From Xanthobacter sp. NM-59 (GTDB taxonomy: Bacteria > Pseudomonadota > Alphaproteobacteria > Rhizobiales > Xanthobacteraceae): DNA of 64,000 nucleotides. The DNA is taken from contig NZ_JACBFQ010000007.1 of the NCBI RefSeq assembly GCF_021401125.1, positions 1 through 64,000 on the forward strand. The letters are read 5' to 3'. Positions within the stretch are counted from its first letter, which is position 1, and each line of letters opens with the position of its first letter. The notes under the pieces were generated by a model. The model did not search any database. It saw nothing but the letters and a program-made list of their open reading frames with translations, and had not been told where the DNA came from. Both the position numbers and the translations under genes were made by a program. Shown in pieces: positions 1-64,000 of this stretch.

Positions 1-262
1 CCAGCGGGAACAGCGCGAAGGTGGCGAGCTGCACCACCAGGTGCAGCTGCCAGCGGGTCGCGCTCTCCAGCAGCCGCCGGGTGGCGAGCGACACGCCATA
101 GAGGAAGAAGATGACGCCGATGCCCCAGGTCGCCGCGCGGTCCGCGTGGAGAAAGCCCCCGGTCACCCCCGGCTGCGGCCAGACCAGGGCAAGCACAACA
201 ACCGCCACAAGGGCAGGAAGAAACGGGTCAATCTTGATGCGTCGGGGCATGGAGGAGGTCAT
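1..262 (-). CDS. Bile acid:sodium symporter family (SBF-like) protein, N-terminal part
   Basis: The reading frame starts at an ATG at 262 and runs off the left edge, so only about 87 residues are visible. It begins MTSSMPRRIKIDPFLP. Three hydrophobic segments follow: one around DPFLPALVAVVVLALVWP, one around WGIGVIFFLYGVSLATRRL, and one starting at WQLHLVVQLATFALFPL. The pattern of a short basic N-terminus, a DPF motif, and LHL in the third helix matches my memory of YfeH/SLC10A7-type SBF-like membrane transporters. An in-frame ATG at 250 is an alternative start. The substrate cannot be deduced. The gene is transcribed away from the liv operon. Confidence 0.72.
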   Translation of the reverse strand, partial: MTSSMPRRIKIDPFLPALVAVVVLALVWPQPGVTGGFLHADRAATWGIGVIFFLYGVSLATRRLLESATRWQLHLVVQLATFALFPL

Positions 263-756
263 GGGCTGGGGCAGACGGCTTATGGCTTGAGGAACTCGGG
301 GTGAGATCCTCCCTCGGCGACGGCGAATTTCCGAAGGAACGCGTCGGCCTGTTTTTGGCTGCTCCGGCCGCCGGAAAGAGTCCGGAACCGGGCGGGCTTG
401 CCGCCGATCTGTGCCTCGGCAGCGCCGGCAACTTGGTCCGCGTTTCACTTTCGGTCAACCATGCTGCGCTTGCACCGCAGGCAAAAGACCCGGCACCCCC
501 CGTCCGTCCCCAGAAATGCAGCGAAAGTGCAAGCGGCCGGCACGCCCGAAGTCCGCGGGCCGGCCGCTCCATTGCGATGCGCGCCCAGCTGGCCCAAGCT
601 TGGCCCCGCCACCGCAAGGGGAGCCGCGAGCCGGCTGAGGTCAGAATTGTGTCGGCCGCCGGGGCGGGTTATGAGTTAAAAAAACGCGCTTCGCCCAAAC
701 ATCATGCACGATGATTTTGTAGGCGGAGCCACCAGAGCAGAGGGGTCAAGCGGCGG
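263..756. other. Intergenic region, probable divergent promoters (SBF-like gene / liv operon)
   Basis: About 490 bases without a convincing gene. The short frames here have low-complexity Arg/Pro/Ala composition typical of GC-rich non-coding sequence. Near the right end, an A-tract at 678-684 and a small inverted repeat atcat/atgat (701-705, 711-715) lie 50-80 bases upstream of livH. A Shine-Dalgarno-like AGAGGGG sits at 739-745. No recognisable riboswitch or terminator was seen. Confidence 0.5.
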
Positions 757-1674
757 ATGGACATCTTCCTCCAGCAGCTTATCAACGGATTGACCCTCGG
801 GTCGATCTACGGCCTGATCGCCATCGGCTACACCATGGTGTTCGGCATCATCGGCATGGTGAACTTCGCGCACGGCGACGTGTTCATGGTGAGCGCCTTC
901 ATCGGCCTCATCTGTGTGCTGCTTCTGACGACGGTCATCGGCATCAGCTCCATTTTCCTCATCCTGGCCATCACGCTCGTTGTGGCCATGGTGTTCACCG
1001 GGCTGGTGAGCTGGGCCATCGAGCGGGTGGCCTATCGCCCCCTGCGCGGCTCGTTCCGCCTGGCGCCCATGATCTCCGCCATCGGCATGTCCATCTTCCT
1101 GTCGAACTTCGTGCAGGTGGCCCAGGGCCCGCGCAACAAGCCGCTGCCGCCCATGGTGCCCGACGTGATCGTGCTGATGGAGCGCAACGGCTATCAGGTC
1201 ACCCTCGCCTACAAGCAGATCATCATCATGGCGGTCACCGCCGGGCTGCTGTTCGGCTTCTGGTGGCTGGTGCAGAAGACGCCCCTCGGCCGCGCCCAGC
1301 GCGCCTGCGAGCAGGACCGCAAGATGGCCGCCCTGCTCGGCATCAATGTGGACCGCACCATTTCCCTCACCTTCGTCATCGGCGCCGCCCTCGCCGCCGT
1401 CGCGGGGGTGATGTACCTGATGTATTACGGCGTCGTGAATTTCGCGGACGGCTTCGTGCCGGGGGTGAAGGCGTTCACCGCCGCCGTGCTGGGCGGCATC
1501 GGCTCGCTGCCCGGAGCGGTGCTCGGCGGCCTGCTGATCGGTCTCATCGAAACCTTCTGGTCCGCCTATTTTTCAATTGAATACAAGGATGTGGCGGCTT
1601 TCTCCATCCTCGTCGTCGTGCTCATCTTCATGCCCCAGGGCCTGCTCGGCCGGCCTGAAGTGGAGAAGGTGTGA
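757..1674 (+). CDS. livH: Branched-chain amino acid ABC transporter permease LivH
   Basis: Inner-membrane permease of 305 residues and first gene of the liv operon. The N-terminus (MDIFLQQLINGLTLGSIYGL) and the following segment GYTMVFGIIGMVNFAHGD are hallmarks of LivH-type permeases. The rest is a run of hydrophobic helices, with a cytoplasmic loop near residues 190-200 containing QDRKMAALLGINVD, the usual contact region for the ATPases. Length is normal for the family. The stop overlaps the start of livM. It should pair with LivM to form the translocation channel for leucine/isoleucine/valine or related amino or aliphatic acids; the exact substrate cannot be told from sequence. Confidence 0.95.
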   Translation: MDIFLQQLINGLTLGSIYGLIAIGYTMVFGIIGMVNFAHGDVFMVSAFIGLICVLLLTTVIGISSIFLILAITLVVAMVFTGLVSWAIERVAYRPLRGSFRLAPMISAIGMSIFLSNFVQVAQGPRNKPLPPMVPDVIVLMERNGYQVTLAYKQIIIMAVTAGLLFGFWWLVQKTPLGRAQRACEQDRKMAALLGINVDRTISLTFVIGAALAAVAGVMYLMYYGVVNFADGFVPGVKAFTAAVLGGIGSLPGAVLGGLLIGLIETFWSAYFSIEYKDVAAFSILVVVLIFMPQGLLGRPEVEKV

Positions 1675-3160
1675 TGGCGGACCACCGTTCCGACCTGTGG
1701 GAGCGTGAGGACACGCCTCCCGAGGGCGCGCCGGCGCCCCAGCCGGCGCCGCCCGCCCCGCCGGCCGAGGCCGTGCTGCTGCCGGCGCTCAAGGACGCGG
1801 TGCTCACCGGCATCATCACCGGCCTGCTGCTGTTGCCCCTGGTGGGCTTCCGCGCCACGGAGTCGGGCTCCGGGCCGCTCACCCTCACCTACCGGTTCGG
1901 GCTGGTGTCCGTGTTCGCCGGGCTGGTGATGGTTCTGCGGCTGGTGCTGAACCTCACGGTGTGGCGTCCCGGCCGGCCACCGCGGGCGAAATCGGCCGCG
2001 CTGGCCGGCGTCTCACAGCGCATCGCGCCGGCGCTGAAGCCTGCCTTCTTCGCGTTTGCGCTGCTCTATCCCTTTATTGCTATTGTCTTTTCCGGCAGCC
2101 TCTCGCTCAGCCGCTATTGGGTGGATCTCGGCATCTACATTCTCACTTACGTGATGCTGGGGTGGGGCCTGAATATCGTGGTCGGCCTCGCGGGGCTGCT
2201 CGATCTCGGCTATGTCGCCTTCTATGCGGTGGGCGCCTACACCTTTGCCCTGCTCTCCAGCAGCGTGCCGCTGAATGCCTTCTTCGACGCCCATGTGGCG
2301 GAGGGCTTCTGGGCGTCGTGGTCGTTCTGGGTGTGCCTGCCGGTGGCGGGCCTGCTCGCCGGGCTCTGGGGCATCATCCTGGGCTTTCCGGTGCTGCGGC
2401 TGCGCGGCGACTATCTCGCCATTGTCACGCTGGCCTTCGGCGAGATCATCCGCCTTGTGCTCATCAACTGGGTGTCGCTCACCAATGGTGGGGCTGGCAT
2501 TTCCTCCATTCCGCCCATCACCTTCTTCGGCGTGCCGTTCAATAGCGGTGATGATGGTTTCGCGGCCATTTTCGGCCTCGACTACAATTCCATGCACCGG
2601 ATGATCTTCCTGTATTTCGTCATCCTGGGGCTGGCCGCGCTGACGGCGCTCGCCACCATCCGCCTGCGCAGCATGCCGGTGGGCCGGGCCTGGGAGGCGC
2701 TGCGCGAGGATGAGATCGCCTGCCGCTCGCTGGGCATCAACACCACGCTCACCAAGCTTACCGCCTTCGCCACCGGCGCCATGTTCGGCGGGTTCGCGGG
2801 GGCGTTCTTCGCGGTGCGGGTGCGGTTTGTCTCGCCCGAGAGCTTCACCTTCATGGAATCGGCGGTGATCCTGGCCATCGTGGTGCTGGGCGGCATGGGC
2901 TCGCAGATCGGGGTGGCCTCCGCCGCCATCCTGCTCATCGGCGGCATGGAGCTCTTGCGCAACCTCTCCTTCCTGAAGGCGGACTTCCTGTTCGGCTCGG
3001 ATTTCGACCCCTCGCTCTATCGCATGCTCATTTTCGGCTTCGCCATGGTGGCGGTGATGGTATGGCGCCCGCGCGGGCTGGTCGCCAATCGCATGCCCAC
3101 CATATTCCTGAAGGAGCGCAAGGCCGTGTCCGGCGCCCTGGTGAAGGAGGGCCACGGCTG

Positions 3161-3161
<1 letters not shown>
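1674..3161 (+). CDS. livM: Branched-chain amino acid ABC transporter permease LivM
   Basis: Second permease of the Liv system, about 495 residues. Starts are ATG 1674, sharing a base with the livH stop, or GTG 1671 one codon earlier; I prefer the ATG. The first ~35 residues are Pro/Ala-rich and probably disordered. Additional membrane segments precede the LivM core, so the protein is longer at the N-terminus than the shortest LivM proteins. The core contains GWGLNIVVGLAGLLDLGY (about residue 160) and LREDEIACRSLGIN, the EAA-like ATPase-contact loop. The C-terminus reads VWRPRGLVANR, typical of LivM. It overlaps livG by one base. Confidence 0.94.
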
Positions 3162-4098
<937 letters not shown>

Positions 4099-4102
<4 letters not shown>

Positions 4103-4833
4103 CTGCAGCCACCGCCACCCCCCTGCTCTCGGTGCGGGGCGTGAAGACCTATTATGGCAACATCATCGCCCTGAAGGGCGTCGACGTGGATATCAAGGAG
4201 GGTGAGATCGTCACCCTCATCGGCGCCAACGGGGCCGGCAAATCCACGCTGATGATGACCATCTGCGGCTCGCCCCAGGCCCGCGAGGGGCGGGTGACCT
4301 TCGCGGGGCGCGACATCACGCGCCTGCCCACCCATGACATCATGCGCCTGCGCATCGCCCAGTCGCCCGAAGGCCGGCGCATCTTCCCGCGCATGACCGT
4401 CTACGAGAACCTGCAGATGGGCGCCGCAATGGAGGGCGGCACCCATTTCGCGGAGGATCTCGAACGCATGTTCGAGCTTTTCCCCCGCCTGAAAGAGCGC
4501 ATCGGCCAGCGCGGTGGCACCCTTTCCGGCGGCGAGCAGCAGATGCTCGCCATCGCCCGCGCGCTCATGAGCCGGCCGCGCCTGCTGCTGCTGGACGAGC
4601 CCTCTTTGGGCCTCGCGCCCCTGGTGGTGCGGCAGATCTTCGATGCCATCCGCATGCTGAACGAGACCGAGGGGCTCACCGTGTTCCTGGTGGAACAGAA
4701 CGCCTACCACGCCCTGAAGCTGGCCCATCGCGGCTATGTGATGGTCAACGGCCTCATCACCATGAGCGGCACCGGCGCCGATCTTCTGGCCCGCCCGGAA
4801 GTGCGCGCCGCCTACCTTGAAGGGGGGCATTGA
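4099..4833 (+). CDS. livF: Branched-chain amino acid ABC transporter ATP-binding protein LivF
   Basis: Second ATPase subunit, 244 residues, the normal LivF length. Motifs are Walker A GANGAGKST, the segment QSPEGRRIFPRMTVYENL, signature LSGGEQQMLAIARAL, Walker B LLLLDEPSLGLAP and the switch-region variant FLVEQNA, in which glutamine occupies the usual H-loop position as is normal for LivF. It starts inside the end of livG with an ATGA overlap. The next gene starts two bases after its stop, so livH-M-G-F and the small membrane protein look like one transcription unit with coupled translation. Confidence 0.95.
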
Positions 4834-4834
4834 G

Positions 4835-5281
4835 ATGGCGTCGGACCCCGGCCGCTCGTCCTCGCCATGGCTCATCGGCCCCATCATCGTGCTGGTGGGA
4901 CTGGCCCTCGCCATCATCGCCTGGCCCGACGCGGTCATGGGCACCTCGCTCGGCGATTTCGTCCTGGTCTCGCTCGCCATGGGCGGCGGGGCCGCCTGGC
5001 TCACCGGCAAGGCGGTGGCGCGGGGCTGGGGCTCCCCGGCGCAGCTCGTCCTTTATTGCGCATTGCTCGCGGTGGCGGTGCGCTTCTGCCACTTCGCCCT
5101 GTTCAACGACGAGTTGCTGGAGCCGCTGACCTCGCTGGCCGAGTTCCTGTTCCTGCTGGCGGTGGCGGTGCTGGGGTTCCGTCACGTGCGCAAATGGCAG
5201 ATGAGCGTGCAGTACGGCTGGATGTTCACCCCCGCCGGCCCCTTCAGCTGGCGACGCCAGGACAGCGTCGAGGAGCCGTAA
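4835..5281 (+). CDS. Small multi-helix membrane protein of the liv operon (DUF6867-like)
   Basis: 148 residues starting MASDPGRSSSPWLIGP, with ATG two bases after the livF stop. An in-frame codon at 4817 lies inside livF and is less likely. Four hydrophobic segments are visible at about residues 11-33, 39-62, 68-90 and 94-115, followed by a short soluble tail (KWQMSVQYGWMF...). The protein has no transporter or enzyme motif. I recall proteins of this kind, called DUF6867 in some databases, between livF and livK in Rhizobiales, but have not verified the family assignment. Its position suggests an accessory or assembly role for the Liv transporter; this is inference. Confidence 0.8.
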   Translation: MASDPGRSSSPWLIGPIIVLVGLALAIIAWPDAVMGTSLGDFVLVSLAMGGGAAWLTGKAVARGWGSPAQLVLYCALLAVAVRFCHFALFNDELLEPLTSLAEFLFLLAVAVLGFRHVRKWQMSVQYGWMFTPAGPFSWRRQDSVEEP

Positions 5282-5381
5282 GGCCCCATCGACAGGCCCA
5301 TCAATTGCGGCACAATGCGCCGCGCCATTTCCTGCCCGGCCGCGCCGAATCGCGGGGCGGGCACACGAGGGGAGAGATGAG

Positions 5382-6482
5382 ATGAGGAAACTCTTGTTGG
5401 CGTCGCTTGCGCTCGGCGCCAGCCTCGCCTTCGCGGCCGGGGCCCAGGCTCAGGTGAAGATGGGCGTGGGCGGCCCCATGACCGGCGGCGCCGCGGCCTT
5501 CGGCGCCCAGCTCAAGACCGGCGCCGAGCAGGCGGTGGCCGACATCAATGCACAGGGCGGCATTCTCGGCCAGAAGATCGAGCTTTCCGTGGGCGATGAC
5601 GCGGGCAAGCCCGAGCAGGGCAAGTCCGCCGCCAACAAGTTCATTTCCGACGGCGTGAAGTATGTGGTCGGCCACTTCAACTCGGGCGTCTCCATCCCGG
5701 CGTCGACCGACTATGAAGAAGCCGGTGTGCTGCAGATCAGCCCCGCATCCACCAACCCCACCTTCACCGAACGCAAGATGTGGAACACGTTCCGCACCTG
5801 CGGCCGCGACGACCAGCAAGGTTCGGTGGCCGGCGAATACATCGTCAAGAACTTCAAGGGCAAGAAGGTCGCCATCGTTCACGACAAGACGCCCTACGGC
5901 AAGGGCCTCGCGGACGAGACCCAAAAGGCCATGAACAAGGGCGGCATGAAGGAAGTCCTCTATGAGGGCATCAATCCCGGCGAAAAGGACTATTCGGCCC
6001 TCGTTTCCAAGCTGAAGGCCAATGGCATCGACCTCGTCTATTTCGGCGGCCTGCACCCGGAAGCCGGCCTCATCGTGCGCCAGATGCGCGACCAGGGCAT
6101 GAACACCGTGCTGTTCGGCGGCGACGGCATCGCCGACAAAGAATACTGGACCATCGCCGGCCCCGGCGCCGCTGGCACGCTGATGACCTTCGGCCCCGAT
6201 CCGCGCAACAACCCGGCCGCCAAGGATATCGTCGCCGCCTTCCAGGCCAAGGGCGTCGATCCTGAAGGCTATGTGCTCTATTCCTACGCCGCCGTTCAGG
6301 TGATCAAGCAGGCGGCTGAGGCGGCGAAATCCCTCGACCCGAAGAAGATCGCGGCGGAAATCCATTCTGGCAAGGTGTTCAACACCGTGCTCGGCCCGCT
6401 CTCCTTCGACAAGAAGGGCGACATCACCAAGATCGACTACGTGGTCTATGAGTGGAAGGACGGCGCCTACAAGCAGCTCTGA
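5382..6482 (+). CDS. livK: Branched-chain amino acid ABC transporter substrate-binding protein
   Basis: Periplasmic binding protein of 366 residues. A signal peptide (MRKLLLASLALGASLAFAAG, cleavage near AQA) precedes a type I periplasmic-binding fold. Family landmarks are GPMTGGAAAFGAQLKTGAEQ, VVGHFNSGVSIPASTDYEEA, QISPASTNPTFTER and FRTCGRDDQQG, all typical of LivJ/LivK proteins that bind leucine, isoleucine, valine or related amino acids. A good ribosome site (GAGGGGAG, 5367-5374) precedes ATG 5382. It lies 100 bases downstream of the small membrane protein, so it may be co-transcribed or have its own promoter to give excess binding protein. A strong terminator follows. Confidence 0.94.
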   Translation: MRKLLLASLALGASLAFAAGAQAQVKMGVGGPMTGGAAAFGAQLKTGAEQAVADINAQGGILGQKIELSVGDDAGKPEQGKSAANKFISDGVKYVVGHFNSGVSIPASTDYEEAGVLQISPASTNPTFTERKMWNTFRTCGRDDQQGSVAGEYIVKNFKGKKVAIVHDKTPYGKGLADETQKAMNKGGMKEVLYEGINPGEKDYSALVSKLKANGIDLVYFGGLHPEAGLIVRQMRDQGMNTVLFGGDGIADKEYWTIAGPGAAGTLMTFGPDPRNNPAAKDIVAAFQAKGVDPEGYVLYSYAAVQVIKQAAEAAKSLDPKKIAAEIHSGKVFNTVLGPLSFDKKGDITKIDYVVYEWKDGAYKQL

Positions 6483-6507
6483 GCTGAGCGCAGCGCCGAA
6501 GAAACGA

Positions 6508-6534
6508 AGCCCGCGCCTTGTGCGCGGGCTTTTT
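6508..6534 (+). terminator. Rho-independent terminator of the liv operon
   Basis: A perfect nine-base-pair stem (AGCCCGCGC / GCGCGGGCT) with a five-base loop, followed by five T residues, about 25 bases after the livK stop. Confidence 0.92.
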
Positions 6535-6639
6535 CATGGGGCAAGGCCCGCCTCGCGGCTCCGCGGCAAACGCCCTCCGCAGCTTAGGCGGAAGGGTTGG
6601 GAGGAGCTGGCCGGCGAGCGGCAACCGCGCGGCACCCTC

Positions 6640-7371
6640 TCAGCCGATGGTGGACAGCGCCGGAAAGGTCTCGATCAGCCAGTAGCTGGCATGGGCGATC
6701 CAGCCGGACATGAAGGCGATGCCGGTGAGCACCAGGAGCGCGCCCATCACCTTTTCCATCACCGGCAGCAGCTTGCGCACATGCACGAGGCTCGCCAGGA
6801 ACGGGCGCACCGCCACCGCCGCCAGCAGGAACGGAACGCCGAGGCCCAGCGAATATGTGGCGAGCAGCAGCGCCCCCTTGGAAACCGCGCCCTCCGAGCC
6901 CGCCACCGCCAGGATGGCCCCCAGCACCGGGCCGAGGCACGGCGTCCAGCCAAACGCGAACGCAAGCCCCATGACGAATGCGCCCCACAGGCCGGTGGGC
7001 TCGTTCACATGCGGCCGCGCCGTGCGATGCAGGAGCTGGATGCGAAACACGCCAAGGAAGTTCAGCCCCATCACCAGAATGGCGAAGCCGGCGATGATGG
7101 ACAGCACGTCCAGGTGGGCGCGCAGAAGGTCGCCGATGGCGGAGGCGCCCGCCCCCAGGAGCACGAACACCAGCGAGAAGCCGGAGACGAACAGCGCGGC
7201 CCCGAAGATGGCGCGCCGCCCCACCTCCTTCACCGGCTCATCGCCGGCCAGTTCCTCCAGGGTGCTGCCGCCCAGAAAGCACAGATAGGGCGGCACCAGC
7301 GGCAGCACGCAGGGGGACACGAAGCTTACGAGGCCAGCCAGGAAGGCGGCGGGAAGGGTGACGTCGGCCAT
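6640..7371 (-). CDS. ccdA: Cytochrome c biogenesis / thiol-disulfide transmembrane protein CcdA
   Basis: 243 residues starting MADVTLPAAFLAGLVSFVSP. It has about six transmembrane helices and two conserved Cys-containing segments at the membrane: SFVSPCVLPLVPPYLCF in the first helix and GWTPCLGPVLGAI in the fourth. These are the CcdA/DsbD-beta signature. The protein passes reducing equivalents from cytoplasmic thioredoxin to periplasmic thiol proteins such as those reducing apocytochrome c. A longer upstream open frame is only antisense to the P1 peptidase gene. The gene is divergent from that peptidase and ends about 100 bases from the livK terminator. Confidence 0.93.
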   Translation of the reverse strand: MADVTLPAAFLAGLVSFVSPCVLPLVPPYLCFLGGSTLEELAGDEPVKEVGRRAIFGAALFVSGFSLVFVLLGAGASAIGDLLRAHLDVLSIIAGFAILVMGLNFLGVFRIQLLHRTARPHVNEPTGLWGAFVMGLAFAFGWTPCLGPVLGAILAVAGSEGAVSKGALLLATYSLGLGVPFLLAAVAVRPFLASLVHVRKLLPVMEKVMGALLVLTGIAFMSGWIAHASYWLIETFPALSTIG

Positions 7372-7551
7372 GGAACCTTGACGGCAATCGTTCAAATCCG
7401 CCCCCCTCATGGGCCGTGCGGGCGCCGCCGGCAAGCCGCACTTCGCCGCGCTCCCCGGCTTGTGAGCGCCGCACGAGCCCAGTGCGCCCGCCCCAGGCCG
7501 TTTCCGCTGGCGCCAAGGCGCTCTACAAGGAGAGGCCAGCGGGAGGACACC

Positions 7552-8565
7552 ATGCGCAATCTCATCACCGACGTTCCGGGCCTGAAGGTGGGACATGCGG
7601 ACGACGCGCGTCGTGGCACCGGCGTCACCGTGGTGCTGTGCGATGAGCCCACCGTTGCCGCAGTGGATGTGCGCGGCGGCGGCCCCGGCACCCGCGAGAG
7701 CGACGCGCTCGGCCCCACCGCCACCGTGCAGGCGGTGGACGCGGTGGTGCTCTCCGGCGGCTCCGCCTTCGGGCTGGACGCGGCGGGCGGGGTGATGGCG
7801 GAGCTGGCGGCGCAGGGACGCGGCTTCGCGGTGGGAACGGCGCGAGTGCCCATCGTGCCCTCGGCCGTGCTGTTCGATCTGCTGAACGGCGGCGATAAGG
7901 CATGGGGCGCCGAGCCGCCTTATGGGCACCTCGGGCGGGCGGCGCTGAAGGCGGCGGCGCTCGACTTTGCTCTGGGCAGCGTCGGAGCCGGCCTGGGCGC
8001 TACCACCGCCACGGTGAAGGGCGGGCTCGGCTCCGCGTCCGCGGTCCTGCCTTCTGGCCATGTGGTCGGGGCGGTGGTGGCCGTGAACGCGGTGGGCAAT
8101 CCGCTGTTCGGCACCGGCCCCCATTTCCGCGCGGCGCCTTATGAGCGCGCTGCGGAATTCGGCGGGCTGGGCCTGCCAGCCACGGTTCCCGACGAGGCCT
8201 CCGCCCCCGCCCTCAAGGGCCATGTGGCGCGCATGGCCACCACCCTGGCCGTCGTGGCGTGCGACGCCGTCCTGACGCCCGCCCAGACGCAACGCCTGGC
8301 CGTGATGGCGCAGGATGGGCTCGCTTTGTCGCTGTTTCCGATCCACACGCCGCTGGATGGCGACAGCGTGTTCGCCCTCGCCACCGGCCGCCGCCCCCTG
8401 GCCGAGCCCCTCCCCGATTTGGCGCGCATCGGCGCCTGCGCGGCGAGCGTGCTCGCCCGGGCGGTGGCGCGCGCGGTGTTCAGTGCCAAGGCCCTGCCCT
8501 TTCCAGGCGCGCAGCCCAGCTGGCGCGACCTGTTCGGCGCCCCTGCCACGCCGCTCCAGCCCTGA
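7552..8565 (+). CDS. P1 family (S58, DmpA/NylC-like) peptidase
   Basis: 337 residues. ATG 7552 is preceded by GGGAGG at 7541-7546. The start NLITDVPGLKVGHADD, then DVRGGGPGTRESDAL and VVLSGGSAFGLDAAGGV, is the classic signature of the P1 aminopeptidase / 6-aminohexanoate-oligomer hydrolase superfamily. These enzymes self-cleave to expose an N-terminal nucleophile and act on small peptides or amide oligomers. The expected nucleophile is the Thr at about residue 230 in MATTLAVVACDA. From memory, NylC-like relatives usually have Asn just before this Thr; here it is Ala. The C-terminus SLFPIHTPLDGDSVFALATG is also family-typical. The natural substrate is unknown. Confidence 0.88.
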   Translation: MRNLITDVPGLKVGHADDARRGTGVTVVLCDEPTVAAVDVRGGGPGTRESDALGPTATVQAVDAVVLSGGSAFGLDAAGGVMAELAAQGRGFAVGTARVPIVPSAVLFDLLNGGDKAWGAEPPYGHLGRAALKAAALDFALGSVGAGLGATTATVKGGLGSASAVLPSGHVVGAVVAVNAVGNPLFGTGPHFRAAPYERAAEFGGLGLPATVPDEASAPALKGHVARMATTLAVVACDAVLTPAQTQRLAVMAQDGLALSLFPIHTPLDGDSVFALATGRRPLAEPLPDLARIGACAASVLARAVARAVFSAKALPFPGAQPSWRDLFGAPATPLQP

Positions 8566-8734
8566 GAACCCGCCCGCACCGGCAAGGCCTGAACCAGGGG
8601 CAGGCGCCGTATTCCCCGCCGCGCGAGAGAGCGAACCACCCCCATGTTTCATCGAATCGGCCCGATGCTCTAAACCTCCAACCCTTGATGTGCTCTCCTC
8701 ATCCGAGCGGCCGCGCAGTACCCGGAGCGCGCCG

Positions 8735-8773
8735 ATGGACCTGCCGACGGACCTGCCGAAGGACCTGACATGA
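8735..8773 (+). CDS. Possible 12-residue leader peptide (uORF)
   Basis: A mini-ORF, MDLPTDLPKDLT, begins at ATG 8735 with a well-placed GGAG (8724-8727). Its stop overlaps the start of the next gene as ATGA. It is built from a near-perfect 12-base tandem repeat (gacctgccgacg, gacctgccgaag, then gacctgac). It could couple or regulate translation of the downstream gene, or be chance. There is no experimental support. Confidence 0.3.
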   Translation: MDLPTDLPKDLT

Positions 8774-9315
8774 CCGAACCGCGTTCCGCCGTGCCGCTTT
8801 CCACGCCCCCGAAGGCCCCCCGGCCCCGCCGCCGAGCCACGGAACGGGAGACGCCCCGGTTGGGCGGAGCCCTCATGGTGCTGTTCTGGTGCGCCTGCGG
8901 TATCACCGCCCTGCCCCTGGCGGCACTGTTTTCCCTGGTGGCGGCCACCGGCGTTTCGGGCGCGAGCTGGGCTTTGAGCGAGGCATACGCCAGTTCTACC
9001 ATCCAGGCCCAGCTGCTACGGCTTAGCCTGTGGCCGCAGCTGGTGCTGTTCGCCTGGGGCGTCAGCTTCATCGTTCTCACGGTGATGAAGTCGCGCCATG
9101 CGCTCATGGTGTCGCCGGCCCTGCTGGCGGCCTGGGTGCTGGTTTCGGCCTACAGCCAGTTCGCCATCCGATCCGCTATCACGCCCGATGGCGCGACGAT
9201 GGCGGATTTCGCCGCCCTCGCGCCCGGCATCCTGGCGCAGGTGGTGGGTGCTGCCGCGCTATTCGGCTACTTCCGGGAAGGCACGCGGCCACGGGAATAT
9301 TACGTCAGGGGCTAG
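8770..9315 (+). CDS. Hypothetical four-helix membrane protein (possibly DUF2569-like)
   Basis: 181 residues. The first ~35 are basic and Pro-rich (PKAPRPRRRATERETPR) and probably cytoplasmic. Four hydrophobic segments follow at about residues 37-60, 80-105, 112-132 and 145-165. The soluble tail YFREGTRPREYYVRG resembles the Arg-rich end I remember from DUF2569 proteins, but the similarity is weak and I do not assign the family firmly. Its own ribosome site, AAGGA at 8759-8763, lies inside the repeats of the upstream mini-ORF. Function unknown. Confidence 0.72.
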   Translation: MTEPRSAVPLSTPPKAPRPRRRATERETPRLGGALMVLFWCACGITALPLAALFSLVAATGVSGASWALSEAYASSTIQAQLLRLSLWPQLVLFAWGVSFIVLTVMKSRHALMVSPALLAAWVLVSAYSQFAIRSAITPDGATMADFAALAPGILAQVVGAAALFGYFREGTRPREYYVRG

Positions 9316-9319
9316 AGCA

Positions 9320-9354
9320 TTTCCGAGCGAGGCCGAAGCCGGTTCGCTCGGAAA
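9320..9354. repeat. Dispersed palindromic intergenic repeat, copy A
   Basis: A perfect 11-base inverted repeat, TTTCCGAGCGA / TCGCTCGGAAA, separated by 13 bases. It lies between the end of the membrane-protein gene and the convergent oxidoreductase gene and matches the 5' half of the family seen at 22.4, 43.1, 52.85 and 56.95 kb. It could act as a bidirectional transcription or mRNA end. Confidence 0.75.
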
Positions 9355-9372
9355 CAGCGGGGCGGCGCGCCG

Positions 9373-10617
9373 CTACAGGAAGCGGCGTGCCGAGAAGGGC
9401 TTGGGATCGGTGAAAGGCTTCTGCCCGGTCATCATCTGCGCAAGCAGCAGGCCGGTGACGGGGCCGAGCGTGAGCCCCCAATGGCCGTGGCCAAGCGCCA
9501 GATGCAGGCCGCCAAGGCCCGGCGCCGGGCCGATGATGGGCTTTGAGTCCGGCAGCGCCGGGCGCCGGCCGAGCCATGGCTCGCTCTCGCGCACCGCGCC
9601 CAGGGGCAGCAGCTCGCGGGCCAGGGGAATGTCGCGTGCCACCTGCACCGGTGTCGCCGCCGCATCGCGGGCGGCGAGCTCGACGCCCGTGGTCAGGCGA
9701 ATGCCGTAACGCGTGCTTTGCAGCGCATAGCCGCCCGCCACGTCGACGATGGCGCGCCCGAGGCGCATGCCCCCTTCAGGCGCAAGATGCACATGGTAGC
9801 CGCGCTTCGACACCAGCGGGACCTTCACGCCCAGAGGCTCCAGCACATCGAGGCTCCAGGGCCCCAAGGCCACCACCGCCTCTTCGGCATCCACCGGGCC
9901 CTCAGCGGTTTCCGCCCGCCAATAGGCGCCGGCGCGGCGCAGGCTGCGGGCATCGCCGTGCAGGAACAGGCCGCCGCGCGCTTCGAACAGGGCCGCATAG
10001 GCCTTCACCAGCCCACCGGGGTCCGAGCAATTGTCGCAGTCGTGCCAGTGGATGGCCTTAACGAAATGAGGCTTCAGGGCCGGCTCGAGCGCCTGCGCGC
10101 CGCTCACGTCGAGCACCGTGTAAGCCACCTTGAGCTCATCGGCCAAGGCGCGCTCGGCGGCGGTGGCCTCGAAGGCGGCCTGGTCGCGGTAGAGCTTCAG
10201 CCAGCCGGTGGGGGTCAGCAGCCCCATGGCGCCGGCCGGCTCGGCGAGGGCATGGTGCTCGGCGCGGGCGCGGTTCAGCAGCGGGCGCAGGTCACGCGCG
10301 GTGGCGGCGAGCCCCTGCGGCGAGGAATGCTGGAGATAGGCCCACAGCCAGGGGGCGAGCGCCGGCAGGTCGGAAAGGTGGTAATTGCTCTCGGGCGCCT
10401 GCTTCAAGGCGTGGCGCAGCAGCGTGACGGGATCCTGCGGGAAGCCCACAGGGAAAAGGGCGCTGCCCTCGATGACCCCGGCATTGCCGAACGAGGTGCC
10501 ATCCCCCGGCGCCGCGCGATCCATGAGCACCACGGACAGCCCCTGCGCCTTGAGGTGCAGCGCCACGCAGACCCCGACGATTCCCGCCCCCAGAACGACC
10601 ACATCACAACGCGCCAT
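9373..10617 (-). CDS. FAD-dependent oxidoreductase, D-amino acid dehydrogenase (DadA)-like
   Basis: 414 residues from MARCDVVVLGAGIVGVCVAL; an upstream in-frame start at 10680 would add an unconvincing 21-residue extension. The N-terminal dinucleotide-binding motif GAGIVG, followed by VVLMDRAAPGDGTSFGNAG, is characteristic of the DAO/DadA family, where FAD binds. The C-terminal part LALGHGHWGLTLGPVTGLLL is the second FAD-contact region of this family. The likely reaction is oxidative deamination of a D-amino acid or a similar secondary amine, but the substrate is not determinable. The gene stands alone and converges on the 8770 gene. Confidence 0.87.
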   Translation of the reverse strand: MARCDVVVLGAGIVGVCVALHLKAQGLSVVLMDRAAPGDGTSFGNAGVIEGSALFPVGFPQDPVTLLRHALKQAPESNYHLSDLPALAPWLWAYLQHSSPQGLAATARDLRPLLNRARAEHHALAEPAGAMGLLTPTGWLKLYRDQAAFEATAAERALADELKVAYTVLDVSGAQALEPALKPHFVKAIHWHDCDNCSDPGGLVKAYAALFEARGGLFLHGDARSLRRAGAYWRAETAEGPVDAEEAVVALGPWSLDVLEPLGVKVPLVSKRGYHVHLAPEGGMRLGRAIVDVAGGYALQSTRYGIRLTTGVELAARDAAATPVQVARDIPLARELLPLGAVRESEPWLGRRPALPDSKPIIGPAPGLGGLHLALGHGHWGLTLGPVTGLLLAQMMTGQKPFTDPKPFSARRFL

Positions 10618-10719
10618 GACACTGAGTCTCCCCGTGGGATGCTCGATCTTAGGCGCGAGCGATGACACGAGCACGCCCATCCTGGGGCGGCAAGGAGGCG
10701 AGCGACAGAGCCCGAGCTC

Positions 10720-11523
10720 TCACGCCCTGCGGCGCGACCATGCCACCGCCCCGGCGACCGCCAGCAGGGTCGCCGCAAGGCCGTACCAGGTCAGCGCATA
10801 TTCCAGGTGGCGGTTGGGAAAGGCGAGGCGGGTGGTGCCGGCCAAAGGCAGGCCCCCGGGCACCGGGCCCGGGTCGAGGTCGATGATGAAGGGCGCTGCC
10901 CCGTGAAGCCCACGCGCCAGGGCGATGCTCGCCGGATCGCGACGGTAGAAGGCACCGTGGGCGGCATCGTTGCGGGGCACGAACCAGCTTGCATCCTCCG
11001 GCAGGCGCAACAGGCCGGTGATCTCCACCTCCCCCGTCACCTGCCCCGCCGCGCGGCCCTGCGGATCGCGCCGATCCTCCGGCACGAAGCCGCGATTGAC
11101 CAGGATGGGCGGTTCCCCCACCCGCATCAAAGGCGTGACGACGAACGCGCCGGGGCCGTAAGGCGGCCCCTCCTGCGTTCCGCGCACGGTGTAGACGAGC
11201 GTTTCGCGCACATGGTCGAACACGCCGCGCACCCGGACATGGAGATATTCATCGGCCTCCCGTGTCAGCAGAGGCCAGCGCGCGGGCGACGGGACCTCCT
11301 GCGGGGTCGCATGGGCGCGGGCGACGGCGACGGCCACCAGATGTTCCTTCCACCCCAGGCGCTGGAGCTGCCAGGTGCCGAGCCCCGCCAGCACCACCAC
11401 TCCGACAGCCACCGCCAGGAGCGCGGCGATGGAGAAAGCGGGGCGCAGGCGTTGACCCGCCGGCCGCGGCGGGGCGGCGGGCGGCGCGGCGAGATGGATC
11501 CTGATCCGCCCTTTCGCCATCAT
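10720..11523 (-). CDS. SURF1 family cytochrome oxidase assembly protein
   Basis: About 267 residues starting MMAKGRIRIHL. The start at 11523 shares a base with the stop of the DUF983 gene (TGATG), which decides against the much longer upstream frame. A transmembrane segment at about residues 28-50 ends in GLGTWQLQRLGWKEHLV, the SURF1 hallmark. Then come an extracytoplasmic domain with RGVFDHVRETLVYT and PILVNRGFVPEDRRDP, and a second helix near the C-terminus (LTWYGLAATLLAVAGAVAW). SURF1 (Shy1) helps insert heme a into subunit I of aa3 oxidase. It is the last gene of the cox operon. Confidence 0.93.
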   Translation of the reverse strand: MMAKGRIRIHLAAPPAAPPRPAGQRLRPAFSIAALLAVAVGVVVLAGLGTWQLQRLGWKEHLVAVAVARAHATPQEVPSPARWPLLTREADEYLHVRVRGVFDHVRETLVYTVRGTQEGPPYGPGAFVVTPLMRVGEPPILVNRGFVPEDRRDPQGRAAGQVTGEVEITGLLRLPEDASWFVPRNDAAHGAFYRRDPASIALARGLHGAAPFIIDLDPGPVPGGLPLAGTTRLAFPNRHLEYALTWYGLAATLLAVAGAVAWSRRRA

Positions 11524-11912
11524 CACGGGGGTGCTCTCCGGTCGAGCCGCCCCTCCTGGGCGCGGTGACGATATTGAAGCGCCACCATCACCCCCTTGAG
11601 CGGCCGCAGCAGGCCGAGCGTGACCACCAGGATGGCCGGGATCCACAAGGCGGCGTGCACCCAGAGCGGCGGCTCGTAGACCGCCTCCACCCACAGCGCC
11701 AGCGCCACCACCACGCATCCGCCGATGAGGATGACGAACACCGCCGGCCCGTCCCCGGAATCGGCGAAGGCATAATCAAGCCCGCAGACCTCACAGCGCG
11801 GCGCGAGGCTCAGGAACCCCTTGAACAGGTGCCCCCGCCCGCAGCGCGGGCAGCGCCCCGCCACGCCGGCGGCAAATGCGGGGGCGCCTTCATGATGCGG
11901 GGCAGAGGGCAT
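11523..11912 (-). CDS. DUF983 family membrane protein
   Basis: 129 residues. A Cys-rich N-terminal region with two CxxC pairs (GRCPRCGRGHLF and CEVCGLDY) is probably a small zinc-binding or redox knuckle. Two hydrophobic helices follow (VFVILIGGCVVVALALWV and LWIPAILVVTLGLLRPL). This arrangement is DUF983. It sits in the cox operon between ctaE and the SURF1 gene, its usual place in alphaproteobacteria, so a role in oxidase assembly or metal delivery is likely but unproven. Confidence 0.9.
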   Translation of the reverse strand: MPSAPHHEGAPAFAAGVAGRCPRCGRGHLFKGFLSLAPRCEVCGLDYAFADSGDGPAVFVILIGGCVVVALALWVEAVYEPPLWVHAALWIPAILVVTLGLLRPLKGVMVALQYRHRAQEGRLDRRAPP

Positions 11913-11924
11913 GTTCCGGCTCCC

Positions 11925-12788
11925 TCAATGGGTGGAACCACCAATGGAACCCCACACATAGATGAAGGCGAACAGGAACACCCACACCACGTCCACGAAG
12001 TGCCAATACCAAGCGCCGGCCTCGAAGCCGAAATGACGCTCGGGCGTGAAATCCCCCTGATAGGCGCGCACCAGGCACACCGCGAGGAACGCCGTGCCCA
12101 CGATCACATGGAAGCCATGGAAGCCCGTGGCCATGAAGAAAGTGGAGCCATAGATGTTGCCGGCGAAGGCGAAATGGGCGTGAGCGTATTCATAGGCCTG
12201 GAGCGAGGTGAACAGCAGGCCAAGCCCCACCGTGCTCCACAGCCCCCATTTCAGCCCGTCGCGATCATTCTCGATGAGGGCATGGTGGGCCCAGGTGAGG
12301 GTGGTGGCGGAGGTGAGCAGGATCAGCGTGTTGAGCAGCGGCAGGTGCCATGGGTCCAGGGTCTCGATGCCCTGTGGCGGCCACACCCCGCCGAGCACCT
12401 CGGTGCGCTGGAAGGTGATGGCATCCCCCGGGAACAAAGACGAGTTAAAGAAGGCCCAGAACCACGCCACGAAGAACATTACCTCCGAGGCGATGAACAG
12501 GATCATGCCGTAGCGCAGGCCCAGCACCACCACCTGGGTGTGAAAGCCCTGGTGCCCCTCGCGGATCACGTCCCGCCACCAGCCCGCCATGGTGAAGACG
12601 ATGCCGAGCGCCCCCAGCGTCATGTAGAGCGCCGTGCCGCCGTGCATCCACAGCACCGCGCCCGCCGTCATCACCAGCGCGGAGGCCGAGCCGACAATGG
12701 GCCAGGGGCTGGGATTGACCACATGATAATCATGCCCCCTGGTGTGAGCCTGAAGGGGTGTGTGAGCCTCCACATCCGTATGGGCCAT
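11925..12788 (-). CDS. ctaE: Cytochrome c oxidase subunit III
   Basis: 287 residues with about seven transmembrane helices. Diagnostic segments include HDYHVVNPSPWPIVGSASAL at the start, the central SEVMFFVAWFWAFFNSSL, and the C-terminal YWHFVDVVWVFLFAFIYVWG, all standard for subunit III of aa3-type oxidases. Together with subunits I and II it forms the core of the proton-pumping terminal oxidase in the inner membrane. It is followed 12 bases later by the DUF983 gene and preceded by ctaG. Confidence 0.96.
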   Translation of the reverse strand: MAHTDVEAHTPLQAHTRGHDYHVVNPSPWPIVGSASALVMTAGAVLWMHGGTALYMTLGALGIVFTMAGWWRDVIREGHQGFHTQVVVLGLRYGMILFIASEVMFFVAWFWAFFNSSLFPGDAITFQRTEVLGGVWPPQGIETLDPWHLPLLNTLILLTSATTLTWAHHALIENDRDGLKWGLWSTVGLGLLFTSLQAYEYAHAHFAFAGNIYGSTFFMATGFHGFHVIVGTAFLAVCLVRAYQGDFTPERHFGFEAGAWYWHFVDVVWVFLFAFIYVWGSIGGSTH

Positions 12789-12853
12789 GGCGAACGGCCT
12801 CCCTTGCCTTCCATGCCTCGTTTGCAGCGCCCGGAACTGGCGGGCGCCCTGTT

Positions 12854-13462
12854 TCAGCCCGGCGGCGCGCTCGCCGCCCGCGCGGTGCCCTCCCGCGCCG
12901 CGGAGGCGCCGCGCCCCTCTCCCGCCGCCGCCCGCGTGCGCGCGGGGAAGAAGGTGTAGGACAGGGTGATGGCGGGCAGGCTCCGCAGATCGGGATCATC
13001 GAGAATGGCCGGATCCACATAGAAGGCGACCGGCAGGTCCGCCTTCTCATGGGGGCCCAGATGCTGTTCCTCGAAGCAGAAGCACTGCATCTTCACGAAA
13101 TAGGCGCCGGCCTGGGGCGGCGACACATTGTAGGTGGCATTGGCCGCCGTCTCGGTGGCGGAGCTGTTGCGGGCGCCGTAATAGGCAAGGCTCGGGGCGC
13201 CGATGCGCACCACCATTTCCCGTTCCTGCGGCGCAAAGCTCCAGGGCAGGCCCGCGGCCACATTGGCATCGAAGCGGATGGCGATCTGCCGGTCCTGCGC
13301 CCGCTCCGGCGCGCGGGCCGCAACGCGGGTGCTGCCGCCGAAACCGGTGAGGGTGCAGAAGGCGGCATAAAGCGGCACCGAGGCATAGGTGACCCCGACC
13401 ATGACGCCCACGAACGCCGCGAGCGCAACCGCCACTATCCGTCCCCTGCCCTGCCTCCTCAT
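12854..13462 (-). CDS. ctaG: Cytochrome c oxidase assembly protein CtaG (Cox11)
   Basis: 202 residues from ATG 13462 (MRRQGRGRIVAVALAAF). A single N-terminal helix is followed by VPLYAAFCTLTGFGGST. The periplasmic Ig-like domain carries the copper-binding CFCF in KMQCFCFEEQHLGPHE. The end IVLSYTFFP-like segment (ITLSYTFFPARTRAAAGE) is normal, followed by a variable Ala-rich tail. It delivers copper to the CuB site of subunit I. The upstream frame includes the end of the coxF-like gene, so the 13462 start is preferred. The gap to ctaE is 65 bases. Confidence 0.94.
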   Translation of the reverse strand: MRRQGRGRIVAVALAAFVGVMVGVTYASVPLYAAFCTLTGFGGSTRVAARAPERAQDRQIAIRFDANVAAGLPWSFAPQEREMVVRIGAPSLAYYGARNSSATETAANATYNVSPPQAGAYFVKMQCFCFEEQHLGPHEKADLPVAFYVDPAILDDPDLRSLPAITLSYTFFPARTRAAAGEGRGASAAREGTARAASAPPG

Positions 13463-13484
13463 CGCCCTTCTCCTTCCACCGGCG

Positions 13485-13769
13485 CTAGAGCGGCCGGTCC
13501 AGCACGCCGGGGCCGAGCTTGACGATGGTGACCGCATAGAAAAGCAGCGCCAATGCCGCCAGGACCAGCGCGATGGCGATGCTGCGGGCCCGGCGGCTGC
13601 GGCTCTGCTCGGGTGTCAGCACCACGCCGTCCTCGGGGCCCTGCTGACGCGGCAGGTGGATCACCGGCGCGCTGCGCACGGTGGCATTCGCGGAGACCGG
13701 CGGCCGGCGACGGCGGCCATGCTCGCCGCCAGCGTCGACACCCGGCTTGAAGGTCCTGCTGCTCGTCAC
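13485..13769 (-). CDS. Small CoxF-like membrane protein of the cox operon
   Basis: About 94 residues starting at GTG 13769, which overlaps the ctaB stop as GTGA; GTG 13772 is an alternative. Most of the N-terminal part is basic and hydrophilic. The conserved part is the C-terminal helix [20 protein letters not shown] ending [13 protein letters not shown], which I recognise from the short 'CoxF' proteins between ctaB and ctaG in Bradyrhizobium and relatives. It is probably an assembly or stability factor of the oxidase with one membrane span. The 5' part could be over-extended if translation starts internally. Confidence 0.82.
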
Positions 13770-14725
13770 CACGGGCGTGCCTCCACGAGATGCGCCGCCA
13801 GCGCTTCCCCCAGGAGGGTCGCGAACAGCGCAAAGAGATAGAGAATGGAAAAACCGAACAGGCCGCGTGCCGCCTTCACCGCGGCTTCCCCCTGCCGGGT
13901 TCGGAAGACCCGCACCGCGAGGCGCACCATCATCGCCCCCGCCAGCACCGCCACCAAGCCATAGACCGGCCCGGCGAAGCCCAGCAGCGCGGGGCTCGCG
14001 GCCACCGGCGCCAGCACCAGGGCATAAAGCAGGATCTGGAGCCGGGTCTGGTCCGCTCCCGCCACCACCGGCAACATGGGCACGCCGGCGCGGGCATAGT
14101 CATCGGCCCGGAACAGGGCGAGAGCCCAGAAGTGGGGCGGCGTCCAGAAGAAGATGATGGCCACCATCAGCACCGGTTCCAGCGACACCGTGCCGGCGGC
14201 GGCCGCCCAGGCGACCAGCGGCGGCAGCGCGCCGGCGAGGCCGCCGATGACGATGTTCTGCGGCGTCGTCCGCTTCAGCCACATGGTGTAGACGCCGACA
14301 TAGAAGGCGATGGTGAAGGCCAGCAGCGCCGCCGCCAGCACGTTCACCAGCAGCCCCAGCACCACCACCGAGAAGGCTGAGAGCGTGAGGCCGAAAGCCA
14401 GCGCCTCTCGTGGGGAAACGCGCCCGGCGGGGATGGGGCGGCCCCGGGTCCGGCTCATGACCGCATCGATGTCCGCATCCCACCACATGTTGAGCGCGCC
14501 GGCCGCGCCCGCGCCCACGGCGATGCACAGGAGGGCAGTGAAGCCCAGGAGTGGATGCAGATCGCCCGGCGCGCGCAGCAGCCCGGCCAGGGCGGTGAAC
14601 ACCACCAGCGACATCACGCGCGGCTTCAGCAGCGCAATATAATCCCGCGGTGTCGCCAGCCCTTCCGCCAGCTCCGCGCCCGCCTGCGGGGCGGATGGTC
14701 CGATGCCGATACCCACATCGCTCAT
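13766..14725 (-). CDS. ctaB: Protoheme IX farnesyltransferase (heme O synthase)
   Basis: 319 residues from ATG 14725, preceded by GAGGGG. A UbiA-type prenyltransferase with about nine helices. The first aspartate-rich motif is [19 protein letters not shown], specific for heme O synthase. The second loop carries the region [20 protein letters not shown]. It attaches a farnesyl group to heme b to make heme O, the precursor of heme a for the oxidase encoded in the same operon. It lies between ctaD (90-base gap) and the coxF-like gene. Confidence 0.95.
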
Positions 14726-14814
14726 GACGAAACCCCTCACGACACGCGTTCAGGCTTGCGGGCTTGTCGGGAGGCGGCGGCGTCTGCCCTCGCCGCCGCC
14801 CCCCTTCGCCATCC

Positions 14815-16473
<1,659 letters not shown>

Positions 16474-16690
16474 TCACCAGCGACCCTCGCCTTTTATTTT
16501 CAGTGCCGCAGGCAAAACCTGCGGAAGCCCTGCGGGGCACCCTGAAGTCCGAGGCTGCCAGGGCCCCCGGGGTTCTGCGCCCCGGTGGTGCCCCGGCCCC
16601 TCTGTCCCCCTCGGCCCCGCCGGTCACCGCGGATGCGGATGCGACGGGTCGAAGGTGAAATCCAAATGCCGGCCCGCCGCGCCAAACGCC

Positions 16691-17527
16691 TCAGCGCGCC
16701 TCAGCCAACCGCCCGCGCGCGTCGTCCGAAGAGGCGAACTTGCCCTTGGCGCTCGCCACCCAGGCCTGGAAATCCTTTTCGCTCAGAGCCCGCACGGCGA
16801 TGGGCATGAAAGCGTGATCGCGCCCGCACAGCTCCGAGCACTGGCCGTAATAGACGCCCTCCTTGGTCACCTTGAACCAGGTCTCGTTCAGGCGGCCCGG
16901 AAGGGCGTCGATCTTGATGCCGAACGAGGGCACGGCGAAGGAGTGGATCACGTCCGCCGCCGTCACCTGCATGCGGATCACCTTATTCACGGGGACCACC
17001 AGCTCGTTGTCCACGGTGAGAAGGCGCGGCTGGCCCGCCTTGAGGTCCGCGTCCTGCACCAGCAGGGAGTCGAAGGCGAAGCCGCCATGGTCCGGATATT
17101 CATAGGACCAGTACCACTGGTGCCCCACGGCCTTCAGCGTCAGGTCCGCGGTGGGTACCCGCAACTCCAGGTGGAGCAGGCGGAAGGAAGGAATCGCGAT
17201 GGCCACCAGGATCATCACCGGCACCACCGTCCACATAACCTCGATGAGGGTGTTGTGACTGGTGCGGGAAGGCACCGGATTGGCCTTCTCGTTGAAGCGC
17301 ACAACCACAATGGCCAGCAGCACCAGCACGAACAGCACGATGGAAGTGATGATGACCAGCAGGAAGCTGTTGAAAGAGCGGATGCTCTCCATCACCGGCG
17401 TGGCTGCGCCCTGCAGGTTCATCTGCCATGGAGAAGGTTGGCCGGTGCCCGCATGGGCAGCCGGAGCGAGAAACAGCGCCGCGGAGAAACTCGACGCGAC
17501 GCAAGCGGCAATGCCCCTGCGCGACAT
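16691..17527 (-). CDS. ctaC: Cytochrome c oxidase subunit II
   Basis: 278 residues. A signal peptide (MSRRGIAACVASSFSAALFL, cleavage after AHA) is followed by two transmembrane helices near residues 50-125 and a periplasmic cupredoxin domain. The CuA site is complete in YGQCSELCGRDHAFMP with the upstream histidine in DVIHSFAVPSF. GHQWYWSYEYPDHGG is the aromatic patch for electron entry from cytochrome c. No C-terminal heme c domain is present, so this is the caa3-less, aa3-type subunit. It is the first gene of the operon, so the promoter should lie in the 17528-18098 gap. Confidence 0.96.
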   Translation of the reverse strand: MSRRGIAACVASSFSAALFLAPAAHAGTGQPSPWQMNLQGAATPVMESIRSFNSFLLVIITSIVLFVLVLLAIVVVRFNEKANPVPSRTSHNTLIEVMWTVVPVMILVAIAIPSFRLLHLELRVPTADLTLKAVGHQWYWSYEYPDHGGFAFDSLLVQDADLKAGQPRLLTVDNELVVPVNKVIRMQVTAADVIHSFAVPSFGIKIDALPGRLNETWFKVTKEGVYYGQCSELCGRDHAFMPIAVRALSEKDFQAWVASAKGKFASSDDARGRLAEAR

Positions 17528-18098
17528 CTCTTGTTCGCCTCTTCCCTGCCTCGGCTATGAGCTGCCGATGTGCGTGCCTGATATGCCCGCCTGGGGCGGA
17601 CGGCCCGGCTTTCGCCGCATTTGCCGGCTTTTGCGCCGGTTATGCTCAGGCTGCCATCATCACGTATTTTCGGCAAACACATTCGATTGTGCTTTGCAAT
17701 GCGACATGGCAACTTTTTGATGCGACACAGTAGCGCCTACGCTGCAAACGCACCCTTTGAGCAAGGCAGCCTTTCGTGCGCACTGCATTTATCGCAGCGG
17801 ATCATGGAATTGCGAGGTTCCGCTTGGCCTGCCTGAAGGCGCGTCGCCCGGGCGACGCGGGGACGAAGCGAGACAATTTACCGCAGCCCATCCCGCGGAA
17901 ATTCGTTCAGTGTGCGCCGCAGCAACGCCGATACGGGCCTTTCCGGGGTTCCACCTGAGCGCATGGCGCGACCCGACGCGGAATCGCCCCATTGTTGACA
18001 GGAACGCCTGAGCATTAAGGCAATCGTTGCGAAATGCCGCTATTCGAGATGGAGCTCGGCCCGTGGTCGAGGCGCCCGCAGCTTCCGGAGTCGTGTTG
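17528..18098. other. Intergenic region with divergent promoters (cox operon / IalB gene)
   Basis: About 570 bases, clearly less GC-rich than the genes (especially 17640-17830). I see no gene. It holds an 8-base direct repeat (17699-17727), a perfect 18-base palindrome GCGTCGCCCGGGCGACGC at 17841-17858, and a TTGACA at 17995-18000 that could be the -35 box for the plus-strand IalB gene, though no good -10 box follows. Confidence 0.5.
17699..17727. promoter_or_regulatory. Direct repeat ATGCGACA x2, candidate regulator site upstream of ctaC
   Basis: ATGCGACA occurs at 17699-17706 and again at 17720-17727, exactly 21 bases (two helical turns) apart, with AACTTTTTG in the spacer. On the cox strand each copy reads TGTCGCAT. 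It lies about 170-200 bases upstream of ctaC. RegA/PrrA-type redox regulators favour GNCGC half-sites, so such a regulator is one possibility; no test was possible. Confidence 0.3.
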
Positions 18099-18701
18099 AT
18101 GGTCGTGTCGTCCCGTGGTCTCCCCCTTTTCCCGGCCTCGCGCGGCGTGGCTTTGCGCGGCGGAGCCGGGTGGTGGGCCCGCGCCTTTTCCGCTCTCGGC
18201 GACCTCAAGGGACTGCTGCTGGTCGCGACCCTCGCCGTCGCCGCCCTCGGTTCCTCCAGCCCCGCCGCAGCCCAGGGCGTGGTGAAGTCGGTGCACGGGG
18301 AATGGCAGATCCGCTGCGACACCCCGCCCGGTGCCCAGGGTGAGCAGTGCGTGCTGCTGCAATCGGTGCAGGCGGAGGACCGGCCCAATGTGGGCCTGAC
18401 CGTCATCGTGCTGAAGACCGCCGACCAGAAGAGCCGCCTGCTGCGCGTACTCGCCCCCCTCGGCGTGCTGCTGCCGGCCGGCCTCGGCCTCAAGATCGAC
18501 GACCAGGACGTGGGCCGGGCCGGCTTCGTGCGCTGCCTGCCCAACGGCTGCGTGGCCGAGGTGGTGATGGACGACAACCTCATCTCCCGCCTGAAGAGCG
18601 GCAAGCAGGCCACCTTCATCATCTTTCAGACCCCTGAGGAAGGCATCGGCGTGCCGCTGAGCCTGGAGGGCTTCGGCCCGGGCCTGGACGCGCTGAAGTG
18701 A
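18099..18701 (+). CDS. Invasion-associated locus B (IalB) family protein
   Basis: 200 residues. ATG 18099 is preceded by GGAG at 18087-18090 with eight bases spacing; an upstream TTG at 18027 extends the frame but has no ribosome site. A hydrophobic signal segment (LKGLLLVATLAVAALG) ends near SPAAAQG. The mature part starts VVKSVHGEWQIRCDTPPGAQ and contains four Cys typical of IalB proteins (CDT, CVL, RCLPNGC). IalB-family proteins are periplasmic or secreted. Their role outside Bartonella is unknown, and in free-living Rhizobiales they are probably cell-envelope proteins. Confidence 0.85.
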   Translation: MVVSSRGLPLFPASRGVALRGGAGWWARAFSALGDLKGLLLVATLAVAALGSSSPAAAQGVVKSVHGEWQIRCDTPPGAQGEQCVLLQSVQAEDRPNVGLTVIVLKTADQKSRLLRVLAPLGVLLPAGLGLKIDDQDVGRAGFVRCLPNGCVAEVVMDDNLISRLKSGKQATFIIFQTPEEGIGVPLSLEGFGPGLDALK

Positions 18702-19004
18702 GCGGCTCGGCGGCACGCGCCGCGCGCGGCGTGACATGCTTGCCGCAGCGTTCAAGTTTCTGAGCGTCACCCCCGACATTGCCCCATCGGCGGCACGGTT
18801 TGGTCACGCTTTGATGTGCTCTTAGGGTTCGCGCGGGCGCTGGTGCCTCGAGCATCGGCCGCGCCTCCCATCTGCCCGCAGCCCGGCCTGCGGCCTTGCG
18901 GATCGGCCCTGCGGGCCGGCGCGCGTGGGATGATTCGAAGGTGAACGACGGGCACCCGCCACGCGCGGGGGCAGGCAAGCGCGGGCGGCAGGGGAGATTT
19001 GGGG
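18702..19004. other. Intergenic region
   Basis: About 300 bases with several imperfect GC-rich inverted repeats just after the IalB gene but no clear terminator with a T-tract. No gene or recognisable regulatory motif was seen. The ribosome site GGGGAG for the antiporter gene is at 18991-18996. Confidence 0.4.
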
Positions 19005-20846
19005 ATGCACGGCGAGGATCACGCGCTGTTCGTCGCGGCGCTGGCGCTTTTGACAGCCGCGGTGATCTCCGTTCCCCTCGCCAAGCGGCTCGGCTTCTCC
19101 CCCATCGTCGGCTACCTGCTGGTCGGCATCGCCATCGGCCCCGTGGGCTTCAACGTGGCCGACCCCTCGCTCGTGTCCACGGTGGCCGAGCTCGGCGTGG
19201 TGATGCTGCTGTTCCTGATCGGGCTGGAGCTCAAGCCCTCGCGGCTGCTGTCCATGGGCCGCTACATTTTCGGCCTGGGAGCGGCGCAGCTGCTGCTGAG
19301 CGGGCTGGCCTTCGCCCTGCTGGCTTTCTTCGTGTTCGGTTTCGGCCTCGCGGCGGCCATCGTCAGCGGCATGGCGCTTTCGGTGTCCGGCACCGCCATC
19401 GCCCTCCAGCTTCTCAACGAGCGGGAGGACCTAGCCACGCCCTATGGCCAGCGGACCTTCTCCATTCTTCTGTTCCAGGACATCGCGGTGGTGCCGCTGC
19501 TGGCGCTGGTGCCGCTGCTGGCGCCGGGGGAAAGCAAGCTCGCCCGCGACCCGATCACGGCCATGCTCAATGCAGGCACGGCCATCGTCGCCATCGCCTT
19601 CATCGTGGTGGCGGGGCGCTACCTGCTCAACCCCCTGTTCCGGGTGCTGGCCCGCTCCGGCGCGCGCGAGGCCATGACGGCAGCGGCCCTGCTGGTGGTG
19701 CTGGGCGCGGCCGGCCTGATGGAAGCGGCCGGCATGTCCATGGCGCTGGGGGCCTTCCTGGCCGGCCTGCTGCTGTCCGAATCCACCTTCCGCCATGAGC
19801 TGGAAGCCAATGTGGACGCCTTTCGCGGCCTGCTGCTCGCCATGTTCTTCATGAGCGTGGGCATGTCGCTGAACGTGGCCGTGGTGGTGGACCATATCGG
19901 CCCCCTGCTCATCGGTACGGTCCTGGTGTCGCTCACGAAGGGCGTGGTGGTCTATTCGGTCTTCCGCAACGACAATATCCCCCCGCAGCAATCGGCCCTG
20001 GCCGCAGTGGTGCTGCTGCCAGCGGGCGAATTCGCGTTCGTGCTGTTCCCGCTCGGCCTCAGCACCGGGATCCTGAAGCCGGACCAGGCGGATTTGCTGA
20101 TCGCCATGGCTGCGCTCACCATGATTGTCGGCCCCCTGCTGTTCGCCGCCATGGGGCTCGTCCTCCCGCGCATCTCGCGGGCCGCGCCGGAGCCGCAGGC
20201 CGATGATTTTTCCGATGCCGACGGCACGGTGCTGGTGATCGGCTTCGGCCGGTTCGGGCAGATCGTGTCCCAATGCCTGCTGGCGGAAGGCGTGGGCGTC
20301 ACCATCATCGACAACGATGTGGAGATGATCCAGAGCGCCGGCCGGTTCGGCGTCCACATCTATTATGGCGACGGCACCCGGCTGGAGGTGCTGCGCGCCG
20401 CGGGGGCGGAAACCTGCAAGGTCATCTGCGTGTGCGTGGATGACAAGGAAGACGCCAACCGCATCGTGGAGGTGGTGAAGGCCGCCATTCCCGGCGCCAA
20501 GCTGTTCGTGCGCAGCTATGACCGCATCCACTCCATGGAGCTGATGCGGCTGGGTGTGGATTTCGAGATTCGCGAGACGCTGGAATCGGCGCTCGGCTTC
20601 GGCGGCCGCACCCTTCGGGCCCTGGGTGTGAGCGCGGAGGGCGCCAACGCGCGGGTGGCGGACGTGCGCGCACGTGACCGCAGCCGGCTTGAGCGCCAGC
20701 TCGAGGAAGGCATCTTCGCGGCGCCCGAGCTGGTGCGCGGGCGCAAGGTGGAGCCCGAACCGCTCCACACCCCGGAGAAGCCCGCCCGCCCGCTCAATCC
20801 CGAGGCTCAGGACATCCTGAGCCATGAGACCGAGTTCTCCGGCTAG
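19005..20846 (+). CDS. CPA2 family monovalent cation:proton antiporter with TrkA-N domain (KefB/KefC-like)
   Basis: 613 residues from ATG 19005 (MHGEDHALFVAALALL). Residues about 1-390 form a Na+/H+ exchanger-type membrane domain with roughly twelve helices (PLAKRLGFSPIVGYLLVGI, GMALSVSGTAIALQLLNERE, FRGLLLAMFFMSVGMSLN). Residues about 410-530 form a RCK/TrkA-N nucleotide-binding domain starting VLVIGFGRFGQIVSQCLL, with DNDVEMIQ. The Arg/Glu-rich tail (ARDRSRLERQLEEG) is soluble. The protein probably exports K+ in exchange for protons, gated by a nucleotide or glutathione-type ligand. No ancillary kefF/kefG flavoprotein gene is adjacent. Confidence 0.9.
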   Translation: MHGEDHALFVAALALLTAAVISVPLAKRLGFSPIVGYLLVGIAIGPVGFNVADPSLVSTVAELGVVMLLFLIGLELKPSRLLSMGRYIFGLGAAQLLLSGLAFALLAFFVFGFGLAAAIVSGMALSVSGTAIALQLLNEREDLATPYGQRTFSILLFQDIAVVPLLALVPLLAPGESKLARDPITAMLNAGTAIVAIAFIVVAGRYLLNPLFRVLARSGAREAMTAAALLVVLGAAGLMEAAGMSMALGAFLAGLLLSESTFRHELEANVDAFRGLLLAMFFMSVGMSLNVAVVVDHIGPLLIGTVLVSLTKGVVVYSVFRNDNIPPQQSALAAVVLLPAGEFAFVLFPLGLSTGILKPDQADLLIAMAALTMIVGPLLFAAMGLVLPRISRAAPEPQADDFSDADGTVLVIGFGRFGQIVSQCLLAEGVGVTIIDNDVEMIQSAGRFGVHIYYGDGTRLEVLRAAGAETCKVICVCVDDKEDANRIVEVVKAAIPGAKLFVRSYDRIHSMELMRLGVDFEIRETLESALGFGGRTLRALGVSAEGANARVADVRARDRSRLERQLEEGIFAAPELVRGRKVEPEPLHTPEKPARPLNPEAQDILSHETEFSG

Positions 20847-21102
20847 GGCAACCTTCCACAACCCTTCGTGATTTTGACGCCGCCATGGCGTAAGCTGTCG
20901 TCGACAGCCGCCTGACGGCATGCTCCACCGAGAGCGACCTCCATCCGCTGCGGCATCAGCCTTCCGGAGCGGTTGCCAAAAATGCCTGCGCATCCCATGC
21001 GGGTGCGGAACAACAAGAACCGCGGTTCGCGGACGAGGAAACGGACCGGAACCGGCGGGGCGCCATCTCAGCCTCCAGGCGGCAACCGGCGGAGGAGGTT
21101 GG

Positions 21103-22137
21103 ATGGATCAGTTCGTGGAGCTGCTGCGCGCCGCTCAAGGGGGACAGGGGATGGAGAATCTTGCACGGGCCTATGGCCTGTCCGCTCAGCAGACCAAGGC
21201 TGTGGCCGACGCCATGATGCCCGCCTTCGCCGATGGCTTCCGCCATGTCGTCCAGTCGCCCGAGGCCATGGCATCCCTGATGGCGCTGATGCTCAGCGGT
21301 CCTTACGGCTCGTTCTACGGCCAGCCGGGCGGCTACGGCGCCTATGCCCAGCCCAGCCCGCCGCCGCCGCCCCCCTCGCAGCCGGACATCAACCAGGCCG
21401 GCGCCGATGCCCTCAATGCGGTGTTCGGCTCCAATGAGGTGAGCCGGGCGGTCGCCAACCAGGTGGCGGCCTCCACCGGGCTCGGCATCGCCATGGTGCG
21501 GCAGATGATGCCCACCTTCGCCAGCCTGTTCGTGGGGGGGCTCGCCAAGTCGCTCGCCGCCTCCGGCGCGCTGCAGACCATGACCGCCGCCCTGCTCAGC
21601 CGCATGCCCCTCGGCCTGCCGGAAACGCGGCCTGCCCCCATTTCCTCGGGCAATCCCTGGATTGACGCGTTCCTGGCCTTCTCGGCCACCACCGCCAGCA
21701 GCCCCAACTATTCCACCGGCAATCCGTGGGCGGATTCGTTCGCTCGGGCGATGTTCCAGCGCCCCCCCCAGCCGCAGCAGCGGGCCAACCCCGCCAATGC
21801 TTGGCAGGACGTGGTGAACGCCATGGCGAGCACCCTGGCCCAGGCGGGTGCCCCCGCACCGAGCCCGGCGGCTCCCCCGCCGCCGCCACCGCCGGTGCCG
21901 CCGCAGAGCGCCCAGGCCGATGCGATGGCGAACCCGTTGCAGCCCTTCCAGGAATTCTTCGCGAAGCTGTTCGCCCAGGGCTTTCCGCCGAACGTGCCGG
22001 GCGTTGACCGTCAGCCTTACACGGTGCCCGAATTCTGGCTGGACGTGCTGAACCGCTCGCGGCCGACGACGCCGGAAGCGGAAATCCTGCCGCCGGACAA
22101 GCCGCGCCTCGTGCAGAAGGGCGGCGACGGCAAATAA
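21103..22137 (+). CDS. DUF937 domain protein with Pro-rich linkers
   Basis: 344 residues from MDQFVELLRAAQGG; the start is decided by GGAGGAGG at 21091-21098 just before ATG 21103. The N-terminal ~190 residues are a DUF937/YidB-like helical domain containing LARAYGLSAQQTKAVADAMM and a second, related repeat TGLGIAMVRQMMPTFASLF. Low-complexity linkers of Pro (PPPPPPSQPD and PPPPPPPVPPQ) separate segments containing the repeated SGNPWIDAFLAF and TGNPWADSFARAM. A conserved C-terminus (YTVPEFWLDVLNRSRP) follows. No signal peptide is visible. Function unknown; cytoplasmic structural or interaction role is a guess. Confidence 0.83.
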   Translation: MDQFVELLRAAQGGQGMENLARAYGLSAQQTKAVADAMMPAFADGFRHVVQSPEAMASLMALMLSGPYGSFYGQPGGYGAYAQPSPPPPPPSQPDINQAGADALNAVFGSNEVSRAVANQVAASTGLGIAMVRQMMPTFASLFVGGLAKSLAASGALQTMTAALLSRMPLGLPETRPAPISSGNPWIDAFLAFSATTASSPNYSTGNPWADSFARAMFQRPPQPQQRANPANAWQDVVNAMASTLAQAGAPAPSPAAPPPPPPPVPPQSAQADAMANPLQPFQEFFAKLFAQGFPPNVPGVDRQPYTVPEFWLDVLNRSRPTTPEAEILPPDKPRLVQKGGDGK

Positions 22138-22230
22138 GCGACGCGGGGCGCCACTCCCGACGAGGCGGGGCGCCTTCGCCCCGCGCTTCCCGCATCAGGG
22201 GACGAGGCGGGCCATGATCGGAGAATCCAA

Positions 22231-22257
22231 AGCCCGCGAGGCGCACTCGCGGGCTTT
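22231..22257 (+). terminator. Rho-independent terminator after DUF937 gene
   Basis: A perfect ten-base-pair stem, AGCCCGCGAG / CTCGCGGGCT, with a five-base loop followed by TTT, about 95 bases after the stop codon. Confidence 0.85.
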
Positions 22258-22315
22258 TCCTTGCCGCCCCTTGCGCGGGCCACCGGGTGACGCCCGCGGC
22301 ACTGCCCGCACGACC

Positions 22316-22352
22316 AAAAAAAGACCCGCGCCGGTTGCGGTCGGCGCGGGTC
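22316..22352 (-). terminator. Terminator for the minus-strand DUF1127 gene
   Basis: A perfect ten-base-pair stem, GACCCGCGCC / GGCGCGGGTC, flanked on the left by AAAAAAA, which reads as a seven-T tract on the minus strand. It lies about 160 bases beyond the DUF1127 stop. Confidence 0.8.
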
Positions 22353-22398
22353 CAGCATCGGCGGGCTCCGAGGGGTGGACCCGCCGAGATCTCGGTCA

Positions 22399-22480
22399 AA
22401 GCGTTTTCGAGCGCGGTGACAACCGGTTTGCTCGAAGGAAGCGCATGGAAACAAAAGGATAGGCCGTTTTCGGGATTTCC
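22399..22480 (+). repeat. Dispersed palindromic intergenic repeat, copy B
   Basis: It carries the palindrome TTCGAGC (22406-22412) / GCTCGAA (22430-22436) around an ACCGGTTT core, then GGAAACAAAAGGATAGGCCG and a tail ending TTTCCATTAA. The same order of blocks occurs in copies C, D and E. Confidence 0.75.
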
Positions 22481-22511
22481 ATTAAAGCCCCGGACGTTCT
22501 GGCGTCGGCTC

Positions 22512-22874
22512 TCAGCCGCGCGCGGCCCTGGACGCGCGGTCGCGCTGGTCCAGGCACCGGGCGGCGCGCCGCTCGGTGGCACGCAGCACCAGGAGGCGGG
22601 TGGGGTCCGCCCCAAGGGGCTCGGACACCGCATCGCACACATCAGCGCGCGTGATGCCCATGTCCTTGAGCATGTGATCGTCGAGAGCAGCCAGGCGGGC
22701 CATGACGCGACGGTGTTCGAGCACGCGCCCCGCGGCCTTGAGCCAGGACATCGCACGGGTGTTGGCGCGGGTGATACCAGCCATCGCCGCCAGAACCACG
22801 CAGGCGACCACCGCGCCCACCGGAGCCATCACCATTCTACGGGTTTCACCGTGCATGCTCATCGCCATCTCCAT
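22512..22874 (-). CDS. DUF1127 domain protein
   Basis: About 120 residues from the ATG at 22874 (MEMAMSMHGETRRMVM). A longer frame reaches 22997 but its extra N-terminus is Arg-rich and unconvincing; several in-frame ATGs make the start uncertain. A hydrophobic helix (APVGAVVACVVLAAMAGIT) precedes the YjiS/DUF1127 motif HRRVMARLAALDDHMLKDMG ITRADV, interrupted here only for quoting. This short motif occurs in small alphaproteobacterial proteins, some implicated in RNA handling or metabolism control. The gene is divergent from the LysR regulator, an arrangement common in Rhizobiales. Confidence 0.8.
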   Translation of the reverse strand: MEMAMSMHGETRRMVMAPVGAVVACVVLAAMAGITRANTRAMSWLKAAGRVLEHRRVMARLAALDDHMLKDMGITRADVCDAVSEPLGADPTRLLVLRATERRAARCLDQRDRASRAARG

Positions 22875-22999
22875 CACTGCGACACGGGATGCCGCTCTCC
22901 TCTGCTGAGCTGAATGTCGTGTCTTCCGAACGGCTGCGGGACCGGTCTTTTCCGGCGCCCTGCCGCGGAAGCGCGGCCCCTTGTGCCTCCTGCGCATGA

Positions 23000-23051
23000 A
23001 TCACGCTAGCGAATGTTATTCATCTCACATATCATTTTGCGTGATGGATAA
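23000..23051. promoter_or_regulatory. Inverted repeats between the DUF1127 and LysR genes (candidate operator)
   Basis: Two nested inverted repeats: ATCACGC (23000-23006) with GCGTGAT (23039-23045), and TTATTCATC (23016-23024) with GATGGATAA (23043-23051, one mismatch). The stretch is AT-rich against its surroundings. LysR regulators typically bind such dyads in the divergent promoter they control. If ATG 23044 rather than 23092 were the LysR start, the right arms would be coding. Confidence 0.35.
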
Positions 23052-23091
23052 GCCGAGGCCGCGAGAGCTCCGCGCGCCCGTGGGAGACGCC

Positions 23092-23973
23092 ATGACCGCC
23101 TTGCTCGATCCCGACCAGTTGCGCACCTTCGTCGCCATCGCCGAAACCGGCAGCTTCACCCGCGCGGCGGATGTGGTGCACAAGACCCAGTCGGCGGTTT
23201 CCATGCAGATGAAGCGGCTGGAAGATCGCGTGGGGCGCCCCCTGTTCGCCCGCGACGGCCGCGCCTCGCGCCTGACGGAGGATGGGGACCGGCTGCTGGA
23301 TTTCGCCCGCCGCATCGTGCGGCTGAACATGGAGGCGGTGTCCAGCTTCGCCGACATCGAACTTTCGGGGCGGGTGTGCCTGGGCGTGCCGGACGATTAT
23401 GCCGACCGCTACCTGCCGGACATCATGGCCCGCTTCTCACGCACCCATCCTTCGGTGGAACTGACGGTGATCTGCGAGCCGACCGCCGAGCTGGTGCAGC
23501 GCATCGCCGCCGGAACCATCGACCTTGCCATCATCACCGCCACCGAGATCACCTCGCGCAATGCCCAGGTGATCCGGCGCGAGCGGCTCATGTGGGTGTC
23601 GTCGGCGCGCCATGCGGTGCATCAGGAACCGGTGGTGCCGCTGGCGCTCGGCCGGCCCACCTGCCAGTGGCGGGATATTGCTGTCGCGCGCCTCGCCACC
23701 GCGGGGCGTGGCCATCGCATTCTCTATTCCAGCCCCAATAGCGGCGCGGTGGCGGCGGCTGTGCTTTCGGGGCTCGCGGTGTCGGTGTTTCCCGAATCGG
23801 GGTTGCGGCCGGGCATGCGGGTGCTGGGCGCCTCCGATGGCTTTCCGCCCCTCCCGCCCTGCGATATCGGCCTCTTGCGCAACCGCCACGAGCCCTCGCC
23901 CCTGGCCGAGGCCCTGGCCCAGCACGTCATCCAGGGGCTCGACAACCTCACGGAACAGGAAGCGGCGCAGTAG
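23092..23973 (+). CDS. LysR family transcriptional regulator
   Basis: 293 residues from ATG 23092 (MTALLDPDQLRTFVAIAETG), preceded by GGGAGA. An in-frame ATG at 23044 would add 16 residues before the usual LysR N-terminus, so is less likely. The winged helix-turn-helix covers residues 5-65 (GSFTRAADVVHKTQSAVSMQ MKRLE, split for quoting). The C-terminal effector-binding domain starts SGRVCLGVPDDYADRYLPDI. It belongs to the group I remember for regulators beside DUF1127 genes in Rhizobiales. It probably controls itself and the divergent DUF1127 gene; the effector is unknown. Confidence 0.9.
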   Translation: MTALLDPDQLRTFVAIAETGSFTRAADVVHKTQSAVSMQMKRLEDRVGRPLFARDGRASRLTEDGDRLLDFARRIVRLNMEAVSSFADIELSGRVCLGVPDDYADRYLPDIMARFSRTHPSVELTVICEPTAELVQRIAAGTIDLAIITATEITSRNAQVIRRERLMWVSSARHAVHQEPVVPLALGRPTCQWRDIAVARLATAGRGHRILYSSPNSGAVAAAVLSGLAVSVFPESGLRPGMRVLGASDGFPPLPPCDIGLLRNRHEPSPLAEALAQHVIQGLDNLTEQEAAQ

Positions 23974-24054
23974 CGCGCCTCCGGCAGCAGTGGGCCCTTG
24001 CCTGATGGGCGAAACCGCGGAACTCTTAGCCGCCGCCTTTCGCCCGAGAGAAAC

Positions 24055-25491
24055 ATGAAGCGCGCCCCTGCCCTGATCTGGTTTCGCGACGACCTGCGCC
24101 TGTCGGACAATCCCGCCCTCCACGCGGCGGCCGAGGGCGGTGGGCCGATCGCCGCCCTTTATGTGCTGGATGAGGATTCCCCCGGCATCCGCCCCCTGGG
24201 CGGCGCCGCGCGCTGGTGGCTTGCCGGGTCGCTGCGCTCCCTTTCCGCCCATCTCGGCCAGCATGGCGTGCGGCTGCTGCTGCGACGCGGCCCGGCGGCG
24301 CGCATCGTGCCGCAGCTGGCGGCGGAGCTGGGCGCGGAGCGGGTGCTGTTCAATGATCGTTCGGGCGCCGCGGAAGGCCGCGTGGATGATGAGATCACCG
24401 AACATCTGCGGCGCGAGGGGCTGCGGGTGGAGCGCTTCTGCGGCCACCTCCTGCATGCGCCGGGAACTGTGTTGACCGGCGCCGGCCGGCTGCCGCGCAC
24501 CTTCGCCGCGTTCCACCGGGCATGCCTTGCGTCGCCGCCGCCCGGTCCGCCCTTGCCCGCCCCGGGACATCTCGCGGCCGCGCCCACCGATCTTGCCAGC
24601 GAGCCCCTGGAGAGCTGGGGGCTGGAGCCGGAACGGCCCGACTGGGCGGGCGGCCTGCGCCTGGCCTGGCGGCCCGGGGAATATGCCGCGCAGACGCGCC
24701 TTGCCGGCTTCATCGAAGAAGGCCTCGCCGGCTATGAGCAGGGGCGGGACTTCCCCGCCCGCCCCAACGTCTCGCGCCTGTCCCCCCATCTCCGGTTCGG
24801 GGAGATCTCGCCCCGCCAGATGCTCACCGCGGTGACCTATGCGGGCGACGCCGCGCCCGGCAGCGACGCCCTGAAATTCACGGCGGAGCTTTATTGGCGC
24901 GAGTTCAGCCACCATGTGCTGGCGGCGATGCCGGACATGGCCTTGCGCAACATCCAGTCCGCGTTCGATGCCTTTCCCTGGCGCGAGTGCCCGGGCGAGC
25001 TGAAGGCCTGGCAGCGGGGCCTCACCGGCTATCCCATCGTGGATGCCGGAATGCGCGAGCTGTGGCAGACCGGCTGGATGCACAACCGCGTGCGCATGGT
25101 GGTCGCTTCCTTCCTGGCCAAGCATCTGCTCATCGACTGGCGCGCCGGCGAAGCCTGGTTCTGGGACACGCTGGTGGACGCGGACCCGGCGAGCAATCCC
25201 GCCAACTGGCAATGGGTGGCGGGCACCGGGCTCGACGCCGCCCCCTATTTCCGCATCTTCAATCCCGTGCTGCAGGGGGAGAAGTTCGACCCCCGGGGCG
25301 ACTATGTGCGCCGCTTCGTGCCCGAGCTCGCCGGGCTGCCGGCCGCCCTCATCCACAAGCCCTGGACGGCGGATGCGGCCACGCTGCGGCACGCCGGCAT
25401 CCGGCTCGGCACCACCTATCCGCTGCCGGTGGTCGACCATGCCGCCGCCCGCGAGCGGGCGCTGCGGGCGCTCAAATCAACGAAAATATGA
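24055..25491 (+). CDS. phrB: Deoxyribodipyrimidine photolyase
   Basis: 478 residues. The N-terminal antenna domain begins LIWFRDDLRLSDNPALHAAA (photolyase hallmark). The C-terminal FAD-binding domain carries ELYWREFSHHVLAAMP, the strongly conserved AGMRELWQTGWMHNRVRMVV, and YFRIFNPVLQGEKFDP. It repairs cyclobutane pyrimidine dimers using blue light with FADH- and an antenna cofactor. Length and motifs fit class I CPD photolyase; a cryptochrome/(6-4) type is less likely. It is a monocistronic-looking gene downstream of lysR, with an 81-base gap. Confidence 0.94.
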   Translation: MKRAPALIWFRDDLRLSDNPALHAAAEGGGPIAALYVLDEDSPGIRPLGGAARWWLAGSLRSLSAHLGQHGVRLLLRRGPAARIVPQLAAELGAERVLFNDRSGAAEGRVDDEITEHLRREGLRVERFCGHLLHAPGTVLTGAGRLPRTFAAFHRACLASPPPGPPLPAPGHLAAAPTDLASEPLESWGLEPERPDWAGGLRLAWRPGEYAAQTRLAGFIEEGLAGYEQGRDFPARPNVSRLSPHLRFGEISPRQMLTAVTYAGDAAPGSDALKFTAELYWREFSHHVLAAMPDMALRNIQSAFDAFPWRECPGELKAWQRGLTGYPIVDAGMRELWQTGWMHNRVRMVVASFLAKHLLIDWRAGEAWFWDTLVDADPASNPANWQWVAGTGLDAAPYFRIFNPVLQGEKFDPRGDYVRRFVPELAGLPAALIHKPWTADAATLRHAGIRLGTTYPLPVVDHAAARERALRALKSTKI

Positions 25492-25562
25492 TGTGTATTT
25501 TTCCTTGATACAGTGCGTTTTGAAGAGTTAGATTGAGCCCACTTTCTTTAAGGGCTTAATCG

Positions 25563-26594
25563 ATGACAATCCGTAATGGCCTTGTGGAATCCATTGGCAA
25601 TACCCCCCTCATCCGGCTGAAGCGTGCCAGCGAGCAAACCGGCTGCGATATCCTCGCCAAGGCGGAGTTTCTCAATCCCGGGCAATCGGTGAAGGACCGG
25701 GCCGCGCTCGGCATCATCAAGGACGCCATCGCGCGCGGCGCGCTGCGCCCCGGCGGGGTGATCGTGGAAGGCACAGCGGGCAATACGGGCATCGGCCTCG
25801 CGCTGGTGGCAGCTCCATTTGGCTTCCGCACCGTCATCGTTATTCCCGAGACCCAGTCCCAGGAAAAGAAGGACATGCTGCGGCTGGCCGGCGCCACACT
25901 GGTGGAGGTGCCCGCCGTGCCCTACTCCAACCCGAACAATTACGTGAAATATTCGGGCCGCCTGGCGGAAGCGCTCGCCAAGAGCGAGCCCAACGGCGCC
26001 ATCTGGGCCAACCAGTTCGACAATGTGGCCAATCGCCAGGCCCATATGGACACCACCGGCCCCGAAATCTACGCCCAGACCGACGGCAGGGTGGATGGCT
26101 TCATCTGCGCTGTGGGCTCCGGCGGCACGCTGGCGGGCATCGGCATGGCGCTGAAGGAACGCAACTCCGCCATCAAGATCGCCCTCGCCGATCCGCCCGG
26201 CGCCGCGCTTTATTCCTATTACACCACGGGCAAGCTGGCCTCGGAGGGCTCATCCATCACCGAGGGCATCGGCCAGGGCCGCATCACCGCCAATCTGGAG
26301 GGTGCGCCGGTGGATCTTGCGTTCCAGATCCCCGATTCGGAATCGGTGCCCGTCGTGTTCGACCTGCTGGAGCATGAGGGCCTGTGCGTGGGCGGCTCCT
26401 CGGGCGTGAACGTGGCCGGCGCCATGCGCCTCGCGCGGGAAATGGGCCCCGGCCATACCATCGTCACCATCCTTGCGGATTACGGCACGCGCTACCAGTC
26501 GAAGCTGTTCAATCCCGACTTCCTCCGCTCCAAGAACCTGCCGGTTCCCGGCTGGCTGGAACGCAAGGCGCAGGTGCCCAGCGTCTTCCTGTGA
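25563..26594 (+). CDS. cysK: Cysteine synthase A (O-acetylserine sulfhydrylase)
   Basis: 343 residues. The PLP lysine is in FLNPGQSVKDRAALGII. The substrate-binding loop is GTAGNTGIGLALVA. The PLP-phosphate loop is VGSGGTLAGIG. The C-terminus is extended (PDFLRSKNLPVPGWLERKA) as in several alphaproteobacterial enzymes. It makes cysteine from O-acetylserine and sulfide in the cytoplasm. The 71-base upstream region is AT-richer than average (25492-25562) and probably carries its promoter. A sulfurtransferase follows, so the pair may form a small cysteine/sulfur unit. The homologous cystathionine beta-synthase-like family cannot be fully excluded. Confidence 0.92.
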   Translation: MTIRNGLVESIGNTPLIRLKRASEQTGCDILAKAEFLNPGQSVKDRAALGIIKDAIARGALRPGGVIVEGTAGNTGIGLALVAAPFGFRTVIVIPETQSQEKKDMLRLAGATLVEVPAVPYSNPNNYVKYSGRLAEALAKSEPNGAIWANQFDNVANRQAHMDTTGPEIYAQTDGRVDGFICAVGSGGTLAGIGMALKERNSAIKIALADPPGAALYSYYTTGKLASEGSSITEGIGQGRITANLEGAPVDLAFQIPDSESVPVVFDLLEHEGLCVGGSSGVNVAGAMRLAREMGPGHTIVTILADYGTRYQSKLFNPDFLRSKNLPVPGWLERKAQVPSVFL

Positions 26595-26603
26595 CAGGCC
26601 TGC

Positions 26604-26636
26604 GACGCCGGGCCTGTGGACGAAGCGCCCGGCGTC
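26604..26636. terminator. Stem-loop between cysK and sseA
   Basis: A perfect ten-base-pair stem GACGCCGGGC / GCCCGGCGTC with a 13-base loop, without a T-tract. It may be a partial terminator or an mRNA end. Confidence 0.4.
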
Positions 26637-26706
26637 CGCCGACGGAGAGGACCGTCCCGGCTAGAACCATGGGGCAAACGCCCCACTCGCGACCAGGAGA
26701 ATGCGC

Positions 26707-27546
26707 ATGGCCGAAACCTCCCCCTTCGTTTCCACCGAATGGCTGGCCGCCAATCTTGGCGCGCCCGACCTCGTGGTGGTGGACGCCTCCTGGCACATGC
26801 CCGGCAGCGGGCGCGAAGGGGCGCCGGAGTTCCTGGCCCAGCACATTCCCGGCGCCGTCCATTTCGACATCGACGCCATCGCCGACCACTCCACCGACCT
26901 GCCCCACATGCTGCCGGACCCGCACAGCTTCGCCCAGGCGGCGGGCGCCCTGGGCATCGGCGACGGCCTGCGGATCGTGGTCTATGACAGCGTCGGCCTG
27001 TTCTCCGCGCCGCGAGTGTGGTGGACGTTCCGGGTGTTCGGCGCGCAGGATGTGATGATCCTTGATGGCGGCCTGCCGAAATGGCTGGCGGAGGGGCGCC
27101 CAGTGGACAATGGGCCGGCCCGCCGCGCCCCCGCCGTCTTCACCGCACGCATGGACCACTCCATGGTGGCGGACATCACCACGGTGGAGCGCGTGCTCGC
27201 CGCCGGCTCCGCCCAGGTGCTCGATGCCCGCAACGAAGCCCGCTTCCGGGGCGAGGCGCCGGAGCCGCGCGAGGGACTGGCCAGCGGCCACATGCCGGGC
27301 GCCTTCAACCTGCCGCACGCCCGCGTGGTGGAGAATGGCCGCCTGCTGCCGCCCGATCAGGTGCGCCCCATCATCGAGGCCACCGGGCTCGATCTGGCCC
27401 GCCCGGTCATCACCTCCTGCGGCTCCGGGGTCAGCGCCGCCATCCTCTGGCTGGCGCTCGAATCCATCGGCAAGCGCCCGCAGGCGCTCTATGACGGTTC
27501 GTGGACCGAGTGGGGTTCCAGCGGCAAGCCTGTCGCGGTCGGCTGA
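26707..27546 (+). CDS. sseA: 3-mercaptopyruvate sulfurtransferase (SseA-type rhodanese)
   Basis: 279 residues with two rhodanese domains. ATG 26707 fits the AGGAG at 26695-26699 better than ATG 26701. The first, inactive domain covers residues about 1-145 (VVVDASWHMPGSGREG, HIPGAVHFDIDAIAD, VYDSVGLFSAPRVWWTFRVF). The second has the active-site loop ITSCGSGVSAA, whose CGSGV[ST]A form is typical of 3-mercaptopyruvate rather than thiosulfate sulfurtransferases. It transfers sulfur from 3-mercaptopyruvate, a cysteine breakdown product, to thiol acceptors, consistent with the adjacent cysK. Confidence 0.92.
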   Translation: MAETSPFVSTEWLAANLGAPDLVVVDASWHMPGSGREGAPEFLAQHIPGAVHFDIDAIADHSTDLPHMLPDPHSFAQAAGALGIGDGLRIVVYDSVGLFSAPRVWWTFRVFGAQDVMILDGGLPKWLAEGRPVDNGPARRAPAVFTARMDHSMVADITTVERVLAAGSAQVLDARNEARFRGEAPEPREGLASGHMPGAFNLPHARVVENGRLLPPDQVRPIIEATGLDLARPVITSCGSGVSAAILWLALESIGKRPQALYDGSWTEWGSSGKPVAVG

Positions 27547-27558
27547 ACGCGCCTCCCC

Positions 27559-29391
27559 TCACAGCCGGGCGGGCGCCTCCGCCGGTCCGGCCAGGGCGGC
27601 GCGATCCGCCTCGGTGAGCGCAGCCGCGCCGGCCGGTCGCAGGAGCAGCAGGGCTTCCCCCTCCACCTCCCGCATCGGCCGGTGATGGGCCCAGCCGAAC
27701 ACGTCCACGACGAGGTCGGGGGCCTGCTCGCCAAACCAAGCCAGCGCCTCCGCCGGGCCGATCTGCTGAATGATGCGCGGGCTGGGAGCCCGCTGGCCCA
27801 GCAGCAGCAACCGCGCCCCGCGACGCGCCCGCGCCGCGAGCGCGGCCAGGGCCGCGGCCGGGTCATGCACCGCCTGAAGGTCAATCGGCTCGAAAGTCAC
27901 CCGTGTGCCCAGACGCCGGGAGAATCCGTGCGCCGCCAGCATCCTCCGCGCGATGCCAGCAAGCCCCAGCACCGGCGCCCCCCGGCAGTGACGGCGCAAG
28001 GCGCGCGCGCCGAAGCGCTGTTCCAGAACCTGATGGTCGGCGCTTGAAAGCGCCCGCAGCGCTGCCGCCATGCCGCCATTGCGCGCGAGTTCCACTTCCA
28101 GCGCGGCCCCCGCCTTCGCCAGCCGGCGGATGGGCGCCCCATACCAGGGCAGGCGCGGCGCGGGGGGCTGGGCGGAGGCCTCCTCCACCCGCCGGCACAG
28201 GCTCTCCCCATCATCCTGGCGCACCAGCCCCTGCTCGAGAACGTGGCCCACCAGGGCGGCGACCCGGCCCGACTCAGGCGCCGCCGGCGGCCCCGCACCA
28301 AGGACCGCCCCGAGGTCCGCGCCGTCCTCGATGTCAATGGTGAGGCCCTTGCGCCCGTAATAGGGCTCTCCCCAGGCGATGACGGGACGCCCCGCCATCA
28401 GCGCCTCCATGCCCACATTGGAAGAGTGCAGCCCCACGACATCGCAGAGCGCAAACAGATCGTGGATGGAGACATTGCGCACCAGGCGCACATGCTCCGG
28501 CAACCCTTCCGCCCGGCTGGGATCGGGCCCGCGGGGATGCGCCTTGAAGATGACGCGCCACCCCTCGGGCAGGCTGCGGAAGACCGCCCGGTAGATACTC
28601 GCCAGGTCCGGGTAGTTCCGCAGGCTCACGGTGATGCTGGCATCGAACGCCACCTGGCCCGGCACGAACAGAACCGGCCCCGGCCGCTGTGCCAGCCACG
28701 CCTTCAGCCCTTCGAGCTCGCCGCTGTCGGTGGACTGCTGATATTTGGAGCCGCGCTCGGCACGGATGCGGGCAATGAAGCCCACCGCGCGCACCGCCGC
28801 CCCCCCCTCATCGAGGCCCTCGCCCCTCTGCCAGGTGCGGTCGATGCGATGGGCGCCGCGAAAAAAGTGCGGCGCATAGGGATCCACGAAGTGGTAGCCG
28901 GGAAAAAAGGGGCTTTCCCAATACAGATAGCGGATGCCGAGATGGCTGCTCGCGGCCGCCAGAAGGCGTGAGAGGACCTCGGCCCCATGGGGCACGAACA
29001 CCACCTCCGGCGCCAGCTTTTCCATCACCGCGAGCGCTTCGCCCGTCACCCCGCGCAATTGCTGGCTCCAGACCGATTCGGTCAGCAGGCTGTCGATGCG
29101 CGCGTCGTCGATGGTGAGGCTGTGGGCCGACAGGTCGATGAGATCCGGACGGAAGCCATGACGGGCCTGGAAGGCGAAGGCGGACAGACGCGGCGCGGCA
29201 TCGAAGCCGCCCTGCAGCAGCACCGGCCCCTCGGGATCGCAGGCCGCATGCGCCTCGTCAGACCAGAAGGGGACGATCTGCGGCTCGAAGCCGCCGGCGC
29301 GCGCGGTCCGCGCCAGCAAGGCGGCATTGGTGGCCGATTCCTCCCCCACCATGCGGAAGATCACCGCCCGTCGCGCCCGACCACCCACCAT
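27559..29391 (-). CDS. Capsule polysaccharide biosynthesis protein (KpsC/PF05159-like) with extra C-terminal domain
   Basis: About 610 residues from ATG 29391. The central part (about 90-390) matches the KpsC/KpsS-type capsule family: YLYWESPFFPGYHFVDPYAP, VLFVPGQVAFDASI, WRVIFKAHPRGPDPS, DVVGLHSSNVGMEALMAGRP and WGEPYYGRKGLTIDIED. In E. coli such proteins are beta-Kdo transferases building the lipid linker of group 2 capsules; RkpJ of Sinorhizobium is a relative by memory. The C-terminal ~180 residues contain GAPVLGLAGIARRMLAAHGF and a hydrophobic strand pattern I cannot assign. The gene is divergent from the pyruvyl transferase and borders the polysaccharide/lipid locus. Enzymatic role is inferred. 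Confidence 0.82.
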   Translation of the reverse strand: MVGGRARRAVIFRMVGEESATNAALLARTARAGGFEPQIVPFWSDEAHAACDPEGPVLLQGGFDAAPRLSAFAFQARHGFRPDLIDLSAHSLTIDDARIDSLLTESVWSQQLRGVTGEALAVMEKLAPEVVFVPHGAEVLSRLLAAASSHLGIRYLYWESPFFPGYHFVDPYAPHFFRGAHRIDRTWQRGEGLDEGGAAVRAVGFIARIRAERGSKYQQSTDSGELEGLKAWLAQRPGPVLFVPGQVAFDASITVSLRNYPDLASIYRAVFRSLPEGWRVIFKAHPRGPDPSRAEGLPEHVRLVRNVSIHDLFALCDVVGLHSSNVGMEALMAGRPVIAWGEPYYGRKGLTIDIEDGADLGAVLGAGPPAAPESGRVAALVGHVLEQGLVRQDDGESLCRRVEEASAQPPAPRLPWYGAPIRRLAKAGAALEVELARNGGMAAALRALSSADHQVLEQRFGARALRRHCRGAPVLGLAGIARRMLAAHGFSRRLGTRVTFEPIDLQAVHDPAAALAALAARARRGARLLLLGQRAPSPRIIQQIGPAEALAWFGEQAPDLVVDVFGWAHHRPMREVEGEALLLLRPAGAAALTEADRAALAGPAEAPARL

Positions 29392-29650
29392 CACCCATCC
29401 ACCTGCCTCTGCTGCGAAAGGGTATAGACCGCTTTCGCCCGCTCCACACCCGCCCGAGAAAGGAACCCATCCGCCTTGGCAGGGCTTCGTGAGATGCCAC
29501 AGCCGCACGCCCTACGTGAATCAGCGGTATAACTCGCGCGTTTCGAGGGTGCCGAGGCGATCAAATCCGGGTATCAACCGCTCGGGAAACCGAAACCAAA
29601 CCCGCCCGCCGGATCCGGCACGCCACAAACGGAACCGAATTGGGATGCAC

Positions 29651-29674
29651 CAGGGAGGAATGCAGGGAGGAATG
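29651..29674 (+). repeat. Tandem duplication of a Shine-Dalgarno/start cassette
   Basis: CAGGGAGGAATG occurs twice in a row at 29651-29662 and 29663-29674, followed by ATGG. Each copy has a perfect GGGAGG and an in-frame ATG. It gives at least three in-frame start codons for the pyruvyl transferase (29660, 29672, 29675). Confidence 0.7.
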
Positions 29675-30826
29675 ATGGAGACATCCCCCATTCAAGAGGA
29701 AGCTGCAGCATTGGGTGCGGTGCCCCTGGTCTGGGCCGCGGCGACGGCGGACCAATCTCACCTCAATCTCGGCGACGCACTGAGCCCGGTCATGGTGGCC
29801 CTGCTCTCCGGTCTTCCTGTCGTCCATGCCGGCCACAATGCGAAGCGAACCCGCATGGCCGCGGTCGGCACCATTGGCCAGATGCTGCAGAACGGGGATG
29901 TGACCGTATGGGGAACAGGCGCGTCGCGCTACAGCAATCCCCATGTGGTGCCGCGTTCCGATCGCATGCCCTTCACGCCCTACCCCGGCACCCGCTACCG
30001 CATCGCCGCCACGCGCGGCCCGGTGTCCCGCGCGCTGTTCGCCCAGGAAGAAACCGGTGCCCCGGCAGCCTACGGCGATCCGGTGTGGCTGCTCCCGCAA
30101 TTCTACCGTCCGCAGATCGAGAAGAAGTGGGAACTCGGGGTCATCGCCCACCTTTCCGACCTCAGCGGATCGGACCTGGACGCTCCCGTGCGCCCCGAGC
30201 TGCTGCGCTATCAGCTGCCGGAGGAGTTCCGCGACAGCGTCCGCATCATCCGCACACGCACCGCCATTTCCGCGGCCGCCCTGCGTGAGCGGCTCGACGA
30301 GATTCTCGCCTGCCGGCGCATCGTCTCCGCCAGCCTGCACGGCATGGTTTTTGCGGAAAGCTACGGCATTCCGTGCCTCTATTTCTCCCCGCGCGGGACC
30401 CAGCGCGGCTTGGTACGCCAGCACCTTTCCCCGGACAACGGCCAGGATTTGCGCATCACGGACCTCTACCAGGGCCTGGGCCTGAAAGAACTGCCCGTTT
30501 ATGTTCAGTCGCGGCGCGCCCGCACCAACTGGGCCCACCTGATGAAGAGCATCGACCGCTTCTGGGAGCCAAAGGCGTTCGACTACGAACCCCTGCTGTC
30601 GGCGTTCCCACTGGAGATGGCCCCGCTCCATCCGCTGCCGGGTCAAAGCGTGTTCGAGCATCCCCTGATTCGCGACCTTCCCTTCCAACACACCAGTTAC
30701 ACGCGGGCCAACATGGTGGCGAAGACCGCCCCGCAAGGCCTCAAGCGGCTGGTCCGCCGGCTCATGAAGCGCGATGCGGACGAGGCCGCCGCCGACACCT
30801 CATCCGAGACTTCGGGCCTCCATTGA
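29675..30826 (+). CDS. Polysaccharide pyruvyl transferase family protein
   Basis: About 383 residues, starting at ATG 29675 (METSPIQEEAAALGAVPLVW); ATG 29672, 29660 and 29645 are in frame and possible. Landmarks are HLNLGDALSPVMVALLSGLP near the start, GTIGQMLQNGDVTVWGTGAS, AYGDPVWLLPQFY, ELGVIAHLSD, and near residue 210 ACRRIVSASLHGMVFAESYG, the usual C-terminal motif of CsaB/ExoV-type pyruvyl transferases. The enzyme transfers pyruvate ketals from PEP to sugars of surface polysaccharide. It overlaps no neighbour and is 11 bases before a GT4 gene, so both are likely co-transcribed. Confidence 0.85.
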   Translation: METSPIQEEAAALGAVPLVWAAATADQSHLNLGDALSPVMVALLSGLPVVHAGHNAKRTRMAAVGTIGQMLQNGDVTVWGTGASRYSNPHVVPRSDRMPFTPYPGTRYRIAATRGPVSRALFAQEETGAPAAYGDPVWLLPQFYRPQIEKKWELGVIAHLSDLSGSDLDAPVRPELLRYQLPEEFRDSVRIIRTRTAISAAALRERLDEILACRRIVSASLHGMVFAESYGIPCLYFSPRGTQRGLVRQHLSPDNGQDLRITDLYQGLGLKELPVYVQSRRARTNWAHLMKSIDRFWEPKAFDYEPLLSAFPLEMAPLHPLPGQSVFEHPLIRDLPFQHTSYTRANMVAKTAPQGLKRLVRRLMKRDADEAAADTSSETSGLH

Positions 30827-30837
30827 CAGGACACCCC

Positions 30838-32148
30838 ATGGCCGCCGACAGCCGCTCCCGCCGCTTCATCATGATCGACGGCTACAACCTCGCTTTGGAA
30901 CGGGGGACAGGCGTTGCGACCTATGCGCGCAATCTGAGCTTTGCCTGCGGAGCACTCGGATACCGTACGGACATCCTCTACGGCATTCCCTCCGCCACCA
31001 CGAAGGACCCCTTCTTCCGCGAAGTGTCGTTCTTCGCGACCCAGCCCGAGCGGACGAAATGGACCACGCGCCTCGCCCGTGACATTCACAGCCTGACCAC
31101 GCCGCACGTGAATCCACGGGCGCTTTCCATTCCCGTCAGCGGGCGGGTCATCATCGACCAGTTCGCGAGCCAGCTCCCGCACTTCGACCACATCTGGAAT
31201 GCGGCGAACCTGTTCGATCGGGCCTTCACCCTTTACTATGCGTACCGCCGCTTCAGCACGGTTGTCGGCACCGATACGCCGGACATCATGCATTGGACCT
31301 ATCCGCTGCCCATCCGGCTGAAGAATACCAAGAACATTTATACCATCCACGACTTGGTGCCGCTGCGCCTGCCCTACACGACGCTGGATAATCGAAAATA
31401 TTATTTCAGCCTCATCAAGGCCCTGCTGCAGCGGGCGGACCATATCGTTACCGTCTCCGAGTCGTCGAAGAAGGACATCGTCGAGATCTTCGGCTACCCA
31501 GAGGAAAAGATTACCAACACCTATCAGGCCGTCTCCATTCCGCAGCCCCTGCGCGAGAAAAGCGACGATGTGGTGCGCCAGGAGGTCGAAGGCGTCTTCA
31601 ATCTGCCCTACAAGTCCTATTTCCTGTTCTTCGGCGCTATCGAACCGAAGAAGAATGTCGGCCGCATGATCGAGGGCTATCTGTCGAGCCAGGTGAAGGA
31701 GCCGCTGGTGCTCGTGGGCAAGCCCGCCTGGAAGGCGGACCGCGAGTTGCGCGTGCTGGCTGAAACCTCCCACGGGGAGCGCGTGCGCAGGTTCGAATAT
31801 GTCTCCTTCCCGTTCCTCGTCAGCCTCATCCGCGGCGCGAAGGCGGTGCTGTTCCCCTCTCTTTATGAAGGTTTTGGCCTGCCCATCCTGGAAGCCATGC
31901 TGCTCGGAACGCCGGTACTCACCTCGAATCGCAGCTCCATTCCCGAGATCACCGGCGACGCCGCGCTGCGGATCGACCCCTACGACACGCGCGCCATCGC
32001 CGAGGGAATCCAGACCCTTTCCGCCGACGCAGCCCTGTGTGAGACGCTCAGCGCCAAGGGGAAAATTCAGGCAGATCTGTTCTCGCCCGAGCGCTATCAG
32101 GCCCGTGTCCGCGCCCTCTACGATCAGCTGCTCTGGCCGAACGGATGA
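30838..32148 (+). CDS. Glycosyltransferase family 4 protein
   Basis: 436 residues from ATG 30838. The N-terminal half has the GT-B donor-independent fold features (GYNLALERGTGVATYARNL, MHWTYPLPIRLKNTKNIYTI HDLVPLRLP, split for quoting). The C-terminal half has FLFFGAIEPKKNVGRMIEGY and the GT4 EX7E motif in LFPSLYEGFGLPILEAMLLG. It should transfer a sugar from a nucleotide donor during surface polysaccharide synthesis; donor and acceptor are unknown. It is placed directly after the pyruvyl transferase. A long gap follows before the polyketide synthase. Confidence 0.9.
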   Translation: MAADSRSRRFIMIDGYNLALERGTGVATYARNLSFACGALGYRTDILYGIPSATTKDPFFREVSFFATQPERTKWTTRLARDIHSLTTPHVNPRALSIPVSGRVIIDQFASQLPHFDHIWNAANLFDRAFTLYYAYRRFSTVVGTDTPDIMHWTYPLPIRLKNTKNIYTIHDLVPLRLPYTTLDNRKYYFSLIKALLQRADHIVTVSESSKKDIVEIFGYPEEKITNTYQAVSIPQPLREKSDDVVRQEVEGVFNLPYKSYFLFFGAIEPKKNVGRMIEGYLSSQVKEPLVLVGKPAWKADRELRVLAETSHGERVRRFEYVSFPFLVSLIRGAKAVLFPSLYEGFGLPILEAMLLGTPVLTSNRSSIPEITGDAALRIDPYDTRAIAEGIQTLSADAALCETLSAKGKIQADLFSPERYQARVRALYDQLLWPNG

Positions 32149-32766
32149 AGGAATACCCCCAGAACACCATAAGGCCGGCAATGCGAACCAGGGCCATTCG
32201 TGCTAGGCACTTGGTCAACACTGTCGCAAGCCGTCAACAGACTGTCGAGATGGTACTATCGTCTTACGCGACCGGATCCGCCAAGCTCGCTTTCCAACGC
32301 AATTGCGCGCCGTTTCGTCATCAATATTGAATGGAGGTATTATAAGACCACGGAAATTAGGAAGTCTGGGCCTCTGCGCCATACCTGCTGTGTTTCATTT
32401 CCGCTGTTCGTGTCCATTTGTCGTCGCAATCAGGCGCTGCTCTTGGGCTTCCCCTTGAAGGGGCGGACCAACGAAACGCTTCGACTTGATTGACGCAGTG
32501 CCCACGAAGATCGTAACGGGACAGTCTTGAATCACGCTACACCGCCGAGAGTGGCGCTCTCGCACCACAAAAGGTGGCTGAAGCCGTGATGCGGTAAGGA
32601 ATGAGGGGCGCTCCTGCGGCGTGCCACGGGACGGGATGGACGGCGAGCCGCGCTGTCACCTGCCGCCGGATCGGCGCGAGCAAGGAGCATCCGGCCTCCA
32701 TTTCGGCGGGCGATGCCGGAATGGAGGATGTTGGGCGGCGGCGGAGCCACGCCAAAGAGGGGATGA
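32149..32766. other. Gap with lower GC content before the polyketide synthase gene
   Basis: About 620 bases. The first 350 (32149-32500) are visibly less GC-rich than the surrounding genes. No reading frame here has a good start, ribosome site or family resemblance; a 97-residue frame from GTG 32200 looks like chance. No JUMPstart/ops element or terminator was found. It probably carries the promoter and leader of the rkpA operon, and may contain a remnant of transferred DNA. Confidence 0.45.
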
Positions 32767-35700
32767 ATGACGAACCGCATCAGCCGTGCCCAGACGCCGA
32801 TGCCCGAGATTGGACAGAACCACGCCGCCGCAATTCTGGGCTATGCCTGCCGGTTGCCGGGGGCTGCTAACGTGGACGCTTTCTGGTCCGTGCTGTCGCA
32901 GGGGCGTTGCGCCATCACCGAGATCAGCTCCGAGCGGTGGGCCAAGGAGCGCTTCCTGCATCCGCGCTCCGGAGAGCCGGGCCGCACCTATACCTTCGCC
33001 GCCGGCGTGCTCGACGACATCTACGATTTCGACCCCGGCGCCTTCGGCCTCTCCCCGCGTGAGGTGGAGCAGGTCGACCCCCAGCAGCGCATCCTGCTCG
33101 AGCTCACCCGCGAGGCGTTCGAGAACGCGAACCTTCCCCTGTCCGAGCTGGAAGGCAGCTCGGTGGGCGTGTTCGTGGGCGCCTCGTCCCTCGATTATTC
33201 GGTACGGTTCGCGGCGGACGTGTGCTCCATTGATCCGCATTTCGTCACCGGCAACGCGCTTTCCATCATTTCGAACCGCATTTCGTTCGCGTTTGGCTTC
33301 ACCGGCCCCAGCCTGACCATCGACACCGCCTGCTCATCTTCCCTGGTGGCGTTCGACCGTGCGGTGCGCGCCATTGAAAGCGGCGAAGTCGAAGTGGCGG
33401 TGGTGGCGGGCGTGAACATTCTCGCTGCGCCGTATAACTTCGTCGGCTTCGCGCGCGCGGGCATGCTCTCGCCCACCGGCCGCTGCCGCCCCTTCTCCGC
33501 CCAGGCCGATGGCTATGTGCGCTCCGAGGGCGCCGTGGTGATGGTGCTGCGCCGCCTGGATGCGACGCGCGGCACGCTTCAGCCGCCGCGCGCGGTGGTG
33601 CTCGGCACCGGCACCAATTCCGATGGCCGCACGGTCGGCATCGCGCTGCCCAACACCAGCGCCCAGCAAGCCCTCATCGAGAATGTCTACGCCGCGCGGG
33701 GCATCGATCCGGAGGCCCTGGCCTTCATCGAGGCCCACGGCACCGGCACGCGGGTGGGTGATCCGGCAGAGGCGAACGCCATCGGCAATGCCATCGGTCG
33801 CCGGCGCTCGGCGCCGCTGCCCATCGGCTCGGTCAAGTCCAACCTCGGCCATCTGGAGCCCGCGTCCGGGCTCGCTGGCCTTTTGAAATCGCTGCTGGCG
33901 CTGCAACACAAGCTGCTGCCGGCGTCGCTGCATCTCGATGAGCTCAATGAGAGCATCCCGTTCGACGAACTGAACCTCGCGCCCGCGCGCACCCCCGTGG
34001 CCCTTGAAGAGGGACGCGAGGCGGCGGCGGTGTCTTCGTTCGGCTTCGGTGGAACCAACGCCCATGCGGTCGTGCGCCTGCCGCACTCGGACGAATGGGA
34101 AGCCCCCGCCAGCCCGGCCGAGAGCGCGCGACCTGCTGCCCTCGCCATCTCGGCTTCCAGCCGCAAGGCCCTGGCCGATCTCGCCGCCGACTACGCCGCC
34201 GCCATCGAGGCCGGCGCGGATCCGGCGATGCTGGCCAATGGGGCGGCCCATGGCCGTTCGCAGCTCGCTCATCGCCTGGCGCTGCCGCTCGACGGCATTC
34301 TCAAGCCGGCGGACGCCCTGCGCCGCTTCGCCGCCGATCAGCCGGAGCCCGGCCTCGTCTCCGGCGTCTCGGACCGGCCCCAGCGCATTGCCTTCGTGTT
34401 CGCGGGCAATGGCGGGCAATATGTGGGCATGGGGCGCACCGCCCAGCTGGCGAGCCCGGCCTTCCGCGACTCTATCGCGCGTATCGACGCCTTTTTCGTG
34501 CCCCACGCCGGCTGGTCCATCGCCGAGGCGCTCGAGGCCCCGGCTGACCTGGAGCGGATCGCGGCAACCGAGATCGCCCAGCCCATGCTGTTCGCCATCG
34601 GCGTCGGTCTTGCCGAGAGCCTGATGGCCGCAGGGTGCCAGCCCTCCGCCGTGCTCGGCCACAGCGTGGGCGAAATCCCGGCCGCCTATATCAGCGGCGC
34701 GCTCGACCTGAAGGAAGCGGTGGAGGTCATCTACTGGCGTTCCAAGCTGCAGGAGCCCGCCCGCGGCACCGGCGGCATGGCCGTGCTCATGGCTTCCAAG
34801 GACGACGCAGCCGCCCTCATCGGCCCGCCGGAAGCGTCCGGCGTGGTCATCGCCGCCGTCAACAGCCCGAGCGTGGCCACCATCGCCGGCCCCCATGCCG
34901 AGCTTGATGCCCTGCTGAAGCGCGCCCGCAAGAGCGGCGTCGCCGGCAAGCGCATGGACCTGGACTATCCCTTCCATTCGCCGCTGATGGCGCCGGTGGA
35001 AGGCCCCCTGCGCGAGGCCCTTGGTGGGCTGCACCCGCGCGCAAGCCACATTCCCTTCTTCTCCACCGTCACCGGCCGCCTGTTCGACACCACCCGCCTC
35101 GACGGCGAATACTGGTGGCACAATGTGCGTGAACCGGTGCTGTTCGCCGATGCGGTGCTCGGCGCCGCCGAGGTCGAGAAGATCGACATTTTCCTGGAAA
35201 TGGGCCCGCGGCCGGTGCTCACCGGCCACATGCGCGAGACGCTGGAACCGCTGCCGGGAAGCCATGTGGTGCTTGGTTCCCTGCAGGAAAAGGCGCCGGC
35301 CCATCGCGACCCGGTGTTGCAGACCCTGCTGTCGTGCTTCGTCGAGGGCGCGCCGGTGGCGCGCGAGCGCCTGTTCGGTGCGCGGCGCCCGCTGGGCGAG
35401 GTCAAGCTGCCGCTGACGCCGTGGCAGCGCCAGACCATTGTGGTGCCCGAGAGCGTGGAAGCGGCGGACGTGGGCGGCACCCATCGCCTGCATCCCCTGC
35501 TCGGCGCCCGCCTGCGCCAGGATTCCCAGGAATGGCATGGCCTCCTGGATCCCCAGCTGGTGCCGTATCTCGCCGACCACAAGGTGAACGACACGGTGGT
35601 GGTGCCCGGCACCGCCTTGGCCGAGATGGCGCTGGCCGCCGGCCGCGAGATCCATGGCGATGTGCCGCTGGCCCTGGAGGAATTCGACATCCTCCACGCC

Positions 35701-38700
35701 CTCACCCTGGGCGAGGAAGGCGGGCGCGAGAGCCTGGTGCGCGTCGCCCCCACCGGCCTTGTGGAAATCCTGAGCCGGCCGCGCCTTACCACGGACTGGA
35801 CCCTTCACGCCCGCGGCCACCTGGCGCCGTCGTCCTCCACGCCGGCCGACCGCGCGCCGGTGGACCAGGATGCGAGCGCCCCGGCCCTGCCCGTCACCGC
35901 CAGCGATCTCTACGCGGCCGCGGAGCGCATGGGCCTGCAATATGGCCCGCAGTTCCGGCTCGTGACGGAAGCGGTTCGCCGTGGCCGCCGCATCGACCTG
36001 GAACTGAAGCCCGAAAACGCCGACCAGGGCGCGTTTGGCCTTTCCCACGTGCTGCACCCCACCGTTCTGGATGCGTGCCTGCACGGCCTGCTGCTGGCGG
36101 TTGACCCGGCGGCGCTGGAGGATGGGCGCGTCTATCTGCCGGCCCGCTTCGGTGCGCTACATGTTTTCGCCGCCTCTTCGGTGGCGCGGGCCGAGCTGGC
36201 GGTGGTGCGCGCCAGCGCCCGCTCGCTGCTGCTCGACATCCGCCTCCTGGATGCCGAAGGCCATGTTGTGGCGCGGCTCGACGGTGCGCGCCTGCGGGCG
36301 GCGACCCTCTCCAACACCGCGGCGACCGAGACCGACTATCGCCAGCATCTGGAAGCCCTGCCTGCCTCCGTGGCGGATATTTCTGTCGTGGAGCAGGTGG
36401 AAGCCGCCTTCAGCGGTCTCGACGACAGCGTGGATGCCGGCGACGCCCATGTGCTGCTGAACGCGTTCGCCACCGCTTTGGCCCATGAGGCGGTTTCCGG
36501 CCTGCTGAAGGGCGATGTCGCCGCCCTCAGCTCCGTGAATCCGGACGATCTGGTGGAGCGGGGCATTCTCGCCGATGCGGCGCGCCCGACCCTGCTCGCG
36601 CTGCTGTCCATCCTCGCCGCCGGTGCCCTCGCCGCCCGCGAGGGGCAGGTGTGGACGGTGATCGCCGACAGCGGCCTTCCGGACAGCGCCAGCATCCTGG
36701 CCGAGGTGTTGCGGGATGCGCCCGAGCGCGCTGCGGAAGTCACCATCGGTTCCTATCTGGCCGCGGCGCTGCCGGCCCATCTGGCGACCGGCGAGCTCCT
36801 GCGCATCACCGGCGCGCTGCTGGACCACTGGGAGGCTTCCGCGCCGCCCGCGCGGGCCCTGCAGGAGGTCGCCCGCGCCCTGGTGGAAGGCGGGCGCAAG
36901 TCCGCTCCGGCCCGTGTCCTGGTGGTGGAGCGCCACGGCGCCGTGGCCCTGGCGCTGCTGCCGCTCGCACAGGCGGGCCACATCCGCCTCGCGGTGGATG
37001 GCAGCGAGCCCTCCGTGCGCGAGACCCTCGCCGCGCGCCATCCGGCCCTTGCCCCCCTGCTCGCCCCGGCCGCCGATGGCGAGGTCAGCACCTATGACGT
37101 GGTGCTGGCCGCCGACCCCCACCCGCTGGTGCTGGAAACCGAGCCCCTGGCCGCGCGCCTTGCCAAGCGGGTCAGCGGCGGCGGCGTGCTGGCCGTGCTG
37201 CAGCTTGAAAGCCATCCCTTCGCCGCGCTGATCGACGCGGTTGGAGCGGAAGAGGACAGCCCCGCCCGCCACCGTCCCATGGCGGAAACGGCCCAGCGCC
37301 TGGCCACGGCCGGCTTCCTGGGCGTGAAGACCCGCCGGGCCGTTCTCGCCGACGCCGTGGTGGACGTGCTTGTGGCCCGCGCCCCCCTGCCCGAGGCGGA
37401 CGGCGCCCCGCAGGCCGAAGCTGCACTGGCCGAGGCCATCAGCCTGGAATTTGCCCACAGCACCGCGCCCGCCAGCCTGGTTGCGGCAATCGATGCGGCG
37501 GGTCACCTGAGTGCCCTGCGCCGGCTGGAAAGCGGCACCGCGCCCGGAGCCGACCTGCCATTGGCCGACGGCGAGGGGCGCAGCCTCGTCCTGCATCCGC
37601 TCATGCCGACCACGGCCGAGCCGGCCGCACTCGCCGGCCTGTTCACCCATGCCACCGCCCTTCTGGAGGCGGTGCGCGCCCATCCGGGCAAGGCCGAAGT
37701 GTGGTTCCTCACCCGCGGCAATGCGCCGGTGAATGGCAGCCCACTGGCCAGCGCCTGCTGGGGCTACGGCCGCGTTGCGGTCAACGAGTTCGCGGATATC
37801 GACCTGCGTCTCGTGGATGTGGCGCCGAGCCTCGACGCCGACACCGCCGCCGGGCGCCTCGCCGCGCTGCTGCTGGCTGCGCCGGAAGAGCGGGAACTGG
37901 TGATCGGCGATGGCCCGGTTTCGGCCGTGCGCACCACCACCGGCGCCGCGGCGCGCGAGCAGGTGGCGCCCGATGGCGAGCCGACCACCACCATGGCCCG
38001 CCTGGAGGCGAAGCCCGGCTCCATGGACCGGCTGACCTGGGTGGGCGCCCCGCGCCCCGCCCTTGCCGCCGATGCCGTGGAAATCGAAGTGGCCGCGAGC
38101 GCCCTCAATTTCCGCGACGTGATGTTCGCCCAGGGCGTGATCGGCGACGAGATGCTGGAGAACGGCTTTACCGGCCCCTCCCTCGGCTTCGAATGCTCCG
38201 GCGTCGTGACCCGGATCGGTACCGCGGTCTCAAGCGTGAAGGTGGGCGACCGCGTCATGGCGTTCGCCCCCGCGGCCTTCGCCTCCCACGTGGTGGTCTC
38301 GGCCAACATGGCCATGCCGGTGCCCGACAATGTGCCTCTGAAGGCGGCCGCCACCATTCCGGTGGCCTTCCTCACCGCGTGGTACGGCCTTGTCACCCAG
38401 GCCCGGCTGAAGCGCGGTGAGTGGGTGCTGGTGCACGGCGCGGCCGGCGGCGTGGGCCTGGCGGCCCTGCAGATCGCCAAGTGGCTCGGCGCGCGCATCG
38501 TCGCCACCGCCGGCACGCCAGAGAAGCGCGCCTTGGCGGCTCTCGCGGGGGCCGACCTGGTGCTCGATTCCCGCTCCCTGGCCTTCGTGGACGACATCCG
38601 CTCCGCCATTGGCGGGGTGGACGTGGTGCTCAACTCCCTGGCGGGCGAGGCCATGGAGCGTTCCATCAAGGTGCTGAAGCCCTTCGGCCGCTTCGTGGAG

Positions 38701-40254
38701 CTGGGCAAGCGCGACTATATCGGCAACACCGAAATCGGCCTGCGCCCGTTCGCCCGTAACCTGTCCTATTTCGGTGTCGATACCGACCAGCTCATCGCCG
38801 CCCGGCCGGACGCGCTGCAGGAGCTGTTCGGCGATCTGGTGCGGCTTCTGGCGGAGGGCGAGTTCACGCCCCTGCCCTATCGCGAGTTCGCCGCCGACAG
38901 CGCGCCGGAGGCGTTCCGCCTCATGCAGGGCGCCGGCCATGTGGGCAAGATCCTGCTCACCCCGCCCGTGACGCCTCCTCCCGTGGCCGAGACGCCGGCC
39001 CCGTTCCGGGCCGCCGCGGAAGGCGTGCACCTGGTGGTGGGCGGCACCGGCGGCTTCGGCTTCGAAACCGCCATATGGCTCGCGGACCATGGGGCGAACG
39101 CCATCGTGGTGGCTTCGCGCAGCGGTGCCCTGACGCCGGAGGCGGCCGCCCGCGCCGCCGCCCTCTCCGCCCGTGGCGTGACGCTGACCGCCGAGCGCCT
39201 GGACGTGCGCGACGCCGAGGGCGTGAAGCGCTTCGTCGATGGGCTGGTTGAGCGCTATGGGCGCCTCAGCGGCGTGGTGCACGCGGCCATGGTGCTGGAT
39301 GATGGCCTGCTGCGGGACCTCACTGCCGAGCGCTTCGAGAAGGTGCTGGCCCCCAAGATTGAGGGCGCGGCCCATCTGGATGCCGCCACGCGGAACCTCG
39401 CCGTCGCGCCCGATTATTTCGTGATGTTCTCCTCGGCCACCACGCTGGTGGGCAATCCGGGGCAAGGCAATTACGTGGCCGCCAATGCCTTCCTTGAGGG
39501 CCTGGCCCGCGACCGCCGCGCCGCCGGCCTCCCGGCGCTCGCCGTGTCGTGGGGTGCCATCTCGGACGTGGGCGTGCTGGCGCGCGAGACCGCCATCAAC
39601 GAAAAGCTGAAGCGCCGCATCGGCCGCCACGCCATGGCGTCGGCCACCGCGCTGAAGCATCTCGGCGCCTTCCTTTCGGAGGGCGACGCCATCCACCCGC
39701 CGGCCGTGACCTGCGCCTATATCGACTGGTCGACCGCCGGCGAGCTGGCCCTGGTGAAGGCGCAGACCTTCGCCGCCCTGCTCACCGACGGGCGCAGCGA
39801 GCGTACGCTGGGCAAGAGCTCCGACCTCGAAAGCCTCATCGCGGGGCAGAACGAGTCCGAGGCGCGCCTCACCATCGCCCGCCTGCTGGCTGAGGAGATC
39901 GGCAAGATCCTGCGCCTGCCAGTGGAGGCGGTGGACCTGACGCGTCCGCTCATGGACATCGGCATGGATTCGCTGATGAGCCTGGAACTCGACATGGAAG
40001 TGCAGCGCCGGTTTGGCGTGGAACTGCCGGTGCTGGCGCTGGGCGCCGGCTCCACCCTCATGGACGTGGCTGAAAAGGTGCTCCAGCAGGTGCGCGGCAG
40101 CGGCGATGCCGGGACCGCCACGCCCGAACAGCTGATCGCCGAGGCCGGCATCATGGACAAGCACGTGGATCTCGATCTCGACAAGGACGCCATCGCGCGG
40201 CTCAGCGCCAAGGTGATCAGCGAGAGCGAGCACACGGGCGGAGGCATAATGTGA
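32767..40254 (+). CDS. rkpA: Type I polyketide/fatty-acid synthase, RkpA/WcbR-like (KS-AT-DH-[degenerate MT]-ER-KR-ACP)
   Basis: 2495 residues, with AGAGGGG before ATG 32767. Domains: KS about 18-440 (Cys189 in DTACSSSL, His324, His362); AT about 540-840 (Ser633 in GHSVGE; YPFH at 734-737 suggests malonyl); DH about 915-1190 (His938, Asp1102); 1220-1740 a degenerate methyltransferase-like and structural KR region; ER about 1750-2060 (HGAAGGVG at 1890-1897); KR about 2085-2330 (GGTGGFG, Ser2223, Tyr2236, Asn2240); ACP about 2365-2440 (Ser2402 in GMDSL). No thioesterase. All reductive domains look active, so a saturated chain is expected, made iteratively. Size and order match, from memory, RkpA of Sinorhizobium K-antigen synthesis and WcbR of the Burkholderia capsule. 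Confidence 0.9.
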   Translation: MTNRISRAQTPMPEIGQNHAAAILGYACRLPGAANVDAFWSVLSQGRCAITEISSERWAKERFLHPRSGEPGRTYTFAAGVLDDIYDFDPGAFGLSPREVEQVDPQQRILLELTREAFENANLPLSELEGSSVGVFVGASSLDYSVRFAADVCSIDPHFVTGNALSIISNRISFAFGFTGPSLTIDTACSSSLVAFDRAVRAIESGEVEVAVVAGVNILAAPYNFVGFARAGMLSPTGRCRPFSAQADGYVRSEGAVVMVLRRLDATRGTLQPPRAVVLGTGTNSDGRTVGIALPNTSAQQALIENVYAARGIDPEALAFIEAHGTGTRVGDPAEANAIGNAIGRRRSAPLPIGSVKSNLGHLEPASGLAGLLKSLLALQHKLLPASLHLDELNESIPFDELNLAPARTPVALEEGREAAAVSSFGFGGTNAHAVVRLPHSDEWEAPASPAESARPAALAISASSRKALADLAADYAAAIEAGADPAMLANGAAHGRSQLAHRLALPLDGILKPADALRRFAADQPEPGLVSGVSDRPQRIAFVFAGNGGQYVGMGRTAQLASPAFRDSIARIDAFFVPHAGWSIAEALEAPADLERIAATEIAQPMLFAIGVGLAESLMAAGCQPSAVLGHSVGEIPAAYISGALDLKEAVEVIYWRSKLQEPARGTGGMAVLMASKDDAAALIGPPEASGVVIAAVNSPSVATIAGPHAELDALLKRARKSGVAGKRMDLDYPFHSPLMAPVEGPLREALGGLHPRASHIPFFSTVTGRLFDTTRLDGEYWWHNVREPVLFADAVLGAAEVEKIDIFLEMGPRPVLTGHMRETLEPLPGSHVVLGSLQEKAPAHRDPVLQTLLSCFVEGAPVARERLFGARRPLGEVKLPLTPWQRQTIVVPESVEAADVGGTHRLHPLLGARLRQDSQEWHGLLDPQLVPYLADHKVNDTVVVPGTALAEMALAAGREIHGDVPLALEEFDILHALTLGEEGGRESLVRVAPTGLVEILSRPRLTTDWTLHARGHLAPSSSTPADRAPVDQDASAPALPVTASDLYAAAERMGLQYGPQFRLVTEAVRRGRRIDLELKPENADQGAFGLSHVLHPTVLDACLHGLLLAVDPAALEDGRVYLPARFGALHVFAASSVARAELAVVRASARSLLLDIRLLDAEGHVVARLDGARLRAATLSNTAATETDYRQHLEALPASVADISVVEQVEAAFSGLDDSVDAGDAHVLLNAFATALAHEAVSGLLKGDVAALSSVNPDDLVERGILADAARPTLLALLSILAAGALAAREGQVWTVIADSGLPDSASILAEVLRDAPERAAEVTIGSYLAAALPAHLATGELLRITGALLDHWEASAPPARALQEVARALVEGGRKSAPARVLVVERHGAVALALLPLAQAGHIRLAVDGSEPSVRETLAARHPALAPLLAPAADGEVSTYDVVLAADPHPLVLETEPLAARLAKRVSGGGVLAVLQLESHPFAALIDAVGAEEDSPARHRPMAETAQRLATAGFLGVKTRRAVLADAVVDVLVARAPLPEADGAPQAEAALAEAISLEFAHSTAPASLVAAIDAAGHLSALRRLESGTAPGADLPLADGEGRSLVLHPLMPTTAEPAALAGLFTHATALLEAVRAHPGKAEVWFLTRGNAPVNGSPLASACWGYGRVAVNEFADIDLRLVDVAPSLDADTAAGRLAALLLAAPEERELVIGDGPVSAVRTTTGAAAREQVAPDGEPTTTMARLEAKPGSMDRLTWVGAPRPALAADAVEIEVAASALNFRDVMFAQGVIGDEMLENGFTGPSLGFECSGVVTRIGTAVSSVKVGDRVMAFAPAAFASHVVVSANMAMPVPDNVPLKAAATIPVAFLTAWYGLVTQARLKRGEWVLVHGAAGGVGLAALQIAKWLGARIVATAGTPEKRALAALAGADLVLDSRSLAFVDDIRSAIGGVDVVLNSLAGEAMERSIKVLKPFGRFVELGKRDYIGNTEIGLRPFARNLSYFGVDTDQLIAARPDALQELFGDLVRLLAEGEFTPLPYREFAADSAPEAFRLMQGAGHVGKILLTPPVTPPPVAETPAPFRAAAEGVHLVVGGTGGFGFETAIWLADHGANAIVVASRSGALTPEAAARAAALSARGVTLTAERLDVRDAEGVKRFVDGLVERYGRLSGVVHAAMVLDDGLLRDLTAERFEKVLAPKIEGAAHLDAATRNLAVAPDYFVMFSSATTLVGNPGQGNYVAANAFLEGLARDRRAAGLPALAVSWGAISDVGVLARETAINEKLKRRIGRHAMASATALKHLGAFLSEGDAIHPPAVTCAYIDWSTAGELALVKAQTFAALLTDGRSERTLGKSSDLESLIAGQNESEARLTIARLLAEEIGKILRLPVEAVDLTRPLMDIGMDSLMSLELDMEVQRRFGVELPVLALGAGSTLMDVAEKVLQQVRGSGDAGTATPEQLIAEAGIMDKHVDLDLDKDAIARLSAKVISESEHTGGGIM

Positions 40255-41639
40255 GCGCCAACAACACCCAGGGTCGCCTTTCGGCCGACGCCAAGGCCGC
40301 GCTTTTGAACCGCATGCGCAGCACCACGCCCGGGGGCGCCGCCCCCGTGGCCGCCGCCGCCACGCCCCATTACGACACCTCGTTCGCGACCCTTCCGGGT
40401 TTCGAACAGCTGAAGCTCATGCACGCGGCCACGAACGCCTTCGGCATTCCGAACCCGTTCTTCCGCACCCATGACGTGCGCGCCGGCGCCACCTCCGTCA
40501 TCGGCGGCAAGGAGGTGATCAACTTCGCCTCTTACGACTATCTCGGCCTGAACGGCGCGCCGGAGGTGATGGCCGCCGCCCATGGCGCCGTGGATGCCTA
40601 TGGCACCAGCGTTTCGGCCAGCCGCATCGTGGCCGGCGAGCGCGCCTTCCACCGCGATTTCGAGCGCGAGCTCGCCGCCGTCTACGGCACCGACGACGCC
40701 ATTGTCTATGTGAGCGGCCATGCCGCCAATGTCGCCACCATCGGCACGCTGGTGGGCCCGCGCGACGTGGTGTTTCACGACGAGCTGATGCACAACAGCG
40801 CCATCGTCGGCACCCAGCTCTCGCGCGCCCATCGCCGCTGGTTCGCCCACAACGATCTCGACGCACTGGAGGCCATGCTGGCCGCCGACCGCGCCAGCTA
40901 TGGCCGCGCGCTGATCGTGGTGGAGGGCAACTATTCCATGGACGGGGACGCCCCCGACCTCGCCCGCCTCGTGGACCTCAAGCAGCGCTATGGCGCCTGG
41001 CTGATGGTGGACGAGGCCCACAGCCTCGGCGTCCTGGGCACGCGTGGCCTCGGCATTTTCGAGGCCCAGGGCATCGACCCCAGGTCGGTCGACATCTGGA
41101 TGGGCACCTTGTCCAAGACCCTGGCGAGCTGCGGCGGCTATATCGCCGGCTCCAAGGACTTGGTGGATTATCTGAAGCTGTCGGCGCCCGGCTTCGTCTA
41201 TTCGGTGGGCCTGTCCGCGCCGGCGACCCTTTCGGCCCTGACCGCCCTGCGGCTGATGCTGCAGGAGCCGGAGCGGGTGGCGCGCCTGCAGGCCAACAGC
41301 GCCCGCTTCCTCGCCGCCGCCAAGGCCGCCGGGCTCGATACCGGGGCAGCGGACGGCCATGCCATTCTGCCCGTCATCGTGGGCGACTCCCTCAAGGCGG
41401 TGGTGTTGTCGAACCTGATGCTTGATCGGGGCGTGAACGTGCTGCCCATCATCCATCCGGCGGTGCCCAACAAGGCGGCCCGGCTGCGCTTCTTCGTGAC
41501 GGCCGCGCACACGCCCGAGCAGATCGACGCGACGGTGAACATCCTCAAGGAAGAGCTGCCGAAAACCGACGCCTTCATCCGCAAGCTCGCCTTCGCGGGC
41601 ATCTCGGACATGCTGGAAGGCGGCGCCGGACAAGGCTGA
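40251..41639 (+). CDS. rkpG: PLP-dependent alpha-oxoamine synthase (AONS/serine-palmitoyltransferase family), RkpG/WcbT-like
   Basis: 462 residues from GTG 40251, overlapping the rkpA stop as GTGA, so translation is coupled. The class II aminotransferase-fold motifs are complete: NFASYDYLGLNG, DELMHNSAIVG (PLP-stacking His), DEAHSLGVLGTRG (Asp254, His257) and the Schiff-base lysine Lys289 in TLSKTLASCGG. Family members condense an acyl thioester with an amino acid, losing CO2 (biotin, heme and sphingoid-base synthesis). An N-terminal extension of about 60 residues starts with a basic helix (SADAKAALLNRMRS). Coupling to an ACP-bearing synthase without thioesterase suggests it releases the finished chain as a 2-amino-3-keto lipid. 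RkpG homologues have been called acyltransferases; this chemistry is my inference. Confidence 0.88.
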   Translation: MSANNTQGRLSADAKAALLNRMRSTTPGGAAPVAAAATPHYDTSFATLPGFEQLKLMHAATNAFGIPNPFFRTHDVRAGATSVIGGKEVINFASYDYLGLNGAPEVMAAAHGAVDAYGTSVSASRIVAGERAFHRDFERELAAVYGTDDAIVYVSGHAANVATIGTLVGPRDVVFHDELMHNSAIVGTQLSRAHRRWFAHNDLDALEAMLAADRASYGRALIVVEGNYSMDGDAPDLARLVDLKQRYGAWLMVDEAHSLGVLGTRGLGIFEAQGIDPRSVDIWMGTLSKTLASCGGYIAGSKDLVDYLKLSAPGFVYSVGLSAPATLSALTALRLMLQEPERVARLQANSARFLAAAKAAGLDTGAADGHAILPVIVGDSLKAVVLSNLMLDRGVNVLPIIHPAVPNKAARLRFFVTAAHTPEQIDATVNILKEELPKTDAFIRKLAFAGISDMLEGGAGQG

Positions 41640-41699
41640 CGCCGGAGCGGCGGACGAAAGGGCGGGCCTCTCGCCCATCACCGCTCGGGGGGCGGTGCC

Positions 41700-42998
41700 A
41701 TGACGATCCTGATGGACATCACGCGCATCTTCCGGCGCGCGCCGCAGCTCACGCCCACGGGCATCGACCGGGTGGAGCTCGCCTACGCCCTCCATCTGCT
41801 GAAGCGGGATGATGTGCGCTACATCGTGCGCTACCGCCAGCGTGTCTGGCCGCTGCGCCGGCAGCCGGTGCCGCGCTTCCTGTCGGCGCTCGAGGCCCGC
41901 TGGAACGGGGCCAAGATCGCCGCCGCCCGTTCAGGCGAGACCGAGCGCCTGGAAACGTTCCTCGCGCTGCCGGCGGGCACCCTGGCCGAACCGCACGCCT
42001 CCGGAACGACGGCGCCGGTGGCAGACATCTGGCCGCTCTATGCCAGCCTGTTTTCCCCGGGCGATGGGCTGACCGGCGCGCTGGCCCGGCCGGTGGGCCG
42101 TGGTGCCATCTATCTCAATGTCTCCCATGAGGGGCTGACCTTCCCGGGCGACATGGAGCGGCTGGTGCGCGAACTCGGCTGGAAGCCGGTCTACCTGATC
42201 CACGACCTTATTCCGCTGACCCACCCGGAATATGTGCGCGAGGGCGACGAGGCCAAGCACGACTTGCGCATGACGCAGGTTCTGAACACGGCCGCCGCCA
42301 TCATCTACAATTCCGCCCACACCGAGCAGACCATGCGCGACTTCGCCGCGCGCAAGGGCTTGGCGATGCCACCGGGCATTGTGAGCCTGCTCGGGATCGA
42401 GGAAAAGTTCCAGCGGCTCCACCCGCCCGCCGTGGCCGGGGCGACAGCGACGGCGCCCCCCTATTTCGTCGCCGTGAGCACTATCGAGCCGCGCAAGAAC
42501 CACCTGCTGCTGCTGCATCTGTGGCGCCGGCTCGCCGAGCTGCGGGGGCAAGCCACGCCCAAGCTGGTGCTGGTGGGCCGGCGTGGGTGGGAAAACGAGA
42601 ACATCGTCGATCTGCTGGATCGGGCCAGCGGGCTGAAGCCCCATGTGTTCGAATGCAACCGCCTCGCCGATGAACAATTGACGCGGCTGCTGCGGGGCGC
42701 GCGGGCGATGCTCTTTCCCTCCTTCGCGGAGGGCTATGGCCTGCCGCTGGCGGAAGCCCTGGCCCTGGGCGTGCCCGTCATCGCCTCGGAGCTGGAGGTC
42801 TTCCACGAGATCGCGGGCGACATCCCCTGCTACCGGGACGCCATTGACGGGCTGGGCTGGAGCGCGGCCATCGAGGACTTCTGCCGCCCGGACTCCGCGC
42901 TGCGCCAAGGCCAGATGGCCGCGCTGAAGGACTTCCGCGTGCCCACCTGGCCCCTCCACTTCGCCAAGGCGGATGAGCTGCTCGACAGCCTCACCTGA
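41700..42998 (+). CDS. Glycosyltransferase family 4 protein
   Basis: 432 residues from ATG 41700, 60 bases after rkpG. It begins TILMDITRIFRRAPQLTPTG IDRVE (split for quoting), a start I associate with capsule-cluster GT4 enzymes. It contains YLIHDLIPLTHPEYVREGDE, FVAVSTIEPRKNHLLLLHLW and the EX7E motif FPSFAEGYGLPLAEALALG. It is about 40 residues shorter in its linkers than the 30838 enzyme and diverged, so probably adds a different sugar. Likely in the same transcript as rkpA-rkpG and a candidate for glycosylating the lipid. Confidence 0.9.
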   Translation: MTILMDITRIFRRAPQLTPTGIDRVELAYALHLLKRDDVRYIVRYRQRVWPLRRQPVPRFLSALEARWNGAKIAAARSGETERLETFLALPAGTLAEPHASGTTAPVADIWPLYASLFSPGDGLTGALARPVGRGAIYLNVSHEGLTFPGDMERLVRELGWKPVYLIHDLIPLTHPEYVREGDEAKHDLRMTQVLNTAAAIIYNSAHTEQTMRDFAARKGLAMPPGIVSLLGIEEKFQRLHPPAVAGATATAPPYFVAVSTIEPRKNHLLLLHLWRRLAELRGQATPKLVLVGRRGWENENIVDLLDRASGLKPHVFECNRLADEQLTRLLRGARAMLFPSFAEGYGLPLAEALALGVPVIASELEVFHEIAGDIPCYRDAIDGLGWSAAIEDFCRPDSALRQGQMAALKDFRVPTWPLHFAKADELLDSLT

Positions 42999-43043
42999 CG
43001 GCTGCGCGACCGACGCGATGGCGCGGCGCCCAGACGGCTTCAG

Positions 43044-43132
43044 GGTTCATGGAAACAGAGAAACCGTCTATCCCTTTGTTTCTACGGCATCTCTCCGCGC
43101 ATACCGGTTCCCGTCCGCTCTGAAGCACCCTA
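43044..43132 (-). repeat. Dispersed palindromic intergenic repeat, copy C (inverted)
   Basis: Read on the minus strand it has GCTTCAGAGCGG, GGAACCGG, then GAAACAAAGGGATAGACGG and TTTCCATGAA, the same blocks as copy B. The first palindrome is degraded in this copy. It lies between two convergent genes. Confidence 0.65.
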
Positions 43133-44665
43133 TGCCCGCCCCAGCATGCGGCGCAAAATGGCGTTGAGGCCTTCGGGCGCGCAATCGCCGGCCACCGCGC
43201 CGGCCGCCTGCCCCCTGACGCCGCCCACGACGTGGCGGCCGCACTCGATCACGATGTAATCGGTGCGGGGATCGTCTGCGAGCATGTCGAAGCCTGGCAA
43301 GAGCGGCGCGTGATCACCGTAGAAAACCAGCAGCGAGCGTTCGGTGGCGGCGTCCAGCCCCTCCACCATGCTCGCCAGGAGTTCGTCGGCATGGGCGGCG
43401 TGCCGGCAATATTGCTCCAGCGGATCGTCGGTCTCCGAGAGGCGGCCGGCGCCGTAGGGGTCGTGCGCCTCCATGGTGACCGCCATCATATAGATGGAGT
43501 GCCCCCGCTCCCGCGCGGCAGCGATCTCCGCCCGCAGACGCCGGCCCACGGCAGCGTCGGACACGTAGGGCCCGAAACGCTCCATGCCGGAAAAGTCCGC
43601 CTCGGTCAGGAAGCGCTGAAAGCCCAGCTCGGGCACCGCCCGCGCACGGCGAAAGAAATGCGGGTCATAGGGATGGACGAACACCGTCTCCCAGCCCTCC
43701 GCCTGAAGCTCCCCCGGCAAGGCATGGCCGGTGAAGCGGCGGGCGCGCAGATAGGGGTGGAACCGGTCCACCCCCTGGGCCGCGAAAGCGAGGCCCGTGG
43801 ACACCGCGAACTCGGGCCGCAGCGTATAGGCCCCATAACAAGGCACCACCAGCCGCCCATGGGCCAGCGCCCGCTCCCGCAGGGCGTCGAAGGCCGGCAG
43901 CTCAAGGCCGACGCCCTGGCGCCGCAGGTCGTAGAAGGACTCGGACTGGATCACCACCACCGCGTCATAGACGCCGGGGGCAGCAGCCGTCCCGGCATCG
44001 GGCGGTGGTGAGGCGGCGGCGCGCTCGGGCCGCGGGGCTGGCGCGGGCACGGCGCGCAGCGCCACCGCCGACACAAGGATGGACGGCACCAGGCCGAGGC
44101 GGGTGACGAAAACCCGCGCCGATTCGCGGCTCACCAGCTCCAACGCCTGCGGCCAGGGGGCCAGCACAAGGCGCGGCGTGGCGAAGGCCAGGCCGAAAAG
44201 CAGCAGCAGCAGCCCCAGCGCGACGCCCTGCCCCGCCCAGCTCAGGGTGCGCGGCTCCAGGATCATCCAGCCGATGATAAGGCCCACGAGCCCGGCAATG
44301 ACGGCGAGCATGCCCAGCGTCTTGCGCCAGCCCAGATAGAACAGGTCGGGATGCCGCACGAGATGGGTGATGAAGGCGAAGTCCGTGACCACGAACGGCT
44401 CTTTCAGATACCGCGCCTTCTCCCCCGAAATCACGAGGAACACCGCCGTGGTGATGATGGAGGCCGTGGCCGCGAACGCCGCGCGTGCCGAAAGCGCCAG
44501 CCAGAACAGGAACAGCACCGCGAAGGCCGCCAGCCGCAGTGCCAGGAAGCGGCCCGCCGCCCCCGCCCGCTTCGGCGCGGGCGCGAACACGCGCTCCATC
44601 AGGTCGCACACCAGCACGGCGAGCACCCCGGCCGCGAGGCCAGCCGTTACTGTGGAATGGATCAT
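43130..44665 (-). CDS. LTA synthase-like sulfatase-fold membrane phosphotransferase
   Basis: 511 residues from MIHSTVTAGLAAGVLAVLV; a longer upstream frame is low-complexity and has no ribosome site. Five hydrophobic helices cover about residues 1-200. The catalytic domain has VVVIQSESFYDLR (metal ligand Glu), CYGAYTLRPEFAVSTGLAF with the expected Thr nucleophile, and LLVFYGDHAPLLPGFD (metal ligands Asp-His). This matches the LTA synthase/OpgB (MdoB) family, which transfers phosphoglycerol or related groups from phospholipids to glycans or lipids on the periplasmic side. Convergent with the GT4 gene and divergent from the GT2 gene, it sits inside the lipid/polysaccharide locus, hinting that the product carries a phospho-substituent. 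Confidence 0.87.
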   Translation of the reverse strand: MIHSTVTAGLAAGVLAVLVCDLMERVFAPAPKRAGAAGRFLALRLAAFAVLFLFWLALSARAAFAATASIITTAVFLVISGEKARYLKEPFVVTDFAFITHLVRHPDLFYLGWRKTLGMLAVIAGLVGLIIGWMILEPRTLSWAGQGVALGLLLLLFGLAFATPRLVLAPWPQALELVSRESARVFVTRLGLVPSILVSAVALRAVPAPAPRPERAAASPPPDAGTAAAPGVYDAVVVIQSESFYDLRRQGVGLELPAFDALRERALAHGRLVVPCYGAYTLRPEFAVSTGLAFAAQGVDRFHPYLRARRFTGHALPGELQAEGWETVFVHPYDPHFFRRARAVPELGFQRFLTEADFSGMERFGPYVSDAAVGRRLRAEIAAARERGHSIYMMAVTMEAHDPYGAGRLSETDDPLEQYCRHAAHADELLASMVEGLDAATERSLLVFYGDHAPLLPGFDMLADDPRTDYIVIECGRHVVGGVRGQAAGAVAGDCAPEGLNAILRRMLGRA

Positions 44666-45203
44666 ACCGCCATCGCCCCCGCTGCACGGAAAGAGGCGTG
44701 CGCCTCGCTCCGCTGGCCCGGTTCGCCACATATACCCGCCCTGGGTCCGATTTTGTGGCCGGCACCGCGGACACGAAGTCGGCGCCGGCTGCCCAAGGAC
44801 AGACAGGGTTTCAGCCGCCGGCGGTCCCCCCGTCAACCCGCAAATTCGGCGCCGCCCGGCGTTCGCCGGCAAAGAACCGCAGACGGAGCAAGGCGCGGCA
44901 CCCTCCCCTTCCGCGCCAATCGCCGCGCGGGGCGACGCGGACATCCCTGCCCGGCCCTCACGCCCATCGCGATGGAGGGCCCCACGCGCGGCATTGGGGC
45001 TGGCCCTTCATGCGGCAGCCCCGCGCGAAACCGGCATCGCCGGCGCGGCCTCATTGCTCCCCTGCGTTTCCTCGGGCTTGCCCACGGCGCCCGTGTCCGC
45101 TAGGCCCGCCATTGCGGCGCGGCGCGCGCGCCCCCAGAAGCCTCCCGGCCGTCCGCCCTGACGGCGGGAGATTGGAAACCTCGCCACCAAGTGGGTCTGC
45201 GCC
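44666..45203. other. Intergenic region upstream of the GT2-P450 operon
   Basis: About 540 GC-rich bases between two divergent genes. No frame looks real. It should hold promoters for both directions, but I see no consensus boxes. A stop in the GT2 frame at 45159-45161 limits how far upstream that gene can start. Confidence 0.45.
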
Positions 45204-46397
45204 TTGGTCGTTCTGCTCGTCATCGTGGTGGCGCTGAGCCTTGCCTTCAGCGTCGCGTCGCTCGCCTCGGCGGCCCGCAAGCTGCTGTGGATGCACCTGC
45301 CCAACGAGCAGGCGACAGCGCGCGTCAGCGTCATCCTGCCGCTCACCGGCGCGGCGCCCCATCTGCGCGAGATGATCGAGCTGCTGGCCGGCCAGACCCT
45401 CAAGCCGCGCCGCCTGATCGTGACCGTGGAGGCGGAAGAGGACCCCGCTTTCGCCGCCACCCGCGCCGTGGCGGAAGAGGCCCCCTTTCCCATTCAGATC
45501 GTAGTGGCCGGCCCGGCCACCGAGCAGGCGCAGAAATGCCACAACCAGCAGGCGGCCCTCGCCCTCATCGACAGCGAGGATGAGATCATCGTCCTCATGG
45601 ATGGCGACATCCGGCCCCATTCCAACTGGCTGTCGGGCCTGGTGGCGCCCATCCTCCACGAGGGTTTCGACCTGGTGACGGGGCATCGCTGGCAGCAGGT
45701 GATGGCGCCGCGCCTGGGCGCCCATCTGGTGGCGGCGGTGGACCGGGCGGTGACGCTCACCCCCCGCCTCGACCGCGACAGCACCCGCGTGGTGTGGGGC
45801 GGCAGCATGGCCATTTCCCGCGACGCCGCGGCCCGCATGGATCTTGCGGGCAGCCTCGACCACACCTTGTCCGACGACCTCTCCATCTCCATCCAGGCGG
45901 CCGAGCGCGGGCTCAGGGTGGTGACGCGCGGTGCGCTCTACATCGCCTCGCCCTCGGACCTGCGCTTGGTCCCGGCCTGGCGCTTCGCGCGGCGCCAATA
46001 CCAGATCTGCAACATCTACCGGCCGTGGCTGTGGCGCCTGGCGCTCGCGGTCATCGGCCTGCGGCTCGCGGCCTTCGCGGTGGCGGCGGCGGCCGTCGCC
46101 ACCGGGTCGTCCTGGGCTGGCTGGGGCCTGGGTGCGCTCCTCGCGCTCTCGCTGCTCGGCCTAGTAAAGCAGTATCTGGTGGGCGTGGTGGCGGCGCGGG
46201 TGGGGCTGCCGGACCCTGCGTCGGTTCGCCTCGGTCAGCTTCTCCTCGGGATCGTGCAACCTGTGGCGGACCTGTTCCACTTCAGCGTCATTTTCGGCGC
46301 GGCCTGGACCGGCACCGTAAAGTGGGGGCATGTGACCTATGATGTCCGGGGGCCTGACCGCATCCGGGTGAAAGGGAGACGGCCATTCTCACATTGA
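45204..46397 (+). CDS. Glycosyltransferase family 2/21-like (ceramide glucosyltransferase-like)
   Basis: 397 residues if started at TTG 45204; no ATG or GTG is in frame after the stop at 45159, and the N-terminal helix seems cut, so ATT 45171 after GGGAG is an alternative. An N-terminal helix (VVLLVIVVALSLAFSVASL) is followed by a GT-A domain with RVSVILPLTGAAPHLREMIE, CHNQQAALA, IIVLMDGDIRPHSNWL (metal-binding Asp), LVTGHRWQQV, VVWGGSMAIS and LSDDLSISIQAAERG (catalytic Asp). RRQYQICNIYRPWLW corresponds to the (Q/R)XXRW region. C-terminal helices follow. The pattern resembles GT21 ceramide glucosyltransferases and HpnI, enzymes glycosylating membrane lipids on the cytoplasmic face. Confidence 0.82.
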   Translation: MVVLLVIVVALSLAFSVASLASAARKLLWMHLPNEQATARVSVILPLTGAAPHLREMIELLAGQTLKPRRLIVTVEAEEDPAFAATRAVAEEAPFPIQIVVAGPATEQAQKCHNQQAALALIDSEDEIIVLMDGDIRPHSNWLSGLVAPILHEGFDLVTGHRWQQVMAPRLGAHLVAAVDRAVTLTPRLDRDSTRVVWGGSMAISRDAAARMDLAGSLDHTLSDDLSISIQAAERGLRVVTRGALYIASPSDLRLVPAWRFARRQYQICNIYRPWLWRLALAVIGLRLAAFAVAAAAVATGSSWAGWGLGALLALSLLGLVKQYLVGVVAARVGLPDPASVRLGQLLLGIVQPVADLFHFSVIFGAAWTGTVKWGHVTYDVRGPDRIRVKGRRPFSH

Positions 46398-47779
46398 TCC
46401 GGGCCTTCGCCGGCGCCTTCGGCCGGCTGCCCTTCGCCGCCAAGATCGCGGGACGCTTTCTGGGCGACCCCATGCTGCTCATCGGCCACAAGCCGCTGGT
46501 GGGCTGGCAGACCGTGTTCACCCTGCCGTTCCGCCGCATGGCGCTGGTGAACGACAACGCCACCGCCGAGGCGGTGATGCTGGATCGCGCCGGCAAGTTC
46601 CCCAAGAGCACGGTCATCACCGCCTTGCTGAGGCCCCTCATCGGCGAGGGCGTCTTCGGCCAGCCCGGCGGAGACACGGTGAAGGAGACACGGCGCATTA
46701 TGGCGCGCGCGCTCGCCGCCATCCCGGCGACGCAGATCGCCGAGGTCACCCGCGCCATGACCCTGGAATATATGGAAGGCTGGCTGAAGCACGCGGGCGC
46801 GCCGGCGCCCGTGGGGGTGGACCTGTCCCGCCTCACGGTGGACGTGGTTTCGCTCTGCACCATGGGCCGGCGCTTCACGGCCGAGGAATCCCAGCGCTTC
46901 ACCGCGCTTTTCTCGCTCTACCACCAGCGCGCCAAGGCCACCCTGCTGCTGCTCGCCCATGAGGACGAAGCCACGCGCGGCCGCATCATCCGCGAGCTGG
47001 GGCTTGAGGAGGTCGGGGCCGAGATGCGCGCGCTCATGCGCCAGCGCTTCCTCGCAACGCCCCTCGGCCGGGACGGCGACGCCATCTTCGCCCACGCCCT
47101 GGCGGATGCCGGCTATGCCCGGCCCGGGCAGGACGACCGGGCGCTCGACGAGATCGCCGTGATGCTGCTGGCGGGCCATGAAACCACCGCCTCCACCCTG
47201 AGCTGGCTCGCTTATGTGCTGGCGGGCGACCCCGCCCTTCAGGAGGCCGCCGCCGCGGCGGTCGCCCTGCCCGAGGGCGAGCGCCTGCCCTCGAATGCGC
47301 CCCGATTTGCGGGCGCCGCCGGCGCGGAGGTGCTCTCCGCCCTCACCCAGGAGGCGCTGCGGCTTTATCCGCCCATCGGCTTCTTCCTGCGTGAGAACAA
47401 GGAAGAAGTACCGCTGGAAGGCCGCAACCTGCCCAAGGATAATTTCATCGCCGTGGCGCCACGGGTGCTGCATCGCCATCGCGGATACTGGAAGAAGCCC
47501 GACGTCTTCTGGCCCGAGCGCTGGCTTGAGGCCCATGACCTGCCGGCGCGCACCGCCTTTATCCCCTTCGGCATGGGCGCGCGGGTGTGCCCCGGTGCGC
47601 AGTTCGCCAATATCGAGATGGCGGAAATCACGCGGCTGATGCTCACGCGCCTGCGGTTCGGCTTGACAGCCGGCGCCGCGCCCCTTCCTCTCGGAAACCT
47701 GACCTCGCGGCCCGAGCCAGACATCGTGCTCACCGTCACGCCACGCGCCGCGGCGCCGTCATCCGCTCAACGGAGCTGA
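46394..47779 (+). CDS. Cytochrome P450
   Basis: 461 residues from TTG 46394, overlapping the GT2 stop as TTGA; an ATT at 46385, six bases after GGGAG, is an alternative. All P450 landmarks are present: I-helix LLAGHETTAS, the ExxR in LTQEALRLYPPIGF, the PERW region FWPERWLEAHD, and the heme loop FGMGARVCPGAQFA with Cys399. The family form (FxPFGxGxRxCxG with LR.YPP) resembles fatty-acid/alkane hydroxylase-type P450s rather than camphor-type ones. In this locus it could hydroxylate the RkpA/RkpG-derived chain. No ferredoxin gene is adjacent; a ferredoxin-NADP reductase is 3.2 kb downstream. Confidence 0.9.
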   Translation: MIRAFAGAFGRLPFAAKIAGRFLGDPMLLIGHKPLVGWQTVFTLPFRRMALVNDNATAEAVMLDRAGKFPKSTVITALLRPLIGEGVFGQPGGDTVKETRRIMARALAAIPATQIAEVTRAMTLEYMEGWLKHAGAPAPVGVDLSRLTVDVVSLCTMGRRFTAEESQRFTALFSLYHQRAKATLLLLAHEDEATRGRIIRELGLEEVGAEMRALMRQRFLATPLGRDGDAIFAHALADAGYARPGQDDRALDEIAVMLLAGHETTASTLSWLAYVLAGDPALQEAAAAAVALPEGERLPSNAPRFAGAAGAEVLSALTQEALRLYPPIGFFLRENKEEVPLEGRNLPKDNFIAVAPRVLHRHRGYWKKPDVFWPERWLEAHDLPARTAFIPFGMGARVCPGAQFANIEMAEITRLMLTRLRFGLTAGAAPLPLGNLTSRPEPDIVLTVTPRAAAPSSAQRS

Positions 47780-47786
47780 ACCGCTC

Positions 47787-48785
47787 GTGTCCGATACCTC
47801 CACGACCACCAAGACCAAGGCCCCCAAGAAGAAGATTAATCCGGAGCTGGCCGGGGCGCTGCCCTGCCCCATTACCGGAGCTCCCCCGGTGCGGCGCATC
47901 CAGACCATGTCGAAGGCGCTGCTTCAGGACATCTGGCGGCTTGGACAGGGCGTGGACGTGAGCCATCTGTTCAAGGACATCAAGAGCTTCAGCCTCTACG
48001 AATCGCCCACCGGGCTCGTCTATTTCGACCCCATGGTGGTCGGCGACGGGGAGTTCTACGGCACCTATTACGACAAGTGGGAGGTGCATGACGCACTCAC
48101 CTACCTGTCCGACACGCGCGTGGACTTCATGCATACGGCCAAGCATGTGCCGGCCGGCGCCAAGGTGATCGACATTGGCTGCGGGCCCGGCGTGTTCCGC
48201 CGCCATGTGCCCCACGCCACCTATGTGGGCCTCGACCCCTATGCGGGACCGGACGTGGACGACGTCGTCATCCGCGAGACTCTGGAGGAGCACGCGGAGA
48301 AGAATCCCGGCGCCTATGACGTGGCCACCTGCTTTCACGTCATCGAGCACGTGCCGAACCCGCGCCGCCATGCGGAGCTGATGGCGAAGCTGGTGAAGCC
48401 GGGCGGCCTAGTGGTGCTGGCGGCGCCGCTCTTCCCCTCGCCGCTCACCGAGATCCCCAACCTGCCCATCAACATGCCGCCCCACCATGTGACCTGGTGG
48501 AACGCGCGCGCCTTCACCGCGCTGGCGGAGAATCTGGGGCTCGAGGTGGTGGAGGCCAATGCCACGCCGCCCTCGCCGCACCAGAACATGTTTTTCTGGA
48601 TGCACAAGCTCTTGTTCCGCCGCACCTATCATTCGCCGGACGAGCGCTATTTCGCCCATCGCTGGTCGTGGCACGCCAGCATCGCCCTGGCCTATCTCGG
48701 TGCGCGGGTGGTGAGCCGGTTCCGCTCCATGCCCGCCACGGCGCGGCCGGTGGACGCCTATCTGGTGGCTCGCAAGCCGGCCTGA
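47787..48785 (+). CDS. SAM-dependent class I methyltransferase
   Basis: 332 residues from GTG 47787, seven bases after the P450 stop, with GGAG at 47772-47775. A Lys-rich N-terminus (STTTKTKAPKKKINPE) and a CPITGAP segment precede the Rossmann domain: motif I KVIDIGCGPGVFRRHVP, YVGLDPYAG, the motif-IV region DVATCFHVIEHVPNPRRH and PGGLVVLAAPLFPSP. The C-terminal quarter contains WSWHASIALAYLGARVVSRF, a possible membrane-associated segment. The substrate is unknown. A sugar, a P450-made hydroxyl or the lipid head group are candidates by context. Confidence 0.87.
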   Translation: MSDTSTTTKTKAPKKKINPELAGALPCPITGAPPVRRIQTMSKALLQDIWRLGQGVDVSHLFKDIKSFSLYESPTGLVYFDPMVVGDGEFYGTYYDKWEVHDALTYLSDTRVDFMHTAKHVPAGAKVIDIGCGPGVFRRHVPHATYVGLDPYAGPDVDDVVIRETLEEHAEKNPGAYDVATCFHVIEHVPNPRRHAELMAKLVKPGGLVVLAAPLFPSPLTEIPNLPINMPPHHVTWWNARAFTALAENLGLEVVEANATPPSPHQNMFFWMHKLLFRRTYHSPDERYFAHRWSWHASIALAYLGARVVSRFRSMPATARPVDAYLVARKPA

Positions 48786-48866
48786 CGGGCCACCCGCGAA
48801 GCGCAAATGCTTTTGGCGGGCCGATGATGTATAGGAGCGCCAGCCAACAACGGACGTGAAGGCAAG

Positions 48867-49928
48867 ATGCGGGTTCTGATCACGGGTGGCGCGGGCTTCA
48901 TCGGCTCGGCGGTGGTACGGCATGTGGTGGGCCTCGGGCACGAGGCGCTGACCTTCGACAAGCTGACCTATGCCGGCAATCTTGCTTCACTGGAGCCGGT
49001 GAAGGACAATCCGCGCCACCGCTTCCTGAAGGCCGACATCTGCGACGCGGCCGCCGTGCGCGCCGCCCTCGCCGAGTTCCGCCCGGATCTGGTGATGCAT
49101 CTGGCGGCCGAGTCCCATGTCGACCGCTCCATCGACGGGCCCGCCGCCTTCATCAATACCAATGTGGTCGGCACCTTCACGCTGCTCCAGGAGGTTCTGG
49201 ACTACTGGCGCGCGCTGCCGGAGGCGGCCAAGGCGGCCTTTCGCTTCCACCACATTTCCACGGACGAAGTGTTCGGCAGCCTGGGACCGGAGGGCCTGTT
49301 CCGCGAGGACACGCCCTATGCGCCCAATTCGCCCTATTCCGCCTCCAAGGCGGCTTCGGACCATCTGGTCCGCGCCTGGCACCACACCTATGGGCTGCCG
49401 GCGGTGATGTCCAACTGCTCCAATAATTACGGGCCCTACCACTTCCCGGAAAAGCTCATCCCGCTGGTGATCCTCAACGCGCTCGACGGCGCGGAGCTGC
49501 CCATCTACGGCACCGGCGAGAACGTGCGCGACTGGCTCTATGTGGAGGACCACGCCGAGGCGCTGTTCATCATCGCCACCCGCGGGCGGCCTGGCGAGAG
49601 CTACAATGTGGGCGGCGCCAGCGAGCGGCGGAACATCGATGTGGTGCGCACCATCTGCACCACCCTCGACGCCAACGTGCCCGACCCCGCGGGCCCGCGT
49701 GAGCGGCTCATCCGCTTCGTCACCGACCGCCCCGGCCATGATGCGCGCTACGCCATCGACTTCTCGAAGCTCCAGCGCGAGCTCGGCTGGTCGCCACGCC
49801 ACACGTTCGAGGGCGGCATTGCCAGCACCGTGCAATGGTACCTCGACAACCGCGCCTGGTGGGAACCGCTGCGCCAGCGCTACCAGGGCCAGCGGCTCGG
49901 TCTCACTCCCGCGGAAAAGGCCTCCTGA
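48867..49928 (+). CDS. rfbB: dTDP-glucose 4,6-dehydratase
   Basis: 353 residues. A Rossmann fold begins [20 protein letters not shown]. The catalytic triad region contains [13 protein letters not shown] and [17 protein letters not shown] (Tyr-x-x-x-Lys), with the dehydratase-specific Asp-Glu pair in [25 protein letters not shown] is diagnostic for RfbB. It converts dTDP-glucose to dTDP-4-keto-6-deoxyglucose, the precursor of rhamnose and other deoxysugars. It overlaps rfbD by one base. rfbA and rfbC are not in this window and must be elsewhere. Confidence 0.95.
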
Positions 49929-50815
49929 TGCGCATTCTGCTGCTCGGCGCCGGCGGCCAGCTCGGCCGCGAGATCACGGAACACGCGGCCAAAAGGGAGG
50001 TGGAGCTCATCGGGCTCGACCACACCGCCCTCGACATCTGCGACCCGGCGGCCGTGGCCCGCGCCATGGAGGCGCAGCGCCCCGACGTGGTGATAAACAC
50101 CGCCGCCTATACCGCCGTGGACAAGGCCGAGAGCGAGCCAGAGCTGGCGGCGCGCATCAATGCCTTCGCCCCCGGCCACATCGCCGAGCGCTGCGCGCGC
50201 TATCGCACGCCGCTCATCCATGTTTCGACCGATTATGTTTTCGACGGCACCAAGGCCGCGCCCTATGTGGAGCAGGACCCGGTGGCGCCGCTGGGCGTCT
50301 ATGGCCGCACCAAGGCGGCCGGCGAGGCGGCCGTGCGCTCGGCGGCGGAGCGGCACATCATCGTGCGCACCTCCTGGGTCTATGGCGCCTACGGCCACAA
50401 TTTCCTGAAGACAGTGCTGCGCCTTGCGCGCGAGCGCGAGCGGCTGACCATCGTCGCCGACCAGCACGGCTGCCCCACCGCCACATATGACCTTGCGGAA
50501 GCGCTGCTGACGGCGGCGCAGGCGGCCATGGGCGAGGATGCCCGCTGGGGCACCTATCATTTCGCCGGGGACGGGGCGACCACCTGGCATGATTTCGCGG
50601 CCGAGATCGTGCGCGCGGCGGGCCCGCGCCTGGGCAAGGTGCCCGAAGTGGCGCCCATCACCACCGCCGAATACCCCACCCCCGCCAAGCGGCCCGCCAA
50701 TTCCCGGCTTGCCAGCGACCTGTTCCAGCGCACCTTCGGCCTCAGGGCCGCGCCCTGGCAGCAGCGTGTGGCGGAGGTGGTGGACACCCTTCTCGCGCCG
50801 GCCGCCGCCTCCTGA
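49928..50815 (+). CDS. rfbD: dTDP-4-dehydrorhamnose reductase
   Basis: 295 residues from ATG 49928, sharing a base with the rfbB stop. The frame extends upstream inside rfbB only as a shadow. Motifs: [59 protein letters not shown] and YGRTKAAGEAAVR (YxxxK). The C-terminal part has DQHGCPTATYDLAEALL and KRPANSRL, typical for RfbD. It reduces dTDP-4-keto-rhamnose to dTDP-rhamnose. With rfbB this points to a rhamnose-containing polysaccharide or glycolipid. It is the last gene of the putative GT2-P450-methyltransferase-rfbB-rfbD unit. Confidence 0.94.
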   Translation: MRILLLGAGGQLGREITEHAAKREVELIGLDHTALDICDPAAVARAMEAQRPDVVINTAAYTAVDKAESEPELAARINAFAPGHIAERCARYRTPLIHVSTDYVFDGTKAAPYVEQDPVAPLGVYGRTKAAGEAAVRSAAERHIIVRTSWVYGAYGHNFLKTVLRLARERERLTIVADQHGCPTATYDLAEALLTAAQAAMGEDARWGTYHFAGDGATTWHDFAAEIVRAAGPRLGKVPEVAPITTAEYPTPAKRPANSRLASDLFQRTFGLRAAPWQQRVAEVVDTLLAPAAAS

Positions 50816-50947
50816 GGGAGGCGCGGACACGCCGTCGCACTTTTTCGCACCGCCCGCATCTTGTAGGGTGCGGCGCGATTTTATCGATGCAGCCCAGGTC
50901 TCCGCCGGCGTGGCGGCCTCTGAGGGCTCGCCGTTCCGGACTTTGAG

Positions 50948-51724
50948 ATGAGCAGCAATTTCAACGAGGAAACCGTGAAGAGCGTCCACCACTGGACGGA
51001 CCGGCTCTTCACCTTCACCTGCACCCGCGATCCCGGATTCCGCTTCCTCAACGGCCAGTTCACCATGATCGGCCTGATGGTGGACGGTCGCCCGCTGCTG
51101 CGCGCCTATTCCATGGCCAGCGCCAATTATGAGGAAGACCTTCAGTTCTTCTCCATCAAGGTGCAGAACGGCCCCCTCACCTCCCGCCTTCAGCACCTGA
51201 AGGTGGGCGACAAGATCCTGGTCGGCCGCAAGCCCACCGGCACCCTGATCCAGGACAATTTGTTGCCCGGCAAGCGGCTTTATCTGCTTTCCACCGGTAC
51301 CGGCCTCGCCCCGTTCCTCTCCGTGACGAAGGATCCGGACGCCTATGAGCGTTTCGAGAAGATCATCCTCATTCACGGCACCCGCACGGTAGCCGAGCTC
51401 GCCTACGAGGACTTCTTCACCAAGGAACTGCCGAACAACGAATATATCGGCGAAGAGGTGAAGAAGAAGCTCATCTATTACCCCACCGTGACGCGCGAGC
51501 CGTTCCGCCACCAGGGCCGGCTGACGGACCTCATCACCTCCGGCAAGCTGTTTTCCGATATCGGCCTGCCGGTGATCTCGCCGGAAGAGGACCGCATGAT
51601 GCTCTGCGGCAGCCCGGCCATGCTGAAGGACACTGTGGCCCTGCTGGAGGCGCGCGGCTTCAAGGAAGGCAGCCAGTCGGAGCCCGGTCACTATGTGATC
51701 GAGAAGGCCTTCGTCGAGCGCTGA
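50948..51724 (+). CDS. fpr: Ferredoxin-NADP+ reductase
   Basis: 258 residues. It is an FNR-type flavoprotein with the FAD-binding RAYSMASANYEEDLQFFS and the NADP-binding STGTGLAPFLSV, plus the C-terminal LCGSPAMLKDTVALLEARGF and terminal VIEKAFVER. This is the short bacterial Fpr (subclass I) that moves electrons between NADPH and ferredoxin or flavodoxin. It has its own upstream spacer (132 bases after rfbD) and is probably a housekeeping gene, yet it is the nearest possible redox partner for the P450 of the adjacent locus. Confidence 0.93.
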   Translation: MSSNFNEETVKSVHHWTDRLFTFTCTRDPGFRFLNGQFTMIGLMVDGRPLLRAYSMASANYEEDLQFFSIKVQNGPLTSRLQHLKVGDKILVGRKPTGTLIQDNLLPGKRLYLLSTGTGLAPFLSVTKDPDAYERFEKIILIHGTRTVAELAYEDFFTKELPNNEYIGEEVKKKLIYYPTVTREPFRHQGRLTDLITSGKLFSDIGLPVISPEEDRMMLCGSPAMLKDTVALLEARGFKEGSQSEPGHYVIEKAFVER

Positions 51725-51735
51725 GGCGGCCGGGG

Positions 51736-51795
51736 CCCTGTCGGCCCCCTTGTCGGCCACACCCTTGCCGGCCGCCCTTGCCGGCCTCCCTTGCC
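51736..51795. repeat. Short degenerate tandem repeat (unit about 13 bases)
   Basis: About four and a half copies of a CCCTTGCCGGCC-like unit lie just after fpr. Two copies at 51762-51773 and 51775-51786 are identical with 13-base spacing; flanking copies read CCCTGTCGGCC and CCCTTGTCGGCC. It may be a slipped-strand repeat with no further role. Confidence 0.6.
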
Positions 51796-51905
51796 TTCGC
51801 CTGCCGGAGCCGCCCTAATGCCGAGGGGCCAGCGCGCTTCGGCGGGCCATGCGGCCGGCGGCGGCGGTCCACCACAATCCCGGGGGCTCGGGGACGAAGG
51901 CAGGC

Positions 51906-52814
51906 ATGTTCGATGCGGTCATCATAGGTGGCGGACCGGCCGGCGCCTCCTGCGCCCTGTGGCTGAAGATGCTGGGCTTCCGCCCCTGCCTCGTGGAGCG
52001 CCGCCCCACCCTGGGCGGCCTTCAGAACGACAACCCCTATCCCAATGAGTGGATCGCCTCCGCCCCCAACCGCACCGGCTACGAGGTGGCGGCGGACATT
52101 CATCGCCAGATCCTGGCCCAGGACATCGTCTGCCGGCTCGGCGAGGCGGTGAGCGCGCTGGATGTGATCCAGGACGGCTTCCGCGTCACCACCACCGGCG
52201 GCGCCATGATTTTCGCGCGGTCAGCCGTGCTCGCTACCGGCGTGCGTCCGGTGAAAGGCGGGCTTGCCGCCTCCGACCAGGTGCTGATCGGTCCTGGCCG
52301 CACCATGTTCAATGCCGACTTCGACGGCCAGGAGATCGCCATTCTGGGCGGCGGCGACAACGCCTTCGAAAACTACATTTTCGTGCGCAAGCGCGGCGCG
52401 GCGGCGGTGCACATCTATGCCCGCACCATCCGCGCCCGCCGGGAGTTTCTGGAAAAAGTGCCCGCGAACGACGTGCGCATCGGCACCTACCATGTGGAGC
52501 CTGAGCGCCCCGCAGTGGCGGACCGCATCTATGACCGGCTGGTGGTGCTCTATGGCTGGGAGCCCTACCTGCCCTACGCCCACCACCTCGACCTCGCCCG
52601 CACCGCGCGCGGCTTCGTCGAGACCGATGCCGACTGCCAGACGTCCATCCCCAATCTCTATGCGGTCGGCGAGATCGCCCAGCGCATGCACCCGTGCTGT
52701 GTGACCTCCATGGCCGATGGCGTGGTTGCGGCAAAAGCCATCCAGCGCAGCTTAGAAGAAGACGCGGTCGCCCGTTTCGTGGAGCGTGTGCACGCCAGCC
52801 GCCGCCTGGATTGA
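51906..52814 (+). CDS. NAD(P)/FAD-dependent oxidoreductase, thioredoxin-reductase-like fold without CxxC
   Basis: 302 residues from ATG 51906 (MFDAVIIGGGPAGASCALWL). An FAD motif GGGPAG and an NAD(P) motif ILGGGDNAFENYIFVRKRG around residue 150 show the TrxR-type two-dinucleotide fold. The active CxxC of thioredoxin reductases is absent from the expected place just before the NADPH domain. The C-terminal part has YAVGEIAQRMHPCCVTSMAD G, the FAD-contact region. This resembles ferredoxin/flavodoxin-NADP reductase-type or other disulfide-free members. The electron acceptor is unknown; the gene lies next to fpr but 181 bases away. Confidence 0.85.
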   Translation: MFDAVIIGGGPAGASCALWLKMLGFRPCLVERRPTLGGLQNDNPYPNEWIASAPNRTGYEVAADIHRQILAQDIVCRLGEAVSALDVIQDGFRVTTTGGAMIFARSAVLATGVRPVKGGLAASDQVLIGPGRTMFNADFDGQEIAILGGGDNAFENYIFVRKRGAAAVHIYARTIRARREFLEKVPANDVRIGTYHVEPERPAVADRIYDRLVVLYGWEPYLPYAHHLDLARTARGFVETDADCQTSIPNLYAVGEIAQRMHPCCVTSMADGVVAAKAIQRSLEEDAVARFVERVHASRRLD

Positions 52815-53269
52815 CGCCGGCAGATGACCCGCTTCCGCGCGAAGCGGGAACCGGTTCGCGCGGAAGCCCATACAAACACACGGATAGAGCGCTTCGGCAT
52901 TTCCCGGAAAAACTGAAGTCCGCTGAAGCACGTCGCCTCATGCCGCCGACCAGTTGCTGATCGCGGCGGAAGGCGACCTGTGCGCACCGCAAGCGGATCC
53001 CCGAACGCCCCTTGACCATCAGGCGCGCGACCTCTTCCGACAAGCGCCCGAGCCAGAGCGGCTGCCCCAAGCCAGTCCTGCCGTCCCGGTCCGGGCGCCC
53101 CCGGTGAGCCCCTCCCAGAGATGCGCCGCCCCTGGGCGCGGGCCGGAAGCAGGCCTGCGCATCACCCGACATTGCGGTATCGGGACACCGCTGCCGCCTG
53201 TTGAGATGAGAGCATTCTCTTCAGGCGAAGCAGGTCGCTCCGCGAAGAGATGCACGATCAAGAGAGGCG
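52815..53269. other. Convergent intergenic region
   Basis: About 455 bases between the TrxR-like gene and the minus-strand ABC ATPase gene. Apart from repeat copy D at its start I see no gene; short frames are low-complexity. No U-tract terminator is obvious for either side. Confidence 0.45.
52830..52912 (+). repeat. Dispersed palindromic intergenic repeat, copy D
   Basis: A perfect 13-base inverted repeat GCTTCCGCGCGAA (52831-52843) / TTCGCGCGGAAGC (52855-52867) around GCGGGAACCGG, then CATACAAACACACGGATAGAGC and TTTCCCGGAAAA. Confidence 0.75.
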
Positions 53270-54052
53270 TTATTCTCCCGGGACAGCCACCGCATCCCCG
53301 GCCAGCTCCGGCTCACGGGTCGTCCGCACCGCAGGAATGGGAGCCGCGAGCGCGGCGGCCACCTCGGGCTGTCGCATGAGGGCGGCGGCGGCGGCATAGA
53401 TGTCGCCCGCCTCGCTCACCGGGGCCTGCGCCATCTCCGCCGCCACGCGCGAGGGGCGGGAGGACAGCACCACGATGCGGTCCGCCAGGCGCACCGCCTC
53501 GGCCAGATCATGGGTCACGAACAGGACCGCCGTGCCCGCCCGCTCCACTTCGCGCCGCACCAGCGTCTGCAGCTCCTGCCGCAACCCCACATCGAGGGCT
53601 GAAAACGGCTCGTCCATCAGCACCAGGTCCGGCGACACCGCCAAGGCACGTGCGATGGCAACGCGCTGCTGCATGCCCCCCGAAAGAGCTGCGGGGCGCT
53701 TCCCGAGATCGGTTTCGCTGAAGCCGAACCGCATCAGGATTTCCGCCGCCGCCGCGCGGCGCGCCGGCCGGCTCACCCCGCGCGCCTTCAAGCCAAAGGC
53801 GGCATTGTCCAGCGCGTCGGCCCAGGGCAGCAGGCGCGGCTCCTGAAACACCATGGTGGGGTTGGAAAAACCGTTGCGCAAAATGCCCGCGCTCGGCATC
53901 TGGGCCCCGGCCGCCAGACGCAGCAGCGTGGTTTTCCCGCAGCCCGAGCGGCCGATCAGCACCACCAGCTCGCCCGGCCGCACCTGGAGATCAATGCGCT
54001 CCAGCACCACACCGTCGGCGAAGGCGAGGCGAACCCCTTCAAGACTCAGCAT
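53270..54052 (-). CDS. ABC transporter ATP-binding protein (NitT/TauT type)
   Basis: 260 residues. Motifs: Walker A LIGRSGCGKTTLLRL, Q-loop MVFQEPRLLPWADALDNAAF, signature LSGGMQQRVAIARAL, Walker B LVLMDEPFSALD, H-loop LFVTHDLAEAVRLADRIVVL. The QEPRLLPW form is typical of nitrate/sulfonate/taurine-type (SsuB/TauB) ATPases. It is the third gene of an operon with the permease (3-base gap) and the binding protein. The C-terminal 40 residues are variable (Pro/Ala/Glu). The transported compound is not identifiable from sequence. Confidence 0.9.
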   Translation of the reverse strand: MLSLEGVRLAFADGVVLERIDLQVRPGELVVLIGRSGCGKTTLLRLAAGAQMPSAGILRNGFSNPTMVFQEPRLLPWADALDNAAFGLKARGVSRPARRAAAAEILMRFGFSETDLGKRPAALSGGMQQRVAIARALAVSPDLVLMDEPFSALDVGLRQELQTLVRREVERAGTAVLFVTHDLAEAVRLADRIVVLSSRPSRVAAEMAQAPVSEAGDIYAAAAALMRQPEVAAALAAPIPAVRTTREPELAGDAVAVPGE

Positions 54053-54055
54053 GGT

Positions 54056-54853
54056 TCATCCTCCCGCCACGGAAACGGCCGCGCCCGAACCGTTGCGGGA
54101 GGCCAGCCACCCCCGCAGCGGCGCCAGAAGCACGGCATCGGCGCAGAGCAGGAACACCACCACCAGCACGATCCAGGCCATAGTCTCCCCGAGATCGAGA
54201 TAGGCGCGCGCATCGGCGATGCCGCCGCCGACACCGTCCGCGCCGCTCAGCACCTCCGCCATCACCGCGACCTTGAAGGAAAAGGCCAGCGCCGTGGCGA
54301 AGGCGGGCACCAGATGGTCCGCCAGCGACGGGAGGATCAGATCGGTGGCGCGCTGCCACACCGGGGCGCGATACACCCGCGCCATCTCCTGCAGGCGCGG
54401 ATCAAGGCTACGCACGCCCTGCGCCGCCGCCAGGAACACGATGGGGGCGGCCGTCACCGCCACCGTGAACGCCGGCGCGCCACCGCCCGGGCCGAACCAG
54501 AGCAGCGCCAGCACCACCCAGGCGATGGGCGGCGTGCCAAGAATCATGGTGAGCACCGGCGCCGTCATCGCGCCGATGGGGACGAACAGCCCGCCAAGCA
54601 GCCCCAGCGTGAGCCCCACGGCCCCTCCAACGAGGAAGCCGCTGAGGGCGTGGCCGGCGGTGGCGGCCAGGGCCGGCAGCGCCAGCCCTTCCGCGAACAG
54701 CCGCACGATGGCCTCACCCGTCGTCTGCAGCGAGGGAAGCACGAACGGCCCGAGCGCATAGTAGCCCCACTGCCAGGCCGCGAGCAGCAGCAGCACGCCA
54801 AGGGCACCCCAGCCCCAGCGCACCGCGCCTGACTTGAGGGAGGCGGCGCACAT
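54056..54853 (-). CDS. ABC transporter permease (NitT/TauT type)
   Basis: 265 residues with about six helices. The binding-protein-dependent transport (BPD_transp_1) EAA loop is recognisable near residues 160-180 as YRAPVWQRATDLILPSLADH. The family segments ALSGFLVGGAVGLTLGLLGG and MILGTPPIAWVVLALLWFG fit SsuC/TauC-type permeases. It is located 10 bases after the binding-protein gene and 3 bases before the ATPase gene, so the three form one unit. Confidence 0.9.
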   Translation of the reverse strand: MCAASLKSGAVRWGWGALGVLLLLAAWQWGYYALGPFVLPSLQTTGEAIVRLFAEGLALPALAATAGHALSGFLVGGAVGLTLGLLGGLFVPIGAMTAPVLTMILGTPPIAWVVLALLWFGPGGGAPAFTVAVTAAPIVFLAAAQGVRSLDPRLQEMARVYRAPVWQRATDLILPSLADHLVPAFATALAFSFKVAVMAEVLSGADGVGGGIADARAYLDLGETMAWIVLVVVFLLCADAVLLAPLRGWLASRNGSGAAVSVAGG

Positions 54854-54863
54854 GCCAGCCTCC

Positions 54864-55865
54864 TCACATGTTCAGGTAGAAGTCGTCGGGCGGCAGCTTG
54901 CCGCCCAGGGCTTCCGGCTGCATGGAGAGAATGGTCTCGTAGAAGGCGACGAGGCCCGGCTTCAGATCCTTCGCGCCGGTGGCGACCACGTTGAAATAGT
55001 CGAGCGAGGCGGAAAAGATGGGGGCCTTCATGCCCATTTTTTCCTGGGCCAGCTCGCCAGCGGCGGCCTTGTTCGCCAGCACCCAGTCCTTCGCCGGGAC
55101 GAGCCCGGTGCGCATGGCCGCCATCACCTCCGGATTTTCCTCGATCAGCTTTTCATGCACGGCGATGCCCGCCATGGGCAGGCCGAGCCCGTTGTGCTGC
55201 TCGCGCCAGACGTCCTGCAGGTTCACGGCGCGATAGAGGTCCTTGCCGGCCTTCTTCGCCATCATGATGGCCGCGGTGGCCGGCGGCTCGGAGAGCACGG
55301 CGGTGGTTGCGCGCCCGGCGCCCAGCAGCTGGGCCGCCTCCATGGGCGTCTGCACATAGGTGAGCTTGAGGTCCTTGTCCGGATCCATGCCCGCACCCTT
55401 CAGGCAGGCCCGGAACACCAGGTCCGGCATATCGTTGCGGAAGAAGCCGAGCACTTCCTTGCCGGCCAGATCCTTCAGGCTCTTGATGCCCGCATCGGCA
55501 CTGACGACGAACAGATGGCCCATGGACAGGATGGCGAACAGCTTCAGCGGCATGCCGCGATTGGCCAGATTGGCCGGCACATGGGTGGGCGTGGTGAAAA
55601 GCCGGGTGCGGCCGGAAACGATGGCAGCGCGCAGATCATCCGTATCGCGCCAGAGGCGGAAAGTGGCGCCGGGCGCGGCGGCATTCAGCCCGCCCGAGGC
55701 CAAAAGGCGTACCAGAACGATGGTGGAGCCATTGGGCGCCCCCAGAATCTCAAGCCCCTCGGCGGGCTTGGCGAAAGCGCGCGGCAGGGAGCCGGCACCA
55801 AAGGCGGCCAGGCCGGAAGCAGCGAAGGCGTTCAGCATCTGCCGGCGCGAAAGCAATGCGGTCAT
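54864..55865 (-). CDS. ABC transporter substrate-binding protein (NitT/TauT type)
   Basis: 333 residues from ATG 55865 (MTALLSRRQMLNAFAASGLA); the frame continues far upstream antisense to another gene but the signal peptide fixes the start. The SRRQMLN motif with hydrophobic core and PRAFA cleavage region suggests a Tat signal. The mature part has GAPNGSTIVLVRLLASGGLN and a two-lobed SBP fold (SLKDLAGKEVLGFFRNDMPD, VLSEPPATAAIMMAKKAGKD). The binding residues do not tell me the ligand; sulfonates, nitrate/cyanate or pyrimidine precursors are all served by this family. First gene of the operon. Confidence 0.87.
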   Translation of the reverse strand: MTALLSRRQMLNAFAASGLAAFGAGSLPRAFAKPAEGLEILGAPNGSTIVLVRLLASGGLNAAAPGATFRLWRDTDDLRAAIVSGRTRLFTTPTHVPANLANRGMPLKLFAILSMGHLFVVSADAGIKSLKDLAGKEVLGFFRNDMPDLVFRACLKGAGMDPDKDLKLTYVQTPMEAAQLLGAGRATTAVLSEPPATAAIMMAKKAGKDLYRAVNLQDVWREQHNGLGLPMAGIAVHEKLIEENPEVMAAMRTGLVPAKDWVLANKAAAGELAQEKMGMKAPIFSASLDYFNVVATGAKDLKPGLVAFYETILSMQPEALGGKLPPDDFYLNM

Positions 55866-56066
55866 GAAACCCGTCCCCTGAAAAGTCCTGCTCAAGCTGG
55901 AGCGCATCCTATATACCTGTAAATATAACACGAGCCACTCGGGGACTTCACGCAGGCCGAGCCCGGCGAGATGTCGCGCCCGCCGCGCCGACACGGGTGG
56001 CCTTTTTGCCGGTACGATGGCAGCATCCCCCCGCTGTTCGATCTGGCAGGACGAGGGGGGAAAAGG

Positions 56067-56924
56067 ATGCGGGCACTTCGTGTGCGGCTGATGGCTCTTG
56101 CGCTGGCGCTGCTGGCACCGGCGGCTCTGTTTCCGGCGGCCGCGGAAACGCTGGAGCGCGTGACGCAGAACCAGACCTTCCGCATCGGCTACCGCCACTT
56201 CGCCCCGCCTTATTCCTATTCCGCCGCCGACGGCCAGCCCGCGGGCTACATCGTGGACCTCTGCCGCGAGGTCGCGGCCGGTGTGAAGAAGGCGCTCAAG
56301 CTGCCCAAGCTGAACATCGAATATGTGAAGGTTTCCGCGGACGACCGATTCGAGGCCGTGCGGGACGGGCGGGTGGACATTCTGTGCGAGCCCAGCTCCA
56401 TGACCATGTCGCGCCGCGCCATGGTCGACTTCTCCCTCCCCACCTTCATTGACGGCGCCAGCGTCGTTACCCGTGGCACGCCGGTGAAGGGGCTGGAGGA
56501 TCTTTCCGGGCGCAAGGTGGGCGTGCTCAAGGGCACCACCACCGAGGAAACCCTGCGCACCACCCTCGGCCAAATGCACGTGAAGGCGGACGTGGTCGCC
56601 GTGAACGATCACCCCGAAGGGCTGAAGATGCTGGCGGACGGCAAGCTCGACGCCTATTTCGGCGATCGCGGCATCCTCTATTACCTCATCACCAACAGCC
56701 CGTATGCCGGCAAGCTGGCCCTTTCGGACCAGTATTTCACCTTCGAGACCTATGCCCTGGCCCTGCCGCGGGGCGATCAGGCCTTCCGCCTGCTGGTGGA
56801 CACCACCCTGGCCGACCTTTATCGCACCGAGCGCATCCGCGACATCTATGCGCGCACCTTCGGCAAGTTCCCGCCGGACCAGTTCCTGAACGCGCTGTTC
56901 GTCATCAATGGCGTGCCGCGATAG
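56067..56924 (+). CDS. Amino acid-type ABC substrate-binding protein (orphan)
   Basis: 285 residues from ATG 56067, with GAGGGGGGA just upstream. Signal peptide MRALRVRLMALALALLAP ends near FPAAA. The mature protein is a SBP_bac_3 (GltI/HisJ-like) type II fold with QTFRIGYRHFAPPYSYSAAD, GYIVDLCREVAAGVKKALK, DGRVDILCEPSSMTMSRRAM and GRKVGVLKGTTTEETLR. It has no permease or ATPase genes beside it and is divergent from the NitT-like operon. It may serve a distant transporter or act as a sensor or chemoreceptor ligand. Confidence 0.88.
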   Translation: MRALRVRLMALALALLAPAALFPAAAETLERVTQNQTFRIGYRHFAPPYSYSAADGQPAGYIVDLCREVAAGVKKALKLPKLNIEYVKVSADDRFEAVRDGRVDILCEPSSMTMSRRAMVDFSLPTFIDGASVVTRGTPVKGLEDLSGRKVGVLKGTTTEETLRTTLGQMHVKADVVAVNDHPEGLKMLADGKLDAYFGDRGILYYLITNSPYAGKLALSDQYFTFETYALALPRGDQAFRLLVDTTLADLYRTERIRDIYARTFGKFPPDQFLNALFVINGVPR

Positions 56925-57006
56925 GGCGTTCTTGAGCGAGGTGGGATCCGGCTCGCACGAAAGAAACCCATCAACGCAAAGGGATCGGCTGTTTCCGAGC
57001 GCCCTT
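56925..57006 (+). repeat. Dispersed palindromic intergenic repeat, copy E
   Basis: Blocks in order: GGGCGTTCTTGAGCGAGGT, GGATCCGGCTCGC, GAAAGAAACCCATCAACGCA, AAGGGATCGGC and TTTCCGAGC. The left arm is imperfect, but the layout equals copies B to D. Confidence 0.65.
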
Positions 57007-57189
57007 GAGGCACCGAAACAGTCCGGCGCGCCCTTGCCACGAGGACACCCTTGGCCCGAGGACACAGCGCAGGAAAATCCGGGCAAAGCCCGCCCCCTCC
57101 CTTGCGGGAGCGACTTTCTTGCGTCGCGCAATCGTGCCAGGAAGGGCGGAAGCATCGCGCTCCGACACAGATTGCCACACGGATTGCCC

Positions 57190-58176
57190 ATGAATGCTCT
57201 TGAAGCTGAAGGCCTGCTCTCCGCTTGGTCCTTCGACGGCAAGGGGGCCGGAGTGCCCATCTCCTGGCACGACCTGCAGCAGCCCAATCCCGTGCCGGCG
57301 GGGGGCTTCCTCTGGCTCCATTTCCGGCACATCGAGCGCATGCCCCAAACCTGGCTGCGCCAGACCTCCGGCATCGACCCCTCCGCGGTCGAGGCCCTGG
57401 TGGAGGCGGAAGCCCGGCCGCGCTGCGCGGTGTTCGCGGATGGTGCCCTGCTCTCGCTGCGCGGCATCAACCTCCAGCGCAACGCGCTGCCGGAAGAGCT
57501 GATCACCGTCCATCTCTGGGTGGACGTCAAGCGCATCATCTCCGTGCAGCACGAGCCGCTGTCGGCCATCGCCGATTATGAGGACATGCTGAAACGCGGC
57601 CGCTGCCCGCGCACCCAGGGCGAGTTCGTGGCCGAGCTTTCCATGCGCCTTGTGGACCGGCTGGACGCGGTGGTGAACAGCCTCATCGATGAAGCCGACG
57701 ACCTTGAGGACAGTGTCGAGAAGACGGAAAGCTCCGTGCTGCTGCCCAAGGTGGCGGTGCTGCGCCGCGTGGCCATCAAGCTGCGCCGCCACATCGCCCC
57801 CCAGCGCGAGGCGCTCAACCACTTTTCGCTGGAAGACGACGACTGGCTCGGCCCCAAGGATCGTAACCGCCTGCGCGACGCCGCCGACCGCGTGACCCGC
57901 TTCACCGAAGAGCTGGACAGCGTGCGCGAGCGTGCGGCCGTCATCCGCGACCAGATGGTGGACCGGCGGGCCGAGCAGATGAACCAATCCATGCTGGTGC
58001 TCGCGGTGGTGACCGTGGTGTTTGCCCCGCTCACCCTCATTTCCGGCATGTTCGGCATGAATGTGGGCGGTATACCCGGCTCGCAGGACGGCGAGGGCTT
58101 CTGGATCGTCACGGTGATCCTGATCGCCCTCGGAATGTTCTTTTTCTGGGCTTTCCGCCGCCTGCGCTGGATCTGA
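57190..58176 (+). CDS. CorA/ZntB-like divalent metal ion transporter
   Basis: 328 residues from ATG 57190; upstream frame is unsupported. The large N-terminal cytoplasmic domain (about 1-260) contains WLHFRHIERMPQTWLRQ and long helical stretches (DRLDAVVNSLIDEADDLEDS). Two C-terminal helices follow, and the pore motif GMN is in ISGMFGMNVGGIPGSQ. The periplasmic loop after GMN has VGGIPG rather than the MPE of classical CorA, which fits ZntB-like members moving Zn2+ or Mg2+. Located between repeat copy E and a bidirectional stem-loop. Confidence 0.9.
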   Translation: MNALEAEGLLSAWSFDGKGAGVPISWHDLQQPNPVPAGGFLWLHFRHIERMPQTWLRQTSGIDPSAVEALVEAEARPRCAVFADGALLSLRGINLQRNALPEELITVHLWVDVKRIISVQHEPLSAIADYEDMLKRGRCPRTQGEFVAELSMRLVDRLDAVVNSLIDEADDLEDSVEKTESSVLLPKVAVLRRVAIKLRRHIAPQREALNHFSLEDDDWLGPKDRNRLRDAADRVTRFTEELDSVRERAAVIRDQMVDRRAEQMNQSMLVLAVVTVVFAPLTLISGMFGMNVGGIPGSQDGEGFWIVTVILIALGMFFFWAFRRLRWI

Positions 58177-58228
58177 GAGCCAACCTCCACGAACCAGCCG
58201 GCGGAGCGCGCATCAGCAAACGGCTAGA

Positions 58229-58262
58229 GCCATCGCCCGCCTTTTCCACAGCGGGCGATGGC
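58229..58262. terminator. Bidirectional stem-loop between convergent genes
   Basis: A perfect twelve-base-pair stem GCCATCGCCCGC / GCGGGCGATGGC with a ten-base loop CTTTTCCACA. There is no T-tract outside the stem, so it is only a probable terminator for the CorA-like gene and the GT39 gene. Confidence 0.55.
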
Positions 58263-58275
58263 GTGGTGCCACGCG

Positions 58276-59916
58276 TTACTGGCCGGCGGCGAACACGCTT
58301 GGGAACGGCCGCCCGCGCACATCGAACACCCGGGCGTAGGTGACGCCGTCGCGCTCCACCTTGACCAGCACCGGCGCCTTCACATCGGCGCAGTAGAACT
58401 CACCCAGGGCCAGATAGAAATCGGCGGTCTGGCTGTCATAGGTGGCCTCGTACCGCGGCCCCAGCTCCGCCGCCGCCGCGAAGCGCGGGCCGCACACCGC
58501 CACCCGCAGCTTGCGCCCCTGGGGCAGGCTGTGGCGGTGGGCCTCCACATATTCGTCCAGCTCCTCGGTCGCCTGCTTGAAGGCGAGGCCCCAATAATCG
58601 AGCATGAACATCTTCTCGGCGCCCTTGATGCCGCCGACAATGTGGTTGTAATAGGTATATTCGTAAGGGTGCAGCTGATAGAAGCTGGCTGCGGGCAGCA
58701 GAATGCCCACCGCGAACACCGTCGCGAGCGCGCCGCGGACCACGGCAACTCGTCGCGCCTTCGCCAGCCGCCCCACCTTCTCCCACGCCCACCCTGCCGC
58801 GAGGCTGCCGAGAATGGCGAGCGCCGGCGAAATGAACACGAAATGCCGGATGCCATTATAGACGACGGGCCGCGTGGTCACGACCAGCAGAATGGGGAAC
58901 AGCGCCGCCATCAGCACCACGATGAGCCGGGCCCGGCGCGCGGGCGTATCACGCCCGGCGAACACCGCCACCAGCGCGCTGGCGGCACCCGCCAGAGTGA
59001 GGGTGAGGAACAGCTCCGGCATCTGCACTGAAAACAGTGTCGGCACATAACTGCGCGGCATGTCCGGAACCAGGATCGGCCGGCCCTCGAACATCTCGCG
59101 CCACGGCACTTCCCAGAACTTCGAGTAATATTTGAGCGCATAGAAGGGGTTGGCCGGCTCCGCGACGCCCCAGGGCCACACCACGCCCAGCACGAAATAG
59201 GCCAGCGGCAGCCCGAGCGACAGCAGCAGCACAAAGCGGCCGACCTGCTTGGCGCTAGCGCTCAGCCCTTCCCGGCGCCAGGTGAGGGCAAACAGGAAGC
59301 AGATCGCGGTCAGGATATAAATGCCGGTCATGATGCCGACCACACGGGTCCCCACGGCAAGGCCGAGGAAAAGGCCGAACAGGCCCACCGTGCGCGGGGT
59401 CGGATTGGGGAATTCGTCGAACGCCCGCACCGTGCCGTAAATCAGGCCCGCCACCGCCACCGCGAAGGGGGCATCCTTCGCGTTCATGAACATATGGCCG
59501 TAGTACAGCGGGCAGATAGCCAGAAGCGCGATGGCGGCAAATCCCGCCACCGGCCCGGCGAGCCGGCGCGAGATGCGCCACACCAGCACGAACCCGGCCA
59601 CACCCACCACGGCGCCCATGAAGCGGCGAATGTCGAACACATCCACCGGCAGCACCCGCGACAGCATGTTCGACAGCAGATCGAAGCCGCCGCCGTAATA
59701 ATACAGGTTGACGAAGGAAAAGACCTTCCGCTGCGTCATGCCAGACGCAAAATACTGATACAGCAGATCGCCATATTGCGAGTGGGTGAAGTCATCCCAC
59801 CCCAGCCCGTAGTCCGAGAAGGTCAGCGCGGCGATGGCCGCGAGCAGCACCAGAAGAGCGATGGAGCAGGCGTCGGCGATCGCGCCCGGCCGCCGGCTGT
59901 CAGGCAACACCCACAT
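58276..59916 (-). CDS. GT39-like/ArnT-like integral membrane glycosyltransferase
   Basis: About 546 residues from ATG 59916; GTG 60009 would add 31 residues. About ten to twelve helices are visible. The first loop carries GLGWDDFTHSQYGDLLYQYF, whose acidic pair matches the catalytic motif of PMT/ArnT-type GT-C enzymes, and FMNAKDAPFAVAVAGLIYGT follows in the second loop. The C-terminal part (DYWGLAFKQATEELDEYVEA) is a soluble periplasmic domain. These enzymes use polyprenyl-phosphate sugars. The acceptor is unknown; lipid A, glycan or proteins are possible. It stands alone between convergent and divergent neighbours. Confidence 0.78.
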   Translation of the reverse strand: MWVLPDSRRPGAIADACSIALLVLLAAIAALTFSDYGLGWDDFTHSQYGDLLYQYFASGMTQRKVFSFVNLYYYGGGFDLLSNMLSRVLPVDVFDIRRFMGAVVGVAGFVLVWRISRRLAGPVAGFAAIALLAICPLYYGHMFMNAKDAPFAVAVAGLIYGTVRAFDEFPNPTPRTVGLFGLFLGLAVGTRVVGIMTGIYILTAICFLFALTWRREGLSASAKQVGRFVLLLSLGLPLAYFVLGVVWPWGVAEPANPFYALKYYSKFWEVPWREMFEGRPILVPDMPRSYVPTLFSVQMPELFLTLTLAGAASALVAVFAGRDTPARRARLIVVLMAALFPILLVVTTRPVVYNGIRHFVFISPALAILGSLAAGWAWEKVGRLAKARRVAVVRGALATVFAVGILLPAASFYQLHPYEYTYYNHIVGGIKGAEKMFMLDYWGLAFKQATEELDEYVEAHRHSLPQGRKLRVAVCGPRFAAAAELGPRYEATYDSQTADFYLALGEFYCADVKAPVLVKVERDGVTYARVFDVRGRPFPSVFAAGQ

Positions 59917-60286
59917 GAACGGAGGACCCCAAACGAGACACCTGAAGGGAGCGTCCACCCGCCTACCGGCAGCAATGTTCGCCGTCGGGCAAGCCCCCGG
60001 CGCGGTCACGGCCTCGGTCGCGAATGCAAGCGCAGATAAAGACGGCTAGCTTGGAACTGCAACAAGATTATGCCGACCGGCGCCACAATTAAGGCATTTT
60101 GCACATCGCCCAGGGGCAAGCCGTTACGTTATCTAAAACAATATTCTCGCAACGAAACGTTAGCCGCATAAAAAATAGCCGACCCAGAAGATCGGCCACG
60201 AGAGACGGCAATGAATAAAGTATCCGGCTACGGAACAGCGCGCCCCGGCTCCCGGCCAGAGCGCGCCCATCCATCGTCCCGAGAGG
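59917..60286. other. Intergenic region with AT-rich stretch before the GT39 gene and after sodB
   Basis: About 370 bases. The part 60050-60230 is clearly AT-rich for this genome, which suggests a promoter zone for the minus-strand GT39 gene. The sodB gene ends at 60287. No gene, riboswitch or clear terminator was seen. Confidence 0.45.
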
Positions 60287-60883
60287 TCAGACGGCCTTGC
60301 TGTAAAGCTCGGCCACATACTCCCAGTTGACCATGTGGTCGATGAAGGCCTTCAGGTAGTCGGGCCGACGGTTCCGGTAATCGATGTAGTAGGAGTGCTC
60401 CCACACGTCGACGCCGAGAATGGGGGTGGCGCCATGGATCAGCGGGTTCTCGCCGTTGGCGCTCTTGGTGACCTCGAGCTTGCCGTCCTTCAGCGAAAGC
60501 CAGGCCCAGCCGGAGCCGAACTGCGTGGTGCCGGCGGCGATGAAGTCTTCCTTGAACTTCTCGACCGAGCCGATGTCCTCGATGATCTTCTTCTCGAGCT
60601 CACCGGGGATGGCGCCACCGCCATTGGGCTTCATCCAGTTCCAGAAATGCAGGTGGTTGTAGTGCTGACCCGCATTGTTGAAGAGGCCCGCATTCTTGCC
60701 GTAGGCGCCCTTCACCACCTCCTCGAGGGATTTTCCTTCAAATTCAGTTCCCTTTAGGAGATTGTTGCCATTATTGACATAAGCAAGATGGTGCTTGTCG
60801 TGATGGTACTCCAGGGTCTCGCGAGACATGTAGGGCGCGAGAGAGTCGTAGGAGTACGGCAGGTCGGGCAGCGTAAAGGACAT
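60287..60883 (-). CDS. sodB: Superoxide dismutase, Fe type
   Basis: 198 residues from ATG 60883, with GGAG eight bases upstream. Sequence begins MSFTLPDLPYSYDSLAPYMS. The metal ligands are visible: His in YHHDKHHLAYVNN, His in GQHYNHLHFWNWM, and Asp and His in GVDVWEHSYYIDYRNRRPDY L. The glutamine of NNAGQHYNH occupies the position that marks the Fe-type enzymes, versus a different placement in MnSOD. It dismutates superoxide in the cytoplasm. Single gene. Confidence 0.95.
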   Translation of the reverse strand: MSFTLPDLPYSYDSLAPYMSRETLEYHHDKHHLAYVNNGNNLLKGTEFEGKSLEEVVKGAYGKNAGLFNNAGQHYNHLHFWNWMKPNGGGAIPGELEKKIIEDIGSVEKFKEDFIAAGTTQFGSGWAWLSLKDGKLEVTKSANGENPLIHGATPILGVDVWEHSYYIDYRNRRPDYLKAFIDHMVNWEYVAELYSKAV

Positions 60884-61135
60884 GAAACATCTCCGCAAAC
60901 GATCCGGCACGAACTCGGCGCCAGATCGCAGGTCCCCGCGGGAGCGCGGGAAGATGCGGAGCGACCGAGCTGCGAATAGATAGGGCGGGGTCGGGCTGCA
61001 TACAACCTTGATCTCGCCAATTTTCTGGGTGCGGCGCCGCTCTGGCGTAACATGGCGTTGGATGGCAAAAGGGGCGGCCCGCCACCGGATCCTCGTTTAG
61101 GATTCGAAGCGGGCACAGCGTAATGGGGTAGCGGG

Positions 61136-62074
61136 ATGTGGTGGTTTCTAGTCCTTCTCGGCATACTGATCGCGCTCGCCGGCCTTTCGGTCATCGCGCT
61201 CGGCATTTCCATTTTCGTGTCCACCTTCGGCAACACCCTCATCACCACCGGTGCGGTGGCGGCCTCGGGCGGCTTCGTCATCACCGCCATGGGCCTGGTG
61301 CTGCGGCAGATGGAGCGGCTTTCCCAGCGCATCGAGACCGCCATCGAGCGGGGCCGCGTCGAGGAAAAGTCGTCCGGTGAGCAGATGGAGAGCGAGGCCG
61401 AGGCCGAAGCGCCCCTTCCCGGTCAGCGCCGCGCCGGCCCCCTGCCCTTCCCGGCAGCCCGGAACACCGAGCAGCCGGCACCCGCCAGCGAGCCGGGCCC
61501 CGCTGCCGAAGAAGAACCCGTCGCGGAGAACGCGCCGCGTGCGCCGAGCGAGGCCCGACTGCCCCCCGTGCGCGAACGGAGCAAGCCGGACCTGCGCGCA
61601 CCGGACCTGCGCGCGCCACGTCATTCGGAAGAGGCAGCCCCGCCCGCCGAAGCCGCGACAGCGGAACCCACTGCTCGCGCGCCCATTCCCCCGCGTGGAC
61701 CGCAGCCTCGCGGGCCGCAGCCGGTCGACCCCATGCAGCAGGCGCGCCGCGAACGTCTGGAACGCCGTGGCGAAACAGCTCCGGCGGCTGAGCCGGAACA
61801 GCCGGCAGCGCCGCCCCGGCCGCAGACGGGCTATGAGCCTCCCCAGCGCGCGGCAGATGCGCGCGGCCCGTCGGCCCCCACTCCCGAGGCCGAGCAGGAA
61901 GCACCCGCCACTTCGGAAGAACCACGGGTCCTGAAGTCGGGCATCGTCGGAGGGATGGCCTACACCCTTTATTCCGATGGCTCGATCCAGGCCGAGCTGC
62001 CCGATGGCGTGGTCCGCTTCGCCTCCCTGCAGGAGCTGCGGGACCACGTGGCCAGGGCCCACCAGATGCGCTGA
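61136..62074 (+). CDS. Hypothetical membrane-anchored protein with long Pro/Ala/Glu-rich region
   Basis: 312 residues. Two closely spaced helices at the N-terminus (about 3-27 and 33-58; FLVLLGILIALAGLSVIALG and ITTGAVAASGGFVITAMGLV) are followed by a coiled helix (LRQMERLSQRIETAIERGR). About 180 residues of low-complexity Pro/Ala/Glu/Arg come next. The conserved-looking C-terminal 50 residues include SGIVGGMAYTLYSDGSIQAE and LQELRDHVARAHQ. I recall this C-terminal motif from hypothetical proteins of Bradyrhizobium-like bacteria. Function unknown; a short tail domain on a flexible linker suggests a scaffold. Confidence 0.75.
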   Translation: MWWFLVLLGILIALAGLSVIALGISIFVSTFGNTLITTGAVAASGGFVITAMGLVLRQMERLSQRIETAIERGRVEEKSSGEQMESEAEAEAPLPGQRRAGPLPFPAARNTEQPAPASEPGPAAEEEPVAENAPRAPSEARLPPVRERSKPDLRAPDLRAPRHSEEAAPPAEAATAEPTARAPIPPRGPQPRGPQPVDPMQQARRERLERRGETAPAAEPEQPAAPPRPQTGYEPPQRAADARGPSAPTPEAEQEAPATSEEPRVLKSGIVGGMAYTLYSDGSIQAELPDGVVRFASLQELRDHVARAHQMR

Positions 62075-62394
62075 TCGCGAATCCGCATAGCTGTGTCGTT
62101 GAGGTTCCCGCCGCTGCAGGCGGGCGCCTGCCGACAGCGGCGGGGGCGGAAAACGAAGGCGCGTTCAAAGGCGCAGTGAGCACCTGTTCTTCAGGCAGAA
62201 ATACGCAGAACCGACCTGCGTATTCGGCATGCCTCATACCACGATCCGCTGCGTTCTGCCGTGCCGGCCGCGTGCAGGCCTGCCCCCGCCAAACAACCCT
62301 GCGGCGAAACTCGCCTCGCGCCGATCGCGTTGCATTAAAGCCGATGAGAGCAGGCCAGCCGAGCAGCGCCGCCGCGCGGCAGTCGTTTCCCGGC
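62075..62394. other. Intergenic region with two hairpins before tRNA-Leu
   Basis: About 320 bases. A large hairpin lies at 62107-62144 and a perfect nine-base-pair hairpin AATACGCAG / CTGCGTATT at 62200-62224. No gene. Downstream of the tRNA (towards lower coordinates) I see no clear T-tract terminator. Confidence 0.45.
62107..62144 (+). terminator. Hairpin after the Pro/Ala-rich protein gene
   Basis: CCCGCCGCTG pairs perfectly with CAGCGGCGGG, and inside it CAGGCG pairs with CGCCTG, giving a long compact hairpin about 30 bases after the stop. There is no T-tract, so termination is only likely. Confidence 0.45.
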
Positions 62395-62482
62395 TGGTGT
62401 GGGCGACGGGGATCGAACCCGTAAGCCTTTCAAAGGCGAGGGATTTTAAGTCCCTTGCGTCTACCAGTTTCGCCACGCCCAC
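62395..62482 (-). tRNA. tRNA-Leu (UAA)
   Basis: On the minus strand: acceptor GTGGGCG pairs with CGCCCAC, D-arm GGCGAAACTGGTAGACGC, anticodon arm AGGGA CTTAAAA TCCCT (anticodon TAA), a long variable arm with CGCCTTTGAAAGGC..., and T-arm GGGTTCGATCCCC. Discriminator A and CCA are encoded. Length and variable arm agree with Leu. Confidence 0.96.
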
Positions 62483-62525
62483 CGCGCGAACAATCTTGAA
62501 CCGAACCGCGATCCATAAAGCGGGA

Positions 62526-62951
62526 TCAGATCGGCGTGTAAGCCGAAACGTCTGCCGGTGTCAAAGAAACCGATTCGCCACAACCACAGGAAGAAACCTG
62601 ATTCGGGTTGTTGAAGACAAACTGCGCGGACAACTTGTCCACTTTAAAGTCCATTTCGGTTCCGAGAAGGAACAGCAGCGCCTTCGGATCGATCACGACG
62701 CGCACGCCTTTCTCTTCGACGACGGTATCCAACGCGCCGATATCATTGGTATAGTCCATCGTGTACGACATGCCCGCGCAGCCACCGTTGGCAACGCCGA
62801 GTCGTACTGCCTCGCCGGGCCGTTCGGCGTTGGACAAGAGTTCTTTCAGGCGCGCGGCGGCGGCGTCTGTGATGCGGAGAACGGGCGGACGTGAGCGCTT
62901 GGCTTCAAGTGACGGGGCTTGCCCCTCGGCTGGCGGAGAAACCTCTGTCAT
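62526..62951 (-). CDS. A-type iron-sulfur cluster carrier (HesB/IscA/ErpA/SufA family)
   Basis: 141 residues from ATG 62951 (MTEVSPPAEGQAPSLEAKRS); frames upstream are unsupported. The first 30 residues are variable. The A-type fold follows: PPVLRITDAAAARLKELLSN and NGGCAGMSYTMDYT, with the C-terminal CxC in QVSSCGCGESVSL. The three Cys bind a 2Fe-2S or 4Fe-4S cluster delivered to apoproteins. It stands outside a visible suf or isc operon, so whether it is the SufA, ErpA or IscA orthologue is not decidable here. Confidence 0.92.
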   Translation of the reverse strand: MTEVSPPAEGQAPSLEAKRSRPPVLRITDAAAARLKELLSNAERPGEAVRLGVANGGCAGMSYTMDYTNDIGALDTVVEEKGVRVVIDPKALLFLLGTEMDFKVDKLSAQFVFNNPNQVSSCGCGESVSLTPADVSAYTPI

Positions 62952-63151
62952 GAACACACTCCGGTTCGCGCCTCGCATGTTGGGGCGCCTCTGTGACCGT
63001 ACATGGGGCCTGCCGCAGCTTCCCACAAGGCTGCCCTTCTGCGTGACGACGCCCCGCCCGGCACGCTAAAAGGCCCGCTTCCTGTCCCCCGCGGGCCTAC
63101 CGCGCCCACTTTCACCAGTCGGGCGCCGACCGTCCCGTTCGAGAGTTCGAG

Positions 63152-64000
63152 ATGCTTATTCGCAGTCAAAACCTGGGCCTGACGATTGCCTATGTGGCCA
63201 TCGCCGGCATCTGGCTGCTGTTTCCCGAGGTGTTCCTCGCCCGCATGATCGGCGCCGACACGGCCGCCGTGATGTCGCCGTATCGCAACGCGCTGTTCCT
63301 GGCCTTCTCGGCTCCCCTGCTGCTGCTGGTGCTGCAGCGCGTACGCGGCGCCAATCCCGGAGAGAGGGCCTTCCGGCCGAAGCTGGTGCACGCGGCCATC
63401 CTGGCCCTTGCACTCAGCATCGCCGTGGTGGCGGGCATCGCCTATACCTACGACATGACCTCGCGGCGGCTGATCAATGACAACCGCCGCTATCTGGCCA
63501 GCCTCACCGAGGTTCAAAGCCGAACGCTGAACCGCCAGCGCACCATGCGGATGACGACCACAGAGGCGCTGGCCTCGGCTCCGGTGCTGGCCGACGTCGC
63601 TCGCCTGCGCCAGGGCGGTGCGGATGTCGCGGCCGCCCGCACGATGCTGCAGCGCGCCACCAATACCGCCGACTTCCTGGCCTTCAACGTCCTGGACGCA
63701 AGCGGCCAGGTCCTCTTCCACACCGGCGAGCCCGGCCTTCCGCCACCGGATCTCGCCGGGGCGCTGCGCGAGGCCGTGGAGACCCGCCGCCCCGTGCTCA
63801 TCCCGCTGTGGAAGGCGGGGGAAGGCGATATCCGAACAGGCATCCTCGCGCCGATCATCGACGGTTCGGATCAGGCCGCGCCGGTGCGTGGCGCGCTGAT
63901 TTCCGAGACGTCGGCGCCGCAATTCCTGTTCCCGGTCCTCACCGGTGCCCTCGCCGGCTCACGCACGACCGACGTCTTCCTCATTCGCCCGGCCGGAGAG
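63152..64000 (+). CDS. Membrane-bound sensor protein, N-terminal part
   Basis: Starts at ATG 63152 (MLIRSQNLGLTIAYVAIAGI) and runs off the right edge, so only about 283 residues are visible. Helices near 10-25, 45-63 and 76-97 are arranged as in many sensor kinases or GGDEF proteins (IWLLFPEVFLARMIG then YRNALFLAFSAPLLLLVLQR). After the third helix a periplasmic sensory domain begins YDMTSRRLINDNRRYLASLT with SGQVLFHTGEPGLPPP, resembling a double-Cache or CHASE-like fold. The output domain lies beyond the window. No ligand can be named. Confidence 0.75.
   Translation, partial: MLIRSQNLGLTIAYVAIAGIWLLFPEVFLARMIGADTAAVMSPYRNALFLAFSAPLLLLVLQRVRGANPGERAFRPKLVHAAILALALSIAVVAGIAYTYDMTSRRLINDNRRYLASLTEVQSRTLNRQRTMRMTTTEALASAPVLADVARLRQGGADVAAARTMLQRATNTADFLAFNVLDASGQVLFHTGEPGLPPPDLAGALREAVETRRPVLIPLWKAGEGDIRTGILAPIIDGSDQAAPVRGALISETSAPQFLFPVLTGALAGSRTTDVFLIRPAGE

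Follow-up and report, generated by a model that had tools for sequence, protein, structure and literature searches.

Which lipid is made by the single-module polyketide synthase (PKS) and the alpha-oxoamine synthase (AONS) encoded side by side in the window (the whole stretch of 64,000 nucleotides analysed), and what purpose does it serve? Genes of this type are known from the sets rkpA/rkpGHIJ (K antigen of Sinorhizobium meliloti) and wcbR/wcbT (Burkholderia). The literature examined, part of it in excerpt, gave no statement on the chemical role of the capsule genes rkpA, rkpG, rkpH and rkpI; among the matches listed, no title or abstract opening linked the rkp/wcb capsule set to sphingolipids (subscription papers outside the scope). 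The preliminary description had proposed a saturated 2-amino-3-keto long-chain lipid, a sphingoid-base analogue, as the anchor of a capsule or glycolipid. As a pathway this is not new, its chemistry being already in print (2025; PMC12134224, consulted in part); new here is the gene company of the pair, namely RkpI, RkpH and Kdo transferases.

Polyketide synthase and alpha-oxoamine synthase

The open reading frame at 32767..40254 (plus strand, ATG start, 2495 aa) encodes an RkpA/SgaA-type, single-module, fully reducing PKS with KS-AT-DH-ER-KR-ACP in one chain; Pfam matches were ketoacyl-synt, Acyl_transf_1, PKS_DH_N/PS-DH, ADH_N/ADH_zinc_N (ER), KR and PP-binding, and both a thioesterase and a methyltransferase domain were absent from the 14 Pfam families listed. 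The active sites were intact by motif reading of the translation: KS, DTACSSS, EAHGTGT and NLGHLEP; AT, GHSVGE and YPFH, which we take by the usual rule to be of the malonyl type; DH, Asp in DACLH and His in ADHKVNDTVVVPG, where another residue takes the place of the usual G of HxxxGxxxxP; ER, GAAGGVG; KR, GGTGGFG and YVAAN; ACP, GMDSL. Domains and motifs agree with the earlier reading of an intact fully reducing one-module PKS lacking a thioesterase, and the AONS start inside the PKS end was exact in its coordinates, GTG overlapping TGA as GTGA. It was 37% and 43% identical, in two stretches, to the PKS encoded in a cluster on a Pseudomonas plasmid.

The RkpG/SgaB-type AONS (40251..41639, plus strand; 462 aa, GTG start in the PKS stop) was assigned from the open reading frame, Pfam (Aminotran_1_2) and profiles; it was 53% identical to the homologue of Pseudomonas sp. 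TMW 2.1634 and 50% to that of S. meliloti. The catalytic set, PLP lysine K289 with H181, D254, H257 and R413, is kept and was invariant in 42 sequences, aligned with the serine palmitoyltransferase (SPT) 3a2b. The best PDB profile match was a serine palmitoyltransferase (3.8e-99). The nearest NCBIfam families were bioF, KBL and the serine palmitoyltransferases, all under their curated cut-offs (NF047603, 219.6/670; NF047599, 288.1/500; NF047600, 296.2/640 bits), and identity as a canonical SPT was dropped on these scores. Since the SPT and AONS/KBL profile scores lie close together (335.7 and 322.6 bits), the amino acid substrate is not fixed by sequence. The canonical bacterial SPT pathway (Caulobacter, Sphingomonas) likewise converts serine and an acyl thioester into 3-ketosphinganine; its ACP is a separate protein and it also employs an acyl-CoA synthetase (PMC9386255, consulted in part), and no protein of this genome reached the NF047603 (SPT) cut-off. 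At locus L167 and on a Planktothrix plasmid the AONS is fused to the PKS (KS-AT-DH-ER-KR-ACP-AONS, single chain), which suggests that the AONS unloads this PKS.

Conservation of the pair

A second set of 35 AONS loci was taken from two even genome samples, chosen without regard to PKS and with the window excluded; the PKS was present at 35/35, so the pairing is not a matter of chance. The PKS frame ended at most 1 kb from the AONS frame at 31/35, overlapped it by 1.1–1.3 kb at 3/35 and was fused to it at 1/35. Locus profiles were built from a first set of 80 loci, with thresholds placed by visual inspection where the ranked scores showed gaps; counts in that set are in-sample (PKS 77, SDR 46, RkpI 24, KpsS 25, KpsC 13, export protein 29), and the second set gave PKS 35, SDR 17, RkpI 9, KpsS 11, KpsC 11 and export protein 4. 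Many loci are shortened by contig ends, at least 19 kb being reached in 49/80 and 26/35, respectively; within these 26, an SDR was in reach at 14, RkpI at 8 and any capsule gene at 10. Control regions reached none of the profile thresholds (0/20).

Comparison with SgaAB

Pseudomonas fluorescens SgaA and SgaB make C24, C26 and C28 sphinganines from serine (2025; PMC12134224); the evidence for SgaAB of MYb115 consists of knock-outs, isotope labelling and an SPT assay with serine, SgaB yields 3-ketosphinganines in vitro, its activity with alanine or glycine is virtually nil, and further compounds, heavier by 154 Da, are 'most likely' phosphoglycerol sphingolipids. The two systems share a single-module iterative PKS with adjacent AONS; the MYb115 cluster includes an SDR (SgaC), and the phosphoglycerol sphingolipids of that strain were deduced from mass. 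They differ in that the SgaAB products are framed as secondary metabolites affecting the nematode host, and the text available of PMC12134224 mentions neither capsule ('capsul', 0 occurrences) nor rkp; the comparison is one of description, not of sequence identity. By analogy with this related pair, the PKS/AONS pair of the window very probably makes a sphingoid base, as the preliminary description had supposed; as end product, a reduced sphinganine with a phosphoglycerol head is likelier than the 2-amino-3-keto lipid named there.

The PKS-SDR locus-tag steps are equal on the Pseudomonas plasmid and in MYb115 (RS26445 to RS26415; RS19805 to RS19775), this spacing being the only link between the two layouts.

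RkpI-type protein and RkpH-type reductase

The gene at 43130..44665 on the minus strand, one gene past the AONS and after a GT4 gene, encodes an RkpI-type membrane protein, which Pfam (PF00884), PDB profile and residues place in the LTA-synthase/phosphoglycerol transferase group; the open frame extends to 44944, conservation begins near codon 94, and the genome-wide match in the window was 43103..44668. This gene was absent from the earlier reader's account. The names RkpH, RkpI and RkpJ were assigned by gene order. No NCBIfam family was found for RkpI; its best PDB profile match was GacH (7.6e-35), with LTA primase at 8e-20. With a profile of 22 sequences, 8 different PDB sequences matched (E ≤ 0.001); 7 bear the name of an LTA synthase, LTA primase or phosphoglycerol transferase and one is an uncharacterised protein, and the sulfatase of the Pfam name was rejected on these matches. 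E335, T374, D544 and H545 were invariant in the 22 sequences; as in LtaS/GacH, T374 is presumably the Thr nucleophile, and E335 and D544-H545 of GDH presumably metal ligands. Five hydrophobic segments lie N-terminal to the catalytic domain, a layout that predicts a periplasmic position for that domain. RkpI is a putative headgroup enzyme for the sphingoid lipid, an assignment we consider fairly probable.

Profile search detected no KDSR-like SDR in the window; an RkpH-type SDR (307 bits; 44% identity to the Pseudomonas plasmid SDR) adjoins KpsS on contig C11 of this genome. The full Rkp set (PKS, AONS, SDR, RkpI and KpsS homologues) is therefore divided between the window and C11, linkage being limited to RkpA-G-(GT4)-I and KpsS-RkpH. 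In Rhizobium loci and on the S. meliloti plasmid the order is export protein, PKS, AONS, SDR, LTA-synthase-like protein, KpsS; here, in contrast, SDR and KpsS lie on another contig, and the pair has GT4, an HpnI-like glycosyltransferase, a P450 and a methyltransferase as its neighbours. The C11 KpsS scored 261 bits with PF05159 (cut-off 20 bits) and stayed below the KpsS cut-off of NF050054 (239.7/600 bits), as did the Pseudomonas plasmid protein (270.8/600). The name KDSR did not occur in the best 25 of 152–205 NCBIfam families or the best 60 of 544 PDB sequences for the SDR, and its putative identity as a KDSR is taken from gene context and from the published statement on SgaC (PMC12134224, consulted in part).

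Co-occurrence over 398 genomes

The survey covered 398 genomes of the window's phylum, 19 with the AONS (the window genome included) and 379 without; about 3 to 6 candidates were scored per genome. RkpI at E ≤ 1e-100 was found in 12/19 genomes with and 0/379 without AONS (p 2e-18), and at E ≤ 1e-40 in 13/19 and 18/379 (p 5e-12); these p-values overstate independence because the genomes are related. RkpH at E ≤ 1e-80 was present in 14/19 and 12/379; AONS-adjacent genes served to build the alignments for RkpI and RkpH, so strong scores for such genes are favoured. PF05159 (E 1e-15) was present in 15/19 and 48/379. All 12 strong-RkpI genomes carry AONS, RkpI, RkpH and PF05159 Kdo transferases; conversely, genomes with AONS lacked PF05159 in 4/19, strong RkpH in 5/19 and strong RkpI in 7/19 cases. 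When genomes with PF05159 are considered, RkpI (at least 200 bits) was present in 12/15 with AONS and in 3/48 without it. Three genomes without AONS carry RkpI beside KpsS in Kdo-capsule loci, and the tie between RkpI and the sphingoid is therefore not strict; 6 more with RkpI of at least 200 bits have neither AONS nor PF05159.

On the Pseudomonas plasmid, 25 kb hold PKS, AONS, an LTA synthase family protein, SDR, KpsS, KpsF, kdsB and two capsular polysaccharide biosynthesis proteins, one of them scoring as KpsC (630 bits). PKS, AONS, SDR and RkpI occur together on S. meliloti, Paraburkholderia and Caballeronia plasmids, with KpsS also in the set on the first two.

Proposed capsule anchor and alternatives

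KpsS and KpsC build a poly-Kdo linker on phosphatidylglycerol inside the cell. PF05159 proteins are likewise present here and in the 15/19 AONS genomes; in place of phosphatidylglycerol, a phosphoglycerol-sphingoid is proposed here as acceptor or final anchor. On its own ACP, RkpA would assemble malonyl units into a long saturated acyl chain, and RkpG would release this chain through decarboxylative condensation, with serine as the most likely amino acid partner, to give 3-keto-sphinganine, as with SgaA/SgaB. The RkpH-type SDR, encoded next to KpsS elsewhere in the genome, would reduce the ketone, and RkpI would transfer sn-glycerol phosphate from phosphatidylglycerol to sphinganine; the resulting phosphoglycerol-sphingolipid would be the lipid whose mass was recorded in P. 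fluorescens. It may replace, or be exchanged for, phosphatidylglycerol under the KpsS/KpsC poly-Kdo linker of ABC-exported capsules, and the capsule would finally stand on a single very-long-chain sphingoid anchor. This explanation as a whole (sphinganine by RkpA/G/H, glycerophosphate by RkpI, Kdo linker and capsule on top) is the one we favour, with reserve. As to the capsule or glycolipid anchor of the preliminary description, neighbourhood and genome coupling to RkpI-like, SDR and PF05159 proteins speak for it and the role stays putative; judged from sequence, a sphingoid capsule anchor is somewhat the likelier case.

RkpI appears to work in the periplasm and the Kdo linker (KpsS) is made in the cytosol, so the model calls for a flip or an exchange of anchor. 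At about even chances, Gram-negative capsules (rkp/wcb/sga type) would have a second kind of anchor, a very-long-chain phosphoglycerol sphingoid; the boldest form of this proposal is anchor exchange by RkpI. Kdo and capsule would first be assembled on phosphatidylglycerol and exported, and RkpI would then transfer the complete glycerophospho-capsule from diacylglycerol onto sphinganine, with the chemistry that LtaS uses to transfer glycerophosphate; the P. fluorescens lipid would come from the same reaction with plain phosphatidylglycerol as donor. The coupling links the capsule locus to the sphinganine pathway published in 2025 within a single hypothesis; if true, sphingolipids would belong to the capsule of bacteria that are not among the known producers of such lipids, ABC-exported capsules would vary in their lipid end, and a new substrate would be added to those of a phosphoglycerol transferase.

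The chemistry of RkpG could be other than supposed. That it is a simple O- or N-acyltransferase acting without decarboxylation, as annotation tradition alone has it, is most improbable, given the retained alpha-oxoamine synthase residues and the 3-ketosphinganines formed in vitro by its homologue SgaB (PMC12134224, consulted in part). Use of another amino acid (alanine, glycine or other), leading to a 1-deoxysphingoid or other amino-ketone, would agree with the poor separation of the SPT and AONS/KBL profiles and with the SPT cut-offs lying above the AONS scores; it is improbable in view of the near-exclusive preference of SgaB for serine over alanine and glycine (same source), and a phosphoglycerol head requires a hydroxyl such as that of serine.

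More weight attaches to two readings of the capsule link. The pair may make free sphinganine-type secondary metabolites or membrane lipids, with capsule genes nearby through envelope clustering and the capsule on ordinary phosphatidylglycerol: SgaAB products act on a nematode host and, in the available text, are described without mention of a capsule (PMC12134224), 4/19 AONS genomes lack PF05159 at E 1e-15, and 16/26 second-set loci of at least 19 kb lack all six capsule profiles. We hold this unlikely, since the RkpI/RkpH/PF05159 coupling persists across separate contigs (genomes G095, G151, G185, G271) and RkpI (at least 200 bits) is missing in 45/48 genomes that have PF05159 and no AONS. 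Slightly less likely still, the anchor is sphingoid and RkpI decorates the polysaccharide with glycerol phosphate, the head group coming from another enzyme, e.g. a CDP-alcohol phosphotransferase. GacH, the best PDB match of RkpI, decorates cell-wall carbohydrate; three genomes keep RkpI and KpsS without AONS; and PF01066 proteins occur at 7/80 loci, RkpI at none of these 7 (0/7 against 24/73 elsewhere, p 0.07, so replacement of RkpI by PF01066 is suggestive only). Against it, RkpI tracks the AONS and not capsules in general, and a phosphoglycerol sphingolipid of the right mass is reported from the strain with the related pair (PMC12134224, consulted in part).

Accessory genes

The protein encoded at 27559..29508 (minus strand) gave a weak match to PF05159 (Kdo-transferase type; 42 bits, E 1.1e-10) and scored under the KpsC profile threshold; no BLAST relatives at E 1e-10 were found among the 80 loci, and its link to the pathway is uncertain. 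The cytochrome P450 (46394..47779, plus strand; Pfam) has relatives close to 4/80 loci (27–30% identity); it is not a conserved part of the pathway and is listed as a possible accessory gene. In fungi an oxoamine synthase likewise releases the PKS chain (FUM1/FUM8 for fumonisin, SphA for sphingofungin); the PKS there has a methyltransferase domain, and the products are secreted toxins with no tie to Kdo or capsule genes. The parallel to fumonisin drawn earlier fails on the methyltransferase domain of the fumonisin-type PKS, which the window PKS lacks (Pfam); a fumonisin-like toxin pathway defined by a P450 was rejected on this and on the P450 count.

The GT4-family glycosyltransferase (41700..42998, plus strand; Pfam), an accessory gene, was over the profile threshold at 11/80 first-set and 1/35 second-set loci. 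Two further plus-strand genes are possible accessories, each with one relative in the 80 loci: the HpnI/GT21-like glycosyltransferase (45204..46397; Pfam and NCBIfam), with 29% identity to a protein close to the AONS of L018, and the methyltransferase (47787..48785; Pfam), with 39% identity to a protein of the same locus.

The polyketide synthase and oxoamine synthase pair

The PKS gene (RkpA, 32767–40254, forward strand) and the alpha-oxoamine synthase gene (AONS, RkpG, 40251–41639, forward strand) were found by a check of the ORF coordinates exactly where the preliminary description had placed them. As described there, the PKS chain holds all six domains and lacks a thioesterase (Pfam); its active-site motifs, read in translation, are all in place. 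The PLP lysine K289 is present in the AONS, as are H181, D254, H257 and R413; all five are invariant across a 42-sequence AONS alignment and align with serine palmitoyltransferase 3a2b. Serine palmitoyltransferase was the first PDB match of the AONS profile (3.8e-99), an AONS/KBL enzyme being a close second (3.6e-95). The window AONS lies below all three NCBIfam SPT cut-offs; that of NF047603 was reached by no protein of this genome (GCF_021401125.1), and the control genomes likewise lay below it. Three more AONS-family proteins, at 37–38% identity, are encoded in this genome.

It had been proposed that the pair makes a saturated sphingoid-like amino-lipid as a capsule or glycolipid anchor. 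The gene pair is indeed as observed, and this interpretation is at its core right in kind, but the chemistry is not new, because in 2025 P. fluorescens MYb115 was shown to make sphinganines (C24, C26 and C28) with the PKS SgaA and the oxoamine synthase SgaB, serine being the amino acid used by SgaB (Peters et al. 2025, PMC12134224). According to the same report, ketone reduction by the SDR SgaC is proposed, lipids of +154 Da are most likely phosphoglycerol sphingolipids (headgroup assigned by mass only), and 6,101 homologous clusters were counted, the majority in Burkholderia. In its main text the strings "capsul" and "rkp" are both absent and no capsule is mentioned for MYb115; a 2013 sponge paper (PMC3908369) describes wcbR/rkpA clusters as containing genes of capsular polysaccharide biosynthesis and export.

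Fusions of both enzymes in one chain support the view that the AONS may unload the PKS directly: the PKS chain carries the AONS at its C-terminus (KS-AT-DH-ER-KR-ACP-AONS) in a Pseudomonadota genome of 71% completeness (L167, 9385–17250, reverse strand) and in Planktothrix agardhii plasmid p3 (L192, 3566–11164, forward strand), and PKS and AONS profiles (profile matches, not Pfam) both match a 1607-aa chain of a Streptomyces anthocyanicus plasmid (L195, 6311–11134, forward strand). The Planktothrix and Streptomyces plasmid loci are fusions without the other pathway genes.

At a separate locus (L183, 10759–16956, reverse strand), the PKS adjoining an RkpG-type AONS (46% to the Halomonas query) has no ER domain by Pfam, and its product should therefore be unsaturated or otherwise functionalised.

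Gene neighbourhoods of the AONS

Neighbour genes were clustered in the best 80 of at least 519 relatives of the window AONS. Rhizobium loci have the order export protein, PKS, AONS, SDR, PF00884 protein, KpsS-type PF05159 protein, which fits rkpA and rkpGHIJ (gene names assigned from order); the order of Halomonas-type loci is SDR, PF00884, PKS, AONS. Profile matches in these 80 loci: PKS 77, RkpH-type SDR 46, RkpI (LTA-synthase-like PF00884 protein) 24, KpsS 25, KpsC 13, export 29. In a set of 35 loci (every AONS match in two genome samples except the window itself; 34 genomes) the counts were PKS 35, SDR 17, RkpI 9, KpsS 11, KpsC 11, export 4. As controls, 20 regions of 20 kb were taken: three surround the remaining AONS-family genes of this genome, and the other 17 come from nine AONS-holding genomes. 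No profile threshold was passed in any of them. Against these 0/20, the loci of at least 19 kb in the 35-locus set gave 14/26 for the SDR (p 4e-5), 8/26 for RkpI (p 0.006) and 7/26 each for KpsS and KpsC (p 0.012 each).

Plasmids with independent annotation agree with the profile-based neighbourhoods. An AONS match was present in 14 plasmid records, and gene order was read in six (four multi-gene loci, two fusions). Pseudomonas plasmid: PKS, AONS, PhyH, capsular protein, GNAT, LTA synthase family protein, SDR, capsular proteins (KpsS type, then KpsC type), phosphotransferase, KpsF, kdsB; the distance from SDR to PKS, 30 tag units, equals that in MYb115, which points to an identical layout in that strain but is no proof of it. 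S. meliloti plasmid: export, PKS, AONS, SDR, RkpI frame (486 bits; absent from the PLSDB table), KpsS, KpsF. Paraburkholderia plasmid: KpsS, SDR, LTA synthase, PKS, LpxC-like deacetylase, AONS, GNAT. Caballeronia plasmid: SDR, LTA synthase, PKS, LpxC-like deacetylase, AONS, export genes; KpsS was not found in the stretch examined. The deacetylase between PKS and AONS lies at 10893–11807 in the Paraburkholderia locus (L193, where PF03331 was scanned) and at 10904–11830 in the Caballeronia locus (L194).

A CDP-alcohol phosphotransferase is found near the pair in 7 of the 80 loci (L018, where PF01066 was scanned, and L024, L037, L043, L055, L086 and L087, assigned by clustering); it is possibly an alternative headgroup enzyme, and the RkpI profile has no match in any of the seven. 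An LpxL-type acyltransferase (PF03279) adjoins a P450 near the AONS in L025 (12101–14489, reverse strand); both clusters also have members in L055 and L086.

Coupling at the genome level

The same 398 Pseudomonadota genomes were searched with AONS, RkpI, RkpH and PF05159, a few candidates being scored per genome; 19, including the window's own, hold the AONS (E ≤ 1e-100). RkpI was found in 12/19 AONS-positive versus 0/379 AONS-negative genomes at E ≤ 1e-100, 13/19 versus 9/379 at ≥ 200 bits and 13/19 versus 18/379 at E ≤ 1e-40, and RkpH in 14/19 versus 12/379 at E ≤ 1e-80; the strictest RkpI and RkpH cut-offs favour AONS-adjacent genes, because both alignments were built from AONS neighbours, and p-values at this level are only a guide, because the genomes are related. 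For PF05159 (E ≤ 1e-15) the counts were 15/19 versus 48/379. All 12 genomes with strong RkpI (E ≤ 1e-100) hold AONS, RkpI, RkpH and PF05159; in four genomes (G095, G151, G185, G271) RkpI and the SDR lie on another contig than the AONS and there adjoin PF05159 genes. Missing from the 19 are PF05159 in four (G012, G041, G169, G322), strong RkpH in five and strong RkpI in seven.

Among the 63 genomes with PF05159, RkpI (≥ 200 bits) occurs in 12/15 with the AONS versus 3/48 without, and is therefore not a general capsule gene. It mostly accompanies the sphingoid pair, and both together accompany the Kdo transferases. Three genomes without an RkpG-type AONS pair an RkpI-like gene with an adjoining KpsS in Kdo-capsule loci (L280, 9006–11842; L281, 9799–12788; L282, 7000–11197); six others with RkpI ≥ 200 bits have neither AONS nor PF05159. 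The RkpH-type SDR may serve another pathway too, since strong matches (E ≤ 1e-80) occur in 12 AONS-negative genomes (G355, G191, G016, G187, G139, G063, G280, G361, G357, G394, G247, G163).

RkpI, RkpH and the proposed capsule anchor

Of the eight distinct PDB sequences that a profile of 22 RkpI sequences (window protein: 43130–44665, reverse strand) matched at E ≤ 0.001, two are GacH phosphoglycerol transferase (7.6e-35), one is LTA primase (8e-20), four belong to LTA synthase (4e-11 to 4e-6) and the last is uncharacterised. E335, T374, H424 and the GDH motif are among the residues invariant in the alignment. In LtaS, membrane segments are followed by a catalytic domain, which lies outside; judged from hydropathy, RkpI would have the same layout, with five membrane segments before the catalytic domain. 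For the RkpH-type SDR, none of the best-scoring rows listed carried a KDSR label in any library searched.

Capsules of this export type are reported to start on phosphatidylglycerol, the initial Kdo residue coming from KpsS and later ones from KpsC (PMC12220298, PMC11041684). A phosphoglycerol-sphinganine would present the same glycerol head, and the simplest reading is that it would replace phosphatidylglycerol as capsule acceptor. Alternatively, the anchor might be exchanged after export, which is at least as likely because RkpI looks periplasmic. Under either model, acceptor replacement or exchange, the capsule should end in a sphingoid. Several results count against this reading: the AONS-positive genomes that lack PF05159, strong RkpH or strong RkpI, the AONS-negative genomes that hold RkpI, the missing KDSR label of the SDR, the mass-only headgroup assignment and the lack of any mention of a capsule in the MYb115 paper. 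To the published chemistry, the genome comparisons add that RkpI, RkpH and the Kdo transferases are coupled to the AONS, and this coupling would give the lipid a concrete, testable role as capsule anchor.

Pathway and accessory genes in this genome

RkpA, RkpG, a GT4 and RkpI are in the window; KpsS (8698–10194) and an RkpH-type SDR (10047–10973; 338 bits, 4.2e-101 in the RkpH profile search of the 398 genomes) lie together on another contig (L092). A further PF05159 protein on contig C13 (L093) scored 190 bits with the KpsC profile and has a BFO_1060-type glycosyltransferase domain by NCBIfam.

Near the pair, window positions 45204–48785 hold an HpnI/GT21-like glycosyltransferase and a methyltransferase with a P450 between the two; the only relatives of both among the 80 loci are in a Methylocella record (L018, 2367–3320 and 6082–7269), also near the pair. 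Directly after this block follow rmlB and rmlD (dTDP-rhamnose; 48867–50815), the rmlD open frame overlapping rmlB, and a ferredoxin reductase-like gene is located at 50948–51724.

What the first reader, a model, noticed from the sequence alone, without database searches (positions are those of the whole stretch)
32767..41639. RkpA-type synthase coupled to an alpha-oxoamine synthase: possible dedicated sphingoid-like amino-lipid pathway
Seen: a fully reducing one-module PKS/FAS with intact KS, AT, DH, ER, KR and ACP, no thioesterase, and a PLP-dependent AONS/SPT-family enzyme starting inside its last codons (GTGA). Known: AONS/SPT enzymes release acyl thioesters by decarboxylative condensation with an amino acid. 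In fumonisin synthesis a KS-AT-DH-MT-ER-KR-ACP synthase, an oxoamine synthase and a P450 work in this order. RkpA/RkpG and WcbR/WcbT are needed for capsules in Sinorhizobium and Burkholderia, and RkpG homologues are usually called acyltransferases. Inference: the pair makes a saturated 2-amino-3-keto long-chain lipid, a sphingoid-base analogue, as a capsule or glycolipid anchor. If true, this gives a chemical meaning to a capsule gene set whose product is still unclear to me.
Basis: partly seen in the sequence, partly recalled or inferred. Interest (0 to 1): 0.82.

Follow-up and report, generated by a model that had tools for sequence, protein, structure and literature searches.

The report
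Capsule-linked bacterial sphingoid-base synthase gene cluster
Two overlapping bacterial genes very probably build a long-chain sphingolipid base, the kind of molecule found in animal membranes, and related genes keep company in many bacteria with genes that start surface capsules, so the base may be the grease that anchors a capsule.

Summary
Window 32767-40254 encodes one reducing PKS/FAS module (KS-AT-DH-ER-KR-ACP, no thioesterase), and an alpha-oxoamine synthase (AOS) starts in its stop codon. The inferred chemistry is already in print for a homologue: in Pseudomonas fluorescens MYb115 the PKS SgaA and AOS SgaB make C24-C28 sphinganines, and purified SgaB condenses acyl-CoA with L-serine (PMC12134224). 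That paper's text never mentions rkp, wcb or capsules. New here: the window AOS, the S. meliloti rkp-1 AOS and SgaB-type enzymes share one clade apart from classical serine palmitoyltransferase, and the clade often travels with an SDR, a membrane protein of the GacH/LtaS phosphoglycerol-transferase family (window 43130-44944) and a KpsS-type Kdo transferase. In 299 genomes, 11 of 11 with the KpsS clade and 8 of 8 with the close transferase clade also have the AOS, which 18 of 299 have. I propose that sphinganine-phosphoglycerol replaces lyso-phosphatidylglycerol as the capsule anchor. The transferase is missing from many AOS genomes. The pair is a new member of a known kind; the anchor link is unproven and testable in S. 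meliloti.

The parts
27559..29508 (-). Capsule_synth-family protein (KpsC/KpsS-like, divergent, 649 aa)
   Evidence: PF05159 42.0 bits, cut-off 20; 70% identical in G013
30373..32148 (+). GT4-type glycosyltransferase
   Evidence: PF00534 1.1e-20; 76% identical in G013
32767..40254 (+). Iterative type I PKS/FAS, KS-AT-DH-ER-KR-ACP (RkpA/SgaA type)
40251..41639 (+). PLP-dependent alpha-oxoamine synthase (RkpG/SgaB type), predicted serine acyl-ACP condensing enzyme
41700..42998 (+). GT4-type glycosyltransferase
   Evidence: PF00534 4.6e-18; also behind the AOS in three Ancylobacter loci L015, L016, L020
43130..44944 (-). Membrane LtaS/GacH-family phosphoglycerol transferase-like protein (homologue of the gene in the rkpI position of S. 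meliloti)
   Evidence: PF00884 2.1e-21; profile of 5 homologues hits GacH 5wcx at 4e-30, LtaP 4uop 1.3e-20, LtaS 2w5q 1.2e-11; 33% identical to L009:16385-17923
45204..46397 (+). GT2-type glycosyltransferase
   Evidence: PF13641 7.8e-10
46394..47779 (+). Cytochrome P450
   Evidence: PF00067 7.2e-43
47787..48785 (+). SAM-dependent methyltransferase
   Evidence: PF13489 8.3e-24
48867..49928 (+). dTDP-glucose 4,6-dehydratase (RmlB)
   Evidence: TIGR01181 476.6 bits, cut-off 365.1
49835..50815 (+). dTDP-4-dehydrorhamnose reductase (RmlD)
   Evidence: TIGR01214 341.3 bits, cut-off 224.05
50948..51724 (+). Ferredoxin-NADP reductase-like protein; may serve the P450 (inference) or be a housekeeping gene
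   Evidence: NF008178 155.6 bits, below its cut-off of 390

Best explanation
The PKS and AOS are an SgaAB/RkpA-RkpG-type sphingoid-base synthase. The PKS builds a saturated long acyl chain on its own ACP. The AOS takes the chain by PLP-dependent decarboxylative condensation with an amino acid, most likely L-serine, giving 3-ketosphinganine. An SDR of the RkpH type, encoded elsewhere in this genome beside a KpsS-like gene, reduces it to sphinganine. The membrane protein at 43130-44944 adds phosphoglycerol to the 1-hydroxyl, giving a single-chain analogue of lyso-phosphatidylglycerol. The KpsS-like enzyme starts a Kdo-linked glycan on it, and the neighbouring glycosyltransferases, rhamnose genes, P450 and methyltransferase decorate the lipid or glycan. 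Shown elsewhere by experiment: PKS plus AOS give C24-C28 sphinganines and the AOS uses serine (P. fluorescens MYb115, where phosphoglycerol forms are proposed from mass); KpsS/KpsC act on (lyso)phosphatidylglycerol in E. coli. Inferred here: that the window pair does the same; the SDR, phosphoglycerol-transfer and Kdo steps; the anchor role; the decorations.
For: Anatomy. Published homologue: sgaA and sgaB deletions abolish C24-C28 sphinganines; purified SgaB prefers L-serine almost exclusively and gives 3-ketosphinganine products; +154 Da forms; an SDR is proposed as ketosphinganine reductase (PMC12134224, sections read). AOS tree: the window AOS, the S. meliloti AOS (L009) and P0161/L010 lie in one 67-row clade (98/96) apart from 12 classical SPTs; the genome has no SPT over the NF047599 cut-off. 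PKS linkage: of 80 loci, 42 have at least 8.5 kb on both sides; the PKS is directly upstream on the same strand in 41, and in 1 (L036) it is 3.5 kb downstream on the other strand; 69 of all 80 have a PKS hit. Phosphoglycerol-transferase family. Co-occurrence in 299 genomes: AOS 18; KpsS clade (400 bits or more) 11, all AOS-positive; transferase clade (300 bits or more) 8, all AOS-positive, 7 of 8 within 2.5 kb of the KpsS gene. SDR adjoins KpsS in 8 of 10 loci examined (the 11th, G319, has none in L206). In the genus (14 genomes) the KpsS and SDR genes, on another contig than the cluster, are found only in the 2 genomes that have this cluster. KpsS/KpsC acceptor: PMC10148158 passages.
Against: Nothing was tested on these proteins themselves. 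The transferase was not found in 3 of the 11 KpsS-clade genomes (G224, G319, G322), in 10 of 18 AOS genomes at 300 bits, or in 11 of 13 AOS genomes among 61 relatives at E 1e-30, so the phosphoglycerol step is not universal. In 33 of the 42 fully flanked loci it is not within about 10 kb, and in 19 no SDR is. LtaS and GacH act outside the membrane (recalled) and KpsS/KpsC in the cytoplasm, so the product might have to flip back; a simple hydropathy count gives 4 to 6 helices in the five homologues and does not settle the side. Six same-genus genomes have a divergent AOS (PKS neighbour checked in two, G001 and G011) without the KpsS, SDR or transferase genes at the cut-offs used, so such pairs can serve something else. 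Export genes KpsM/T/E/D were not searched for in this genome. The phosphoglycerol structure in MYb115 is proposed from mass. The AOS scores higher on the BioF model than on SPT models, all below cut-off. The KpsS-like protein is below the KpsS equivalog cut-off (239.7 of 600).
Confidence: 0.6

Rival explanations
1. The pair makes a sphingoid base, but the base is a free or glycosylated membrane or secreted lipid (a rhamnose-bearing glycosphingoid, oxidised by the P450 and O-methylated) and has nothing to do with a capsule; the phosphoglycerol-transferase-like protein decorates a glycan after export, as GacH does (recalled).
For: The window cluster holds three glycosyltransferases, RmlB/RmlD, a P450 and a methyltransferase, and no capsule exporter was seen among the window genes scanned (not every window gene was scanned); the KpsS-like gene is on another contig; MYb115 sphinganines are found free in extracts and affect a host; six same-genus AOS genomes lack the KpsS gene.
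Against: KpsS-clade genes of 400 bits or more occur only in AOS genomes (11 of 11), mostly beside SDR genes (8 of 10); rkp-1 mutants of sinorhizobia are capsule-deficient and the region is described as making a specific lipid carrier (PMC4881576 passages).
Confidence: 0.25
2. The AOS uses alanine or glycine, not serine, and makes a 1-deoxy sphingoid or aminoketone (fumonisin-like).
For: The AOS scores best on the BioF model (341.8 bits, below cut-off 426.45); an AOS with a P450 in one cluster recalls fumonisin (recalled; fumonisin papers seen only in a listing).
Against: Position 124 is Ser, as in the SPT and SgaB-type rows; two own-genome paralogues that look ALAS-like by motif have Thr, but the third (L113) also has Ser, so this is a weak sign. 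SgaB has near-exclusive preference for serine. Phosphoglycerol transfer to the base would need a 1-hydroxyl (inference).
Confidence: 0.1
3. The AOS is a plain acyltransferase or an AONS-type biotin-pathway enzyme, and the PKS product is a free or ester-bound fatty acid, as older rkp annotation implies.
Against: Below the bioF cut-off; PKS directly upstream in 41 of 42 fully flanked loci; the characterised homologue has SPT activity.
Confidence: 0.05

Closest known systems
SgaAB of Pseudomonas fluorescens MYb115 (PMC12134224)
   Same: PKS next to an AOS with SPT activity. Protein P0161 (unnamed source), which ends in the six residues encoded by the sgaB primer, is 54% identical to the window AOS and in the same clade. 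A Pseudomonas plasmid locus (L010) holds PKS and AOS, then on the other strand PhyH, KpsC-like, GNAT, LtaS-like, SDR and KpsS-like genes; the MYb115 locus tags (AOS RS19800, SDR RS19775) fit the same AOS-to-SDR spacing.
   Different: The paper's text has no occurrence of rkp, wcb, capsul or LTA synthase. The window has P450, methyltransferase, RmlB/RmlD and three glycosyltransferases in the cluster, and its SDR and KpsS-like genes lie on another contig. The MYb115 sequence itself was not examined.
rkp-1 region of Sinorhizobium meliloti
   Same: L009 holds a polysaccharide export gene (other strand), PKS, AOS, SDR, LtaS-family membrane protein, Capsule_synth protein in that order; PKS, AOS, SDR, membrane protein and Capsule_synth protein each have a homologue in the window genome. 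The names rkpU-A-G-H-I-J are assigned by order (recalled; PMC7902896 passages give the gene names); the record's table gives products only.
   Different: In the window genome the set is split over two contigs and mixed with glycosylation and P450 genes.
Classical bacterial serine palmitoyltransferase (NF047599)
   Same: Shared catalytic residues and Ser before Arg in the GSR motif.
   Different: Separate, well supported clade; the window AOS scores 288.1 bits against a cut-off of 500; the acyl donor is a partner PKS (inference).
Fumonisin-type fungal PKS plus oxoamine synthase clusters
   Same: PKS released by an AOS, with a P450 in the cluster (recalled).
   Different: Bacterial; no methyltransferase domain in the PKS by Pfam; linked to capsule genes.

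Membership tests
SgaAB/RkpAG-type PKS-AOS sphingoid synthase | Single reducing PKS module with KS, AT, DH, ER, KR, ACP and no thioesterase | tested here: met
   motifs (DH motif has D for G)
SgaAB/RkpAG-type PKS-AOS sphingoid synthase | AOS gene directly beside the PKS, in the RkpG/SgaB clade | tested here: met
   4-bp overlap; clade support 98/96
SgaAB/RkpAG-type PKS-AOS sphingoid synthase | Catalytic PLP lysine, stacking His, Asp/His pair, conserved Arg near the C-terminus (roles recalled) | tested here: met
SgaAB/RkpAG-type PKS-AOS sphingoid synthase | Ketosphinganine reductase (SDR) encoded in the genome | tested here: inconclusive
   Best of 30 SDR matches to the S. meliloti SDR is at C11 beside the KpsS-like gene (84 bits, 37%; next 75 bits); it scores 236 bits on the SDR profile, the other own-genome SDR loci 130 or less. 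Activity not tested
SgaAB/RkpAG-type PKS-AOS sphingoid synthase | Decarboxylative condensation with serine | not testable with these tools
   shown for PfSgaB
Classical serine palmitoyltransferase (NF047599/NF047600) | Score over the curated cut-off | tested here: not met
   288.1 of 500 and 296.2 of 640 bits
8-amino-7-oxononanoate synthase (TIGR00858) | Score over the curated cut-off | tested here: not met
   341.8 of 426.45 bits
LtaS/GacH phosphoglycerol transferase family (43130-44944) | Membrane-anchored alkaline-phosphatase-superfamily domain with the E, T and D-H active-site residues | tested here: met
   profile E 4e-30 to GacH; E335, T374, D544, H545 invariant in 5 of 5; 4 to 6 hydrophobic stretches before the domain in the five homologues
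LtaS/GacH phosphoglycerol transferase family (43130-44944) | Phosphoglycerol transfer activity | not testable with these tools
   none
ABC-transporter-dependent (group 2) capsule locus | KpsS-type Kdo transferase in the genome | tested here: inconclusive
   PF05159 261 bits at C11, but the KpsS equivalog model NF050054 gives 239.7 bits, below its cut-off of 600
ABC-transporter-dependent (group 2) capsule locus | KpsM/KpsT/KpsE/KpsD export genes | not tested
   no search made in this genome

The most novel reading that the evidence does not exclude
The rkp-1, wcb and sga loci and this cluster encode one conserved route to a PKS-made sphinganine-phosphoglycerol lipid that takes the place of lyso-phosphatidylglycerol as the acceptor for KpsS-type Kdo transferases, so a whole class of Gram-negative capsules is anchored by a sphingoid base. 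In this bacterium the anchor may also be oxidised by the P450 and carry methylated rhamnose.
Probability: 0.42. Interest if true: 0.82.

Novelty: new member of a known kind. Interest (0 to 1): 0.62.

Why it matters
A 2016 review describes rkp-1 as making 'a specific lipid carrier' for capsule (PMC4881576 passage). Joining the 2025 SgaAB chemistry to the rkp gene set gives that carrier a concrete predicted structure, would explain why such capsule loci carry their own fatty-acid synthase, AOS, SDR and LtaS-family gene, and predicts sphingolipids in more bacteria than known. It also flags a likely naming error: many of these enzymes are called 8-amino-7-oxononanoate synthase.

Tried and rejected
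Biotin AONS: rejected, below the curated cut-off and PKS-linked. Classical SPT: rejected as membership, separate clade and below cut-off. The sponge swf family, a look-alike one-module PKS: its paper sees no particular relationship to wcb, and its operon lists no AOS (abstract and passages). 43130-44944 as an ordinary sulfatase: rejected because the profile's best structures are phosphoglycerol transferases and the sulfatases come last, E 0.007 to 0.0096. That the missing transferase in G224, G319 and G322 was an artefact of the fast first look: not supported, the fetched stretches show none either (the G319 contig ends there).

Limits. A note also called the transferase periplasmic with about 5 helices; one search shows 4 to 6 and does not settle it. 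The 300-bit and 400-bit limits were set after seeing gaps in the scores (333 to 213 for the transferase; 446 to 382 between best hits per genome for KpsS). Looser counts still associate: 24 transferase genomes at E 1e-30, 9 AOS-positive; 33 KpsS genomes, 12 AOS-positive (p values, not corrected for kinship). Five of the 11 KpsS genomes are one genus; the 11 span 7 genera. G000 supplied one seed each to the transferase and KpsS profiles; without it the counts are 7 of 7 and 10 of 10. In some searches at most 5 or 6 first-look candidates per genome were scored. The tree program warns that long branches meet among the three own-genome paralogues. Literature statements rest on the held open library only: searches; two searches returned no paper joining these topics. 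The 1997 rkpGHIJ paper is not held. Of PMC12134224 I read the abstract, sections 7, 8, 9, 15 and passages; of the other papers abstracts or passages. No structure prediction was run.
Full report
WHAT IS THERE. Window 32767-40254 (+) encodes a 2495-residue synthase with KS, AT, DH, ER, KR and one ACP, all over Pfam cut-offs and without a thioesterase. Its catalytic motifs are in place, except that the DH motif has D where G is usual. The AOS (40251-41639, 462 aa) begins with GTG overlapping the PKS stop codon. It has the PLP lysine (289), His181, Asp254/His257 and Arg413 of the family. Its best solved relatives are serine palmitoyltransferases and 2-amino-3-ketobutyrate CoA ligase/AONS-type enzymes at E about 1e-63 to 1e-62. 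It passes no NCBIfam cut-off: BioF 341.8 of 426.45 bits, SPT 296.2 of 640 and 288.1 of 500. The bacterium is most likely a Xanthobacter: the nearest named AOS is 90% identical, from Xanthobacter sp. V4C-4.

THE NEIGHBOURHOOD. Around the pair lie a Capsule_synth protein (27559-29508, -), glycosyltransferases (30373-32148, 41700-42998, 45204-46397), a membrane protein of the sulfatase superfamily (43130-44944, -), a P450, a methyltransferase, RmlB and RmlD. One other genome of the genus (G013) carries the block colinearly, each gene at 70-96% identity.

THE CHEMISTRY IS ALREADY PUBLISHED FOR A HOMOLOGUE. Peters et al. 2025 (PMC12134224; abstract, sections 7, 8, 9, 15 and passages read) deleted the PKS gene sgaA or the AOS gene sgaB of P. 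fluorescens MYb115 and lost C24, C26 and C28 sphinganines. Purified SgaB bound L-serine and formed 3-ketosphinganines from acyl-CoAs, with near-exclusive preference for serine. Species 154 Da heavier were assigned, from mass, as phosphoglycerol sphingolipids. They found 6,101 homologous putative clusters, predominantly in Burkholderia. The text has no occurrence of rkp, wcb or capsul or LTA synthase. Two unnamed AOS proteins found with the AOS of a Pseudomonas plasmid (P0161 and P0186, 78% and 77% identical to it) end in the six residues that the published sgaB primer encodes; the window AOS is 54% identical to P0161.

ONE CLADE. In a maximum-likelihood tree of 88 AOS-family rows, the window enzyme, the S. 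meliloti AOS (L009), SgaB-type enzymes (P0161, L010) and those of Caballeronia (L011) and Methylobacterium (L012) fall in one 67-row clade (98/96). Twelve classical SPTs form another (100/100), and three paralogues of the window genome a third (100/89, with a long-branch warning). The window genome has no SPT over the NF047599 cut-off.

A PARTNER SET. Of 80 named loci, 42 have at least 8.5 kb on both sides. The PKS is directly upstream on the same strand in 41 and on the other strand nearby in 1. At the bit limits used, an RkpH-like SDR lies within the locus in 23, a KpsS-like protein in 13, the transferase-like protein in 9; so most of the 42 loci lack the last two within about 10 kb. S. meliloti (L009) has an export gene (other strand), PKS, AOS, SDR, LtaS-family protein and Capsule_synth protein in order. 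A Pseudomonas plasmid (L010) has PKS and AOS, then on the other strand PhyH, a KpsC-like protein, GNAT, an LtaS-family protein, SDR and a KpsS-like protein. A profile of five of the LtaS-family proteins hits GacH (phosphoglycerol transferase, 4e-30), LtaP and LtaS, ahead of any sulfatase, with the E, T and D-H residues conserved.

CO-OCCURRENCE. In 299 genomes of the phylum the AOS occurs in 18 (E 1e-110). KpsS-clade genes of 400 bits or more occur in 11, all AOS-positive. Transferase genes of 300 bits or more occur in 8, all AOS-positive, and in 7 of the 8 they lie within 2.5 kb of the KpsS gene. SDR genes adjoin KpsS in 8 of 10 loci examined; in G322 and G224, two of the others, an SDR lies near the AOS instead, and in G319 none was seen. 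Without the window genome, which supplied seeds, the counts are 10 of 10 and 7 of 7. Hypergeometric values (9e-16 and 3e-11) ignore kinship; the 11 genomes are 7 genera. Among 61 relatives, 13 have the AOS and 2 the transferase, both AOS-positive. The genus itself is the most telling: in 14 genomes the KpsS-like gene and its SDR neighbour, on another contig than the cluster, are found only in G000 and G013, the two that have this cluster and its transferase. The 12 others have none of these at the cut-offs used, six of them in spite of a divergent AOS; I checked the PKS neighbour of that AOS in two (G001, G011).

MECHANISM PROPOSED. PKS makes the chain; AOS condenses it with serine; SDR reduces the ketone; the LtaS/GacH-type protein adds phosphoglycerol, giving a lyso-phosphatidylglycerol look-alike; KpsS adds the first Kdo. 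In E. coli, KpsS and KpsC build beta-Kdo on (lyso)phosphatidylglycerol (PMC10148158 passages), and rkp-1 is described as making a specific lipid carrier for capsule (PMC4881576 passages). The first two steps rest on published work on a homologue. The others are inference from gene content.

AGAINST IT. The transferase was not found in 3 of the 11 KpsS genomes and in most AOS genomes outside that set. If its active site is outside the membrane, as in LtaS and GacH (recalled), while Kdo transfer is cytoplasmic, the lipid would have to flip, or the transferase decorates something after export; the hydropathy count (4 to 6 helices) does not settle the side. The divergent AOS genomes of the genus have no KpsS partner. 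The KpsS-like protein is below the KpsS equivalog cut-off. The capsule export genes of this genome were not searched. No protein of the window was assayed.

VERDICT. Observation confirmed. The sphingoid-base chemistry is very likely (about 0.85) but is in print for SgaAB. The capsule-anchor role is about as likely as not for the family (about 0.5 to 0.55) and somewhat less certain for this cluster. Pair: new member of a known kind. The link between SgaAB and rkp-type capsule genes through a phosphoglycerol transferase is the part I did not find in print (text of PMC12134224; searches), and it makes an old question about the rkp lipid carrier directly testable.

Noticed in passing
L185 (G001:C1:2172000-2191999) and window 51849-57569: A same-genus genome has a divergent PKS-AOS pair (AOS 56% identical) beside homologues of the reductase and ABC-transporter genes that flank the window cluster, so the same chromosomal place seems to hold different cassettes.
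   Followed up: partly
L014 7566-15164: In a Planktothrix agardhii plasmid record the PKS and AOS are one annotated gene, a natural fusion that fits direct hand-over of the chain.
   Followed up: no
L011 12904-13830: In Caballeronia insecticola a gene annotated as UDP-3-O-acyl N-acetylglycosamine deacetylase lies between PKS and AOS.
   Followed up: no
L036 8900-14900: Methylocella tundrae carries homologues of the window methyltransferase and glycosyltransferases beside its AOS, on the other strand, with the PKS downstream instead of upstream.
   Followed up: no
L108 8500-10848 (G000:C13): A third Capsule_synth-family protein (782 aa) of the window genome sits near the end of a 16-kb contig; it may be a KpsC-like partner.
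   Followed up: no
Many members of this AOS group are named 8-amino-7-oxononanoate synthase in public sources, although the window enzyme and the L009 and L010 enzymes score below the BioF cut-off.
   Followed up: partly
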